64,000 bases of DNA from contig CAJNDT010006182.1 of the NCBI GenBank assembly GCA_905221615.1, positions 62,001-126,000 on the forward strand, read 5' to 3'. This document shows positions 1 to 64,000 of this stretch, in pieces. This stretch comes from Symbiodinium sp. CCMP2592. Taxonomy: Eukaryota; Sar; Dinophyceae; Suessiales; Symbiodiniaceae. Below the pieces are notes generated by a model. It was not told the DNA's origin. It saw only the letters and a program-made list of their open reading frames with translations, and did not search any database. Both the position numbers and the translations under genes were made by a program. The stretch's first letter is position 1, and each line of letters opens with the position of its first letter.

Positions 1-2830
1 TCGTGTTGGGGTAATGTCCTTGCTTTGTGCGCTGTCAGGTTCCCTAAGCGTCCGTCCAAATTCCCGAACCCGCAACTCCTGGAGACTCAAATGCCTCACG
101 CCCTTCAATACCCAGACCCACACACCCAGAGGCATCTGACTTCGAATTTGTGCCTTGACAGTATTGTTGAAGTTGGCGAGGGGCTCGCCTGATAGCACAC
201 GTCGGAAGTGTTTAGCGTTCGGACTCACATCTTGCTATTCGTTCCATAGGGTTCAGGCATTACATAAGACCAGAAGACTTAGCGGGTCGCTTTCCAACTC
301 AAGCCTCCATTGAAAAACATGGTACGACCAACTGACCCATCTTCGAACTTACAATGGAGTTCTGCGTAGACTACTTGCAACCTACTCTTCTTTGAAAGTT
401 GGTCCAGAGCTTGGGCTCAGGCTTAATTGGGTTTAGGAGCTCTAACTAAGGCATGATTACGGTTTTCGGGGCGCAGGCCGTGGTGCTTCCGTGCGGATCC
501 CAGGCAACAAAACCCCGACGGCCCAAGCACCTGTCATCAAATCCCAGTGGCAACTGCTTGAAGCCTCAAAAGATAGACCCAAAGACACGGCCAGACAAAT
601 CCTGAACAAGATGACACCCCGAAAATGATTGAATGACCTAGTGCTTGCGGGCTGCATCAGATTCTTTGCGGTCCGAGGAGCCACTCAGGGGGACTGTACT
701 GAACGCTACAACACCACCAATGATCTCACTATTCTAGAACTACTGGCATTGCGTTGAATACGAAGGTCTACCCAAATCTCAACCCCTGCTCCCGACTTCA
801 CCCTTCAGGAAAACCAAGTCTGCCGAGAATTGCGGAGAAGCGGCCCATGCCCAAAAGGACCACGGACGTCAGCCGCAGGCCTTTTCCGAGAAGGGTGCAA
901 CGAGGGCTTGCAGGAAAAGCCTAAAGCCAGGATTTGAGGGTTTAATTAGGGCTGCGTGGGATTTCGCTCTTCTTAAAACCTCGCAACAGAATCGCAAATC
1001 TATATGTCCCCGAGAACGTTATACCCGCCTGATCGGAGACACAGAAACATACATCACGGCCCTCAGGCAATACAATAACCCCAGCATGCATGTAGTCTCA
1101 AGCACTGCTGTGGTTCTTGAACATGGTGCGGCCACGGTTTTGAAAAGACATGATGCTTCACCCAGACCCCAAAAACCAACACAACACTCTCATCCTGCTC
1201 CAAAAACTAAGTAAACGAGAACACCGTCATGTGGCCCAAAGCCGACATCTTAAACTTCATCGTTTTGACTGAACCCACAAACCTCATACCCCTTCCTCAA
1301 TCTTACAACCCATAGCGCCCAAAGAGCCAAACCCTAAACCCTCAGCCCTAAACCCTGAACCCTGAAAGCCCTGAGGCCGAAGAAAGAGTGCCTTGCTGCC
1401 GCAGCCGTGCCGAGAAGCGGGCCGCCTGGCAAGGTCTTGGGCCTTATAATAAGGATCCTACTACTTAGGGTACTATACTATTATTATGACTATGATTATT
1501 ATCATTAGGGGCCCCCAAAAACCTACCTCTTTTTAGGGCTCCTTATTATGAGCCTCTTGGGCTTCCTTGGACTTTTTGAGGTTCGGATCATATGCGGTTC
1601 TAGAATATGTTCCCATATCGTCGAATATACTGGGGTATATTAAAATAAACTACAAGCTACGAGAGTATCCTAAATAGTATAGTATACTACAATACACTCC
1701 AACTACTGGTAACGGCCTTTTGGAATTTAGGCTAGGTTGACGGTTTGGGACCGGTGCCTTACAGTGGATAGGGGATCCCTCTGCTTTCTAGGTCCTTCTG
1801 CAGCGAATCTTGCCTAAAGATCCTCCTACGGGGAGAGATGTGATGTTCAACTTGAGCCACACCAGGCCCCCATCCATCTGGATGCACCCTTGAAGCTTGA
1901 AACCTAAGAACATTGTCATGAAACTGCGAAGCCGACACTGGCCACCACTACCCCAGGCACGCCTATAGATTGCGGATTGAAGGCGGCTAATCTGTTATCT
2001 CCGTCTCCTTGTTCAGGCTGCCGGGTTTGAGGCTTGAAGACTAAGACCAATGGGGGGGTTCAGGTCCCTGACAGGTCGCAAACCATTGAATTAACGTCCA
2101 GGAAGCACATACCAGCTGCGGACCTGCTCGAAAATTTCGGCGGCGGTCAAATGGCGCCTGCGGGGAAAGTCTCCTATGCTCCTGCTGTTTTCAAGTTTCA
2201 CGAGGCTGAAAAGTAGACAGCACAATCTCAAATTTGCTAAGGCTTTTAGTAGCACCTCCAGGGCTTTTGCGACATCGGTGTAATGTGGGACTGAAGTCGT
2301 GGGCGTTCCAGGTCCACGTGGATTCACAGGCTGTGGTGCTGTGCAACGTTTGGTGCATCAACACCCACATCTTTGCCACGGGGTGTAAGCCCTTGGTGCT
2401 AACTGCTAGACCTTAAACCCTGAAACTAAATCGCTTCAACCCTGAAACCTAAATCCTCTAACACTTGAATCTTAAATTTCAATCACTGGGCCTACGATCC
2501 CGAACCATACGGAATCGCGAGCAACTGCAGGAAGGCCGAGGCGCTTGAAACCCATCTGCCCCGTCGCACAGAAAACACAGCCCATCGCACAGCCAACCTG
2601 CAAAGCAGGGTTTAGGGCTTAGGGCCTAGGTCCTAGGTTTTAGGGTTCAGGGCTGAGGGTTTGCGCCTGAAGGTTTAGCGTTGAGGGCTTAGGGTGTGGA
2701 ACGCTGTAACAATGATAACAATACTCGTAATACTCGTGATAGGCAGGGTCTGGAGGGTCTGGGATTGAGCGATCCGAAAGCGGATCAGCACAGCCCAGGA
2801 CCCCAGACACCGGCTTGGGCTTCGACTCAC
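1..2830. other. Gene-poor left edge
   Basis: I see no reading frame here that I can support as a gene; open frames are short and lack convincing splice junctions. The stretch holds scattered telomere-like words, for example a run of CCCTAAA/CCCTGAA units around 1318-1372 and again near 2590-2690, plus AT-rich tracts around 1440-1680 rich in short TACTATA-like words. The terminal exon of the minus-strand gene at 2831-4210 may extend below 2830, but its end could not be fixed. Confidence 0.4.
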
Positions 2831-4210
2831 GAGGGGCAGGGTTCGCCATGAGCCTCGTACCATGAGCTGCAGAGGCGAGGCCACCAGGCTTCGCGATGAC
2901 TTCTCGAGGATCGTGGGTGTAGCAGTTCTTGCCATCGTGGTGATGACCATGGCGCACAAGATTGCAATTGCCCTGGCCAAGTGCACAGACGAGGGCGAGT
3001 GGTGGCAGTCGACCAAAGTCCGACGGAAGATGCAGATAGAAACCCTTGCGATCACTGCAGGCCCCCTCATTGCCCAGCGCATGAGGCAAACACACTTACC
3101 ACATTCTGCATACGTTGATCACCGTGTTTCCATCTTTGTGGGAATTGCAGTGGTGATCGTCATTGCCTCGGCAGTTTGGGCAGGTTGGGCCCGGCCCATC
3201 GGGAATGCGAAGCCTTGCGTCGGCAGTTACCTCTACGAGTACTTTGGGGCGCTCGGCGCTGTGAAAGCCTGCTGGTGCTTCCAAGCTGGTCATCACATCT
3301 ACTTACAAGACTTGTGCGTCATCGGGTTCGACAAACAGGCGAGCTCCGTCCAGAAGAGGGGTGGGACTGTAGGTGTCAAGGAGGGTCCTGATAATAAGGA
3401 TCCTAGTATTGAGGGTGAGATGACAGTCCAAGTCCTGGCGATTGTGGAACCTACAGGCACTTCGTCGGTCAGGAGCTTTGCCTTGACGAAAAACATGCCA
3501 CCCGACGCAGGGATCTTCAGGTTTGGCGTTTAGGGAATCCCATGAGTGTGGAGGCATTGATATGCTCATGCCGGCGGGGCCTGTTGAATACGCCATACAG
3601 GGCAGGTATTTTCTGGGGAAAGAGACCGAAACTCCCGCAAACCCTACATCATCACTCTTCGAGGTGAACCTGAAAGCCTGACTTGGCTTTGGATCTTTGC
3701 GTGACCTAAAGCATCTAGAGTGGTGGGGCGGGCTGTCTAAGGCTGAGGGCCTTTTGTTGCTTGCTTCGGGCTCAGGGCCAAGGCCTGGCTGGAGATGCAG
3801 GCTGTTCGGCGCCCGTCCTGGCATAAGCACAAGCCCGGGCTCCATGTCCTCAGGCCTGAGGACTAAGCACAAAGCCTTCCTTAAGCCGCTCGCGCTAAGC
3901 CCCGCAAGGCATCACAATTCAAGCCCAAAGCGGAGACCTAACTCCTCCACAGAAACTTCGGATTTCAGGAAGCTACCGCCCATCTACTGGAGCTGTCGAT
4001 CCGAGAGTTGCATCAGGGTTGTGGATTGCACTAGATGTATCTGCCTGCCCTGTCCCGAAACATGGCGAAGCTCCTGATAGGGCATGAGCACGGACTCGAT
4101 CGCATGGCCTTCGGGTAGCCGGTATGCGACCTGCACGCGATGCGCGGGATGTTGGTGCTGCCCATTCGGATAAAATCGTAAAGTGTAAACTCTCCGCCGC
4201 ACATGCTGAA
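2831..4210 (-). CDS. Split gene, unknown protein with paired-Cys (zinc-type) motif
   Basis: I do not recognise the family. Four exons on the minus strand join in phase: 3612..3451, 3366..3307, 3258..3100 and 3054..2831. Donors at 3306 and 3099 are GTAAGT, the exit donor at 2830 is GTGAGT, and the entry acceptor is a pyrimidine run ending CCCCAG. Two introns are only 48 and 45 nt; reading through either meets a TAA at once, so they must be removed. The third exon ends with CPNCRG and, after 20 residues, a VCRM that continues across the intron to C, giving two Cys pairs like a zinc ribbon. The next exon is rich in His/Cys (HGHHHDGKNC). Two tentative upstream exons are 4210..4131 and 3972..3938, in phase with each other but with at least one exon missing before 3612. 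Neither start nor stop is identified. A 223-codon plus-strand frame (2862-3533) overlaps and is treated as a shadow. Confidence 0.5.
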
Positions 4211-4243
4211 CTGTCACAGCCTAAACCTAAAAGGAAGAACACG

Positions 4244-4306
4244 CATCATCATCATCATCATCTTCATCATCAGCAGCAGCATCATCATCAGCAGCATCAT
4301 CATCAG
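4244..4306. repeat. CAT/CAG trinucleotide microsatellite
   Basis: Runs of CAT interrupted by CAG blocks. In one plus frame it reads as a poly-His/Gln string, which makes the overlapping 248-codon frame (4124-4870) look longer than it deserves. Confidence 0.85.
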
Positions 4307-5110
4307 TGCTACCAAAACCACTTGGTCATTTCCTCATCATCCTCACCAGGATCCCTGGTTCGCAACCTTCAAAACCACACATACAGCATGGCTCGGATCT
4401 CGTGGACAGAAGCTACACAGGGCTCAGGCCCTAAGCCTAAACATTACACCCAGGCCGGAACCCTGTGGAGCGACGACCCCTCCAGGCCCTCTGAGCCACA
4501 ACAACTAGAACAAGCGACAAGCCTTCACGGTGCCGTCGTTCGACTCCTGGAAATCCAGACGATTGGGGGCAAGCCCCGGCTCGACGGTTGTATAAACCAA
4601 GTTCTGCGTACAGCACTGATATTCAGCGAAGGCCTTCCAAAACAATCGATCAATCGATGCAATTCTGCCCAATCCTTCTACAGCTTCGGCTCCCTGTCGC
4701 CGGGAGCAGTAACATGTGCCACACTGCTCAGGCTCGGCACAAAACAGTCGTCAACAAGTTCTACGTCCGACACTCTGAACTGTACGTACCCTCCAAAAGG
4801 AAATGCAGCTGCAAGTAAACAGCGTGTTCTTGCACATCAGAATATTTTCACACCAAGACCTGCCTGCTAAGGTGCCCACTATCACGTGCCCGCCAAAGCA
4901 AGTAACCTAACTTGAAGCGAAACCTATCTGCGACATGCGCGATGCCCTACGTACCAAAACGCCCCGCGACCCCAACCCGCAAACCCTCAACCTTCGGAGC
5001 TTGCCACTGCTGAACCCCCCCGTTCCTGCTCAGCAAGAATCTTCCAGTCAGCCGCACCTGGTCACGTGTTGGAGTTTATCGGTGAGAGCTCTTTCAGGTG
5101 AGGATGCCCC

Positions 5111-5518
5111 TTGTTTCCAAGTAAGGTCCCCGCTACTCTGCTGACTGCGGCTTTCTACAGACTCGGCGCTCTGGGGAAAACCATCTATCAGGGGCTAGGT
5201 GAGCAGGCTTTCCGTTTGGTCATCGTCACCTGCGTGCTCAAGAACGAATTGCACAAACAGCGAAGTCGAACGGCGACGCTTCGGGCACCTGCGTGTGCAT
5301 TGCGCAAGTTTCAGTGCTTCCGGTGTGCTCAGACCTGGGTTCCTGCTGACGCCAGGTGGCGCAGACAAGCCTGTCCCGACAGAAACCCTGCAACATCAGT
5401 TGCAAACCCACACCCTGAACCCTTAATCCTAAACAGCCTAAACCTCTCAACATCTCCAACAAAACGACACTCTTTTTGTAACTGTAGAGAACCCCTAGTA
5501 TTCCTTGAAACTATGTAG
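5111..5518 (+). CDS. Possible plus-strand coding segment, unassigned
   Basis: An open plus-strand frame whose first part (about 5160-5400) reads like protein, including LGALGKTIYQGL and a basic helix-like stretch. It begins right after a good acceptor (CTTTCTACAG, ending 5160), and a GTGAGC donor-like site follows at about 5198, so it could be one or two exons. Its end is telomere-like DNA read as codons, so the true 3' boundary lies upstream of 5400. The opposite strand is also partly open. No family recognised. Confidence 0.25.
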   Translation: MFPSKVPATLLTAAFYRLGALGKTIYQGLGEQAFRLVIVTCVLKNELHKQRSRTATLRAPACALRKFQCFRCAQTWVPADARWRRQACPDRNPATSVANPHPEPLILNSLNLSTSPTKRHSFCNCREPLVFLETM

Positions 5519-5770
5519 AGCCCTGTCCAGCAACGCTACGCAACGCTGAAACTTGAGGAGCCCCTGGGCTGGCAAAGCCGCTTCGCGCCTGCCGTCGCCA
5601 GCTTCGCCAGGGAGTGCCGCACGCCTGAGCAGCGTCGGAGGGAGCTCGATTTGGGGCTTAATACGGGGGCCTTGGTAATTAGAATAGGGTTTTGGGGTAT
5701 ACTAGACTATAGTTAAAATAAGAACCCCCCAAAATAATATTGGTAATGATTTGGGCCGCTGCAAAACGGT

Positions 5771-8534
5771 TCAGGGTTTGGCGCCGGCACTCTCCCAGGC
5801 TACCAGGGAACTCCAAATGGCCCATTGCATCCAAAGAAGCCAGAAAGCCCCGAAACCCAGCTCCCAAATTAACCTCGGAGATCCTCGATAATTGGGCTGT
5901 ATTGGGCTATCTTCAGAGTACCCCCGGGAGGATCTAGAAAGTAGATCCCCTAATTTGGGATTTGGGGCCCTGTACTACTAAGGGTACTTTACAGGAACCC
6001 CCATTTAGGGATCTACTTGTTGGATCCTCCCGGCAGTCTGAGTATATAGCCTCTGGGCTCTACCGGAGATTCCCTCCTGCTCTCGAAAATTGCCCAGGAA
6101 GGATCCGAGGCGTGCGCCAAGGGCGATGTTCTTCATCTCCAAGAAGTCCTCTACGGTTTGGGCAAAGACATAGGGCTTAAGGCTTAAGGCTTAAAGGCTT
6201 GCGGGTCAGGGTGCGATTTCGCTACATGTTACGACGAGGGTAGAACCTTGAATCTAAAACAACAAGCCCCGCAGGCACTAAACCACTAGAGAGGTCGTCT
6301 TGCAATCTCAAGCCGCCAATCCCTATAAAGCCTAAATCTGAACCACAACCTCCCAAGCCACGGCCTTCAGTTGGACATGGCCGCTGCAGGTTTTCGGCTT
6401 AGGGGTTTGAAGGATTAGGTCCTGAGGAAAGGTCTTTCCAAATTTCGGGTTGAAGGCTTTAGTTAGAGAGCGGCCGAGGACTTTGAGGCTTCGGATGCAG
6501 GGATTTGGATGTCGCTACAACTTGGAGGGTGTGTTTCTGTTCGGACCCACTTTCAGGGTTTCGAACACGGTCCTGGACTCCCTTTTCGTAGATCCACTGC
6601 CGCAGCTGCTTGGTGACCTGCAAGGGGCTTGTGTTAAGATACAGAGACGCTGACATACAGCTCTGTCCAAAGGACTCTTTGGGCTCGTAAAGTACATAAA
6701 TCCCAGGACCTAAAGAAGAAACCTGCGCCTTTGGCGGGGTGTTTCAGCGTCCAGGGTTGAGGGTTTGGACTTCAGAGCTTCAGGCTTGAGCTCGGAGGCA
6801 TGGCTGAGCCATCGTGGTTTGGCCTCCCGACTCGTCTGTTCCCACACTCCCGCGACGATTGAAAACCTTAGAGCCTCCCCCTCGACTCAACACCAAACCC
6901 TTAAGTCCCTTAAGCGGGCTTGAGACCGAAACCCAAAACCCGAAACCCCGATTAGTTAGTTACAAGCTCAAAAAATGAATCCCCAAGCCCAATTTTCGCA
7001 CGCACACCTCAGCGCCCCAACACCCCGGACCTGCTTCTCCAAGCCGAGCTCCCGAATGACGTAGTAATCGAAATCGTAGGGATCCAACCTTGGAGTTGAA
7101 GCCCACGGGGTTCGCGGCTCATGCTGCTGTGCTTAGGCTTATACAGGCATTTCATCGGAACTCGCATGCCCAAGCAAACCTGCCGCCGCGGCGCTGGTAG
7201 AGGTTCATCTTCGGCAGGCCTTTAGCGGCCATGGCCTCCAGGTTCACAGGTCGAACTGGTGGCTCCAGCTCGATCCTCCGCAGCTGCTGTCGTGGCTGCT
7301 TCTCCGGCCAGCTCTGACCCCTGCGAGGTGCCTCTCGGTCCCGAAACGCCTGGGAACGGCCTCTTGCAGACTCAGCCGGACCCGGATTGCTGTCACCGGG
7401 CCGAAAGACCGGGGGCCTCCAAGGCTCCCGGCGGGAACCGCCTTGTTCAGCCGGCGCCGGCTGGCGTGCTCGGGCCGCTCGGGCGGCTGGCGCCTGCGCG
7501 GCAGACGGGTCGGACTCGGACCCGTCCTCCATGAAGCGCGTGCGGGCGCGGCGTCGCAGCGGCCGCTGGCGACGCCATGGCCTCCGTTCGTCGGATTCGT
7601 CGTCCTCGAACTCGTCGGGCACAGCGCTGACGTCATCTGGCTCTAGCCATTCGTCATCCAGGGGCTCTTCGGGTTTGTATTCTCCCTGCTTCTTGCCAAT
7701 GTTCGGATCCTGCCAGTTGATGTTGTACTGGCCTTCGTCACCTCAGGGAGCAGCAGCTATCGCAAGTCTCATAATGTCTGCCCAGGGGACCCCAGCCGTC
7801 TCTCGCACTACACCACAGCATGTTTCCCGAGCATCCTAGAGACAGCTCCAGGCGGCCGCCGAGAGGACTGGGATACCAATGAGCAGGGCTACATCGAGGA
7901 AGCGATGACTTTGAGAAGGAGACCCAACAAGTAGGTGAGAGAGCATGGGGATGGCACGGAGAGAAGCAACAAACAGGCACTCCATGCCCTTGACTGCCGT
8001 CAACGGAACAGATACTTCACCTGCCTGCCCCTTCGCTGGCATCTAAAAAGGTTCTACGCTTCGGGATCAAGAAACCGAGGGAACCCTTCTTGACATGCTG
8101 CTCATGGACCCTTCGGCTGAGCTTGTCGCAATCCGTACGAAAAACTTGTCAAGGGCAGAAAAAAATCAGCTAGAATCTTGACCTTATGCGAATCAGGTGT
8201 GGAGCAGCTTACTTTGCGGGTTTGGGAGCCAAGACGCTCAATTGCCGATTGGCTTACACCCCAAGTCCTTAGTTAGTCTCAAACCTGGAAAGCCTGAAGC
8301 TCTGAAGCCTAATCCCTAAACCCTAAACCTTAATCCCTAAACCCTAAACTAAACCCTAAACTAAACCCTAAACTAAACCCTAAACCCTAAACCTTCAACC
8401 CTCTTCCCTAAACCCTAAGCCCTAAACCGAGGATCTTCACAACACCCCGCCCCTCAACCTTGCCACTCTCCGCGGCCGTCGCCGACCTTCTCGGGGCCGT
8501 CCTGGTAGGACGGGGTTTGCCTGGGGTTTTTCAT
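5771..8534 (-). CDS. Seven-exon gene, 370-aa predicted membrane-anchored protein
   Basis: I do not recognise the family. Exons: 8534..8459, 8144..8025, 7741..7180, 7088..7031, 6617..6573, 6175..6064 and 5910..5771. All six junctions keep phase (cumulative 76, 196, 758, 816, 861, 973, 1113 nt), giving 370 codons plus TGA. Four introns are GT-AG, one is GC-AG (8024-7742) and one GA-AG (6572-6176), a donor mix reported for dinoflagellates. The protein has an acidic stretch around residues 85-125 (LDDEWLEPDD and a following run of D/E), a long Arg/Pro/Gln-rich region to about 240, a compact region with LDPYDFDYYVIREL and FAQTVEDFLEMKNIALG, and a Trp-rich hydrophobic segment at about 337-363 that could span a membrane near the C-terminus. 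The ATG at 8534 is provisional because the frame is open upstream. The first intron contains a telomere-like array. Confidence 0.75.
8308..8428. repeat. Telomere-like array inside an intron
   Basis: About 120 bp of CCCTAAA units with slips (CCCTAAACTAAA, CCCTTAAT) lying in the first intron (8458-8145) of the seven-exon gene. On the sense strand of that gene it reads TTTAGGG. It shows that these arrays do not mark a chromosome end here. Confidence 0.85.
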
Positions 8535-9907
8535 GGTGGCTTCAACCTTGAATACCGAAGAATCCTTATTGGTAGGCGATGTAACTTTTCGATGTGGGCT
8601 TCTGGGTCTGAAGCGCAGATTTGAAAGTCTTCTTGGTCCTTGGTGCTTGGGATTGGGGGTGTCAGATGCTAAAATCCAAAGCCTGCAACCCTCAATCTTT
8701 TCCTCTCTAAACTCCAAACCCAGGACCTCAAACCCCTAAACCCTGGCACCCACCCCAACGCCCCTTAACTCCCGACTCCTCGAAGCGGGAGGGCCGGAGT
8801 GGCCGACGGAAGAAGTTCTGCTGCCTCAGCTTTGGGTGCAGGAATGCTTTTAGAGCGCCTTTTCCGCCTGCCTGAAGTCTCAAGCATCTGAATCCGCATT
8901 GCGGAAGGGCATGTAAACACACCCCCCACCTCATCGCACGACTGAGAGCTGGGTTTAGGGTTTCTGGGTTCAGGGCTTATGGTTTAGGCTTTTGGGTTCA
9001 AGGATCAAGGGTCTCGGGCTACGGGGATTGAGCTTCGGGGTGAACGGCCTGGGGACACGCTGATGTTCAGTCTACAACACCCGAACCTATCGAATGGATG
9101 CTTTCGAATGGATGCAAACCTCATCCCCGACAAGAATCCAAATCCTAAACCCCCAAAGCAACTCTACTCTGGAGCCTTAAACCCTACTGCATCCTGAAAA
9201 ACCACAGGTACCTATGCCCTAAGGCTTTAGGCCCTGAAACCTGAAACCTTAAACACCCAAAAGCCCAAAAGCCCTGAACCCCCCCCCAAGCCTAGGATCC
9301 CAGCGCCAAGGTGCTTTTGCCTCGGCTTGAACGCCTGTAGACCTGCTCAGCTTCCCAGCTTCTTTTCGAGATTTTAAAGGATTTGAGAGAAGGGTTTCGC
9401 TATTGTCCAAGGCCTACAGCTAGGGTAGCGATTAGTAGAACCGCTTGCACACTGTGTTCGGCCCCCCCTGCGCGATCCTGTGCGTCCGCGTCGGTGCTCT
9501 TCCCGGCCAAGAGCGCAGAAAGCCAGGAGGGCATGGACAGTGACGCAGAGGCCGAAGCCCAAAACCTGCAGTGTTCTGAACAGGGCTGGCGGGTGTACCG
9601 CAGTACGGACCTCTACTAGTCTAGACGGATATGAGTTTAAGCTGGCTGAGGCCTTAGCACAGAGGCTTTTCGGATGTTCGCATCAAGGTCCAGCGGCTTT
9701 CAGGCTTTCGGGGCAGGACAAATCGTTGCTGGGGACTTGGGCATCACTGAAGCTGACACAAAACGGAAGGTTTAGGTCTAGAGCAGACTCATACCCGCCT
9801 TAACATTCAAGATTCCAGGCCGAAACTCAGCTTGGGTCGCGACTTTGCATTGGTCTGGTTCGGTCTTTGCACTTCTGCAGGATTCATCGAATATCTGCTA
9901 GACTTAC

Positions 9908-10030
9908 AAACTCCACACTCAGCAACTAGCGCAAGCAAGTTTCGGGCGTAGAGTCGTGCGTCGGGTTGGGCGCTAGATTGACTTCCCGGGTCACGACCAT
10001 CCCCACTTGGCTCTATGCGTTCCAGGACCC
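9908..10030 (-). CDS. Possible single exon with GTAAGT donor
   Basis: A minus-strand segment of 123 nt flanked by an AAAG acceptor and an exact GTAAGT donor at 9907. The frame reads VLERIEPSGDGRDPG at its start and ARLYARNLLALVAEC near its end, which looks protein-like. I could not find a neighbouring exon with matching phase, so this is only an exon candidate. Family unknown. Confidence 0.35.
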
Positions 10031-11008
10031 CTTTGATGCAGTGCTTTTGTCCATGATCTTTTTTTTTTGCTAAATGCGGATAGTGCCGAGTCTTGTAGCA
10101 GAACATGACTAACGACTACCAGTACTGCGACGACTACGACGAATAGGAACAGGACCAGGACGACGACGAGGAAGAGGAAGAGGACGAGTACGAGGATGCA
10201 ATTGGCTGCCCAGGTGGCCGCTGCGGAGACCAGGCGAAACTGCAGCAGGGCTTTCAGGGGCTGAGCTCCCTGCTTGCTACACCCTGAACCTCCAAACCCG
10301 TAATCCTGTCAACTGTCAATCCCGAAAATACAGGGGTCGGAATTGGTGCCAAGAATACCAACAACAGCAGGCAGTACAAGCTGCAATACAAGCTACAAAG
10401 ACTCATGCTCATACAACACCTACTAGCGCTACTGCTAGTCTTGATACTGGAGCCCCCCCTCTCCGCACCTCACGCCGGAAACCTTGCGGCGACCCTGAGC
10501 AAGCTCTGCCCATGGCTGCCGCAAGGCTTTGGAGACTTGGGGTTTAAGGGTGATGGCTCCAGGCTGAAAAGGCTCAGAGACTGCTAAACCTAGACTGTTG
10601 ACTCCAGGATCTCCATTTCCTCGAGCTTGAGGCCTTCGGAGTTGGTCATGTTGGAACTTTCACAGGGGAGGAAATATGGCACGAGCTGGGAGCATGCAGT
10701 TTAGTCGGGGGGCTGCTGATCTCAGCCAATGACAGCGCCTGTGCTGCAAAACTGTGCTTAAGCCAACGCTTCCGGCACAGAAGCATGCCCTGGCATGCCG
10801 CATTAGCCTCTACACTCTGCAACCTCATGCACAAGATCCTAACCCCGCCTGGCTTTGCTCGGGCTACGTGGCAACCCTGAACTCTGAACCCTCGGCCCTG
10901 AACCTGAACCCGAAAAGCCTAGACTTCTAAGCCCTAAATCCCTCGAGACCCAAAACCAACATCAAGGACGCCCGGCCCTCCACCCTCAATCCCTAAGGTG
11001 CCCATGGC

Positions 11009-11407
11009 CTGCCTCGAGCACTTGGCAAACCACCGCCGGCGGATGCCGGAAGGAGCGAAGCTCAGCCAGTTGCTTCGCGGTGACCTGCCATGTGAGGACG
11101 CAGACTGTGATAATGACTGCTTGTGGAGTTGCTACGAGATGCTAGATGTACAAGCATTCTGTGCGTAAGGGCCAAGAGTACTGTCAGCAACAACCATAAC
11201 AACCGCGTATGCAGCATCGTCACCATCACCTAAGCACTCCCGAGCAAGCGACGCCTCTTGTGCCAACCGCTGAGCGAGGCGCATGCTCCCGGAAGGCCGT
11301 GGCACAGGTCCTCCATAGATTTGACTGAGCGTTGCGAATTCCAGACAGTGTCGCAGTGCTTCGGCCTTAGGGTTTGGGAACTCTTCAGAAAGAATGACGT
11401 CAGGGTG
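11009..11407 (-). CDS. Two exons of a gene with dynein-stalk-like motif
   Basis: Exon 11407..11230 (178 nt) joins 11104..11009 in phase across a 125-nt GT-AG intron. The first exon reads as a helical stretch including LRHCLEFATLSQIYGG and RLAQRLAQEASLARECL. The second includes LAELRSFRHPPAVVCQVLEA. That pattern (acidic residue, L, R/K-S, two prolines, V, then V-x-E-A) resembles the conserved segment of dynein heavy chains next to the stalk, where PP precedes a V-x-E-A-V helix. The first exon does not obviously match dynein, so the assignment is weak. Start and stop lie outside the two exons; the second may leave through a GC donor at 11008. Confidence 0.4.
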
Positions 11408-11659
11408 CTACAGGACTCACAGAAGCTAGTTGCAGCTAGTTGCAACCGGGAGCATGACGAAGTTTGCGCGCGACGGCCGTAGCAAAGATCCGGCTCCAGC
11501 CCCTGAACCCTCAACCTTCTACGTCTCGCAGCCCCTGAATCCTGCACCCTCGAACCCCACGCAGTCACAACCCATAAGCTGCACATGCAGGTTCAGAAAC
11601 TATTTCGACAGTCTTGCTCACCAACATAGAAGGCTTCTGACAAGACCAGGCCACCTTGC

Positions 11660-12169
11660 CTACCGGTCGAATGCCTTGCAGCACCCCTTCGGGAGCTTTG
11701 TGCGATTGATCCTGGGCTTTCGGGACTGGGCCGTCGTTGACGATTTCGGGGAATCAGTGTTGAGCTCAGATCTTGTCTTTTTCGCCCAGAGCCAGCTCTT
11801 AATGCCCTCCCCCCCCGGCCCCCAACACCCGCCCGCAGCCACATTCGTCGTTTTCTTGGACCCTGCGCCTGCGACCGGGCCGAGGGCCGAGGCGGACGAT
11901 GCGAAGCTTTCAGAAGTAGAAACTGGTACTGTCTGTTGAGCATGGTTGCATTGCTGAACCATTATTGCTTCGGTTTCGGGAGGATTTGCCTCTGAGCTCG
12001 GCAGAAGCCAGGAGAAGTATGTTGGGCAGATACCTGTGTCTAGGGTCGCGGACAACAGTCGCCGAAGCTCTTTATAGCAGAGCCACTGTGCAAGGACGAC
12101 TCGACCACCCTTGCTTCCGCAATAGTGGACATGGAAATGATGACAGACAGCGTCACGAATACCCATCAT
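11660..12169 (-). CDS. Possible 169-aa coding frame, unknown
   Basis: One uninterrupted minus-strand frame. The N-terminal part (GIRDAVCHHFHVHYCG, then LAQWLCYKELRRLLSATL) looks like a folded helical region with His and Cys; the middle is Ser/Ala/Gly-rich and the end basic. It stops at 11660 but a GT donor-like site sits just before the stop, so it may be an exon feeding the partial gene at 11407. The opposite strand has a comparable open frame (11430-11939), which halves my confidence. Family not recognised. Confidence 0.35.
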   Translation of the reverse strand: MMGIRDAVCHHFHVHYCGSKGGRVVLAQWLCYKELRRLLSATLDTGICPTYFSWLLPSSEANPPETEAIMVQQCNHAQQTVPVSTSESFASSASALGPVAGAGSKKTTNVAAGGCWGPGGEGIKSWLWAKKTRSELNTDSPKSSTTAQSRKPRINRTKLPKGCCKAFDR

Positions 12170-12209
12170 TATGTCGCGGACAGGAAGAACAAGTTACTCA
12201 CTAACGGTA

Positions 12210-15200
12210 AGCCGTGATATGCTGGTGACAGGAATGATATTCCAAGCTCTGCACGCTGAATCGTAAGTTCTAATCCGATATAATCCCAACCACCAAACTT
12301 TCAAACTGTCACTCAAAACTGAAGAACGCCGGCTGCCTAAAAGTCGCATCCTTACAAAACGTTTGACAGACCTCTTGTAAAATCCTTGGACAGGTGGACA
12401 AGTGTAAAAGCTCAGCCGCCAGCCGAGCTCGAGCTAGCCTCTGACCTCGAGCTGTGGGTGTTCTGTTCTGACTGCTTTTGAAACCCACGGGAACCTTGCA
12501 TACAGTCGTAAATCCAGAACGCATCAGAAGATGAAAGGAACCGAGATGAGGGCGTCCGGTCAGCAAAATTAAGACGCTCACTGTCTCTTCGCTGCACCTC
12601 CCCTCTTGAAAGTCCTAGGCAAACCCCTTATAGGGCCTTGTCTCAGAGGAGCCCGTGTGTCACAGCACAAGGGACCCCATACAATCGCCAAGTATTCGCA
12701 TCTGCCAGCCCTACATATGCTCTCGTTGAAGAAAACCCCCAAAAAACGTCACCCAGAAGAAACATCTGGGCATCCTGCATGGGAAACCCAGAGGCGAGCT
12801 TTATGCTTTGGGAGGAGCTGGTTGACGAGCTGGTCAGTGTGCCTGTGAAACGCAAGTTCAGCTGCTCCGGGCTTTCAAAGCGTTTGGGGGTTTAGGGTTT
12901 GGGGTCAGGACTTTGGACTTAGGATTCTAAGGTTTAAAGATGTGAGGGTGGAGCAGCATTGCTGTTCAAAATGCAGGATTCCCATTGAAAGGTACCTGTT
13001 TCTAGCGATTTAGGCTTAGGCTTCCGCGGGAGTGTTGCAGAGTCATGAGGTATCTTTCGATCCCGATTCTATTGCAGCTCGATGCGAGAGTCTCAGTCGT
13101 TGTTACTCAGAGGTTAACATGCATCAGGCGCCGAACGGAAAATGTCCATCTAGCCGAGACTCTGACTCAGGGAATTGATCACGTCAGCACAGGGGATAAA
13201 TCACATCAAGACATGCCAAACACGCAACACAGCAACGCAGAGTATGGTGTGATTCGGGATGCTGTGGTGAAGTGTGCGAGGACTGCGGGATCCTCGTGTT
13301 CCGGATTGTGAGCTTCGGACTGGCTTTTTCAAGTGCAACGGCTTGGAGTCTTGGATTGGGGTTCTGGTTTGGCAAGCTCCCACAAAGCCCAGCAGGTCTT
13401 CGGCCAGTCCGGATGACTCAAAATTTCAGAGCCCCGACATGGAGAATTGAGGTAGTCGGGGAAGTAGCCCTAGCAAACGGAAACGTTCATGGAAGGCCTG
13501 CGTCCGTAGACGGGGGCTTCTTCACTTCCGGGGACGGCCTCGAGCATCGACCCGAAACCGCCAAGAGCAGCTAACCATCGCCTCTAACGTCCAGTGACAG
13601 CGCGAAACCCCCCGAAACCCAAAGCCTACAATCCTGGAAGCCTCAAACCCTCCGCCTGGAAATTAGGGGGGAGTTGGGGCCTGCATCAGAACCCATTTGG
13701 GTCCAGGAGTTTGGGGTCCAGGGCCCATGCGCAGGGTTAAGACTCGATTTGCGAAATGGGTCGAGAGCTCACACTTGCGCCAGAGGAAGCTTGGTGAACG
13801 ATCTTAGCTAAAATGCAGGCCACGATGGCGGCTCAGGGTTCCGGAATCCTTGACTGCGGAATGGGGGTGCAGCGATACTGACTGCTCAGAAGTGGGGGTC
13901 AGGGGATCCGTCGGCCGAGATTTACGGTACCTGTCTCGCATCTCACGGGCGACCTAATGCCCAGGGAAAGGACCTCTCAAATTGTCAAAGCCAGCCCATC
14001 TTCCATGCTCCAGCTCCCAGCTCCCACCATGACTGCAAGCTCGATCTTAATCTTGTTGATAAACGAAACTGTACCGTCCTCAGATGCGATGAACCCTAAG
14101 CCCCGCCAAATTTCTAAAGCCTTCCTTGGACTCTGCGCCCTGAACCAGCCCTAAGCCCTAAAGGCCCAAAACCCTAAACTCAATAACTCAATCACTTTCC
14201 AACCCTGAGCTTCGCGCAAGGACCAAGGAAGCGGATGAAAGCCGTCAGCTTCGCCCCCTGACAAGCCGGGCGCAGGAGGTTGAGCTTTTAGGGTTAGGGT
14301 TCCAAGTCTCAACGTTTAGGGTTTAGGATTTCAGTGTCTGGGGTTCAGGGTTTAGGGCTTTGCGTGTGCTGTCTTCTGCAAAAGCTACAACTCTTCTTAC
14401 AAATAGGGGTTTCAAGGATTTGCTGATAAGATTACGTTTCGAAGGACTCGAAGCGGAGCTTGAAGGGTGGTTGAGGTGGTGTTTCGCTTAATCCGCGCCA
14501 TCCCCGATGCCGCAAACTGGACAGTAAGGAACTCTATGCCAGATCACAAACGCTCGCCACCAACCCTGGTCAAGCGATTGAGGGCATGATGGTTGAAACA
14601 TGCTGAACCTTAGAGTTGCTTGCAGGGGAGCGGGATTTGGGCAGGGCGTGAGAAGAACGATTCAGCAGGAAAAGTGTTGAATCATCAACAGAAAGCTTGT
14701 CCCCTAAGCTTTCTGAAGTTCCCAGCTACTTGTACACCTAGGTTGTTGTAAGAACAATTGCTGTAAGGAGCACGAGGCTCCACCAGATCCCATGCAAGCC
14801 CTAAACTAGACATACTGCTCAAACCTAGACCTTCGTGCGACAAACTCCACAGACGCCACACACGACCATGACACCTTCCAAGAAGCCTTGCGTGAACTAT
14901 GCAGAAACTCCGGTAAACGACAGGATTACTTCAGAAGCCCACAATGCTACTCAAGCCGCATCAGAATCCACCGCCCTAAACTCGAACCCTGCGCTGTCGA
15001 GGTGTAGCGCCTCGGCCCTGAACCCGAAGCCTGAACTTTGATGTAGAGGACCCCTGATGGTTTCAGTTTGATGTATCCTACACTACAAGTATGCAGGGAG
15101 CCTTAAGAAATAGTACTGCTATTTCCTCAGGCTTCTTGAGCTTCTCTCTCCCAATCCTCGGCCTACGAACCAAAGCCCTTGGTCGCCGAGGAGCCGGGGC

Positions 15201-16740
15201 CAGCCGAGGTCGTGAGGCTTCCTCCACCGGGAGCTTTAAGAGGCGCTGAGGCTCGGGTTTTGGGGTTTAGGGTACTGACTTTTGCTCCAGCCTGCCAAGA
15301 TCTGGTTTAGGGTTTAGCCCTTAGGGTTCAGGGATTATGGTAAACGGTTTGGGGCAGATGGTACAAGAACATGGCGGTACGCTGTAGTACGGCCACACAG
15401 CAGAGTGCCATAGTCCCATGAGGGAAGAGCGGTACAAAAAGGCAAACGATACAACAGAACAGTACTACAAGAGTGGGCAAGCTCACAATGGAGTCGTACA
15501 GTGCGTACCTATGCTGTTCTTGCCTAGATCTTGTTTAGGTTGAGGGCTTGAAGCCCTTAAAATGCAAGCACAACGCTTTGTTGTGATGAAGCACTTGGGA
15601 CTTGAATTGTCTTTGGAAGTAGGACCTGATACAGATGCTTAAGCCTGTTGTTTGAGGCTGAAGGATGAAGCCTAATGGCCTACTGTAGATCACTGATTAA
15701 CCAACCCCCTCGCTTCAAGTGAGCTCTCGCATAAGAAGCCCCACAGCAGATAATCCTTGCTAAGGCTTACCAAGGGAGGGTGCCTTCACTAATCAGGGGT
15801 CCACATGAAGCGTCGAGGGTCTAGCGCCAGGCTGAAGCGGGTTCGGTCGTGACGCCGGCCCTTAGGGCTAAACCCCTTGAATCCTAAACTCCCAAGGCCC
15901 CCCCGAGCAACCGCAGAAAGCAGCCCGACCGCTGTCCAACACCGAGTCTACGTAGAACCCATGCAAAGCCAAACCTTAAACCCCTCCCCCCCCCAAAAAA
16001 AAATACGTGATATACATGTGTATATATATATATATATGTAAAGGAAAAGGGAGTCTGTAAGAGGCCCCTGTGGGAAGAAAAGGCGCCAGGGGGCGGGGGC
16101 GCTTCGCCTGGCAGCGAGGCCGAGGCCAGGTCCAGGCGCTCGGCGAGGCGAAGTCCTGAAACGAAGGCGTTGAAAAAAAAGGGGCCTAAGTAGTCCCATT
16201 ATACTATAACAAAAACGAATTAAGGGGGTTCGGGCTTGGGGTTTGAGGGTTTAGTGGTTTAGTGGTTTGGGGTTTGGGGGTTTGGAGGTTTCGGTTTTAA
16301 AGGTTGGGGGTTTGGGGGTTTGGGGTTTGGGGTGTGTCCACGTTCGGCGATCCACCCCCCCCCACCCCTACAGCTATCCCCCTCACGTCTCAGCCTTGGC
16401 GCGCAAGGAGCTGCTGGTTTCAAATCCAAAGGTCCCCAAGTTCCCTCATTCCCACCCGGACAGTCGTCTTCCATCTCAGTCTCAGGCGAGTGCTGCCACA
16501 CTGTGGCGAAAGTCGCGGCGGGCTGGGCCTCGGCTGCTGAGCGGGACTCGATGTAGTTCAACATTCGGGTGCTTCAGATTTAGCGAACTGTAGTTCGAAC
16601 CACCTGACCTTAGCCTTAGAGGTCAACCCCAAGTCGCACTACTCGCCTTCAGACCAAGCTGCCCAGTCGCAGTAGCTAATGCGTTTAGAGTCCAGGGTGT
16701 TACTAGAGATCAATCAGCCCAGCGGTGGAGAAGCTGACTA
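12210..16740. other. Stretch without supported genes
   Basis: Only short frames with no convincing splice pairs. It contains telomere-like words (near 14150-14175, 14285-14360, 15260-15320), a pure TA run at 16019-16037, and G-rich TTTGGGG/TTTAGGG-like DNA at 16225-16335. A possible exon follows at about 16745. Confidence 0.4.
16019..16037. repeat. TA dinucleotide run
   Basis: TGTGTATATATATATATATG, a short AT microsatellite flanked by an A-rich tract. Confidence 0.8.
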
Positions 16741-16744
16741 CTCA

Positions 16745-16829
16745 CCATGACAAGCACAAGGGAATTACCGTGATTGTCATCGTCATCACCAAGATCATGG
16801 CACGACCACTGAACTGTTCTTAAACCGAT
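16745..16829 (-). CDS. Possible exon encoding a hydrophobic helix
   Basis: On the minus strand a segment preceded by an AG acceptor ends at an exact GTGAGT donor. The open frame reads AMILVMTMTITVIPLCLS, long and apolar enough for a membrane helix. No partner exon was found, so the boundaries are approximate and the call is weak. Confidence 0.25.
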
Positions 16830-18127
16830 CAATAATTCTATACGAACAAGAACGACAGGATGGTTGCAAACTCCACCCCAACCCTAAAATGTACGGCAGA
16901 TACACCCCAAAACCCCACACCCGAAAGCCTACACCCTACACCCCCCTAAGCGCCGACCCCCAACCCCATATGGAACGGCCAAGGTACGGGGTGGTGTTCT
17001 GAACCGTAGGAGCTGGCCCTGTCTGATGGTTTCAGGGTCTTGGGGCACTTTGAGGCTCCATCGACTACAGGGCTCCACCAAGGGCTCAACAAATGCTCCA
17101 GACTGGATTCTACAAAGGGTTCCATCACGAGTTTTGTAGGGTTTCTGGTACAGGCGCTGGGGGCCTAGGCTTTGAGGCTAAGAGTCTCATTAAAACAACC
17201 TGGTTTTGCGGGTTTGAGAAAGGAATCTAAGGGGTGGATTAGGCCTGCAAAATACTTGTCAGGTTACTCCTTACAGCTTAATGTTCGGGATGCAGGCTTT
17301 TACTAAAAAAAACACGGAGGCACTTCCTGCCCGGACGCCGGAATATCGAGCTCAGTCAAAAGGGTGAGGTCAAAATTTACTTCCGCTGTACATGGACTGA
17401 AATTCTGGCTGCTTTTTACTGTAAACCCTTGCATGTCGACGCTGGTTGGGTTGGGTTTGGGGCCAAACTGAGGGTTCCCGCAATCTCAACCGTAGGGCGT
17501 ACGCCCTCAACCTCCACACTGCAACAAGTCTAGTTGAACCCTCAACCTCACGCCGTCACAACCTTTGTCCACCCTGCACTTCCGCGCCTAAACTCAGTCC
17601 CCATCACCTCCAACAACTTCAAGGCATATCGTGTGTCCAATCCAACCCTGCCCAGGTTCAGGACCTTTTTACTGATCTTACACCACCCTGATAAGCAACC
17701 CAAACCCTCTGCCCGAATTCGACCTTTACGATGCTGACCTCTAAGCCTAAACCCGAATCCCTGCGCCGACCAGCCCACAACATCGAACCCGAGAACCCGA
17801 AGAACCCGAAGAACCCGAAACCCCAAAGCTCGAAACGCCAAAACCCTGAGCCACAAATCCCCGTCAACCCGAAAGCTCCTGCCGCCCTGAGCCCTCCCAG
17901 CTCCGCCCTCCCCGCCTCTGACTTCGTCTACCCTCAAGCCTCAGGATTCAGGGGGTTCAATTTGGTTCAATCCTTCGGATTCAGGGTCCAGGGATCTGTA
18001 GCTTTTTGGATTTGAGTTCGGGTTGAGGCGTCGGAATTTCGGTTTCGGGTTGGAGGACTCGGATGGAAATTCTCGGGTGTCGGGGATGTGAGATTGCGTG
18101 ATGGACCGGGGCACTGGCAAGTTGCGG

Positions 18128-18180
18128 TAGCAGCAGTCGCAGCAGCAGCAGCATCAGCAGCAGCAGAAGTAGCAGCAGCA
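18128..18180. repeat. GCA trinucleotide microsatellite
   Basis: Imperfect GCA/GCAGCAGTAGC run. The leucine-rich minus frame across it (17981-18208) is a by-product of the repeat. Confidence 0.8.
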
Positions 18181-19867
18181 GGAACGCCATGATGACAATG
18201 GTAATCACGACGAAGTGTGTTTTCAGTGCCCTGACAAGACCTTCTTCCAGCTCCGTAGTGTCCGCCCGGCAGAAACATTTTCTTGCTTCAAATTTCTAAC
18301 TCCAATACCGTACCCTAAACCCCTAAGCTTGAAACCTTACGGATACCGTGATCAGGCACCACACATCCTAGATTCTAAACCCGACTTACTGGACCACGAA
18401 TCCGAACCTGCTGGCAGCCGTAACCCTAAACCCGAAACCCCAAAGCCAAAGCCATAAAAGCCTCGAATCCCTAAGCCCAAACCCGAAAGGGCTGCTATAA
18501 GGGAGACTGCAAGGGCTGCTAAGTAGAATCCTACACCCCGGATCGCAAGAGCTCCGGGCTCTGCCGGGCTTCCTTGGCGAAGCTCCCCTGCCCGGGACCT
18601 AAGAGGAGTCCGAGGAATCCGACAACCGAACTTCCAAAATCTCCTGGGCCTCTAGGCCCTGTGAGCTGATGGATTGATGAATCCTGAGGGTGAGCTCTCA
18701 GAAGCACATCCGAAACCATGCAGGTGGAAGTTCCACGGCGCTCCGTCCGGGACGCTAGTCGGTCCCGGACAAAGTCTTAAATTTGGGTTGAGTGCGGGTA
18801 GGTTCGCGGTTCGAAAAATACTGGCATTTGGCCCCCTACTTCACCTTCCAACCTCTTCTACAGCCACAGCAGTGCGACAGCACCTGCAGCAGATGGTTTT
18901 TGCAGCGCCCGCGAAATGTGGGGAGGGCCCAAGCAATGAGAAAGCAACCGCTGGGCCTGCAGGCAAAATGGCCGACGTGACTCAGGCGAAAAAACACCAA
19001 GCTTCGCAGCAACAACTGTACGCTGGGCATTTGTGCGAGTGGCCTGCCAAGCCATCCACTCCGACTTTTTCTCAGCCAAGAAGCAGTCATGTTGTGTCAA
19101 GCTCGCTTCGTCTCACGAGTCGTGAGCGCAAATCGCAAGGGAAGCCTGTGCAGGCTGGTCGGGCAATGTAACGAACGCGAGTAGGCGTCCAGATTCGAGA
19201 GCGAATAGCTTTGCGCAATGGCTTGACCCACTTTGACCAAACCAGGCGGCTGGACCGCTGAGTTGGGGCAGCAACAGCAGCAGCAATAGTAAAGCAGTCG
19301 TTGTGGTCGTGGTCAAGGTGGTCGTCGTCGAGTCCGTACGTCGTCGTCATCGTCGTGCTGGCTCATACAAACGCCCGCGTAGTTGCTCTTGGTGCCTTCA
19401 AAAACCATGCTGGCATGTGCGTAGCGCGCTGCGATACTATGATGTGTTATGGTGCAGTAATTGAGCACATTTTGTGCAACCCGTACTAAGTGGCGGGCTG
19501 CCCGGCTGCAGAATGAAGCTCAGCGGCTCGGGGGAAGTGCCTTCGGGAGACGAGCATGTTCGAGGCTAAGGGTTAGACCTTGAAGGGCACTTTGGGAGTG
19601 CTCGAACCCCACGCATTGAAGTCCTAAACTCCCAAACCCGGCACGCATCTGCATGTGATATGCATGCCTGCAATAACCCGAGCATGTGGACAGCATTCGA
19701 GTAGCTGAAATCAGAGCCCCCAAGCTCAATATCACCATCCTCATCAAGCCATCATGACCACGAGGTGACTCGCTATAGTTATAGTTATAGTTCCTTCGAA
19801 GTTGCTTCTATTGTGGGTACTGTTACGATGACGGTTCTTCTCACCCAAACAAATCCCTCGACCGTCA

Positions 19868-21828
19868 ACGCTGAAACCCTGCACCACAAACCCTTACCCT
19901 CCTAAACCCTCAAGCCCTAAACCCTAAACCCTCTTAAGCCCTCAGGACTTAAACCCTAAACCCTCAAAAACCCTCAAGCCCCAAACCCTCAAGCCCTAAA
20001 CACTAAACCCTCTTAAACCCTCAGACCCTACACCCGGAACCCTTAAATCTTAAACTCGAACTCACAAGCCCTAAACCCCAAACCCTCTTAGACCCTCAAG
20101 CCCTAAACCCTAAAACTCTCTAAACCCTCAAGCCCTAAACCCTGAACCCTCTTAAACCCGCACGCCCTAAACCCTAAACCCTCAAAAACCCTCACGCACT
20201 AAACCCTGAACCCCCTTAAACCCTCAAGCCCTAAACCCTAAACCCTCCTAAACCCTCAAGCCCTAAACCCTAATCTTAAACGCTTAAGCCTCAAGCCCCA
20301 AACCCTAAAACTCTCTAAACCCTCAAGCCCTAAACCCTAAACCCTCTTAAATCCTCAAGCCCTAAACCCCAAACGCTCTTAGACCCTCAAGCCCTAAACC
20401 CTAAACCCTCTTAAACCATCAATCCCAAACCATAAAACTCTCTAAACCCTCAAGCCCTAAACCCTAAACTCTCTTAAACCATCAAGCCCGGAAACCCCAA
20501 ACCCTCTTAAACCCTGAAGCCCTAAACCCTAAACTCTTTTAAACCCTCAAGCCCTTAAACCCGATTACTCTCTAAACCCTCAAGCCCTTAAACCATGAAC
20601 ACTCTTAAACCCTCAAGCCCTAAACCCTAAACCCTCTTAAACCATCAAGTCCTGAAACCCCAAACTCTCTTAAACCCTCAAGCCCTAAACCCTAAACCCT
20701 CCTAAATTCTCAAACCTTCTTAAACCATCAAGCACTTAAACCCTAAACCCTCAAAAACCCTCAAGCCCTTAAACCCTAAACCCTCTTGAACCCTCAGGCC
20801 CGTAAACCCTGAACCCTCTTAAACCCTCACGCCCTAAACCCTAAACCCTCTTCAACCCTCACGCACTAAATCCTAAACCCTCTTAAACCCTCAAGCCCTA
20901 AACCCTGAACCCCCTTAAACCCTCAAGCCCTATACCCTAATCTTGAACCCTTAAGCCTCAAGCCCCAAACCCTCAAACTCTCTAAACCCTCAAGCCCTAA
21001 ACTTAAACCCTAAACCCTCTTAAATCCTAAAGCCCTCAAACCCTAAACCCTCAAAAACCCTCAAGGCCTAAACCCTAAACCCTCTTAAACCATCAATCCC
21101 AAACCCTAAACCTCTCTAAACCCTCAAGCCCTAAACCCTGAACCCTCTTCAACCATCAAGTCCTGAAACCCCAAACTCTCTTAAACCCTCAAGCCCTAGC
21201 TCTTAAACCCTCAAGCCCTTAAACCCTAAACTGTTTTAAACCCTCAAGCCCTTAAACCCTAAACTGTTTTAAACCCTCAAGCCCTTAAACCCTAAACCCT
21301 CTTAAACCCTCAAGCCCTCAAACCCTAAACCCTCTTAAACCCTCAAGCCCTCAAACCCTATACCCTCTTAAACCCTCAAGCCCTAAACGCTAAACCCTCT
21401 TAAACCATCAATCCCAAACCCTAAAACTCTCTAAACCCTCAAGCCCTAAACCCTAAACCCTCTTAAACCATCAAGCCCTTCAACCCTAAACTCTCTTAAA
21501 CCCTCAAGCCCTAGCTCTTAAACCCTCAAGCCCTTAAACCCTAAACTGTTTTAAACCCTCAAGCCCTTAAACCCTAAACTGTTTTAAACCCTCAAGCCCT
21601 TAAACCCTAAACCCTCTTAAACCCTCAAGCCCTCAAACCCTAAACCCTCTTAAACCCTCAAGCCCTCAAACCCTAAACCCTCAAAAACCCTCAAGCCCTC
21701 AAACCCTAAACCCTCCAAAACCCTCAAGCCCTCAAACCCTAAATCCTCTTAAACCCTCAAGCCCTTAAACCCTAAACTGTTTTAAACCCTCAAGCCCTTA
21801 AACCCTAAACCCTCTTAAACCCGAAACC
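19868..21828. repeat. Degenerate telomere-like satellite
   Basis: About 1.96 kb built almost only from CCCTAAA, CCCTCAAG and CTCTTAAA words. A typical unit of about 32 bp runs CCCTCAAG, CCCTAAA, CCCTAAA, CCCTCTTAAA. Single-base changes and unit slips are frequent, so it is an old interstitial array and not a functional telomere. Both flanks are ordinary sequence and orientation is constant. No gene is present. Confidence 0.9.
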
Positions 21829-21830
21829 CG
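21080..21830. repeat. Higher-order repeat within the satellite
   Basis: A marker block (CCCTAGCTCTTAAACCC, then two CTGTTTTAAACCC units) occurs at about 21193 and again about 315 bp later at 21508, with matching flanks for well over 100 bp. Preceding blocks (AAACCATCAATCCC at about 21088 and 21404) are spaced alike. This points to recent amplification of a block much larger than the basic unit. Confidence 0.7.
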
Positions 21831-22731
21831 CCTGGTGATCCCAGGGGTCGGTCTGGGGAGAGGCTTCGGCGGACCCTCCGTGAGGAAGTGTTCAGCTCAG
21901 GGCTTCGAGGCTGAGGGGTGCAAAATGCAAGGATTAGGGTGCAGAGCTTCGGGGTATAAGGTTTAAGAGGTGGAGTTTCTGGGTTACGGGGGCAGGGTTC
22001 GTAGGGCTTCGGGGCTTCGAGGTGTAGGTGTGGGGTTTCAGGCAGGGTTGGGAATGGAGGGGGCTGAAGTACAGGATATGCTTTTCGGGGGCAGTTTAAA
22101 GGGCCAGATGTTTGCGTGTTCCAGTGAGTATGTGGGCCGTTGGGAAGTGTGGTTTGAGAGGTAAGCTTTTGTAGAGGGGCACTTGGGGCTCAGGGATTTC
22201 GGGCTTGAGAAAGGTTGCGGGCCTAGTCTTCAGGCAATGACCCTTTCCACAGGTCTCCCTGCGCAGTGGCTCGATTTTGTAGATTTGGCTCGAGTAGGTT
22301 TAGGGGTTTAGGGTGTCAGGGGGTCTGGACCAGGACTTTCGTTGCCTGCTTTCTTTCCGCTTGGGATCTAAACCCTACTAAACCCTAAAGCCCAAACCGA
22401 AAATCCTCAAACCCTAACCTAACCCATACACCCAAAACCCTAAATCCCAAAGCCCACGCCCTGAAGCCCCAATCAGAACAAACGGATCAAGCCCAAAGCT
22501 TTTTTCGCCAAACCCGCAAGAGCGCAGAGGGCCAGGCATGGAGACGAAGGAGTGATGGCCGGACCCGGACTCCTCCACGCCCTCGGCTTCTCTGGGGCTT
22601 TAGGCCGTCTTATGTGATGTGTACTCTAGCTTTGGAAGGACGAGAAGGCTATTGCTAGTTACTTCGGGAAGTGTATATAGAAAGAAGGAATATACAGTGA
22701 TACGATGTCTAGCTTTTTGCAGATACCTTAC

Positions 22732-22812
22732 CGCTCTGCCAGCCTTTGGTGGCTGGTTGCGTTAAGGAAGGGTGTGGATGTTCAAACTTCCGGGCGCATC
22801 GACGGACGAATG
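22732..22812 (-). CDS. Possible exon with GTAAGG donor
   Basis: A minus-strand frame reading RRCARKFEHPHPSLTQP and ending KGWQS before a G|GTAAGG junction at 22732/22731. The left boundary is a guess. No family and no partner exon identified. Confidence 0.3.
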
Positions 22813-23296
22813 AATTCTTTGCGAGCCCCGCGCGGGTTGCTTTTGATGTAGGGTTTCGGGTATGGTTCAACACATTGAGGGCTTGGAGCCCTCCTGAGCC
22901 CAAAGGTCTGAACCCATCCAAAGGCCACCCAGATGCCAGTCTTGCGACAAAGTCGCGCAGTTTGAGAGGCTGTTGGCAAGCGAAATCAACTCCGAACCCC
23001 GAACTCTCTGAACCCTGAACCCAAGACCTTCAACCCCAACCCTTAACCCTGGAGCCCTACAGCCCAACCTCACAGCCCGCCTTCACCGAGGGTGTGGGCG
23101 GCGCAGGAAGGCCGTAAGCGCCTACGGCATCCCGCCTCGGGCGCGGGCTAAACTTCGGGATTGCAAAGTTGCGGGCTCAGGTGGCTTGTTGGCAAATTGC
23201 ATAAGAGGGTCTTTGCAGGGTGCTTCTTTGTGGGTACTAAGCAAACCATGATCGGATGCGACCTTATGCCACTGTACCTTCATCGCGGCTCCGGCT

Positions 23297-23638
23297 ATGT
23301 GCTACACTGCACAACGAACGATGCTAGCGCACGTTGCGATCATCTTCGCTATCCAAGAACACTTGCACAGACCCCGATTTCCTGCAGGACTGTGCACAAG
23401 CTTTGTTGGAATTGGTGCACACTGCCATGCGTCCTGTGCCCTAATTGACGGTTTTCGAAGAGGCATACCGCAACAGAAACTTGTTAGATATGTCCTGGGA
23501 ACAACTTCGAACTTCTGGACGCAGACATACGCTTCGGGGGTCTGGGGTACTGATTTCAAGGCTCATGAAATCAGCGTATACAAGAACACAAGACACAGAT
23601 GGAAGGATCCGAAGCCCAAATCTGTTTCACTTCACTAA
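23297..23638 (+). CDS. Ambiguous coding-like frame
   Basis: A 113-codon plus-strand frame with protein-like composition in its first 75 residues (LAHVAIIFAIQEHLHRP, GFRRGIPQQKLVRYVLG). The minus strand across the same bases is also open for 85 codons. I see no splice signals that settle the strand. Family unknown. Confidence 0.22.
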   Translation: MCYTAQRTMLAHVAIIFAIQEHLHRPRFPAGLCTSFVGIGAHCHASCALIDGFRRGIPQQKLVRYVLGTTSNFWTQTYASGVWGTDFKAHEISVYKNTRHRWKDPKPKSVSLH

Positions 23639-23963
23639 GATGCAAAGCCCCCTTTCAAAGCACTGAGAGCCTTCCACACTCCAACGCTAATCTTCACGCC
23701 TTCATATCACGAGCCTTGAAAACCCGAGCACCCCCTCCTCCTCTCGGACGTTGAACCCACATCTCCAAGGGTGGCGCAGCTTCGACGCGGAGGCGCTGAT
23801 AGAAGCTAAGCTGGTCCTTTAGGGCTCAGGGCTTGGGTATCGCTGATCATACTGAGAGCCTGAACATGATGGACAGTCCTGCCTTCAGCACCTTGAAAAC
23901 GTCATCGTCGTGACCAGCATTAACATCGACACCGCAGCACCACCAGCTCCACCACCACGCTCC

Positions 23964-23986
23964 AGAAGCAGCAGCAGCAGCAGCAG
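23964..23986. repeat. Short GCA microsatellite
   Basis: CAGAAGCAGCAGCAGCAGC-type run just downstream (minus sense) of the preceding gene's last supported exon; read through, it gives a poly-Ala string. Confidence 0.75.
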
Positions 23987-23997
23987 AAAAATCTAAC

Positions 23998-24683
23998 CTG
24001 ACAAGACGGAGTCGAAAAGAACGAAGAAGAAGAATACATGGAATCTCGAACCCTGACCGCTCCTCGGGGATGACAGAGACACCTCCGGCACGGAGGCGCG
24101 TGCCTGCACTTCCCATCGGTTTCGGTGCTTTCGAAGGCATGGCATGCAGGACATTCTGGAGATCATACAAGATGTTCCCGTGTTGTGCAGGATTCTGTGC
24201 ATGCGGAATTAGAGGGATGTAAGTTAGAACGATCTGAAATCAAAGCAGTCTCAGATGAAGCCACCCAGGCAGAATCCAATATCGAGGGCAGACGAAATTC
24301 TTGAAACACTTGCGAAGGGCATGACTCACCTTTGCAGTGAATATGCTTGCTGAGATTGCGAAGATTGCATTGACTGGCACTGCATGTGCTGAATATAAAC
24401 AAAGACAAGGAGTCACAATACCTGTAGTTAGTCGTCCATCCTGCCGCACTCTGCATTTCGGGTGAAGGTCTGTGGTCAGGTGGCGTTTGTCAGCGCTGTC
24501 AGTGCAGGCTGGGATGGAATCGTAGATTCGGCGGGCTGCTGTAGTGTTTAGAAGAATTTCGCGTTTGGATTTCACAATCCTGACTCTGCAAGCGCAGGTG
24601 AGGCGCCTTGTTTCGGCACGCTGTTGGCAAGTCGACCAGCCTCGGTCCAAGCCATAGAGCGGCATAGAGTGATAGCGTGCCAT
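23998..24683 (-). CDS. Two-exon gene fragment, unknown, hydrophobic centre
   Basis: Exon 24683..24330 (118 codons, ATG start, in-frame TAG just before it) ends at a GTGAGT donor. After a 96-nt intron ending TTTGATTTCAG, exon 24233..23998 continues in phase and ends at a CAG|GTTAGA junction; if that donor is unused, the frame runs on to a stop at 23847 through a microsatellite. The protein has basic and His/Cys-rich N-terminal parts, a hydrophobic stretch across the junction (AVPVNAIFAISASIFTAK then IVLTYIPLIP), and a soluble part with ILYDLQNVLHAMPSKAPKPM and GVSVIPEERSGFEIPC. A plus-strand frame (24624-24908) overlaps its 5' end and keeps the strand slightly uncertain. No family recognised. 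Confidence 0.45.
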
Positions 24684-26301
24684 CTACTACATGATGACAT
24701 GCTGACTGATGATAGGAAGACGACTTTCTTGAGAGATGCTGTCAACACTTACAGACTGCTGCAGCTACTTGTAGAACTGGAACATGAGCAAACCTCCAAC
24801 AGCGAAGACACCAAGAAATACGTCGAGCTTAGGGTTTCATTGGGATACTCGGGTACGACGCTCGTCATCTTGCGATGCTGTTCCATGCCGTCAATACCGA
24901 GCCTTTAACCCGAAAGCTAAGCACTGAACCCAGAAACCTGGGGCTGCGGGCATCGTTCAGATGTTCCAAAACGCAAACTTCATCGGATTTAGGGCTAATG
25001 CTCAGGGCCTCAACTCCTAAATCCTGAACCGAGATGCCGAACCCCAACAAAAGCAGAGCCAATCTCGGCCAGCGGGCATGCGCTCAAAGGGAGAGACCTC
25101 CAGCGGCTTCCTCTGCCTCGGGGGCATTGGGAAGATAAGAGGAGCTTGCAAGCTTTCTCTTCATGGAGTGCCTGGCTTGAAGGGCACGGATGTTGACTTG
25201 TTAGACTCAGGAGGCGATAATTTGTCTAGCCCAAGATCTGTATTTTAGTCAGAGCGGAAAAAACGGAACAGGGACCTAAAGCTAAACCAGAAAAAAAAAA
25301 CGCTAAGTTCGTCCATGCCCTGTCCCTCCGGGTCCCCTGCGTGACCGGTTCCGTGCCCAGCGCCGCCGCCGGGATCTCGACCTGTGTCGGTGCTGGAGCT
25401 TTTTGGGGCTCGGGGCTTGCAATGGTTGCACATGGGTTCTAAAGGGTTTCCATAAAGATCGCTTTAGGTTTAGGCTTGTTTTGAAACAAGGGTTAAGAGG
25501 CTAAGGTTGGGGTTCAAGAGAGATTCTAAAAGCCTGCAGTTTTGGGGATTTGGGGTGCCTGGGATTCAACAAAGGCACTGGCATTAGGTTTGGAAGTTTC
25601 TGCCCATGGACTCCATCCCTCAGACACTCAAAAACCAACTCTTGGCGCGAACCGAAGGATCAAAGCCGCTTCACCTGGAGCCTGCAAGCTGCAGACCCAG
25701 CGAGTCTGAAAAGCCCGAAATTCTATTTCACGTCTCTCATCACCTCCTTGCCAGAATGGAAGACTCCCTTGCCCGTGTACTGACCCAACGGGGCCGGGGT
25801 TGGGGTTGGGGTTTGAACTCCAAACCCAAACCCCAGATTTCCAGGTTCGGGTCAACCCCAACCCCAACCCCGAATTCCAGAGCTGGGGCCGAAACCACAG
25901 GGTGAAGGTAGGGCTAGGATTAACTGTAATTCCGAACTTCCACCCCAAGAAAACTGAAACAAAACGCAATCACGAACACAAAACAAGAAGAAGCCTCCAA
26001 TACCCTCAGAACCTAGAACCCCAAAACACCAAAGTCTCGAGGCCCAAAACGCCAACCCTAAACCCAATAGCCCCGACAGCTCCCTACCCCCCAAAACCGA
26101 ACCCAAAACGTAAACCCACAGTATCCCTACAAGCTCAAAAAGCCGACTGAGCACCTGCTTGTGTCGCAGCTGCTGCTCTTTGAGTTCCTGGACCTGCTGA
26201 AGATTGGAGCTTCGGATTTCTTTTGGTTTGCAACACTCGCTGAGTTTCCGTCTGCAGTGACGTCTACGGGGTTTGAGGGTTTCCGACGTGGGGTCTGGAA
26301 T

Positions 26302-27236
26302 TTAGGCTTGCGGATTCAAGGACCAGGGCTTAGGGTTGACGTCTCTTTTGAGGGCTGAAGACGGTAGCTCGCTGCATAATTCCGTAGCCCGAAGCCGACT
26401 TCGAGGTGTATCGAGCAGCCAACGAGATAGCAAGCATTCAACCCTCAAGGTGTTCGTCTTGCGATGCAGCGCTTCATGAAGCACTTCGCAAATTTGGGAA
26501 CTCTTGAATGGCAGCCAAGTGCCCGCAACAACCGAATGCCATGAAACCGCGCACCACTCAACCCACAAACGCCCAGAACCACCCACTCTGAAAGAATGCT
26601 GTGCCTGGCGAGTGAGCCTCGCGATTTGCTCCTGCTGCGCCTTCACCATAACGGCTTTGGATTCCAGGGCTCCCGGGTTCATTGCCTGCGTGGGCTTGGG
26701 GCTTTAACCTCCGGAATTGGTGTGCTCCGAAGCATCGACCCGGCAATTCAAGATGTGCCAGCTTCTTGCCGGCCCCGCCCGCAACAAAGCCCGAGAACTC
26801 TAAATTCCCTGAGGTTCATTGCTCGGGCCTTGTTGGGCCAGACCTGTTGGGCAATGCCAGCATCGCCTGCTGGCTGCCATGACCTCTGGCAGCTCCACAG
26901 GACAAAAGAGAACCCCCATATAAGGCTTTAAGGGTTCCACAGGCGTCCTTCTGTAAGCGTTTTGCATGGTTAGGAATTCGGACGTGGCTTTAAAGGTGAG
27001 AGCTTTGGCATGGATCAATATGAAACGTGCGAGTGTCGCAAACTGACATGTGCTGAGCCAAACTCTGTCTAGAATCTGCTTACGGAGTTTCTGGGGTCTG
27101 CATAATACCATTTCAGGGTAGGGCGGCAGCTCCGGATTGTGCTCAAGATTGAGACCCAGAGATTCGAGCGATGGCTCTCCACCAGCATAGGCATGGCAGA
27201 TATGGCTTGTCAGGCATGTGGCACTGCATTCTGGCG
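26302..27236 (-). CDS. Two-exon gene fragment with coiled-coil-like helix
   Basis: Exon 27236..26884 is open throughout and protein-like, including LGLNLEHNPELPPYPEMVL, QKLRKQILDRVW and a helical centre. It begins after a CTAG acceptor rather than at an ATG, so the gene starts further upstream; the first in-frame ATG is at 27111. A GAG|GTCATG donor and GCAG|GCAATG acceptor join it in phase 0 to exon 26685..26302 across a 198-nt intron. That exon starts with a charged helix (ESKAVMVKAQQEQIARLTRQ), then a Trp/Cys-rich segment and a second helix (ICEVLHEALHRKTNTLRVEC), and stops at 26302. The last 15 or so residues are telomere-like DNA read as codons (NPKPWSLNPQ), so the true stop could be earlier. 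Family unknown. Confidence 0.5.
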
Positions 27237-27397
27237 CTAGTGACTAATTAGCAGTTACATGATCAAGAAAACGCAGAGACAAGCTCAGCTCTCAGCCCGA
27301 GAGCGGTACTCCTGACTCCTCAACGTCCTCAACCCCAAACCCTCAATCCTAAATCCCAAACCCAGACACACTGCAACCGTCTTCCCTTGCGCCTCGC

Positions 27398-27862
27398 TTG
27401 AGGAGGAGGCGGCGCATGCGGTGTCAGGGGAACGCACACAGGAGCCTTGCACTCGGCGCTTGCGGTGATGGGGGCCATGGGATGCTGGGGTTCAGGGCTC
27501 TAGGACTTGGGGTAAAGATGTTTGGTCCATATGATGTTGCACCAGAACCTCGGTGGTGTTTAGGGGACCCCTTCTGTCTACACAAGCACTGGGCCCGCAT
27601 TGGCCCTGGAATGCGGAAGAAACCAGGGGACTGCAAATGCCCTTGTGACGTGCATCCTAATGGGTGGTGTAGGGACTGTGCATACGGCATGTCGTTGTGC
27701 ATCACTTGGCAAGCGGACGAGAAGCTGCACGAGAGACTTGTCTTGGCGGCGCTGGAGGAAGGGTCATACTGCTCTGTGATAGAGCTGACTTCCGTGCAGA
27801 CTTCATGCGTATGCCGAGGTCTAGAATCCACACCAACAGTCGGACACCGTCTCCGGTTTTGA
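27398..27862 (+). CDS. Ambiguous Cys-rich frame
   Basis: A plus-strand frame with WCLGDPFCLHKHW and a CKCPCDVHPNGWCRDC cluster, which could be a metal-binding region. The antisense frame (27424-27879) is equally long and also Cys-rich, and no splice sites decide. Treat as a candidate only. Confidence 0.25.
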   Translation: MRRRRRMRCQGNAHRSLALGACGDGGHGMLGFRALGLGVKMFGPYDVAPEPRWCLGDPFCLHKHWARIGPGMRKKPGDCKCPCDVHPNGWCRDCAYGMSLCITWQADEKLHERLVLAALEEGSYCSVIELTSVQTSCVCRGLESTPTVGHRLRF

Positions 27863-28399
27863 CTCCAAAGAAGCTGCAAAAGCCTAAAGTGACTTAAACC
27901 CGGATCCTAGAACCTCAACGAACATGCTTAAACTGTGGAGCTGGAGTTCGTGGATAGATTCTACTTGAGCGCTGCAGAGACCTCACCGGAAGGCTGAGCG
28001 CCGGACCAGAGTTGTGAATGGCCCTCGGACAGGCGATGCAGCAGGCATGGTCCCTTCGGAGGATTTGGGATTTCGGAGCTTTCGGAGATTTTCGTTCGAG
28101 TTTACGGTTTCGACTACAACCAGTAGTTTGGGTTTGAAAGCACTGACCGGGTTTAGGGAGTTCGGGCCTTTTTTAGGGTTTTGCAACTTGCATCACAACC
28201 CTGAAATCCCTCAAGTCTAGTCTAAGGACTAAATCCCAATCCCAGCTCCAGACCCCTGCACCCAAAGCTCCCAAAGCCTGAAGTCCTAAACCCCGAAAGT
28301 TCACGGCTTGAGGCCCTCAGCCCCTTAAACCCCGAACCGTAAACCCCAAAACGGACATGCCAGTCCCTAAACCCCAACAAATCCATGAACTCTCTATAT

Positions 28400-28499
28400 G
28401 GGAGTTTCCGAAACAGGGGTACCTGATTTTGGGGTCCTTTTCATAAGGATCCTCCTATTTAGGGTACTATATTAGGGTCCCCTATTTTCGGAAACTCCC
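28400..28499. mobile_element. Miniature inverted-repeat element, copy A
   Basis: A 100-bp non-coding block with perfect 14-bp terminal inverted repeats: GGGAGTTTCCGAAA at the left end and its reverse complement at 28486-28499. The interior has GGGGTACC, GGGGTCCTT and AAGGATCCT words shared with copy B. I see no clear target duplication. Confidence 0.75.
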
Positions 28500-31400
28500 T
28501 TTAAGAGGACTTTCCTGGTGCGGGCGCGCGCGAGCCTGCAGCCGGCCGAAGCTCACATGCCTCGGGCCGTGAACTTGAAAGCCCAAGGCTTGCAGGTACT
28601 TCGGTTACTCGAAAGATACAGATACAAATATACTTATGTATGTACTTTTATATGCAAAGGTTACTGCAAGGGTTACTATATGGGTTACACGAACGGTTAC
28701 TATAAGGGCTTTAGGGTTTAGGGCTCCAGCCTTGAGGGCGTTATGGCGTATACGGGGGTGCATGTCTTGGGGGGTCAGGGCTGTAGGGCTTTTTGAGTTC
28801 AAGGCTTAGTTAGGGGTTTGGTTTGCAAATTCCTACGTTTTCCTGCGAATTCTAGAATGAAGGTCTTTCTTGCGATTTTCTACCTCCGGATATCTGGAGA
28901 GGTCTTTCGGGCCTTGAGCAAGGGCCAGGGCTCCCAAGGCCTGGGCCTCGGGCTGCGAACGGAGAGCGACACCCGCCCGTTTTTGACCCGAGATGACTCA
29001 AAGCCGGCTCTCCAAAACCCCTGACCCCTCAAGCCAACCAAAACCCTCCATTAAGGCCCGACAGCACCTGAAGAGCTGGAAGCTCCAAGCGACAGCTGGG
29101 CTCCCGGACCCGCGTCTGCGACTCCGATCGGACCATCCTGGCTCTGTGGCCACTTCGGGATTTTCAGATTCCCCGAGTTTTGGGGTGTAGGATGCAGCAT
29201 GGGAAGTTGATGTAGAGGCCCGAAAACCGAGAGTAGCAAGATTCGCGGGTGTATTCTATCTAAGTTGCAGATTCAGAGGGTGTGATTTCTCATCGAGGGC
29301 GAAGGATAGCCTCAAAGCTGAAGCGAGAAAACCTACCTCAACGACTTTCCAGCTTGTTTATACGGTCACCGGAAAGCTTCTTTAGCTATTCAGTATCAAG
29401 GTGTGGCGTCTGGCAGGTTGCAACTGCAGGCCCTCGACGCTCCACCCCGACATCAAGGTGTCCTGAATCCTGAATACTACCTGCGAAAACGCGCAGTGAA
29501 TGGCAGACCTCGCGTGAGGCTCCGCCACTCGGCGGGGCGTCTGCAGCACTGGGACGACCTACCGAGCAAGAAATCCTTGTGGATCTGACCTAGATTAGCA
29601 AGGAGAGTTCAGACATTATGACTGGATTCTTCGATTGCGTGTGACTTGAAAACCGAACTGCCAAGCTCCTAGGCCCTGAGGCCTTGGGGGGGATTGCCAG
29701 TCTCCACCAGTGCCACCGTACAAATGTCACGTCGATGACACTCCACATCGGAACAATAGGCCGTCGGCAGCGGCCAGCGATGGTAGCCAGCAGATCTAGA
29801 ATCTGTTGGTTCGCAGTTCAAGCGGAGGAAGTACTTCGAAGTAGCTGGTAGTGGCTGCTTTTAGGCATTGCTCAGAAGTACTTGCAATGCTGTGCCTAGC
29901 AGCATTGGCGGGGCCTGGATGGGGCCCAGCACCTGCGTCTGCACCCGAAGGGGCTGCGCGGAGACCTGGCAGGAGCCCTAAATTTTGCCCCGCTTAATAG
30001 GCCGAAACCATGAAGACCCTGAACAATGGCATCATGGCCCCCACAGGCTTCACATCACCGCACGTCTTTCTCGGATTTGCGGGACGGGACCTGTTAGTTA
30101 CTGCAATTCAGGGATTCGGTTCTGCCTGTCTCTTCGGCTTCACGGGGGGGGTTTAGGGTTGAGGCATCTTGCACCACACTGCAGCACATGACCAAACCCT
30201 GAAAACCTTGCCCCGAATTGCCTGCACAGCCGGACGCACGGGAGAGCCGCGCAGAGGCGAGGCCATGAGCCTTCGAATAGCCGCACGCTCTGGGCGCTTC
30301 GGGCTTTATATCCTAAGGCTTTCGAGCTTCACGGTATTTGGGCTATGGCTTCCCTAAGAGCAAAACTAGAAAAAAAAAACCCAACCTCGAGACTCTCAAT
30401 GACCGCCGGAATCAAATTCCCAAACCTGAAAACCAGACCAAGCCCCGCACCAAAACCAGTTCCAAACAACGACAGCAAACCATACAGGCCCACCCAGGAC
30501 CGTAAGATGAACAGCAAGATCCTGATTATGGGCACTCAAACAAGCCACCTTGAACCTTATACGCCAGAACATTAACTAACCCCCAGACCTGTAAACACCA
30601 TGTTAACCCTAAAACCCAGGCAAAAACCAGAAAGCACTGCAACACCTAATCAATCCCAGAACCTCAAGTCCGCCCTTCCCCGACCCGAACTTAAACTTTT
30701 ACCCAGGAACCCATGGCAAAACCAGAAAACACTGCAACACCTAACCGATGCCCTTAAACCCCAGAAACTCACCGGGGCCTCGGAGCTGGCATGCCGAGTG
30801 GCACGGAGACCGAGGCGGAGGGCAGAGACTGCGAAGATTTTCGGTTTACCCTAAACCCTAAACCCTAAACTTTTAAACCGTGTTTTAAGAGGGCTTTGTG
30901 GGGCTGCGCGGGGTCTCATAAGGGATGCTTGGAGTGGGACTTTGGGATTGCATTAGGCCCGGGCCGTAGCCTTTTGGGCGGTGGAGGGTCAGGGCTGGCT
31001 TTGAGAGTTCAGAGTGTAGGGCTTTAAAGCTTGAGGATTTATTTTGGGCTGGGAATGTAGGGTTTAACATTCAGGATTTGGGATTAAAGGATGCTCCCAT
31101 GAAGCATCATGCTAACGCTACCGTAGCCATGATTGCGCGGGTCGCAGATTGAATCAGAGAGCTGTGGGGTAGCATCAAGAGAGAAGAGTGTCCCAAGAGA
31201 GACATGATTTCGGGTCTGCATTTACGAGGGACTCCGGAATGAGAACATTGCAATTCTGTTGAACCGTTACCTCCCATGTTGTGGACAGTTCTCAACTATC
31301 ACTCGTAAGTCCCAAATGTCTCCACACCCACACGAACCCAAGCCAAAAGAAAGCCTCCACAGATGCCGGCCGGCGAGGGGGCTTCGTCACAGGCTCCACA

Positions 31401-33524
31401 CCTGCTCCAGGTTCAGGGCTGGGGGCGCGTGTTTGGTGTGCCTGCTTTGGCTCCTTTAGGGTTTAGGCTGGAGGGTAGTTGGCCTAAGGTCAGGATTTAG
31501 GGTTTGGGTTCTAGGTTCTACGGTTTTCGGAGGCGGTCTGGGGCTTGAGGGTTGAGGGCATGCCCAGCAGGTAGCCGAAAGCCAAACCAACAACTCTTGA
31601 ACTCGAGGACAAAAGCCAGCCTGCACTCCCCGAGTTTAAGCTAGCTCATCCGCTAAACTCCTAAACCTTCTGCAACCCGACAGAACAACAGCTGAGACCA
31701 CAGGAAGCTCCCAACCCCATGGGCCATGCTCTTGAACCTAGGACCGAAGCACGAACTACTGTGGGGGTCCAGGGTTTGGGGCTGTAGACCATGAAGCTAT
31801 GTCCAAAAAATGAGCATCTGCATAGTTTTTTCCTGTATGTACAAAAAACACAAAAGTTCGCAGGACGCACAGGCTAGAGCTGGAATTCGCTCAGGAAAAC
31901 TCCACACCACCTCCTAGTTAGAGATGGGCTGTGGGGTCTACTCTAGTAATTATAGCTACAACCGGGAATCCTAAGGACTAGAATGTTGGCGAAGTGTGCA
32001 GGCTTTCACGTTGGATGCTGCCTGGGCTTCGGACGACGGGGCACCTGACATGCCGGACAGCGGAGCTTTTTCGACGAATTTGTTATGATCAGACGGCTTA
32101 GGGCTTCCACTTCAGGGTCTCTTCCACTTCAGGGTCTCGGCCGCGTGAGGGCTTTAATGTTTCAGGATCTGAGAGTTCAGGGTTTCAGGGTTCAGGCTTG
32201 TGGGCCGTCGGGAGAGTTTGGAAATGGGAGCTCGCCGAATGTGCCGAAAGGCCACAGCAACGAGAGAAGACAACTTATGATTCCACCAATTCATAATTAA
32301 ACCGCGAGGTCTTCTCGCTCCCGTTCTTGTGTCTTAGCCGGTTTACTCCTTCCAAGGTGGGATGAACCTCAGGCAAGGCCTTCGGATTGCTAGTTGAAGC
32401 CGTGCCGCGCTAGTTCTCTCAAGCGTAAGGCCTGGATCCCAAAATGAAAATACTACCACGTGCCGTACAATCAGAGTGGGCTTTCTGCTTGGATCCCAAA
32501 AGCGACCACCCTTTTTAAGGCAGACTCGCCCCGAAACCAACAGAAGAATCTCCGAACTGCCAGAACCAAATCCAAGAACCCCACACATTAGGAGGCTTGC
32601 GGATGCACACGGGTCTATCACAAATGACAGCCGAGGCTAATCTCGAAACCCTGAAACCTGGTGACCTACACCCTGAACGGCAGGGCTTTGCCTCGCATCC
32701 CGCACCACCTGAGGTAGAGCCTGGGAAGCAGTTGTTGCTGCTCTCGAATTTGGGCCTCGAGAGGCTCAACGGGTAGGGCATGGTCTAGGCTGCTTGTCTT
32801 CAGAGCTCAGGACATAGCTTCGGGATTTCGAGTTTCAGCTAGAAGATGATCAACTTTACAAGTCCATCCCCAAGACCGTCTCACCTGGCACGGGCCGTGC
32901 ACAGCTGAAACAAAAACGAACACCGTCTGCTCCGCCGCTGTTGGCACTCTACACTGGTTGGGTTGCATATTCGGCTCCGACTTCGTGGCTTCCATATCTT
33001 TGCCGAATCGACCCTATAACCGGAATCATAACCATAATATGAATGTCATTGATATCCATAACATATCTACGTCTTTCTCTGCATCCCCATTTCAATCTTT
33101 TTGTAGATAAACACGCATACAGACGTGAATGGAAAGCCGAGTCGAGCCTCCAAAGATGTCTGTCGGAGAGGAACTTTGCTGACCGAGATCGGTCCTGGAG
33201 GGCAAAAGACACCACGAGCACGGTGCGGGTCCGTAGTTGAAAATAATCGGCGTTTAGTCCCCAAGGACTGAACACATTCCAGGCCAGGCTAGGGTCTAAT
33301 TTTTAGCGTTTGGGGCTTTGGGGTTTGGGCTACTATATAGAAATAGAATGGGAGCTGTGGTCTCTAGCAGAGTCCGGGGCTTGGGGCTTGAGGGGTAAAT
33401 CTGCGCTGGGCCTTGAGACTGTGTAAAACCTGCCTAGCCAGGGAGTGGAATTTAAGTTCAAGGGACGCAGCCGAACCCCAGACCCCAAGGGTAGTTTTCA
33501 ACATTTCAGACATCAGGATCCCCA

Positions 33525-33563
33525 CAGAGAGAGAGAGAGATATGTGTGTATATATATATATAT
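33525..33563. repeat. Compound GA/TG/TA microsatellite
   Basis: AGAGAGAGAGAGA followed by TATGTGTGTATATATATATATATG. Confidence 0.8.
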
Positions 33564-34145
33564 GTGAGAGGCTAGGCATCCTCATCCTACACTGAAGAGT
33601 CAAGGAATCAGGAATCAGGAGCAAGATCTTAAACGACGTGCCCCAACGAAACTTGCTTGCCGAGCTACCCTATGCGGCCCTAAAGCCTCAACCTTGAGCC
33701 TCAGCGTAATATAGAAAAAAAGTTCTGGGGTAGAGCATGGGGGGGTCCTAACCATGCGGGACCTAGGGCCGGTCAAAAACCTTCTGAAGCACCCGGAAAC
33801 CCCTAGGGTAGGAAGGAACACATGGATCGATAAGGGGCTCCAACCGACAGTCTCAAGCTTGCAACTATCCGTCAACCCTGAAGCACAGAAGCCTCTCTCT
33901 GAGCCCCGAAACCTCCAAACCGCGAAACCGCAAACCATAAAACTCTAAAACGTTCAAGCCCAAAGCTAAAACCACAGATCCGCGACCCTAAACCCTAAAC
34001 CGACATTCCTACACCCTAAAACCCCCAACCCTTTGGCTCGGGGCCCAGCGGAACTCCTCAGATGCGGACGCGCGCATCGCTACCTGCCGACTTTGGTGGC
34101 CGAGGATTTCGGTCCCTGAACGCATTGATATGAGGGCCTGAAAAT

Positions 34146-34267
34146 GGGAGTTTCCCCAAATTAGGGGTACCTTATTTGGGGGTCCTTATAATGGGGATCC
34201 TATTACATTCCTATGATTCCTATTGCTTAGGGTAATTATTTAGGATCCACCATTTTCGGAAACTCCC
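34146..34267. mobile_element. Miniature inverted-repeat element, copy B
   Basis: A 122-bp relative of the block at 28400-28499. The right terminus TTTTCGGAAACTCCC is the same; the left terminus is GGGAGTTTCCCCAAA with two changes. Internal GGGGTACCTTATTT, GGGGTCCTTATAA and GGATCCTATTA match copy A in order. The extra length is an AT-rich insertion in the middle. Confidence 0.75.
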
Positions 34268-34312
34268 AAATTCATCTCAGTAGAGCAGGGTTTTGGGGGC
34301 ATAGCATATAGT

Positions 34313-34546
34313 TCAGTTGTGAGCAAGCGTCCCTGACCCAAAGGCCGCAGTGGGCAACTCTTCAGGCTCCTGTGCGACTGTACGAACTGCAGAGCGCATC
34401 GCCTCCGCTTTTTCAGCCCGCGCGTGTTTCGCAGCAGAGCTGTCCCAGCTGTGCGGCCCCGTTAACTTGGCCAGGGCCGTCACATTTTTGACAGCCATTC
34501 GAATTGCACACCGGATGGTGGGATGCGAAGCGCAACGAACTACCAA
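34313..34546 (-). CDS. Possible 77-aa exon, unknown
   Basis: Minus-strand frame with a good helical composition (VKNVTALAKLTGPHSWDSS, then KHARAEKAEAMRSAVRTVAQ) and a stop at 34313. A plus-strand frame overlaps it. No splice partner or family found. Confidence 0.28.
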   Translation of the reverse strand: MVVRCASHPTIRCAIRMAVKNVTALAKLTGPHSWDSSAAKHARAEKAEAMRSAVRTVAQEPEELPTAAFGSGTLAHN

Positions 34547-35612
34547 GCGTGTCAGCGACCAGAGTTGCTACTTCGGCGCCGGGGGGGAACGGGGAGGGGA
34601 GGCGTCGGGGACCATGTTAAGCCTTGCATGAGGTCACTTGGAAGGTTCGCAGGCTTACAGAAAAATATGCCATGGAGGCCTGCATTCCATGCGCAGTTTC
34701 GGAGATGTTTCGAAGTTCGAGGTATGGGCGAAGTAGATGTTTTTGTGGCTTCGTGTGAGAGCTTAACCGAAACTACAGGTGCACAGATTTCGATTCATCA
34801 CTGTGCTGCTCGCATACATAATGCCTGATGTGGTTGGACAATTTGTCTGCTGAAGCTCGGGCCAAGCGTGTAGCGAGGGTAGGCCGGGGCGGGGTGACGA
34901 TGTGGCCAGAATCGTTTTGGGTGAAGTGGGCGGGGTCGCTGCAAACCAAGCCGTTCGTTGGAGAAGCATTCTTGGGACCTTGCTCTCGACCAGCTGCACG
35001 TCTGTGCATATCTGCTCATTCGCATTGGATTTCGGTGGATCTGTGTTGAATAGAGTGCGAAGCAGCTTGGCGATGCTGTGAAGCTGGTGTATGGATATTC
35101 TCCAGTCCGAAAGACCTTCCTCTTATGTGCAAATTTAACTAAACCGTGTGAGAGCATGCTACAGAACACCGGCGTCCCGGGACGCGTGGCAGTGACGCTG
35201 TGATCACTCCTGAGATTGTGCTGCCCGATTGTGCGTTCTGCTGGCACACACAAAAAGCAGCCAAAACCCTGTGCGCATGCTTCGCGATTACTTCTCAAGA
35301 CAGGGTCGCGGACGGGGAAACACCGTGGACGAGCCTGAAACCCAACGGATCCTAAACCTCAAGCCTACGGTTCCTACAGAATTTCACTCGCACGACGAAA
35401 GGCTGTGGCAGCCGCATGCACCCGCACCCAACCCTCAGGGTCTTTCCTGCTCAAACCTCCATAGTTGGAGGGAGCAAGCAAGGCTAACTACAGCAGCCAA
35501 GGCCCATTGTAGAAGAGGGCTTCCACAGGGAGCTCCCAAAAGCTCTGGGCTGTTGCAGAGGTTGCTTCGGTCCTTACAAACCTAGCAGGACGTATATAAG
35601 ACGAGGATGCGG

Positions 35613-35720
35613 AGGATGATGATGATGATGATGATGATAACGATTGTGATGACGATGGTGATGACGATGGTGGTGGTGTGATGATGACAACAATCACCAT
35701 CATCATCATGATCATCATCG
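35613..35720. repeat. GAT/ATC microsatellite with inverted halves
   Basis: A GAT run at 35615-35638 decays through GATGACGATGGT words and is followed by ATCATCATC words, so the two halves can pair as a long imperfect hairpin. Confidence 0.75.
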
Positions 35721-36926
35721 TCTACCTGATCATCGTCATGCCGTCATCGTAATATCTGTGCTGCTGGCGAAACAGGTTCTCGCGATAATTACGTTTCGGT
35801 TCTGGCCCTGGCATATCCATATCTTGTCGTTTCAATCAGCACTTTCGATTGACACTAAATCAAGCCGGAAAGCTATCTCTGGCCCAGTGCCGTTCCATGA
35901 CTGTGCCTTCCTTTGCTTGCGAACCTGCCCTCAGCCATGGAAGCTCCTTTGGAGTTGCGATGATGCGGGCTTTGCCCACGGTCGCGATGCAAGCTTAATG
36001 GTGTTCCCGAGGGAACACACTTGCAGAGAGTCCCAGAAACTGAACTTTTCAGAGAAGACAGAATGTTCAAACAAGAGTTTGCCGGACATCACTGTGCAGG
36101 GCTTTGACAATGGAACAAAATCGAAGTTCTCGGGCGGAACACTAGAACAGGAAACCGTGCAAGGTTACGGCTGCGCCATGCGGCCAGCAACGGACAAGGG
36201 CAGAGCATGATGACCCCGCATGCCCTCATGTTCTCCTGCGGCTTGTTGAATACTAGAATATCGGAGCCCAGTCACCAGACAAGATTGATACACTGTGCTT
36301 GTGTTATATTTACCAAGCACTGATCCGACCTACAGTGTAAACCCGGGAGCCCAGTCTTTGAAGCTGTTCACTAAATCACTACTTGCACATGCGACCTGCC
36401 CCACACCCTAAATCCCCCTTCCGTCTCCGTCAACGCGTGAACCTCAAAATCCCCCCCCCCAATGAATCGACGAATTGCCCTGACAGGAAGCTGTCCGACC
36501 AGGCCAACCACCCGTGGCTGCACTTGACGTTTTCGGGTTGCTTCTTGAGGCTTACTGCGGCTAGCCCTGCTTCAGTCAAAACCCGATTCCTACTACTACT
36601 CCTTACTCCTGTTACTGTCTGTTACTCTTGCTGTTCCTGGCGACCACCACTGTTCCTGACGCGCGCCCGTATCAGACCCGGGGTTTTTAGGTGTTTCGGA
36701 CTGAACTGAGTCATCAGATTTCAGCACCCTTGCGGTGTTCTAGGCTGCTAGCGACCTGAAGTGCAGAAACTGGTAGCAGGGTCGAGGAATTCGTGTGATT
36801 CAGCTCAGGGTGTCAGAAATCAGAAGGTAGTTTCTGAAACTACTTGTATCAGCCAAGGAATACTTCTTAGAAGATTCCGAGTCTCATGCAAACACTTCAC
36901 ATAGGAAACCAGAAAGGAACAGAACT

Positions 36927-36931
36927 CGCTT
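36927..36931. repeat. Target-site duplication, left copy
   Basis: CGCTT directly before the LTR at 36932; the identical five bases directly follow the other LTR at 56625-56629. Five bp is the usual duplication for Ty1/copia integrases. Confidence 0.93.
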
Positions 36932-37185
36932 TGCGTGGGGGATTGATCTCGACTTGGTTGCTGCTCTCCCCACCAGAGCTGTAATGAATGTAGGTGTGGC
37001 TGGCTAGCACTCTCCACAGACTGGACCCTGTCTCTCCCTCTTACTTCCACACGTGCAATCCTATGCAGGCAGAACCGGCGGCCGTTCCTTTTGCACTCAC
37101 TGCCGGCGGCGGTTCGTCTGTGCAACGGGATAGCTCTGATTGCTCAGGATAGAAGACACATATAGCACTTAGCTATGGGCATTGA

Positions 37186-37196
37186 CTTGAGCCAAA
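37186..37196 (-). promoter_or_regulatory. Spliced-leader-like motif in 3' LTR
   Basis: On the element's strand the bases read TTTGGCTCAAG, the last 11 nt of the conserved dinoflagellate spliced leader. The preceding bases do not match the rest of the leader. It may be a relic of a trans-spliced transcript that was reverse-transcribed, or chance. Confidence 0.45.
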
Positions 37197-37230
37197 CGTT
37201 GCGTTGGCGGTCACATAGAAAGGTAAAGAT

Positions 37231-37282
37231 GAGGGATGCGTAGCATGCCCCCTAGAGTCGAGGGACGCGTAGCGTGCCCCCT
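37231..37282. repeat. Tandem repeat within LTR
   Basis: Two copies of a 23-bp sequence (GAGGGATGCGTAGCATGCCC and GAGGGACGCGTAGCGTGCCC as first 20 bases) spaced 29 bp, with two changes between them. Present in both LTRs. Each half is partly palindromic, as a binding site might be; function unknown. Confidence 0.7.
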
Positions 37283-37363
37283 TCTCTTGCACTTTACACG
37301 GTCTTGCTCACAGCTCTTATAGTGACACCTTAGAACTTGACAAGGCATCGCAGTCCGTTCGCA

Positions 37364-37371
37364 CCCCCCAT
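37364..37371 (-). other. Polypurine tract
   Basis: On the element's strand ATGGGGGG sits immediately before the 3' LTR, the position where plus-strand DNA synthesis is primed. It is short compared with typical tracts. Confidence 0.6.
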
Positions 37372-37627
37372 GAGTTGCGTCTCCGACGCTGCTCACCCGG
37401 AAGATGGCACGATAGGACAACAGAAAATGTTCCGCCGCAACGTTGACATTGAAAATCAGAGCTTTGCATCCCAATTAGAAACGTTGTGACACTCATCTAC
37501 GTCAGTAACGATCCCCTGAAATGGCAAACGAATCAGGCGTCACCGAAGAAAGAAGCATTCGCGATGGCATTCCATGGGCGAAGCTCAGAGGTCACGAACT
37601 GATAGGCGAGGAAGACCAAGCGTTGAT

Positions 37628-40600
37628 TCACCTCCATCTTCGCGTGGTCGCAGGATCGCGGTCCCAGGGCCGGAGGTTTTCCTCTGGATACTGTTCCCGA
37701 TGCTTTCCCTTGTCCTTGCCTTTGTTTCGGCCTTTGCCGGCGGTGTAGTCGTAGTAGGAGTTGGAGTTCCAGCCTCCATGTTGCTCACCTCCGGTTCTCC
37801 CACGCCCTTTTGAAGGTCCCTTGGACGAAGAAGCGCTTTCACGTTCCTCCGTAGTGACAGGCGTGTCCAGGATGGAAGTACCACCTGGAGGGAGATAGTC
37901 AGCGGCCGAAATGTGGTGTAGGGCTTCAGTACGCTTGGTCGTCGGGTTTTGCTGTCTCTCAGCCTTGGATCTGTTCAATCTGTCCATGAAATGCGCAGGC
38001 ATTTGCACACTGTGGTCCACCAGCAAGCCGATGGTCTGGACTGACTGATCAGAATGAGTCAGCAGGATACCGACGGGGTCGATGTACAAGAAGTCCACCG
38101 GTCCAGTTGGCGTTGGTCGTAGCACTGAGAATTGTTGGTGTCCCGTCACCATTGGAATCACCTCGCACAGGACGTTCAGGCAACAAAAGTGCATAGCCTT
38201 CACATCTTCATCCCTTTCGCTCTTCAAGTAAGTAGTAGGGTTGAAGTTGTCCCTGCCAATTCCCATCATGTTGGCTCCCCGTGTAAGCAATGAAAGCATC
38301 TGGTTCGTCCGGAAGCGCTTCAAGGTGTAAGTCCCGTTGGGATCATACTGCTTGAGGTTTTCAGGCTCCTTGGCAAAGCGAATGATCTCCTCATCAGTCA
38401 CATCCTTGCTCACACCCGTTTCCCTATCCACTGCCGCCAAAGATCCCCACTTTCCGAGCACATCATAGCGTTGGCCAAGTGCGAAACTTTCCCTCATCTG
38501 GAACAACGGCATAGTCGCCCACTTTGCGAATCCTGACCAAGCCTTGTAGATGGATCTGCATACCACGTATGCCATGTACGAAAGAGCGGTCATGTTCGCA
38601 TCAATGCAATGGGCATTTCGCTTTCCAGAATAGTAGGATGGCTGCATGGCGGTACGTGCAAGTTGTAGCTCAGGATCGATGTTCAAAGACTGGCCGGTAA
38701 CGAAGACGGGACGACGTTCCTGTGCGATTGCTTCTGGAACTGCGTCATCAAAGTCCTCTCCTGGCTCTATGTCCATTTCTTCATCAGGTTCCTGTTCTGG
38801 ATCGTCCTCCGCGATGACAGATGGTTCTGGGATTTCCTCAGGTTCCGCAACGGTCTCTACCTCCATGGCTTCCTGCTCCTCTTCGGGCGCCTCAGGCACT
38901 GCGGCTGCTGCGGCTTCCATTGTCTGAGCAATGAAGTCACTGGGGATCTCCGTAGGAGTCTCCCGTTGTGGAGAACCTTGGTAATATCCGCTCGAAACGA
39001 ACTGTGACCAGCAAGACGTGCATCGGGAGAAACATGCTGGAACGATGTTGTAGCATGCCGGGCATACCCTCATTCTCCGTCCATCCTCGTCTCTGCGTAG
39101 GTCTTCGGGTCGCCAATTCTTGATGACAAACTTGATTCCTTTGTCCATGTAGTGATGCCGAACCGTGTTCTCCCTGTGGGACTCCAGGACAGTCGTGAGG
39201 TCTCGAATGATCTGCTCCTTGCTTGTGTCGTGGGGTCCAGGAGGCATCTCGCAAAGCAATTCCATGATCTTGCTTGGCGTTCGGTATCTCTCGAACTCAG
39301 GAAGCAACGGTGATGCATTGTAGTCCAACACCAGCTCTTTCTCCAACCGTTCATCGTAGATCTTTTCCACCAGAGCGAAAGAGTGTGTATCTCGAGGATC
39401 CGGGACGCAAAACCATACCTCCTTGACGAAATGGAAAGGTATCGTTCGGCCAACGATCATGATGCCGCTGTCTGTGATACGTCCATCCTCTCGTGCAAGG
39501 TCCTGCGATGGGACATGAAGGACCGCCAGTGGCATGTGCTTGGCGTCTCGTCCATGTACTCGCATCTTGGTCGTTGCGTTCCGGTGATCGAACGGCGCAA
39601 ACACCCCCCAATAGCTGTGGAGTCTGCCACCTTGGTTGCCTCGGAATTGGCGCCTATGGTCGAAGTCCCCGTCGGGGTCCTCCGAACCAGGCATGATGCC
39701 TTGCGTGACAATGGAATCCAAGTTGCGGCATGCCGTAGCGTGGAACGCACCTCCAAGACGTTGCAAGAGGGTCATAGATGGAGATATTGCGAACCTGTTC
39801 TTGTCCAACTGAAGCAAGTTGTTCTGGGGATCTGAGTGCGCAGAGTGACCACTCGTAGCCCGAACTGCCCATGGCTTCACCCAGCCGTTGCACATGTTCA
39901 GGTACCTCTGGCCATGCCGGCAATGATCGTTGTTCTGGATCTCCGTGATCTGGTCCTGAACCGATACCAACCTGTTCGAACCTGCTGATCCAAGAGTTTC
40001 CGTGCCGGGGTCCTTCACTCTCACACCCAGGAACTGCAACCGAATCTTGGCCTTGTGGCGTTTCGTGGCTGCAATCATGTTCCCTTGGAACAATAGCTGA
40101 AGTCTTTCATTGTACACTCTCTTCTTCTGTTGCTCATCGGTCCTTGAGACCGCTTCGGTGATGCGTCTGCTTTCATGGGTCCATAGTGGCTCATGCCTCA
40201 CCAAGTCTTCGATCATCACCCACCCTCCTTCATCACATTTGATGACGCTGTTGAATGCCACCTGGCACCTGTTGTCAAGCCATTCCGAGCCTGGGCGCCT
40301 GGCGATTCTGTGGCGCAGGTCAGATTGGATGCATGATAGCGCCCAATCCGCGTTCAGTCTGCGCTGACGGGTGATGTTGCGAAGGACAACTTCGTTCACG
40401 AGGTCCCATCGATTGTTGATGAAGCTTGCACCCTTGGTTGGGATCAGGTCGAGAATCCCGCACCGGATTGGCCTTCCGCCGCCGATGGATTCATAGCCTG
40501 CATTGGTGTAGCTATGAGTGGTATCATCGTAAGCAAAGCTAGGACGGTCTCCTCGTTGAGGTAGGCGTCGGTCGCGATGGTCCGAAAGCTGCTCAATGAG

Positions 40601-43600
40601 GTCCACCACTCGCTGGCTATTCTCTGGTCCCGATTCCTGCAGTGGTACGCCACAAGCATCATGTAGGCCCCGACGGTTCTCCACATCCGTGCAGAGATTG
40701 TGTTTGTTCTCATAACGGATCAAGACCACATCACCCCGTACGGCTTCGCCTCCGCGTCGCGGTCGGGCTTTGGCCTTGGGTCGTCGGTCCGAGGATGCAA
40801 CACTCACATGGTCTGTGGTGTCAACGTCCATTGGCTCAGCCTCTTGTGGAGGTACTCGACGTGGATATCGAAGAAGGCTTTCCTTGATAATCTGGACGCC
40901 TCGAAGTACCAGATCCCGGGTCGCAGCATTTTCTGTGCAATTGGACAGAGTGTGTAGATCACTGCCACAAGCGACACAGAACGTGATGCGGTCGCTTCCG
41001 ACTGACATTTCGCCCTGAGCGAGTACGCCCACATAGTCCTGAAGCTGCGCGACAAATCCTTCACGAATTGCATGCCTGGGATCAGGGCCTTCTGCACCTT
41101 GTTCTTCTTCGGGTTGCGCATCCACATCTACATCCTGTGCAGGTATTGGTGGAGCAACTGAGAACCCTGGATCGTCCGTGACGTTGTCAGCGGCCTGTGT
41201 CTCGTCGGTTCTCGCAATCTCTACAGGGTAGATATCACCATCGACGATCACTGTGAAATCAATCACGAGGTCAGCGGACATGTTGTTGACGATCTCAGCG
41301 ACTGCTTCATTCTTCTTGGGCGGTGTCCTTTTGCGCGGGGAGTCAACCGTGATCAGCTCGATAGCTTCGGCCGACGCGTAGCGGAAGAATGATCTTTCGA
41401 TTCCCCTCGCGCACGCATTTGCTCCCTCAAGGCCACCCCAATTCGGAAAATGACTTGGATGTCTCATTGCAATTGTAAGAAGCCCGAGCGCCAGCTCCAC
41501 TGTGTCACCCAGGAGCTCTTCCTTGGGCAAGACTGACCCTCTGTAGCATTCTTGGCGCTCTTCCGGAGTCAAAAGCATCCTCATGAAACCAGCATAAGCG
41601 CAGTTCCCGGCATCGTAGTAGCAGATGTAGCATGTCTTGCCTTCGGAGTCGTACCCTCTGTCCCACGCCAACTGTTTGGCCTTTCCCCATGCCGCGTACT
41701 CGATGGCCTGACTGGCTGTGATTCGGAGACCACCGTAGTGAGAAACCGTCTTGCCGATGTCTTCATAGACCATCTCCGCACAAACTTTGAGGAACTCCTT
41801 GATGTCCACACGAGGATCCACAAATTGGAGCCTCAGGTCATAAAGGTGCTTTGCGCAAGCCAAGGTGTACTTCTGGGACGTGATCAAGTCATTGAAGGAG
41901 CCGATTTGATGCTGCATCTTCAAGGCTGAAGTATGCGCGCACCCAATGCAGTGTCCAGGATACCCGTTTCCGGTCGGCTTGAAGAAGGCTTGTGCGTAGC
42001 ACTCAGCCAACTTCATTGCTTCACATCCAGAGCAATAGAACGTTCTCCCTTTGACATAACCAGTGTTCAGGGTCGCATAGGTGTCGATCCTGAACCAGTA
42101 GTGCCTGTTGTCGTAGTAGGCTTCGGGAACGGTCATGGCGATGTCAAAATCCTGCCAGGTGACTGTGGACGATTCAGCGACCGTGTCACCCTGGGCACCC
42201 GACCTGATCTGTTGCTGCTGTTCTCCCGTAAACCATGTCTGCGAAATCTTGGTGGACGTCTTGACTTCACTCTTGTCCTCCCAAATCTCGACAAGCGACG
42301 GGTGAGCGACTGAGTCGGTTCGGACAGTTTCGTCCCATGAGCGAACTTTCGATGCCTCAACAAAGCACGTGGATACCATCTTCTCGCAGAACAGCTGCTT
42401 CTCGTAGATAGCGAAGCCCAATTTGAACCTGACCCGATTGTCCGGTGCTGGCACCTTTTCGGCTGACAGTGTATGTACGCCTGATGACGCATGTTTCGCC
42501 TGGCTATACATTCTTGACCAAAACGAAGATCCATGAATCACCACGCATGCTCGGGCCCGCAACTCCAGTTCAATATACATTCCCAGCGCGTGGAAGCCGT
42601 TGAACATAGAAGCTTTCTGTCGAAGGTAATTGCTGGCTGCTCCTACGAACCGTAAGTCATGATTGATGTTGACAATTGGAGGGCGCGTGGTACGCTTCCC
42701 TGCCGCAATGATAGGGTCAACGTACGTGACCTTGAGCTGTCGCTGCAAGTCAGCACGAATTGCTGCTCCGTCTCCGACCTCACTCATCGGAAATGATATG
42801 TTCTCGATGAGGATCGCCTGGAGAGACAGATGGTAATGCAACGTGACGGTTGCAAGCTGCTCTTCAGTCAAGCCATCCAATGTCTCATTCACAGATTCCA
42901 ACGATCCCTTTGTGACTTGGAAGTTGTAGTTGGCACCTGCGGTGATCGACGGGCTCACAATGTAGATCTCACTCCATCCATGCATGACGAGATTTTCTCT
43001 CACTGTATGCGATGACCCTCTGGTCCTTGCGACCATGTCAAAGTCTTGGACGAGGATTGTGCATTGAGAGCGCATAGTCGCGGCATCAGGCTTGCCACCC
43101 ATACCCAAACTATTGCGAAATCCGTTCAGCGTGTTCATGGTGTTGATCCTTGCTTCTGCCGGAATTTCATCGTTGTCGACAAGATCGTTGTCTGCCTCGA
43201 TCATCACTGCCGAGGTAAGCATTGGAGGAGAAGGAAGATGCACGCATGACACCAATGCCAATGCATGGTACAGCCGTGAATACATCCGTAACCACATCTT
43301 CGTACTCAGCTTCACGTAGACCTTCAGGTTGAGACCCTTGTCGTCACTTTGAGAGACGGAACGAATCCTTGCCAAGTAGGTCACCAGTCTTCTGACGTAA
43401 TGCTGAATCGGTGTGGTCCCCACGTCGTGGTTGGCCACGAACTTTGGCGTCTCATCAATGGTAGGTGGGTACTCGTCTTGATCACGGGTCGTCGCCAGCA
43501 AGCTCGAGCGACAGCCCTTTTCATCGATGTTGACATAATGGTACCAACTTTCCTGAGCGCCAGCGGGGATTGGAGCTTCCTCCCATGTCGGTTGCGATGG

Positions 43601-45118
43601 TTCCTCTTCCGGTTGCGAAGTCGATGGTTGTGGAGGAGGTGCCGCGGAAGATGATGACGCCGATGCCGTTGCCTCGTCCGTCCTTGCCCTCTTTGGTCCG
43701 TGGCTAGGGGTGGCTCGAGGCTCGGCAGCGGATCCTTGCGATTGTCCCGGCGTTCTTCCATGCTCAGGGTGCACGATTCCTTCCGGTTCGAGGTTGCTTG
43801 CCGTAGGCATCGCAACTCTCCCCGTTGAGTATACCCAGCTAGGATGCCGTTGAAGATTGGGCGGAAATAGGCCATCATCTTGCATAAGCGGACTTGGTGC
43901 CCCCATCTGTTGGAATTCTGCTTCCCATATGCCCAACGTGGCGCGTTTGGTAGAGCAGTCGACCACGTACCCAGATTCAACTCCGCACTGATTCCAGGTG
44001 TAGCTACGGAACGCATCCGGCAATTGGAAGCCGTTCCTGTCCTGATCTGCGCATACAGCATCCACATGGTGCTTGAGGAAAGCATACGTGGTGTAGTCGG
44101 AATCAGGGAGCACATCGTTGGACCATCTGTAATGCGGGTGTCCAGTTTCTGGATCAACCCATGATACGTAGGAATGAAGCACGTGGAGACAGACACTGAA
44201 CGCCTGGAGCGAGTTCATCGCAAAGGCGAGCGGATGTCCCATGCCTTGAGGCATTGTGCGCATCATCAAAGCCAGCTGGTGAACGTTGAGTGGCGTAGCG
44301 CCATCGTTGCTCGCTGCACATTCCTGGTTGTAGGTCCGTAGTCCATACCCAGTGTGTTTTGCGAACATGTACATCAGCTTGCACACCCTACATAACGTAG
44401 GCTCCGCCAACAGGTCTGATTGGTCAGGTGCTCTACCTGACATAGGCAACTTGTGGTAGTAGTCCTGATTCACCGTATACCATTGTTGAATTCTCGTGTC
44501 TGTCACAGTCTGGTAGGGCGTCTCCACGGAGTTGATGAGAACGGCGAGGTTGTAGTACCCGTCCGCACTGACGATGTTCCTTGTTGCAGTGTTCAAGTCG
44601 AACCGAACTTGTTTTCGTTCTTGTTCCAGTTCAACTACAGCCAATTTTGCATCATCGCGGATCACTTCCTCATCCACCATAAACCTGGTGATGGCATTGA
44701 ACTTCCCCTCGTAGTCAGCAACAATGTGTTTGAGACCTCCACCAAACTTGATGACCATGGCGAGTATCTCCCCATAGGGTTTGTCCATGTACTCCTCAGG
44801 GGCAGCAAATAAGCAAGCTTTGAGGATTTCTCGGACTCGAATGGAAAGATCCCCTCCTGGCGACAGATTTGCACACGTGAACAGCAAGACCAACGGAGGT
44901 GCTTTGAACGCTGCCCATGTGCGAATGAGATCATTGTCGACCACTTTGTCTTTCGTAATCTTCGGCGGGAGCGAAACGCTCTGCGACGAATCCCCAGAAT
45001 ACATCTCCAGGAACTTGTGGAACTTCAGAAACGTTCGCATCATCCCACCAGACGGGAAAACTTCTTCGTGGTCCACTCCTTCGAAGGCCAGCTCGTAGGC
45101 ATTGTAGCTTTCAGCCAT
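37628..45118 (-). CDS. Copia ORF3: 2496-aa protein with Tpt1/KptA-like domain
   Basis: Third ORF of the element, starting at ATG 45118 in a good context, 112 nt after the ORF2 stop. Residues about 1598-1903 match the layout of RNA 2'-phosphotransferases (Tpt1/KptA), which remove a splice-junction 2'-phosphate using NAD+: an LRH pair (R1602, H1603), DEGGWVMIEDLV as in the family's winged-helix part, VRATSGHS (R1753), a FHATACRNLDSIVTQGI segment like the family's HGT...I..GI, and a further Arg in HGRDAKHMPLAV (R1857). These are the four catalytic positions known for the family. The domain is longer than the usual 180-210 residues because of insertions. Other visible parts are Cys clusters near 1028-1062, 1160-1176 and 1376-1392, a CPAC...CTSC knuckle at 2017-2040, acidic/Pro-rich linkers near 450-520 and 2050-2120, and a Gly/Lys/Arg-rich C-terminus that may bind RNA. 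Residues 1-1000 are not recognised. No membrane or signal segment suggests an envelope protein. Confidence 0.85.
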   Translation of the reverse strand: MAESYNAYELAFEGVDHEEVFPSGGMMRTFLKFHKFLEMYSGDSSQSVSLPPKITKDKVVDNDLIRTWAAFKAPPLVLLFTCANLSPGGDLSIRVREILKACLFAAPEEYMDKPYGEILAMVIKFGGGLKHIVADYEGKFNAITRFMVDEEVIRDDAKLAVVELEQERKQVRFDLNTATRNIVSADGYYNLAVLINSVETPYQTVTDTRIQQWYTVNQDYYHKLPMSGRAPDQSDLLAEPTLCRVCKLMYMFAKHTGYGLRTYNQECAASNDGATPLNVHQLALMMRTMPQGMGHPLAFAMNSLQAFSVCLHVLHSYVSWVDPETGHPHYRWSNDVLPDSDYTTYAFLKHHVDAVCADQDRNGFQLPDAFRSYTWNQCGVESGYVVDCSTKRATLGIWEAEFQQMGAPSPLMQDDGLFPPNLQRHPSWVYSTGRVAMPTASNLEPEGIVHPEHGRTPGQSQGSAAEPRATPSHGPKRARTDEATASASSSSAAPPPQPSTSQPEEEPSQPTWEEAPIPAGAQESWYHYVNIDEKGCRSSLLATTRDQDEYPPTIDETPKFVANHDVGTTPIQHYVRRLVTYLARIRSVSQSDDKGLNLKVYVKLSTKMWLRMYSRLYHALALVSCVHLPSPPMLTSAVMIEADNDLVDNDEIPAEARINTMNTLNGFRNSLGMGGKPDAATMRSQCTILVQDFDMVARTRGSSHTVRENLVMHGWSEIYIVSPSITAGANYNFQVTKGSLESVNETLDGLTEEQLATVTLHYHLSLQAILIENISFPMSEVGDGAAIRADLQRQLKVTYVDPIIAAGKRTTRPPIVNINHDLRFVGAASNYLRQKASMFNGFHALGMYIELELRARACVVIHGSSFWSRMYSQAKHASSGVHTLSAEKVPAPDNRVRFKLGFAIYEKQLFCEKMVSTCFVEASKVRSWDETVRTDSVAHPSLVEIWEDKSEVKTSTKISQTWFTGEQQQQIRSGAQGDTVAESSTVTWQDFDIAMTVPEAYYDNRHYWFRIDTYATLNTGYVKGRTFYCSGCEAMKLAECYAQAFFKPTGNGYPGHCIGCAHTSALKMQHQIGSFNDLITSQKYTLACAKHLYDLRLQFVDPRVDIKEFLKVCAEMVYEDIGKTVSHYGGLRITASQAIEYAAWGKAKQLAWDRGYDSEGKTCYICYYDAGNCAYAGFMRMLLTPEERQECYRGSVLPKEELLGDTVELALGLLTIAMRHPSHFPNWGGLEGANACARGIERSFFRYASAEAIELITVDSPRKRTPPKKNEAVAEIVNNMSADLVIDFTVIVDGDIYPVEIARTDETQAADNVTDDPGFSVAPPIPAQDVDVDAQPEEEQGAEGPDPRHAIREGFVAQLQDYVGVLAQGEMSVGSDRITFCVACGSDLHTLSNCTENAATRDLVLRGVQIIKESLLRYPRRVPPQEAEPMDVDTTDHVSVASSDRRPKAKARPRRGGEAVRGDVVLIRYENKHNLCTDVENRRGLHDACGVPLQESGPENSQRVVDLIEQLSDHRDRRLPQRGDRPSFAYDDTTHSYTNAGYESIGGGRPIRCGILDLIPTKGASFINNRWDLVNEVVLRNITRQRRLNADWALSCIQSDLRHRIARRPGSEWLDNRCQVAFNSVIKCDEGGWVMIEDLVRHEPLWTHESRRITEAVSRTDEQQKKRVYNERLQLLFQGNMIAATKRHKAKIRLQFLGVRVKDPGTETLGSAGSNRLVSVQDQITEIQNNDHCRHGQRYLNMCNGWVKPWAVRATSGHSAHSDPQNNLLQLDKNRFAISPSMTLLQRLGGAFHATACRNLDSIVTQGIMPGSEDPDGDFDHRRQFRGNQGGRLHSYWGVFAPFDHRNATTKMRVHGRDAKHMPLAVLHVPSQDLAREDGRITDSGIMIVGRTIPFHFVKEVWFCVPDPRDTHSFALVEKIYDERLEKELVLDYNASPLLPEFERYRTPSKIMELLCEMPPGPHDTSKEQIIRDLTTVLESHRENTVRHHYMDKGIKFVIKNWRPEDLRRDEDGRRMRVCPACYNIVPACFSRCTSCWSQFVSSGYYQGSPQRETPTEIPSDFIAQTMEAAAAAVPEAPEEEQEAMEVETVAEPEEIPEPSVIAEDDPEQEPDEEMDIEPGEDFDDAVPEAIAQERRPVFVTGQSLNIDPELQLARTAMQPSYYSGKRNAHCIDANMTALSYMAYVVCRSIYKAWSGFAKWATMPLFQMRESFALGQRYDVLGKWGSLAAVDRETGVSKDVTDEEIIRFAKEPENLKQYDPNGTYTLKRFRTNQMLSLLTRGANMMGIGRDNFNPTTYLKSERDEDVKAMHFCCLNVLCEVIPMVTGHQQFSVLRPTPTGPVDFLYIDPVGILLTHSDQSVQTIGLLVDHSVQMPAHFMDRLNRSKAERQQNPTTKRTEALHHISAADYLPPGGTSILDTPVTTEERESASSSKGPSKGRGRTGGEQHGGWNSNSYYDYTAGKGRNKGKDKGKHREQYPEENLRPWDRDPATTRRWR

Positions 45119-45230
45119 GGCTCGGGTTTCGGTCCTTCCTCCGTAGGAGGGAAGTCCCTACACCCTACTCGACTTCACGGTTCCGGGTTCTCCGTAAGAG
45201 GCACCCTTCCCCGATCCGTCTGGTCAGACC
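45119..45230 (-). other. ORF2-ORF3 spacer with hairpin
   Basis: A 112-nt gap between the ORF2 stop and ORF3 ATG. It contains an inverted repeat at 45136-45153 (TTCCTCC, loop GTA, GGAGGGAA) able to form a 7-bp stem with one bulged base. It is the natural place for a splice acceptor or other device for expressing ORF3, but I see no known motif. Confidence 0.5.
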
Positions 45231-48200
45231 TTAGTTGTTCCTTAGTTGGGGCTGTCTAATAGCCCCTTCATCAGCGTCTACACACTGATGTTGCTGCCAT
45301 GCAATGTCCTCAGATTCATGTGCAACATGACTGACACTGACATGAGCTCGAACAAGGCTGCGAACATTCCTCGCAATTGACCGCCATGAGACATCAATGC
45401 GCTGCGACAAACTGCTCTTCGAATCATGGTCCAAGCAATCATCCGGTCTCACCATCAAACGATCCGCTTCAGGCATGTTAGAGAACATGATCCTGCGTCC
45501 ACCACCATCGCCGTCAGCACCAACATGATCATCAACCTTAACCTTCGTCACCTTGCCACTTGAAACAAGAGCATGCAACTCTGGCCAAGACCAACATGAA
45601 CATGAAGAAGGCATGTCAAGCGAAAAATAGACGTCGGAAAATTCCGCACACTTCTTCAGCAGGCGTTTGAGAGATTTCAAGACACTTCTGAAAACCTTGT
45701 ACTTCCCACCAGAACGTTTCTCACCCCCCACGCAAGCCCCTTCACTACTTCCAGGACCAGCACCTGATCGCAAAAGCGATGCCACGAATAGCACAGGTGT
45801 GCGCAGGTCGTTCCGGCACGCATCCTTGATCGTACCGATAAGGTTGTCCTCATCGGCTTTGGAGCTGATCAGCTCCTTGCAAGTTATGCGAGAGCAACCC
45901 TTAGTGGACTTAGGCACGGCGTAGCCATTACCCAAGCCACAGAGGTCAACAATCATGCGGTCTGGCTTTCGTCCACCAGCCTTCGACGGCATGGCTACCA
46001 ATCTCCCATCGCCAGTTGCCTGAAATTTCAAGGCTTTAAGCAATCTTCTGGAGATTTGGCTAGTCAACTCGCATTTATCAGATCGATCCTTAGCGTCCGA
46101 ATCAGTCATGTGCAAATGTTTGGACGAGCACACATCAGACGACTTAGGATGCAACGCGACGTTTGCGGCAATGTACTCCCATTCATCCTTGCAGTAGCCG
46201 AGCTCAACGGCGGTTCCGGGAGATACAGGATCCCGAAAGGTATAACGTTGCCCGTGAGTGCATCCTTGGATCTTGATGCTCTTCCACATGGCATCTTCCT
46301 GAAGTCCCTTGTACTGCTTGGTTTCCTGGACTGGTACTCGAGGAGGCACTTCGATGATGATTTGGAACCCCCATGATGCCGCTCTGCGCGCAATTCTTTG
46401 GACGACCTCCCCCCATGGGTAGTCTGTCCGCAATTTGGCCCTTTCAGGGTTGTCAGCGATTTTCCGACTCAGCCACGAATTCTTGCCCAACACCCCTGCA
46501 CCAATGAAGATTACGGAGTTAGGGTTGTCTTTCCTTGCTTCCACCACATCAAAGAGGTAGGCGCACATGGCGTCGTCAACTTCTCGCCCCATACTCAGAA
46601 CATTTACTTGCAGCCCAGGGTCGTAGTGCGAATCAGGAGCATGCTGGGCGATGCAATCCTTGCCTGGAGCATACTCATTCCACCAGTTCTCCTCATCGAC
46701 TCCTATCAATGTCCACACCGTCACTGCCTTTGGAGCATCTTTGATAGTGATACGGTACTTCCACCGGCTGTAAGGATTCTTGTAAGTATGGACCAACCTT
46801 CCATCGTGGTCGAGGAATTGGATCACCAGGCCCTCCTTGGGTTTGTTTTCGGCGAAATTGACCACGTGAGGCACAATTGCTCCATCATATCCTTGATATT
46901 CCCTTTTCTGTTCCGCCGCATCATGCCATACATCTTCGTACACCGACGACCATTGGTCATAACCAAATTGAGAGGCTTGACTTTTGGACTGGCCGTTGAA
47001 ACAAAATCCCTGGTGCAATGTAAAGCCCTGGTACCCCCCATGGATGGCACGCGCCAGTGTGACAACCACCGCTCGCCATTTGGCGGGCAGGGCGCGCACA
47101 TAAGACTGGCCTAGAGGCGGTTCAGGAGGAGGCAAAAACGGCGGCGCAAGGACGTCCGCAATGGCGGCGGGGCGCAAATGCCCCCGTACCGGATGGTACT
47201 GAAACACAGCACGCTCCACGTAGCGGTCGAACTTGCCCGGTGTGTCAAGGATAGCAGCACGATCCTCCATCTGGTGCCACTGCCCTTCACGAAGAATCCA
47301 AGTCGACCGAAGGTAACGACCAGGCGGCAACGCAGAAGGCGGCCCCCGCAACATGCGCGGGAACTTGACAACCAGGATGGGGTCCACACTGTCATGTTCT
47401 TGCAAGCCTTCCTTACTCGACAATCCAGCGCGATACAACACCTGAGGGAGGATCGGCGTCTGCGTGTAAGGAAAACAAGGCACCTCGCTCTTGAACGAGT
47501 AGTGCTGCTGACCCTTCTCATCCGTGCTTTGGGTATGAGTAGGGCGCATCAGATCCATAATCTCTTGGGAGCCGATGAGATCCGGCGGAAAGATGTTGAT
47601 GAGCTGACACGCATGTGTCCAGGACACGGAATCCTTGAACGACTTGGTGTGTATGTCCGCTGACATCTTGGCAGTGACCTCATAGGCAAGAGAAACGTAA
47701 CCTTCCTGAAAGATAGAATGCATCCATCCAATGCAGATACCGTGGGTACGTTCCAAGTGACGCATAGTCGGATTCTTGCCCGTGCGAATCACCCCGATCA
47801 TGGTCTGGTTGTCGTCGTAGAAGACGAAGTTGGGGTCTTGCCCCCCAAGCTGCTGCCACAACGTGATAGCAGGCAATCCAAGACGTGACATGGCAAAGTC
47901 GGCCGCGACAATCTCGGCCTCAGGTGTGGAATGACTCAAGCATCCCTGCCTTTTGCTAAGTCCCGCCAAGGGAAATCTTGTGTGAGAACCTTGAATGTGC
48001 AAATGAGCACCGGAGGTAGATTTCAAACTTTCTCCACAACCTGCATAGTCCGCATCTGCAAACAGCCCGATGGACGAGTCCTCCAAGGAGTTCCCGACCC
48101 ATCCAATCATCATGTGATGTTTGGACTGGTGCACATAGGCCATGAGATGATGAAGAAGAGCATCCTCCTTCTTGGTCCATTTCGTGATCTTGCGTGCGAG

Positions 48201-51200
48201 ATTGTTGATACTGCGCAGAAGATCAAAGCGGCAAATGCGCGCGGCATAAAGCAATTTCATGAGAATGCTGGCTGCCTGCGGAGCAAGTGCACCGCGATTA
48301 GCCTCGTTGATTTCCTCTTCCTCGGGCGCCTTGGGAATAGGTGGAGGCGGAACGAGCCGACCATCCTTATCAACAGGCATGGTGTGTCCACACCACGTGC
48401 ATCGATGGCTTTTACCTGACTGTGCCGGAGCGCGAGCTGGGTGATTCTTAGTCTCCTCAGCCGGACTCGGCGATGGTACCGTCTTGAATTTTGTCGGATC
48501 GAACCCAGTCACGTCGCAGTACTTCTTGACTGTCATGTCCAGGTACGTCTCCATGTCGTAGGTAACGGTCTGCACCTTCGTTTTGTCATGCAACGTTGCC
48601 TCGCCCTTGGAGATGCGACAACCCAGATACAAGCCCAGTGGCGTTTCTTCTTCCAATCGAAGTTCTTGGCGCAGCATGTCCCAACCCTTGGGTAGATTCT
48701 CTTTGGGTCCTGCCATCTTGAGATCATCCACGTAGATGACAAGCAAGAGTTTCATTTGCGGGTGGAAATACAGCGATGGCCATTCGTCGCCAATCGGCTT
48801 GAATCCTACTTTCTGTACCGCGGTATGGCAATGTTGTTCCCACATGGTTCCTGCGTCAGGATGTCCATATAGAGCTTTGATCAGGCGGCACACAGGTCTG
48901 CGGAATTTGTGCCGTTTCGCGGATGGATGCCAGGCTTCATCAGGCAGTTCAACCCAACATGGAGTACCCGACAATCTTGCCTGAATGTATGCTTGGATAG
49001 CATCCGCCATCTGGACATCGTTGCCGGGAAGGCATCCGTAATAATCTGCCCACCGTGAGGCGTCAAACGTAGCCGGGGAATTCCCCAAATCCTGAAACAA
49101 TGCGGCTTCCATATTCTGGTCTTTGACCTGATCACCGAGTAGTACACCTCGCCCTTTGAACTTCCTGGCAGGATCGTCCTCTTTGAGCTGATAGTTCTTC
49201 TCGTATATCAGTCCATGTACTCGCGCCATGTGTACTTTCTCACCTTTCTTCTTTGCCTCAGCGACGACGTCGTCATATTCACGCGTAGTTGAGAAGTCAA
49301 ACACCTCTTGGTCCCACAATCCCTTCCATTCTTTCATGAAAGCTTCCATGGCCTTGGGATTGTTGATCATCTCCTTGCGTGTGACGGGTCGAGTGACCAT
49401 GGCATTGAAGCACGATCCTCCTGCATGATTCTTTTCCCGATGTACGTTTCTGTGAGAAGTCGTACACGGCATAGAAGGAATCCAGTTATCATCCATGACC
49501 ATATGCGCCGGAACGGCCGGCACAACATCTGCCAAGAATTGTTCCTGTGTATATTGATCCACATAGGACTGTGCCCATGACCAACCATCGTCGTCATCAA
49601 TGGACACGTTGAGTTGCAGATCAATTTCTTCACATGGGACAATCTTGGGAAAGATCATGTTGTCCAAAATCTTGGTAACTATCTTCTTTCCTATCACAGC
49701 CTTCTTCCGGTCTTTCTTGGCAACTCGAGCTTTGTCTCGCTTTTCTTTCTTGTATGCTGCCTTCTTCTCCGTTTCGCTCATCTTCTTCCATGCTTCCGGA
49801 GAATAAGAATGGATAGGTCGCCGTGTAGGAAGAGTTCGTCGACCGTCACTTCGGATCTTATACGGAACTCCCCTTTTGTCGATCTTGCAGGCTTCACCGT
49901 CATCGGTGAGATATACAATGCCGTCCCCTTTCTTCCCCGTACTCCAATGTTCAATCTCCTCGGGAGCCAACTTCTTTTCTTTCAAGATCTTGATAATCTC
50001 TCCAGGTTCTTCGATGTCTCCTTCGGGGATGAGTCTACCGGTTGGACCGACTTCGCGGGGCGATCGTCGATCTTTCCCAGTGACCTTTGGTTCAGAAGGA
50101 GGCGGTGCTGCACGTAGACCCAGCTCTTCGTCTAGTTCTTCGAGTCTTTTGTCTCCTATGGCATCAATAGCTTCATGTTCTGCTGACTTGAAGACTTCGC
50201 CGGGCGGCTCCGTCTCTATGTCAGATGGATCTATGTCCTGTAAGTCAGGATCTTCTCCGGGATCCGGTGGAGGAAGAAGTCCATTTTGATCATCATCATC
50301 CCCGTCGCCACCATTTCCTCCAGGCGGACCGTCATCACCGTCATCGACGTCTTTTATCTCCTTGCCAGCGAGGTCAACGTTGTCCCTGAGTCCCTCAATG
50401 GTTGAATTCATCCTTTCGTACTCGGCTTTCAGGGGAAACGTTATCTCCTCTGGGAAGTAGATAACTTCTGTCTCGTACGGTCTCATCAACTTCCTGGGAA
50501 CAGATGCGTCCATCGACAAGTTCGCATTGGCAAATTCCTTCATATCCCAAACGCGATACTTCTTGGACCATCCTTGACCAGCAGTGATGATGTATCCGGC
50601 AAAAATGCCTGGAATCCCCTTTGGATCGAATTTGTTGCCATATGTCTTCGGCCTTGTGTCCGTCGGCTTGAAGAAGACTTTGGCCCCAAAGGGTATGGCT
50701 TTTCCCTCGAAGTCCTTTCCAGTCATTCGCTTCCATGCTGAATCACCATCGCCCTCCACGTCTTCAACGTTGAGGTTCTGCATCACGCAATTAAGCGCAA
50801 AGGACCAGTATTGAGCGGGCAATCCGGCGTGTAGCATGGATGCTGCGACTGTGTTGATCACTTCTTGATTTGATCGTTCAGCGAGTGAATTGTTACTGGG
50901 TTTCCCTGGAAGGGAATGATCTATCACGATCTTCAACTGCGCCATAGCTGAATCGAACTCTGGTGCTTCATCACTGTACGCCATATGAATCTTGCGTCTT
51001 CCCATAAGGCGTCTGATGGCCATGACGACTTCGTCAGTGCTCCTTGAAGCCGTGGGAATCGCTGCGATCATTTTGGTGGCGATGTCTCTGATGACTAGAA
51101 CTTCACGTGCTCCGTCATCGAGTCCGATGCCTGCTTCGGCGGCCTTGCGCATGTCAAGGAAGTCGAACGTCACAAGATCTCCCCAGTGTTTGATCACACG

Positions 51201-54200
51201 TTGAAACGCACCTCGTTGTGTTCGCAAGTGCTTCATCTTCGCGCGTATGCACGATTCGCAATATGGGTTGCGGTAGCGATGAGTACACAGATGTGCCAAC
51301 GTCTTGGCTTCGGCTTTCAGTGTTCCGACTCTGGCCTTGCGGCTCGGCGCACCGTCGCCTTCCACATCAATGATCACCTCATCGTCACCATCCAATGGAA
51401 TTTCACCCACTCCTTTTCCTTCGTCGTCGTCCGGAGGTCGTCCGGCTTCGGACTCTGGTACTTCTTCTATAGGAGGTTCTTGGGGTTCAGGATCAGGAGG
51501 TCGTTCGTGATCGTCACCTTCTTCTTCTGCTTCAACCTCGCTCGGTGCAGCTTCAGCGGCAGCTGCGACGCTAACGTCAACATTGCCCGCTGTTAGCGCA
51601 CCCTTGAAGATTTCGGTGATCGCTTTGGCCTCCGGATCATCATGAACCAATGACTTAGAACTCCCGGCACGAACGTACGGGATGTCACCGTTCACGAACA
51701 GAGATATTCTCTTGCCCTGCGGGTTGATCATGAATGGTTCCCTTCCGGGTGGCCACACAAACCCGTAGTTGAAGTTCATACATCTCTTGCCTATGGAAAG
51801 CACCGACGGTGTGTCATCCAACACATAAGCGTTGATCGGTTCCTCGAACGACTCAGTCTGGAAATTCGACACGAGATCGGTATCGGTGATTCCATTGGCT
51901 GTCTGAAATGATATGGGCTCTGGAGTCACGAGTGTTTCGAGACTGTGCTTCTCGATCTTCTTCTGAGATATGAGGTCATGACCACACCCAGTGTCCATGA
52001 GAAACTTGATCTTCTTCTTGAGGATGACTGGTTGAACCATGCATTTGAATACGCCTTGATTGATGATCCGTTTGCTGTGTGCAGCATCGAGTTCGCGCTC
52101 AACGATGGAATCCTCACCGTCGTAGAAAGAAACTTCTTCCACTCGAGACGTTCCTGGGATTCGTACGAATGAAACTCGATCTCCGCATTGGTCATCATCG
52201 TCGTCAACCATGTCTCTCATGATCTGTGCCCTCAATCTCGCTTTGTGCTTGGCGAATTCCAAGCTCACGGCGCGGTCCTCATCATTGATAAACGCTTCCA
52301 TGTCGACGTACTTCACCTTCCGCTCTTTGTCTTTCTTCGATCTTCTAGGACACGAAGAAATGAACTTCACGTCATCGGCAAATGTCACATTGCGCTTTAT
52401 CACTTTTCGGGTCGACGTAGTCGTTCCCGAGGATTCGTCATCTGTTGAACAATCCGAATCAGCGTCGCTGTCAACGGATGGACAATCTGACTCCTCCTCA
52501 TCTTGTCTTGAAGATCGCTTCCATATAGCCGGAGCTGATGGATTCCACCTTCGACACAATCTGATGGCGGGTGCCGCAGGGAGTGCCTTGGCCTTGGCAT
52601 TCGGCTTCGCTGGAGCTGCCTTCGCTTCGGATTTAGCTTTAGCTTTTGCCTTTGGTTCCGGAGCTGGGGTAGCTGCTGCCTCATGCTTGAAAGGACAATT
52701 CTCTCTTGAGCACGAGCCTGTGTTCTTGAACGAGTAGCATATCCTGTTTCCTCCTCCTCCAGATGGACTTGGAGTTCTCGTCCTCGGCGTGAAGGGTCGC
52801 TCTGGAGTCTTCTTCGAGTGACTGAATGGACACTTATCGCCATTTCGACACCCTGCATCTGTGAAATGGAACTTGCAGCGGATTTGCTTCTTGCTTTTGT
52901 CACCTCTGTTGTCCGCTGACTCACTCCTCGTCTTCTTCTTGGGCTTTGGCTTGGTCTTCGCATGACTCTTCGCTTTGCTTTGAGGTAGTACAGGTGTTGC
53001 TTTATCCGGCTTGGTCGGCGAAGCCTTGACCTTTGCGGATGGAGCTGCGTTAGGCGTAGGTTTCTCGGGTACCTTGGCCGGTGCAGCAAGCAAATCCTTG
53101 CCCTCAAGCATCTGGCGCAAGCCAATTTGGGTCTGAGTGAGATTTGACTGTTCTCGTCTCCGCATGATAGTACGATCAATGATCTTCATCAGGTTGTCGT
53201 ACGATCGGTCTTCATGATTGTAGGGCAAGTGTTCGTAATGCATGCCCAACTCCATCTTCATTGCGGGCGAGTCCTTGATCTTGCTGTACAAGCAATCACG
53301 GAGAGCTGTTTTGGATGGAATGTCCTCTGGTCTCATCCGTCCCAGAACTTCCAACCACGTTTGCTTGAACGTATGAAGCTTGTTGTCGCCTTGGTACTGG
53401 AGCTTCACCAAATACTCAAGAGTGATGATCATGTCGAGACGATCGTGCGTTCGAAAACTTTCATACATCATCGCAATGATTTGTCGTCCTTTGATGATCT
53501 TCCCGTCAGGCCTGCTGATGTAATCGTTAGCCTTCCGGTTCACCTCAAGGTACAGGTCAGCTGATTTGTCACCACCGGCACGTAGCATTGCGACCATGGC
53601 GATCCCCAATTTGACGTCTATGCTCTTGAACTTCTTGTGTCCTGAATCATTCAATGCTTCGACATCAGGGAATGGGTTGAACGCTGGTGCCAGCCATAAC
53701 ATCCAGTCCTCATGATGTGGGTCGGCTGATGCTCCTAAGACATTGGCCGTGCACACGGATCGCCAGTTGTTGAGATGAGTGAGAGTAGGCCATGGAGGAA
53801 CGGTCACTTTGTCGGCTTCCCTCCTGGAAATTCTCACCTCTGTGACTTCAGGATCCGCGTCTCCATCAGGATCACGCGCATGCGAGCCAGGATCCGATTC
53901 AGGCTTGCCTCCACCGCTTTTCTTCTTATCATCATCATCGTCAGGCGGGTCAGGAGGGTCATACCCCGTGCCGGTTCCTTCATCGTGCTCTCCATCTTCG
54001 TTCTCGTCGCCAGCCTCGTCACCGTCATCGTCTCCATTATCCTCCTGAATCGTTTCAGCGAATAACTTCCACTCATCACGATCAGCTCTGAGACGTTGTT
54101 CGGCTTTCTGGGCCTTGAGTACTTCGCTTCGCAGATCGGCAATCTTCTCCTCGTACCGTTCCGCGACCTCTTTCTCGATCTGACGTCTCCTTGCTTCATG

Positions 54201-54494
54201 AATGGAATCGTCATAGGCAATAGGGGGACCGATGAGGTCGTTGCCCTTCGTAGATGCGGTAACACCGTCGATACCAACAGGTCTTGAGGAGCTGGCAGAT
54301 GCTGTGGACTTCGATCCCAACATCCCGCGATCCTCCAAGAGTTCGCGTAGCTGTCGATCACGCACGGCTGCCGCATCACTTTTCCCATGAAATCCGCTTG
54401 GTATGCCGAACAAAGTGGCTGCACTAGGCGTGGAACGCGCAAGTGCTGGGCTGCTAATACCTGGCACGTAGTGCTCGGGCATTGCATCCGCCAC
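45231..54494 (-). CDS. Copia ORF2: Gag-Pol polyprotein with C-terminal extension
   Basis: 3088 codons. The first frame codon at 54494 is GTG; the first ATG is four codons later (54482), and the frame is open upstream, so it may be reached from ORF1 by a frame change. In order: charged coil (about 95-140), acidic linker, capsid-like helical region (235-450), two CCCH zinc fingers (about 538-562, C-x8-C-x5-C-x3-H; about 584-603, C-x8-C-x4-C-x3-H), aspartic protease (LMDTGCGHDLIS, about 833), integrase zinc segment with HLCTHRYRNPYCESC (about 1066) and a D-D-E core (about 1109, 1175, 1205; LAERSNQEV), reverse transcriptase (LIKALYGHPDAGTMW; YVDD at about 1921), and Ty1-type RNase H (FADADYAG about 2145, TPEAEIVAADF, YDDNQT, SADIHTK to about 2285). 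All catalytic residues are present. Residues 2300-3087 are not recognised; two parts look folded (about 2560-2720 and 2840-3000). Confidence 0.95.
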   Translation of the reverse strand: MADAMPEHYVPGISSPALARSTPSAATLFGIPSGFHGKSDAAAVRDRQLRELLEDRGMLGSKSTASASSSRPVGIDGVTASTKGNDLIGPPIAYDDSIHEARRRQIEKEVAERYEEKIADLRSEVLKAQKAEQRLRADRDEWKLFAETIQEDNGDDDGDEAGDENEDGEHDEGTGTGYDPPDPPDDDDDKKKSGGGKPESDPGSHARDPDGDADPEVTEVRISRREADKVTVPPWPTLTHLNNWRSVCTANVLGASADPHHEDWMLWLAPAFNPFPDVEALNDSGHKKFKSIDVKLGIAMVAMLRAGGDKSADLYLEVNRKANDYISRPDGKIIKGRQIIAMMYESFRTHDRLDMIITLEYLVKLQYQGDNKLHTFKQTWLEVLGRMRPEDIPSKTALRDCLYSKIKDSPAMKMELGMHYEHLPYNHEDRSYDNLMKIIDRTIMRRREQSNLTQTQIGLRQMLEGKDLLAAPAKVPEKPTPNAAPSAKVKASPTKPDKATPVLPQSKAKSHAKTKPKPKKKTRSESADNRGDKSKKQIRCKFHFTDAGCRNGDKCPFSHSKKTPERPFTPRTRTPSPSGGGGNRICYSFKNTGSCSRENCPFKHEAAATPAPEPKAKAKAKSEAKAAPAKPNAKAKALPAAPAIRLCRRWNPSAPAIWKRSSRQDEEESDCPSVDSDADSDCSTDDESSGTTTSTRKVIKRNVTFADDVKFISSCPRRSKKDKERKVKYVDMEAFINDEDRAVSLEFAKHKARLRAQIMRDMVDDDDDQCGDRVSFVRIPGTSRVEEVSFYDGEDSIVERELDAAHSKRIINQGVFKCMVQPVILKKKIKFLMDTGCGHDLISQKKIEKHSLETLVTPEPISFQTANGITDTDLVSNFQTESFEEPINAYVLDDTPSVLSIGKRCMNFNYGFVWPPGREPFMINPQGKRISLFVNGDIPYVRAGSSKSLVHDDPEAKAITEIFKGALTAGNVDVSVAAAAEAAPSEVEAEEEGDDHERPPDPEPQEPPIEEVPESEAGRPPDDDEGKGVGEIPLDGDDEVIIDVEGDGAPSRKARVGTLKAEAKTLAHLCTHRYRNPYCESCIRAKMKHLRTQRGAFQRVIKHWGDLVTFDFLDMRKAAEAGIGLDDGAREVLVIRDIATKMIAAIPTASRSTDEVVMAIRRLMGRRKIHMAYSDEAPEFDSAMAQLKIVIDHSLPGKPSNNSLAERSNQEVINTVAASMLHAGLPAQYWSFALNCVMQNLNVEDVEGDGDSAWKRMTGKDFEGKAIPFGAKVFFKPTDTRPKTYGNKFDPKGIPGIFAGYIITAGQGWSKKYRVWDMKEFANANLSMDASVPRKLMRPYETEVIYFPEEITFPLKAEYERMNSTIEGLRDNVDLAGKEIKDVDDGDDGPPGGNGGDGDDDDQNGLLPPPDPGEDPDLQDIDPSDIETEPPGEVFKSAEHEAIDAIGDKRLEELDEELGLRAAPPPSEPKVTGKDRRSPREVGPTGRLIPEGDIEEPGEIIKILKEKKLAPEEIEHWSTGKKGDGIVYLTDDGEACKIDKRGVPYKIRSDGRRTLPTRRPIHSYSPEAWKKMSETEKKAAYKKEKRDKARVAKKDRKKAVIGKKIVTKILDNMIFPKIVPCEEIDLQLNVSIDDDDGWSWAQSYVDQYTQEQFLADVVPAVPAHMVMDDNWIPSMPCTTSHRNVHREKNHAGGSCFNAMVTRPVTRKEMINNPKAMEAFMKEWKGLWDQEVFDFSTTREYDDVVAEAKKKGEKVHMARVHGLIYEKNYQLKEDDPARKFKGRGVLLGDQVKDQNMEAALFQDLGNSPATFDASRWADYYGCLPGNDVQMADAIQAYIQARLSGTPCWVELPDEAWHPSAKRHKFRRPVCRLIKALYGHPDAGTMWEQHCHTAVQKVGFKPIGDEWPSLYFHPQMKLLLVIYVDDLKMAGPKENLPKGWDMLRQELRLEEETPLGLYLGCRISKGEATLHDKTKVQTVTYDMETYLDMTVKKYCDVTGFDPTKFKTVPSPSPAEETKNHPARAPAQSGKSHRCTWCGHTMPVDKDGRLVPPPPIPKAPEEEEINEANRGALAPQAASILMKLLYAARICRFDLLRSINNLARKITKWTKKEDALLHHLMAYVHQSKHHMMIGWVGNSLEDSSIGLFADADYAGCGESLKSTSGAHLHIQGSHTRFPLAGLSKRQGCLSHSTPEAEIVAADFAMSRLGLPAITLWQQLGGQDPNFVFYDDNQTMIGVIRTGKNPTMRHLERTHGICIGWMHSIFQEGYVSLAYEVTAKMSADIHTKSFKDSVSWTHACQLINIFPPDLIGSQEIMDLMRPTHTQSTDEKGQQHYSFKSEVPCFPYTQTPILPQVLYRAGLSSKEGLQEHDSVDPILVVKFPRMLRGPPSALPPGRYLRSTWILREGQWHQMEDRAAILDTPGKFDRYVERAVFQYHPVRGHLRPAAIADVLAPPFLPPPEPPLGQSYVRALPAKWRAVVVTLARAIHGGYQGFTLHQGFCFNGQSKSQASQFGYDQWSSVYEDVWHDAAEQKREYQGYDGAIVPHVVNFAENKPKEGLVIQFLDHDGRLVHTYKNPYSRWKYRITIKDAPKAVTVWTLIGVDEENWWNEYAPGKDCIAQHAPDSHYDPGLQVNVLSMGREVDDAMCAYLFDVVEARKDNPNSVIFIGAGVLGKNSWLSRKIADNPERAKLRTDYPWGEVVQRIARRAASWGFQIIIEVPPRVPVQETKQYKGLQEDAMWKSIKIQGCTHGQRYTFRDPVSPGTAVELGYCKDEWEYIAANVALHPKSSDVCSSKHLHMTDSDAKDRSDKCELTSQISRRLLKALKFQATGDGRLVAMPSKAGGRKPDRMIVDLCGLGNGYAVPKSTKGCSRITCKELISSKADEDNLIGTIKDACRNDLRTPVLFVASLLRSGAGPGSSEGACVGGEKRSGGKYKVFRSVLKSLKRLLKKCAEFSDVYFSLDMPSSCSCWSWPELHALVSSGKVTKVKVDDHVGADGDGGGRRIMFSNMPEADRLMVRPDDCLDHDSKSSLSQRIDVSWRSIARNVRSLVRAHVSVSHVAHESEDIAWQQHQCVDADEGAIRQPQLRNN

Positions 54495-56128
54495 ATTGGC
54501 ATTGAACTGCGGCCAGTGAAGAAGTTTCCACCGGTGAATGGAATTCCATCCATCACAAGGTTCTTGTCCTTGTCCGATTCCGAGAATGCGAACTTCTCTT
54601 TGGCGACTGGACTAACTTGACTTGGGGACCGTATTTCAGGGGATCGTACCTCACCTCCTACGGAAAATGCAGGCACTACTTCCTTTCCTACGTGCTCCCA
54701 GCCAGACTCAGTAGTCCTCGAAGACATGGGCATGCTTGAAGGCCGTGTCGCTCCTCCGTAATTGGAGTTTCGCGCTGCCTCCAATTCGCTGCGTGTCCTC
54801 GCTTGAAGATCTTCTTGTGCTTTGAGCGTTTTCCTGAGTTCACTCAGCTCGTCGTGCAAGGTAGGCAATGATCGCCTTGCATGATCTTCATTCTGATGAA
54901 GTCGGTCCTCTGCTTCTTGCATCCTCTTCACAGCCATTTTGCGGTACTCTTCCTCTTCACCAAGACGTTCGCGAAGCCGAAATCGTTCTTGATCAATGGC
55001 TGCGCTGTTTCCAGCTAGCCCTTGGATCTCGTTCACAGCCCGCAACTCCTGGTTCTTGACCAAGTGGAATCGTTCCTGCATTGCTTGTAAGGCTTGTTCC
55101 GAACTTGCTGTGTTTGACCGGAGGACCAAGTTCTCTCTGGCATGTTCATGAAGTTCATGAGTCAGACGCTCATACTCACGTGCCATAAGCTCACCATCGC
55201 CTTGCGCTCTTGCCTCCAACTGCACAAAGTTAGTGGCTGCCTCCGTGCGGAACACGTGTAGCTGTTGAGCTAACTCCTCGGCAACGGCATGTGCTTGACG
55301 TTGTTGAGCAGAGTTCTGTTCATCCATGCGAAACAAAGCTGTTTCATAGTCTCGCTTCATCTCCTGATTGACATTGTTGATGTGCCTCATGGCTAAGCAT
55401 GCATGGTCACGTTGTCGTTCCAATTCTTCAATGCGAATTCCAGATCCTTCATCTTCTTGTTGCATCTCCTTGATCTTGTCCATCAGGGTCTGGACGATTC
55501 CTTCGTATTCTTGCACCTGACTGCGATAGTACATCTGCTGTGCAAGGTTCGATGCTTCAAACTGTTGCGAAATCGTCAGCTCCTGATAAGCGTTCGGACC
55601 ATCAGCTATGGCAGGCGTGGCCACGGACGACGCATCACCACGTGCAGGAATCGTATCCAGAGTCATATCCAGGTCGTCAGCATCGCGTGGTTGATTGGTA
55701 ACCATCCGATTCCACGTCATGGATTTGTCACGCCCACGAGTGGCTGAGGTCCTCGATCGTGCTGAAGAGCTTCTCGAAGATGATGGCCTTGACTTCTTTT
55801 CCAAGGTCTTGACTCCTTTGTCCTTGGCCCTGGACGTAGTCCGAGGTGCCTGAAAACCAGACGCTTCGGCCCGTCGTTCTGAAGCCTTGCCCGTCCTCGA
55901 ACCTGTGGATGTCGGACGCGAAGGCGTAGATGCTCTTGGTAGACTCTTTGCTTTCCCCTTGGGAACTGCCTTTGCAATGGCAAGCGCAGAAGATTGACCT
56001 TTGTCATCTTCCGTGGAGCTATCAACGGATTGCACCACTGTGTCATCAGCTGTTGACTCACCAACGGCTGGCGCTGCCACATCGGCACCGAAAGTCATTG
56101 TCGTATCTTGGCTTGATCCTGAGTTCAT
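53834..56128 (-). CDS. Copia ORF1: coiled-coil Gag-like protein
   Basis: Starts at ATG 56128, 64 nt inside the 5' LTR border. Residues 1-190 are Ser/Pro/Arg-rich and probably disordered; 198-450 is a long charged coiled coil (EYEGIVQTLMDKIKEMQQED, then repeated heptad-like E/R/Q/L patterns). The frame stays open to 53834, but beyond about residue 545 it overlaps ORF2, and the overlap looks coding only in the ORF2 frame, so I treat the last 220 codons as shadow or as an alternative end. ORF2 lies in the -1 frame relative to ORF1. No zinc knuckle is present here; the zinc fingers are in ORF2. Likely a structural partner of the virus-like particle, by position and coiled coil. Confidence 0.8.
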   Translation of the reverse strand: MNSGSSQDTTMTFGADVAAPAVGESTADDTVVQSVDSSTEDDKGQSSALAIAKAVPKGKAKSLPRASTPSRPTSTGSRTGKASERRAEASGFQAPRTTSRAKDKGVKTLEKKSRPSSSRSSSARSRTSATRGRDKSMTWNRMVTNQPRDADDLDMTLDTIPARGDASSVATPAIADGPNAYQELTISQQFEASNLAQQMYYRSQVQEYEGIVQTLMDKIKEMQQEDEGSGIRIEELERQRDHACLAMRHINNVNQEMKRDYETALFRMDEQNSAQQRQAHAVAEELAQQLHVFRTEAATNFVQLEARAQGDGELMAREYERLTHELHEHARENLVLRSNTASSEQALQAMQERFHLVKNQELRAVNEIQGLAGNSAAIDQERFRLRERLGEEEEYRKMAVKRMQEAEDRLHQNEDHARRSLPTLHDELSELRKTLKAQEDLQARTRSELEAARNSNYGGATRPSSMPMSSRTTESGWEHVGKEVVPAFSVGGEVRSPEIRSPSQVSPVAKEKFAFSESDKDKNLVMDGIPFTGGNFFTGRSSMPMWRMQCPSTTCQVLAAQHLRVPRLVQPLCSAYQADFMGKVMRQPCVIDSYANSWRIAGCWDRSPQHLPAPQDLLVSTVLPHLRRATTSSVPLLPMTIPFMKQGDVRSRKRSRNGTRRRLPICEAKYSRPRKPNNVSELIVMSGSYSLKRFRRIMETMTVTRLATRTKMESTMKEPARGMTLLTRLTMMMIRRKAVEASLNRILARMRVILMETRILKSQR

Positions 56129-56166
56129 TGTGGTCGTAGTAGATCAAGTAGTCGTTGCTGTAGAAA

Positions 56167-56192
56167 GGCAGAGCCGCGTACGGCTGATAACC
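56167..56192 (-). other. Primer-binding site resembling a tRNA anticodon arm
   Basis: Directly after the 5' LTR the element reads GGTTATCAGCCGTACGCGGC. It lacks the TGG that pairs with a tRNA CCA end. Its complement contains UACGG-CUGAUAA-CC: a 5' anticodon stem, a 7-nt loop of the canonical CU-NNN-AA form with GAU as anticodon (Ile), and two stem bases. Drosophila copia is known to prime from a half-tRNA that ends in the anticodon arm, so an analogous primer is plausible. The tRNA identity is inferred. Confidence 0.55.
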
Positions 56193-56624
56193 TGCGTGGG
56201 GGATTGATCTCGACTTGGTTGCTGCTCTCCCCACCAGAGCTGTAATGAATGTAGGTGTGGCTGGCTAGCACTCTCCACAGACTGGACCCTGTCTCTCCCT
56301 CTTACTTCCACACGTGCAATCCTATGCAGGCAGAACCGGCGGCCGTTCCTTTTGCACTCACTGCCGGCGGCGGTTCGTCTGTGCAACGGGATAGCTCTGA
56401 TTGCTCAGGATAGAAGACACATATAGCACTTAGCTATGGGCATTGACTTGAGCCAAACGTTGCGTTGGCGGTCACATAGAAAGGTAAAGATGAGGGATGC
56501 GTAGCATGCCCCCTAGAGTCGAGGGACGCGTAGCGTGCCCCCTTCTCTTGCACTTTACACGGTCTTGCTCACAGCTCTTATAGTGACACCTTAGAACTTG
56601 ACAAGGCATCGCAGTCCGTTCGCA
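56193..56624 (-). repeat. 5' LTR of the copia element
   Basis: 432 bp; I found no difference from 36932-37363. As the upstream LTR it should hold the promoter for the element's transcript. Followed on the window's plus strand by the right target duplication. Confidence 0.95.
56447..56457 (-). promoter_or_regulatory. Spliced-leader-like motif in 5' LTR
   Basis: TTTGGCTCAAG on the element's strand, 168 nt into the 5' LTR. If it marks the transcript's 5' end, it would place the start of the R region here. Confidence 0.45.
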
Positions 56625-56629
56625 CGCTT
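56625..56629. repeat. Target-site duplication, right copy
   Basis: CGCTT, identical to 36927-36931. Confidence 0.93.
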
Positions 56630-56841
56630 AAACATGTTTCCTATGGGACATGACTGCGTACATGCAACCACAGAATGATTGCCATCAAACCCACGGTTCC
56701 ATGATGAATAAAACTGCATGCATCTGTCGAACCACAAACACCATCAAACTTCTACGATGGTCGTTGCTGTACTTGCAAGCCCCAAACGCCGTAAATACCG
56801 ATGAAAACTGTTCTCAAGAGAACGTGGCGTCAGATACGTGA

Positions 56842-57033
56842 CACTACTACTACTCCTCCTCCTGCTGCTTCTGCTGCTACTACTACTGCTGCTGCCACTA
56901 TTATTCTTATTATTATTACTATTACGACTACTACGACTACTACGACGACTACCACTACTACTGCTACTACTCCTGATGAAAACCACTACTACTACTACTA
57001 CTACTGCTACTACTACTGCTACTACTACTACTA

Positions 57034-57103
<70 letters not shown>

Positions 57104-57240
57104 CACTACCACTACCGCTACCCCCACCGCGACAGCGAACGCTACGGCTACCGCTAGCGCTGACGCTGCCGCTACTGCTGCCGCTACTGCTGCCTGTTGC
57201 GACTGCTACTGCTACTCTCTGCTGCTGCTGCCGCTATGCT
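56842..57240. repeat. Long CTA/CTG trinucleotide microsatellite
   Basis: About 400 bp of ACT/CTG/CTC triplets with a nearly pure ACT core at about 57015-57105. All long frames across it (both strands) are artefacts of low complexity. Confidence 0.9.
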
Positions 57241-57629
57241 GTATACTAGCACGCTCCCAGTCCTACTGCTGCTGTAACCACTGCCAGCGCGACTGCGACT
57301 GCGTACTGCAACCGGGATTGGTACTGGTGCTAGGATGACCACTCCGACTCCTACCAATACCACTAGCTTATGTCGCTACCGGTACAAAGGGAAGTCTGAG
57401 AGTAGGCATGCTACTAACAGGCTCTTGCACAGCGCGGGTTTGGAAGGCCTGTCGGTCAAGCCGTGGATCTCCCCTCATCTACATCAGAGATGATCCACAG
57501 CTCAACGCACAGGAGACTACTTAATGCGTGGCCCTCGTTTGAAAAAGGCGAGAACCCGACAACTGCAGCATCCGAGACCCATGCGGACCTTAAGCCCTCC
57601 ACACAAATGCCCAGGAGATTCCTCTCTTG

Positions 57630-57726
57630 GGTAGTTGTCAAAATTATGGCCCCTTTTTGGGTACCCTAAACATTAGGTGCCGTATCATAACCCAGCCAAA
57701 AAGGGACCATAGCTTTGACAACAACC
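57630..57726. mobile_element. 97-bp inverted-repeat element
   Basis: Imperfect terminal inverted repeats of about 30 bp: left GGTAGTTGTCAAAATTATGG then CCCCTTTTTGG; right is the reverse complement with four mismatches. Only about 35 bp separate the arms. It is non-coding and looks like a foldback or miniature transposon, unrelated in sequence to the pair at 28400 and 34146. Confidence 0.7.
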
Positions 57727-58549
57727 CTCTTGGGCCCTGGAGCCGACAAAGCCGGCAGGGACGTAGGTCTTTGAATACCTCGACGTCTCAAGCTTGACGG
57801 AGGATTCGTCGGAGGATCCTCCGATCCAAAATGCCACTCAGAGGCCTGTCAAAGAGCGGATGAAGGAGGCGTCGGGGGAATCCTACGTGAATTGAAAGAA
57901 CAGTAACAATACTATATACGACGATGTAAGATAATCTGATATAATATCACATAACATCATATATTATCATACAATATACGCAATATACTTTCACGTAAAA
58001 AGTACTCTAATCTACCGCAAGGAAATATGCTAAAACTCGACATGGGCTTTGGGCTGTGGGACGGTCCAGGATTTCGGCGTTCGACATATTCTCTTAAGTT
58101 GGACTTGAAGTCTTGTTTGTGCCCTTACCTCTGTCAAATCGGCGCCGCCAGGCCAGCCGAACGGCGAAGTCAAAGATTTTTTCAATGCAACTCAATCTCG
58201 GAAGCTGCAGGGAAGCTCGCACCGCCATTTCGGGCTTCGGTTTAGTGAGTGTGGTGCTCTGACGTCGCTTGGAACTCGAAGCCTCCAAGCGCAGGGGTTT
58301 TGGGCCAGGAACCTCGGACCCACAGCTAAACCGAACCGTTACTGTAGTTTCCAGGACCTGAGCTGGGAGCTTCGGGCTTGGCAGCCTTTGGAAGCGAAGC
58401 CGGCTGGAACGACAAGATTTGCCCGGAGGTTTCGCTTGCTCAAAGTGCTAAGAATGATGAGAACCGGCACAGCCAAAGTAGACCAGGAAAAGTCATGGAT
58501 GTCATTGCAACACAACAAACTGTCATGTCAGAACAAGAGTCGCAATGGC

Positions 58550-58953
58550 GAAAAAGTGGATCGAAATGTGACAATTTGTGCTTACTGGACCGTTTGCTGT
58601 TCTAAGTTCTCGGTAGGATGCCTCAGCTAACGCTGCCCTGTAATGCAACTTCAGATGGTCTTTCCCAGGCAATCCGACTGCCTCGGTATTTTACGCACCT
58701 GGTGGTCGGGACTGGAAAGCCTTTGCTAAACGTAACGTTACCTGACGGCATTCTTGCTTTTAAGAGAAATTTCGTCTTGGTGGGTTCCAAACACTCTCCA
58801 TATTCAGTGGCCCGGTTTTCAACTGAGGACAGAATCTGCACTGTGGTCAATGCTAAGAAGCAAGATGTCGTCTGCATATTCCACGTCGCAGAGAGGCTTC
58901 TCCAACATAACTGATAGCACAATGATAAACATGTCGGGGCTTGACGGACAGCC
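58550..58953 (-). pseudogene. Decayed LINE reverse transcriptase fragment
   Basis: On the minus strand the reading starts GCPSSPDMFIIVLSVM, the non-LTR RT motif before the active site, then after a short gap reaches EYADDILLLS, the catalytic Y-A-D-D. One frame change follows at about 58840, after which the next frame gives ATEYGECLEPTKTKFLL and CVKYRGSRIAW, matching the LINE pattern of Y-G-L-x-x-N-x-x-K-T-K and V-K-Y-L-G-S. A stop ends this at 58623, and a further piece (NSKRSSKHKLSHFD) continues the family's C-terminal part. The loop between SVM and YADD is much shorter than usual. With a frameshift, stops and deletion it cannot encode a working enzyme. No endonuclease domain was found nearby. 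Confidence 0.8.
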
Positions 58954-59469
58954 TCAGGGCTTGGGCTTAGGATTGCTCCTAACCTTCCTAAAATCGGAAA
59001 ACCCTAGCGTCCCAGAGCCCACCGGAGATCGACGGGTGCCTCCACTCCCTGCAGCTTCCATATGAAGCCGAGCAGGCATGACGGGACAAGCTTTTGCCGA
59101 AAGGCTAGGAATTGGGGAACAGGAGCTTGACATGAACGAACACCCTAAATCCGAGCCCCAGAGCAGTAAATCTTAACGATAACACATACAGCAGAATCAC
59201 AGCCTAGGAGCCTCTCGACAGAGTACCCCTAATCCTCCAACATTCCTGGAAAGGAAAGGAGGTGTGTATCTAGTTCGCCATGGTTAACCCTCCTCTCTTG
59301 CAGATTCCCTGTCACACCCAGCTGCGGTTCCTGGGGAGATAAAGCCCTCCTCCAGATGCCATGGAATGGCACGGAATGTATGGTGTTTAGGAGCTCGGCT
59401 AGGGGTGAAGGAAGTGTTCCTGAATGGACTTTCATAGGTCTCAGCCCAAAGTCAAAACTTCTGGCTGTT

Positions 59470-59760
59470 GCTGCAGGTAGTAGTGGTAGTAGTGGTGCTA
59501 GTGGTAGCAGTAGCAGTAGCACTAGTACTACTAGTACTAGTACTAGTACTAGTACTAGTACTAGTACTAGTACTAGTACTAGCAGCAGTAGTGTGGTAGT
59601 GGTGGTCGGGGTCGTGGTGGTGGCGGGGGCGGCGGTGGTGGTCGTGGCCATGGTCGTGGTCGTGGCAGTGGTAGTGGTGGTGGTAGTGGTAGAAGTAGAA
59701 GTCTTAGCAGTAGTAGTAGTACTACTACGACGACTACTACTGCTACGACTACTATTACTA
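59470..59760. repeat. AGT-rich microsatellite with palindromic hexamer array
   Basis: GTAGTGGTAGT-type repeats enclosing, at 59519-59582, about ten copies of ACTAGT in tandem. The hexamer is self-complementary, so the array can fold on itself on either strand. Long Ser/Thr or Val frames here are artefacts. Confidence 0.85.
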
Positions 59761-59957
59761 CCAACCAAGGTGGCAGCAGCAGTATTCACTGTACCATCGA
59801 CGCACCAAAAAAACATCCCACGTGATCCCATGACACGGCGCGAAGTGCGCCAGACGACTACGAAACAAGGGCTGGGCCTCCGGATTGATATTTCGTATTG
59901 CCTTGTTCCCCTATCACGGGTGTGCGAAGATATAAATGCGAAGACTATGCATCTCTA

Positions 59958-60063
59958 CATACATACATATGTATATATATATATATACACATACATCTCT
60001 CTCACTCTCTCCCTCCCTCTCCCTCCCTCCCTCCCTCCCTCCCTCGCTCTCTCTCTCTCTCTT
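59958..60063. repeat. TA/CA and CT-rich microsatellites
   Basis: TACATACATATGTATATATATATATA, then (CTCC)n and (CT)n to 60063. Confidence 0.85.
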
Positions 60064-60158
60064 GCTTGCGAAGCGTGTGGAGGGTAGGGAAGGCCCCTAC
60101 ACCCCCTGATCGCGAGCGCTACGCCACTGTTCGTGTCTTGAGTGAGACTTGGTGACGC

Positions 60159-60235
60159 AGCTTGGCCAGGGGATCCCCAACTCTACACTCGCAAGTCACT
60201 CAATGCAAACCGTGTAGTCCCCGCCTGGCCAAGCT
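60159..60235. repeat. 12-bp perfect inverted repeat
   Basis: AGCTTGGCCAGG at 60159-60170 and its exact reverse complement at 60224-60235, with a 53-nt loop. It lies about 530 bp beyond the stop of the 878-aa ORF. Confidence 0.6.
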
Positions 60236-60768
60236 CGCGTGTGTCGATGCTGGGTATCCGTAGGTTTTCTACGGCGTGGCTGCTTGTGTCCCCGAGTTGA
60301 CAGTCGAGCAAGTACCGAAACCCATTACAGCTAGTGTCCTTAGTGCCGCATTGTAGAACGCCTTGAGCTCGGGACACTGTTTCAAACTCTCTCAGCTAGT
60401 GTGGTGCAGGTTTGGTGGATCCTATGTTGCTTGTGACAGTGCGGGTCCCATAGGGAAGCAGCGTAAGGGGGTACACAGGCAACACACTAGGGGGTTGTTA
60501 CACACTCTTGGTCCCCGCACTGTTGGAGATGGTGGTGCTGTGGCGAGGCTCCGGTACAGTAGGGGTCAGGAATCACACGGGGAGAGGTAAAACGCAGTAG
60601 GGGAACATCATTCTCTGTGCCGGAGCCCCGGAAGTGGTTGCTGGTGAATGTGTCCGTAGAACTAGCCGTAGGTCCCCTTCTAGGCGCAGGTTTCAAAAAA
60701 CACCAGGACTGCAAACCATTCTTGAAAAGGTTAAAGCACTGACCTGGCCCCGGGGGCGTGCCCCGCTT

Positions 60769-63293
60769 TTAGTGCGGGTCGAAGGCTGCGTGCATCCTTC
60801 GTCTACGGTGTGTTCCCATGGTTTCCGGGTTCACCTCATGGTCCCCGCTCACGCGATCTTGTTGGTGGGAACTTCGCCAGAATCGTGCCGAAGGCGGCGA
60901 GGGCGATATCCCCGTCATTGTGCGGCGACGACGCTGCATGCCCCACGCTTCGTCTTCAGTGTCTGTGCTGGGGACATCGTTCACGTTCCATCCTTCGAAG
61001 GCTTCTTGTCTGAGGGTCGTCATGGACCGCCTTCGTTCGTCCCCGTGCAGCTCACGGGATGGTCCCGAGTTGCCCCCCGCAGGTCTCCACAACGCCTCGT
61101 CCGGCATGGGGCCGCTGATTGCTGGAGGCGGGTCCCACAAAATGGTCTCGGCCTCCTCCGGCACCAGTTGGATAGGCTCCTGCCACAACGCCGTGGTCCA
61201 CTGTTGTAGGAGTTGAAGTGCCTCTGAAGCCAGCGGGACCTGGTCCCCGATCAGGGTTGGTAGCAGTTGCTGTAGAAGTTGCTGTGCACGCAGGATCATA
61301 TGAGGAGTGGCGTCGGTGCCTGCGCTTGCTGCTGCTGCTGCGGGCTCTCTTCGGTCCCCTCGGGTGAGCCTTGGCTTTTTGTGTGCCGGTTGCTCACAGG
61401 TGGGCGTGCTGTCGCCCGCGTCATGTGGCGGTCGCGGTAAAAGGGGTTGGCCAGGTGAGGTTGCTGCTGTGTGCGGGGGCACCGTTGTTTCTCCTTTGGT
61501 CCCCGTGTGATTGTGGGCAGAGGTGCTGGCTGCTGCTGTATGGCTGTGGGTGCCAGCGTCGTTGGTAGCAGTGGAGAAGTGGTGTTCACTGGCAGGTTGT
61601 GTTGTCTCGCCACTGTCTGCTTGTGTTGGTGTAGGTTGGGGGTGGGTGGCGGGCGGGTGGTTGGGTTCCGCTGCTGCAGCCTCAACGGCTAAGATGGCAC
61701 GCATCATCTCTTCCTGTGTTTCTTCACTTGGTAGGAGCCAGGCGGGTCCCCTAGGTGGTGGATGTGCATCTGGTGACATACCGCAGTCCTGGTTGTTGTC
61801 AAGCCCCTGGTGCTCGGGTCGACTGGAGCCTGCGGTAGCTGTTGCTGTATCCAAGGGTAGGAATAGATCGCGCAGGTGGCGGATGTTGTGGTACTGTGGC
61901 GGTTGTGGTTGTGGTTGCTCCTGGGTATTCTCTGCGGTCTGCTGGGGCCCAGGTGAGGCGTTGCTCCGGAGCTGTAGGTTGGTCTGCACAAACGCTGCTG
62001 CCAGGTGGTGGTTAGTCAGCTGCTGGGTGCGTGATGGCAACTGGTTGCGCTTGGGTGGCTGCTGTGGTCCCCGTTCCGGGTAAGCCGTAGTGTCTGTGTC
62101 TTGGTCGAGGTGTGGACCATCGCTGCCTGGTCTAGGGTTTGCGCGGTGGCTGTGGTGGCTGTGGTACTGTGGTGGTTGTGGTTGTGGTTGCTCGTGGTTG
62201 TGCCAGGGCTGTGGTGGGGTCCCTGCTAGGGGCCGTGGTGTTGGGGTTGCTGGTGTTTGCAGGAGCTCCGTTCTGTCGTCCTCCGCCGGGGGTCCCCCGC
62301 TTTCACTCCCGTCGCTGCTGGGCCAGCTCCGTTCTGTGTCATCCCCGCTGTCGGCGGTGCCATTGGTGGGTGCTGTGGGTGCGAGTGGGGGTCTGGCTTT
62401 GGGCACGCCTGGGGCATGTAGGGAGCCCCGTGGGTTCCTCTGGAGCTCGGTGGGCACTTCCATGGGGGTGGGAATTTGAAGTACACCCCGGAAGGAGAGG
62501 TCCCCTGCAGTTCTCTCGACCAGGGTCCAGTCATCCTGGTCCCATACTATGAGGAAACTGTCTCCTCGTCGTATGTCGATGCTGTCTGGTAGGGGTTGCT
62601 CCAGGCCTGGTATACGCGCCGGCCCCTCATCTATTTCGATGAGCCACGCCCTTGGTAGCAGGGATGTCATCAGGTCCCACTTCTGGTGGGCACAGCTTGC
62701 GTAGTCCCCGAGCGGGGTTGCAAGCATGGACACACCCTCCGGCAGGAAAAGGTCGTGGCCAGCAGTGTTGGTTGGATCGAGAAGGACTTGTGGATATGTC
62801 CCTTGCGCTACAAAGGGGCGGCCCCCTGGAGAGGTCAGTATGACCCGCATGTCCCAGCGCCCGTTTCCCCGATAGAGGCACACCAAGTTATTGTTTCGCC
62901 TCAGTGGAAACGTTGGAGGGAGGGTGGGAGGGGTGCCATTTTCCAGCCACGTCACAAGCGCCTTGTGGGGTCTGAGGTGGAGGCGCTGGCGGTACTGCCT
63001 GGGGCGTCGGGGGTCCCCCGGTTGTGTGCGGTTCGCGGCCGCTTGCTGCGGGCGGGGCCTTGGGTTGTGGCCAGGGGCCTGTGTACTTGCTGTATTGGGG
63101 AAGGTAGGCTCCGCAATTCCCCTGGCTTCCGCGGTCGCCCGGGCTGCTGTGCCTTGCTTGCTTCGAGGGTCCTCGTGTGGTGTGGGGGCATGTTGTAGTC
63201 GTAGTCTTCTGTTGCTCTCGCTGCAGTGGCTGTGGATGCGGGCGGTGGTTCGTGTGGTTGGGGGGTGTCCCGGTGAGTAGCTGCTGCCGTGGT

Positions 63294-63335
<42 letters not shown>

Positions 63336-63405
63336 TAGTAAGTACATGAACTTTGGATACACTGAGAATTGCCCGGTACAAGCGTACCGGCTCTACCGGA
63401 TCCAT
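60769..63405 (-). CDS. 878-aa low-complexity protein, unknown
   Basis: First ATG is at 63405 (the frame is open a further 37 codons upstream, but only with non-ATG starts). A (GA)n microsatellite near the N-terminus is translated as alternating Arg-Glu (about residues 23-36). The middle, about 170-370, looks folded: ALVTWLENGTPPTLPP, LVCLYRGNGRWDMRVILTSP, FLIVWDQDDWTLVERTAGDL. The next 300 residues are rich in Pro, Gln, Thr and His. A helical segment follows near 690-730 (LRAQQLLQQLLPTLIGDQVP), and the C-terminus is basic with RRRR clusters. I do not recognise it. An uninterrupted frame of this length is unlikely by chance despite the bias. It lies on the same strand as the LINE fragment at 58.6 kb and could be an ORF1-type protein of a retroelement, or an unrelated host gene. 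Confidence 0.6.
63297..63328. repeat. CT dinucleotide microsatellite within coding frame
   Basis: Pure CT run inside the 878-aa frame; length change by other than multiples of three would break it, so its intactness is mild evidence that the true start lies downstream or that the frame is selected. Confidence 0.85.
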
Positions 63406-63519
63406 GACTTCACCATTTCCTCCACTCAAACATGTTGAATTCTTTCCAGGAAACCCGCCCTTCAGAATCTGAGCGAAGTCCCTGTTAACATGCTGTCTGC
63501 GACCCTGACTAGGCAACTT

Positions 63520-64000
63520 GTTGCGCTCCCTTGTATTTTCCCCGGATATGCCCCAACATTCATACTATAGCATTCAAGCCCATATTGACCTTTGCAGCCA
63601 GATTGTCCCGATTGCTAACCTGAAGCACTGGCCACTTCAATAAAGTCATACTCTTGAAACTCTGTCTGTCGAAACACCATCATTCCTTGAGTATCGAGGC
63701 GCATGTCTAGATCCAGTCCCTACTAATATGCAATCTGCTGCAACCTACTTCGCATAATATAAAAATCTGAACCCCGTGTGAGCAGAAAGTCTATATGACG
63801 GCCCTCTTAAGACGATGTATGATGAAACATGCAAATCACAATCTCTATAACCCTTCATGGCCAAAAGTCTATCTCGTATCCTGGCATCCTCTGGGTAATT
63901 ATTTGCTCGGGGGTGGCAGACATAAATACACACGCTTGTATACATATATGCACACATAAAAGTACATACACATACACGTACATGTACACGTACACATTCA
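63520..64000. other. Right edge without supported genes
   Basis: AT-rich sequence with an ACGTACA/ACATACA-rich tail from about 63920. I see no gene or structural RNA. Confidence 0.4.

Follow-up and report, generated by a model that had tools for sequence, protein, structure and literature searches.

Enzymes of the Tpt1/KptA family use NAD+ to strip stray phosphates from RNA, and a domain of this type is encoded in the third open reading frame of an LTR retrotransposon of Symbiodinium. The KptA-bearing viruses described in PMC9503650 likewise place the enzyme on a selfish element, in two cases inside a polyprotein; those carriers are viruses, whereas the copia element here is a retrotransposon, and the passages of that paper on KptA name no retrotransposon bearing it, the word "transposon" occurring 0 times in the text. 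No Tpt1-bearing retrotransposon is found among the literature matches listed. A further parallel is offered by the dinoflagellate DNMT retrotransposons SymbioLINE-Dnmt and SymbioDIRS-Dnmt3 (PMC5890265), which are likewise dinoflagellate retroelements with a captured enzyme that modifies nucleic acids; that enzyme retains its key residues in many copies and occurs in more than one retroelement class. They differ in the enzyme and in the element class, the Copia elements of Symbiodinium being described in PMC5890265 as without a DNMT domain. The locus described here extends the enzymatic repertoire of LTR retrotransposons by an RNA-repair enzyme, and Tpt1 is present in LINE-type elements of the same genome too.

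The window, which is the whole 64,000-nt stretch of DNA analysed, holds the element with the following features.

36932..56624, minus strand: complete LTR retrotransposon of copia type, 19,693 bp, recognised from LTRs, target duplication and RVT_2
56193..56624, minus strand: 5′ LTR in element orientation, identical to 36932-37363
36932..37363, minus strand: 3′ LTR, identical to the 5′ LTR
36927..36931, no strand: target site duplication, 5 bp, AAGCG in element orientation and CGCTT on the plus strand
56625..56629, no strand: second copy of the target site duplication, matching 36927..36931
56173..56192, minus strand: putative primer binding site GGTTATCAGCCGTACGCGGC, adjoining the 5′ LTR
37364..37369, minus strand: putative polypurine tract GGGGGG, adjoining the 3′ LTR and the same in 6/6 copies
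53834..56128, minus strand: ORF1, 764 aa, in gag-like position, without a Pfam match
45231..54494, minus strand: ORF2, pol, overlapping ORF1 in another frame
48606..48902, minus strand: RVT_2 reverse transcriptase stretch, ORF2 aa 1865-1963, 33.2 bits against a cut-off of 31.6
37628..45118, minus strand: ORF3, 2496 aa, holding the Tpt1/KptA domain (ORF call and Pfam)

The terminal repeats are 432 bp long, of the TG..CA form and identical to each other, and together with the 5-bp target duplication and an RVT_2 match above its cut-off they place the element in the copia (Ty1/copia) class. ORF2 encodes, in order, CCCH fingers, an aspartyl protease, SH3_retrovirus and RVT_2, followed by several hundred unmatched amino acids; the protease (20.9 bits) and SH3_retrovirus (15.7 bits) matches are weak and under their cut-offs, although in the expected order before the reverse transcriptase, and the integrase core is represented only by rve_3 at E 0.17. 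The primer binding site is unchanged in 5/5 other copies whose fetched stretch contained it and putatively pairs with a tRNA anticodon arm; the 64,000-nt window contains no tRNA gene and no Rfam match. The element is very young, present in many copies and currently or very recently active.

The domain occupies the following part of ORF3.

39404..40351, minus strand: Tpt1/KptA-type domain, residues about 1590-1905, with RNA lobe, insertions and NAD lobe (Pfam, hhalign and alignment)

Profile comparisons identify this domain as homologous to Tpt1/KptA. The Pfam profile PTS_2-RNA (PF01885), proposed as a check by the first-pass annotation, matches whole ORF3 at 26.8 bits and the domain alone at 33.8 bits, above the cut-off of 26, with the match spanning profile positions 21-122 of 177, and 6/6 members of the first family alignment match it at E up to 0.1. 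Alignment with hhalign to canonical Tpt1 scores 53.8, compared with 23.1 for the best of 200 column shuffles and 11.6 for the reversed profile. This full-length match needed a 40-row profile (alignment A2, the window plus 39 of 51 proteins), the 6-row profile A1 aligning only part of the NAD lobe over 98 columns at a probability of 79.4. In a profile search of PDB sequences the top match, at a weak E of 0.0039, is the RNA 2′-phosphotransferase 8tfz, its best single stretch having an i-Evalue of only 0.16 and the next chain, at E 0.15, being unrelated; in phmmer searches of the PDB the single domain gives one match, a chance one, and the protein P0046 gives none. The bacterial KptA equivalog NCBIfam NF002014 scores 18.9 bits against a cut-off of 239, and on these profiles the domain is a divergent member of the wider family and not an orthologue of bacterial KptA. 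The best explanation of the matches is a predicted fold with a winged-helix RNA lobe and an ADP-ribosyltransferase-type NAD lobe. The first-pass annotation had proposed, from motif order, that a copia element carries an intact Tpt1/KptA-type domain at 39400-40325; this proposal is supported, the span agrees well with the domain boundaries, and every segment it quoted is present in the order given (LRH at 1601, DEGGWV at 1629, VRATSGHS with R1753, FHATA at 1792 and HGRDAKHMPLAV from 1855).

In common with the Tpt1/KptA/TRPT1 family (PF01885; CthTpt1 6E3A), the domain has the motif order, the Arg-His-Arg-Arg tetrad and the K-x-R, IRAxxGHS and HxT motifs. It differs in its length of about 315 residues, compared with about 180 in canonical members, owing to insertions that lie, among other places, between the K-x-R and GHS motifs, and in being embedded in a 2496-aa retrotransposon ORF on a long branch of its own. 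The CthTpt1 tetrad is R18/H19/R68/R121 (PMC6333775), and in an unguided alignment it superposes on R1602, H1603, R1693 and R1832. The first-pass annotation had correctly named the first two of these and completed the set with R1753 and R1857, in place of which the alignment gives R1693 and R1832. R1753 aligns instead as the conserved Arg of the IRAxxGHS motif, and R1857 lies off the CthTpt1 tetrad positions and is variable among copies. The residues are distributed as follows.

40310..40315, minus strand: R1602 and H1603 (CthTpt1 R18 and H19), window-type 21/21 and 21/21, canonical 53/55 and 51/55
40040..40048, minus strand: K1691-I-R1693 (CthTpt1 K66 and R68), R1693 in window-type 21/21 and canonical 55/55
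39734..39742, minus strand: H1793-A-T1795 (HGT motif with Gly replaced by Ala), window-type H 19/21 and T 20/21
39623..39625, minus strand: R1832 (CthTpt1 R121), window-type 19/21, canonical 52/55, genome copies 35/35 with the window included
39548..39550, minus strand: R1857, outside the tetrad and not fixed, with R in 30/35 and P in 5/35 genome copies, the window included

These counts, and the tree below, use the 21 of 57 window-type rows that contain at least 200 letters and are ungapped at residues 1602, 1693 and 1832, and a canonical set of 55 rows made up of 50 of 72 plus five loci. Among those of the unfiltered 57 rows with a letter at the site, the residues are present in 41/42 (R1602), 40/43 (H1603), 49/53 (R1693), 36/38 (R1832), 37/42 (H1793) and 40/43 (T1795). 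R1693 stands in the context K-I-R-L and R1832 in GRLH. The tetrad is unchanged in 35/35 gapless genome copies, window included, and together with the His and Thr is kept in family members whose identity to the window is 36-75%. The His and Thr of the HGT motif contact the adenosine ribose, and both are present in window-type rows, where the Gly is replaced by Ala or Val (HAT in the window). Further differences from the canonical family are the C-terminal SxN motif, whose Asn is Ser in the window-type domain (SxS), and the NAD-phosphate Arg (CthTpt1 R139), which has no fixed equivalent; its candidates R1853 and R1857 do not align cleanly, R1857 being near the NAD-phosphate-binding Arg139/140 position and its site being R in 15/33 family rows with a letter there.

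Copies of the element elsewhere in the genome demonstrate both the integrity of the domain and its linkage to the LTRs. The best-scoring 124 of 1162 candidate genome copies are all open through the domain. The set assembled for dN/dS consists of the 20 best DNA matches, one of which (L021) is the window, and 16 chosen stretches; all 36 read open, and 35 are left after the gapped L041 is dropped. Across 13 non-independent copies, the domain has a dN/dS of 0.16, its NAD lobe one of 0.07 and flanking ORF3 one of 0.24; the copy set, which was drawn from the top protein or DNA matches, leans towards low dN. The domain is under purifying selection, and its lower ratio than that of flanking ORF3 reflects a higher dS in the domain, as dN is alike in the two (0.0261 and 0.0272). 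A single "stop" variant among the copies arises from the scoring of single bases on the window background. In six further copies, chosen for a plus-strand open ORF3 frame of 2509 aa, the reverse transcriptase, the domain and both LTRs are in register with the window (6/6), with LTRs near the same offsets in each. An exact 5-bp target duplication flanks three of the six, or 4/7 with the window, while C224 and C1447 are without one and the duplication of C1979 has a mismatch; the reverse transcriptase stretch is interrupted by a gap and a stop in C224 and is open in the other five. The Tpt1/KptA domain therefore physically belongs to the LTR element, and does so in several copies.

More distant relatives retain the arrangement. 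The Symbiodinium protein model P0007 joins the same pol and ORF3 domain collinearly with pol only 65% identical, and P0004 is a full-length ORF3 relative at 75% identity. In the tree, the window-type domains split from all 55 canonical rows on a long branch with support of 100/99, and because they form one side of this branch a donor cannot be named; the tree does not demonstrate the capture from a host or bacterial kptA gene that the first-pass annotation suggested. A DNA-level search for a phage relative gave no match, and a search of viral contigs for relatives of the host-type Tpt1 L002 gave 19 pattern stretches, none of them confirmed.

It is probable that the ORF3 domain is an active Tpt1-type enzyme forming part of the copia element, and the best reading of its function is an NAD+-dependent RNA 2′-phosphotransferase or ADP-ribosyltransferase that serves the element during its life cycle. 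An RNA 2′-phosphate, or a terminal phosphate, would attack NAD+ and become ADP-ribosylated, and an internal 2′-phosphate would then be removed by the domain. Acting in cis on the replication RNAs of the element, either genomic RNA or a tRNA-derived primer, the domain could thereby keep 2′-phosphates produced by host cleavage and ligation from stopping reverse transcription. Such cleaning of the template or primer is given somewhat less than an even chance. The presence of Tpt1 in both LTR and LINE-type elements suggests that retrotransposition may include a step of RNA 2′-phosphate chemistry or of NAD+-dependent chemistry at RNA ends, and as the domain is small the proposed RNA chemistry is directly testable in vitro.

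The Tpt1 fold might instead be kept in an end ADP-ribosyltransferase that caps the 5′-phosphates of element RNA or cDNA and does not remove 2′-phosphates, an alternative that is somewhat unlikely. Human TRPT1 and S. coelicolor KptA ADP-ribosylate 5′-phosphorylated RNA (PMC6582358), and the NAD-phosphate Arg, whose loss in RslTpt1 impairs activity and causes the ADP-ribosylated intermediate to build up (PMC6333775), is not fixed in the window family; however, R1602 and R1693, equivalent to the Arg16 and Arg64 that drive the second reaction step in RslTpt1 (PMC6333775), are unchanged in 35/35 copies, window included. The absence of any partner 2H, kinase, ligase or macro domain from the three element ORFs (Pfam, E up to 1) argues against a host-directed effector that repairs or re-modifies tRNAs of the host after cleavage by a defence ribonuclease, or ADP-ribosylates host RNA, and a purely intracellular element would gain less from this than a virus. 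This role has precedent in the KptA of large phages, which is interpreted as repairing tRNAs cleaved by the host, and in the KptA domains reported for a few DNA and RNA viruses of eukaryotes (both PMC9503650), and is here considered unlikely.

That the domain is an inactive relic or a scaffold, its fold retained for RNA binding in particles and its chemistry lost, would fit the long branch from canonical Tpt1, the change of HGT to HAT and the variable NAD-phosphate Arg, but is quite improbable given the tetrad and H/T conservation in family members down to 36% and up to 75% identity with the window and an NAD lobe that, at a dN/dS of 0.07, is the most constrained part. ORF3 stands apart from pol and exceeds the usual length for a copia element, which raises the prior expectation of a domain foreign to the element, whether a host gene, a nested insertion between the LTRs or an assembly artefact. 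Such an origin is scarcely credible, since the window and 6/6 chosen copies agree in order, spacing and LTR ends, exact 5-bp duplications occur in 4/7 copies and P0007 is collinear despite the divergence of its pol.

Four LINE-type loci (L012, L013, L014 and L016) have canonical Tpt1 domains beside an endonuclease or reverse transcriptase, which makes the association of retrotransposons with Tpt1 recurrent, and the carriage of their own Tpt1 versions by unrelated retroelements of the same genome suggests that such elements benefit from RNA processing of the Tpt1 kind. A bolder and rather doubtful extension is that copia LTR elements and several LINE-type families each recruited Tpt1 for a regular step of reverse transcription, which would be the removal or ADP-ribosylation of RNA 2′-phosphates on the template or on a tRNA primer that has been cleaved. 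A copia half-tRNA primer with a 2′-phosphate, once extended by reverse transcriptase, would present an internal 2′-phosphate beside a 3′-5′ phosphodiester, which would be exactly what Tpt1 recognises. The genome has 152 PF01885 matches in addition to the copia family, and retroelement carriage would explain much of this abundance of Tpt1-type domains without host tRNA splicing.

ORF3 of the copia-type element (45118 to 37628, minus strand, 2496 aa) carries a Tpt1/KptA-like RNA 2'-phosphotransferase domain, which the first-pass annotation had placed at 39400-40325 and which is confirmed here by the Pfam family PTS_2-RNA and by profile-profile comparison; the motif segments it had quoted are all there, in the order it gave. 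ORF3 as a whole scores 26.8 bits against the PTS_2-RNA cut-off of 26 and the domain alone scores 33.8 bits, with no other Pfam family matched in ORF3 at E up to 1, and the model is matched by all six members of the first family alignment (E up to 0.1). As the NCBIfam bacterial KptA equivalog models give 18.9 bits, far below their cut-off of 239, the domain is a divergent relative rather than an orthologue. A search of about 5.8 billion proteins with the ORF3 region returned five relatives, one of them from Symbiodinium sp. KB8, which suggests a dinoflagellate source for the window, and a profile built from them plus the window sequence returned 51 proteins, eight of which bear a precomputed PF01885 label. 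Among PDB sequences, this six-row profile ranks the RNA 2'-phosphotransferase 8tfz first, as a weak match (E 0.0039), followed by 8tfi (E 0.044) and an unrelated chain (E 0.15). The reference for profile-profile comparison comprised five canonical Tpt1 sequences from the genome that holds the window (1.098 Gb, 5383 contigs), four from LINE-type loci and one from a probable host gene. The six-row profile aligns with it over 98 C-terminal columns (probability 79.4), and a 40-row profile aligns every motif in order with a score of 53.8 (probability 90.5), against a maximum of 23.1 in 200 column shuffles and 11.6 for the reversed profile.

According to PMC6333775, the essential tetrad of the characterized enzyme CthTpt1 consists of Arg18, His19, Arg68 and Arg121, the last of which opens RQYVHL in the Cth sequence as printed, while His101 and Thr103 of the HGT motif contact the adenosine ribose and Arg139/140 bind the NAD phosphates. 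When MAFFT aligns 21 window-type (akin to the ORF3 domain) and 55 canonical rows without guidance, these tetrad positions correspond to R1602 (21/21 window-type, 53/55 canonical), H1603 (21/21, 51/55), R1693 (21/21, 55/55) and R1832 (19/21, 52/55); K1691, H1793 and T1795 are conserved as well. When all 57 window-type rows are taken, counting those with a letter at the position, the tetrad is retained in 41/42, 40/43, 49/53 and 36/38, respectively. The earlier assignment of the catalytic residues thus stands for R1602 and H1603 and falls for the other two: R1753 is part of the IRAxxGHS motif, and R1857 sits in the variable NAD-phosphate region, where Arg occupies the column in 15 of the 33 family rows ungapped at that point and the 35 genome copies, window included, have 30 R and 5 P. 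The domain differs from canonical Tpt1 in reading HAT for HGT, in having (in the window) Ser at the Asn position of SxN and in lacking a fixed NAD-phosphate Arg.

The copia-type host proposed for the domain is borne out by ORF2, in which RVT_2 exceeds its cut-off; weaker matches to a protease and to SH3_retrovirus, each below its own cut-off, stand in copia order. ORF1 and ORF2 overlap in different frames. The element is bounded by the following repeats.

Long terminal repeats of the copia-type element
36932-37363 and 56193-56624: LTR pair, identical over 432 bp, starting with TG and finishing with CA

The pair is flanked by a 5-bp duplication, a G-tract adjoins the 3' LTR and GGTTATCAGCC... 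adjoins the 5' LTR. The identity of the LTRs suggests a very recent insertion. Beyond its RNase H region, ORF2 has no Pfam match (E up to 1) for several hundred residues to its end, and it is conserved up to residue 2829 in P0007, a relative from the protein searches. Outside 39404-40351, ORF3 (37628-45118) is likewise mostly without a Pfam match (E up to 1), and parts of it are conserved in the relatives P0004-P0008.

Searching the genome with the domain DNA yielded 930 candidates, of which the 40 scored, the window among them, all match at 99-100%. The claim that the element keeps the domain intact holds for the best 124 of 1162 candidates in the protein search, which are all open through the domain and, being best matches, do not gauge how common broken copies are across the family; 45 of them lie in an open frame of at least 2490 aa (table count). 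In six copies picked for a full ORF3 frame, the reverse transcriptase (RT) and both LTRs lie in every case no more than about 45 bases from where the window predicts them, the RT stretch is open in five and the G-tract is unchanged in all six. Exact 5-bp duplications flank three of the six as well as the window element, and the letters of the putative primer site are identical in all five copies whose fetched piece reached there. Because RT, LTRs and domain are shared in register, the Tpt1-type domain is part of the mobile element.

Relative to the window, dN/dS is 0.09-0.28 across 15 copies, whose choice by similarity somewhat lowers dN. The 35 rows, counting the window, show 226 distinct variants, 139 of them synonymous, where 27.7% is expected (binomial p 3e-26, a guide only, as the copies are non-independent). 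Across 13 copies, likewise chosen by similarity, dN/dS is 0.16 for the domain, 0.07 for the NAD lobe, 0.14 for the RNA-lobe segments, 0.30 for the inserted segments and 0.24 for flanking ORF3. The gap between domain and flank stems from dS (0.166 vs 0.112), since dN is alike (0.0261 vs 0.0272); the NAD lobe is distinct in dN itself (0.0139).

In Drosophila copia, a tRNA-iMet half serves as primer, and cleaved tRNA halves can carry 2'-phosphates. The putative primer site of the window element, GGTTATCAGCCGTACGCGGC (56173-56192, minus strand; first letters GGTTAT), presumably resembles the complement of a tRNA anticodon arm and not that of a tRNA 3' end. The element may apply its Tpt1-type enzyme to its own RNAs. 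In one specific version of this, a tRNA half with a 2'-phosphate might prime the element at that site, and its extension by RT would leave a 2'-phosphate at an internal position, which is what canonical Tpt1 acts on. In the Tpt1 reaction, the RNA 2'-phosphate attacks NAD+ and then leaves as ADP-ribose cyclic phosphate (PMC6333775), and 5'-phosphate ends are also ADP-ribosylated by TRPT1/KptA enzymes (PMC6582358).

Among relatives elsewhere, P0004 matches ORF3 over its full length at 75% and P0008 at 29%. P0007 (Symbiodinium sp. KB8; 2705 aa, RVT_2 label precomputed) is a protein model whose residues 1-1487 align with ORF2 1257-2829 (65% identity) and whose residues 1486-2703 align with ORF3 including the domain (four pieces, 25-54% identity). 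By these alignments it appears to represent an element with the same pol/ORF3 order and a pol that is one-third different; as P0007 is a gene model, the joining of both ORFs may be the annotator's work. After the domain comes a cysteine cluster, CPAC..C..CTSCW (39008-39064, minus strand; ORF3 residues 2019-2037), which has similar counterparts in P0005, P0006, P0023 and P0043 and is possibly a zinc ribbon travelling with the domain. The 21 window-type rows all group on one side of a tree branch with support 100/99 and a long stem; the tree is unrooted and names no donor for the window-type domain.

Tpt1 also occurs in other retroelements of this genome. A PF01885 search gave at least 152 matches (1550 candidates, 150 scored), none of which is the copia family, and about 85 rows among the matches listed fall in frames of exactly 665 aa.

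Tpt1-bearing LINE-type loci and the 665-aa family
L014:3449-9901, LINE-type: Tpt1 ORF, then endonuclease and RVT_1 ORFs
L016:4229-9900, LINE-type: Tpt1 and endonuclease in a single 1397-aa frame, weak RVT_1 next
L013:4179-9900, LINE-type: Tpt1, then an ORF with endonuclease and weak RVT_1
L012:1-5347, LINE-type: Tpt1, then endonuclease, within the stretch as fetched
L017:6371-9790 and L009:1-5361, 665-aa family: RVT_1 ORF, ubiquitin carboxyl-terminal hydrolase-like ORF, 304-aa ORF, 665-aa Tpt1 ORF

For the L016 arrangement, a clear RVT_1 is seen further along, in L018. L012 and L013 count as one kind because their Tpt1 domains are 80% identical. The compared copies of the 665-aa family are 95-99.7% identical, and their ORF has a second, PARP-like match that is weak and below its cut-off. 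The domains of the LINE-type loci and the 665-aa family are placed among canonical sequences in the tree; with canonical Tpt1 in LINE-type loci and the divergent domain in copia, Tpt1 has therefore become part of two or more unrelated retroelement classes. As the tree is unrooted, the copia and LINE domains may nevertheless derive from one early capture.

Capture of DNA methyltransferases by dinoflagellate retrotransposons is known (PMC5890265), and KptA is present in some viral genomes (PMC9503650). No Tpt1-bearing retrotransposon appears among the literature matches listed (titles, abstract openings and term counts, mostly outside subscription papers), a search that does not establish their absence from print. 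Within the same scope, no paper was found that combines Symbiodinium with Tpt1 or 'PTS 2-RNA' with dinoflagellate. PMC4053983, in which Tpt1, KptA and retrotransposon all occur, has the Pfam family only in an Entamoeba table.

Some 665-aa copies are spaced at about 10 kb along a single contig (e.g., C890), as if in tandem. Near a 665-aa Tpt1 copy, L015:1-3561 (minus strand) holds a further RVT_2 ORF, with a CCHC zinc knuckle where the window ORF2 has CCCH fingers. A long array of AAACCCT-like, telomere-type units lies within the contig at window positions 19888-21822.
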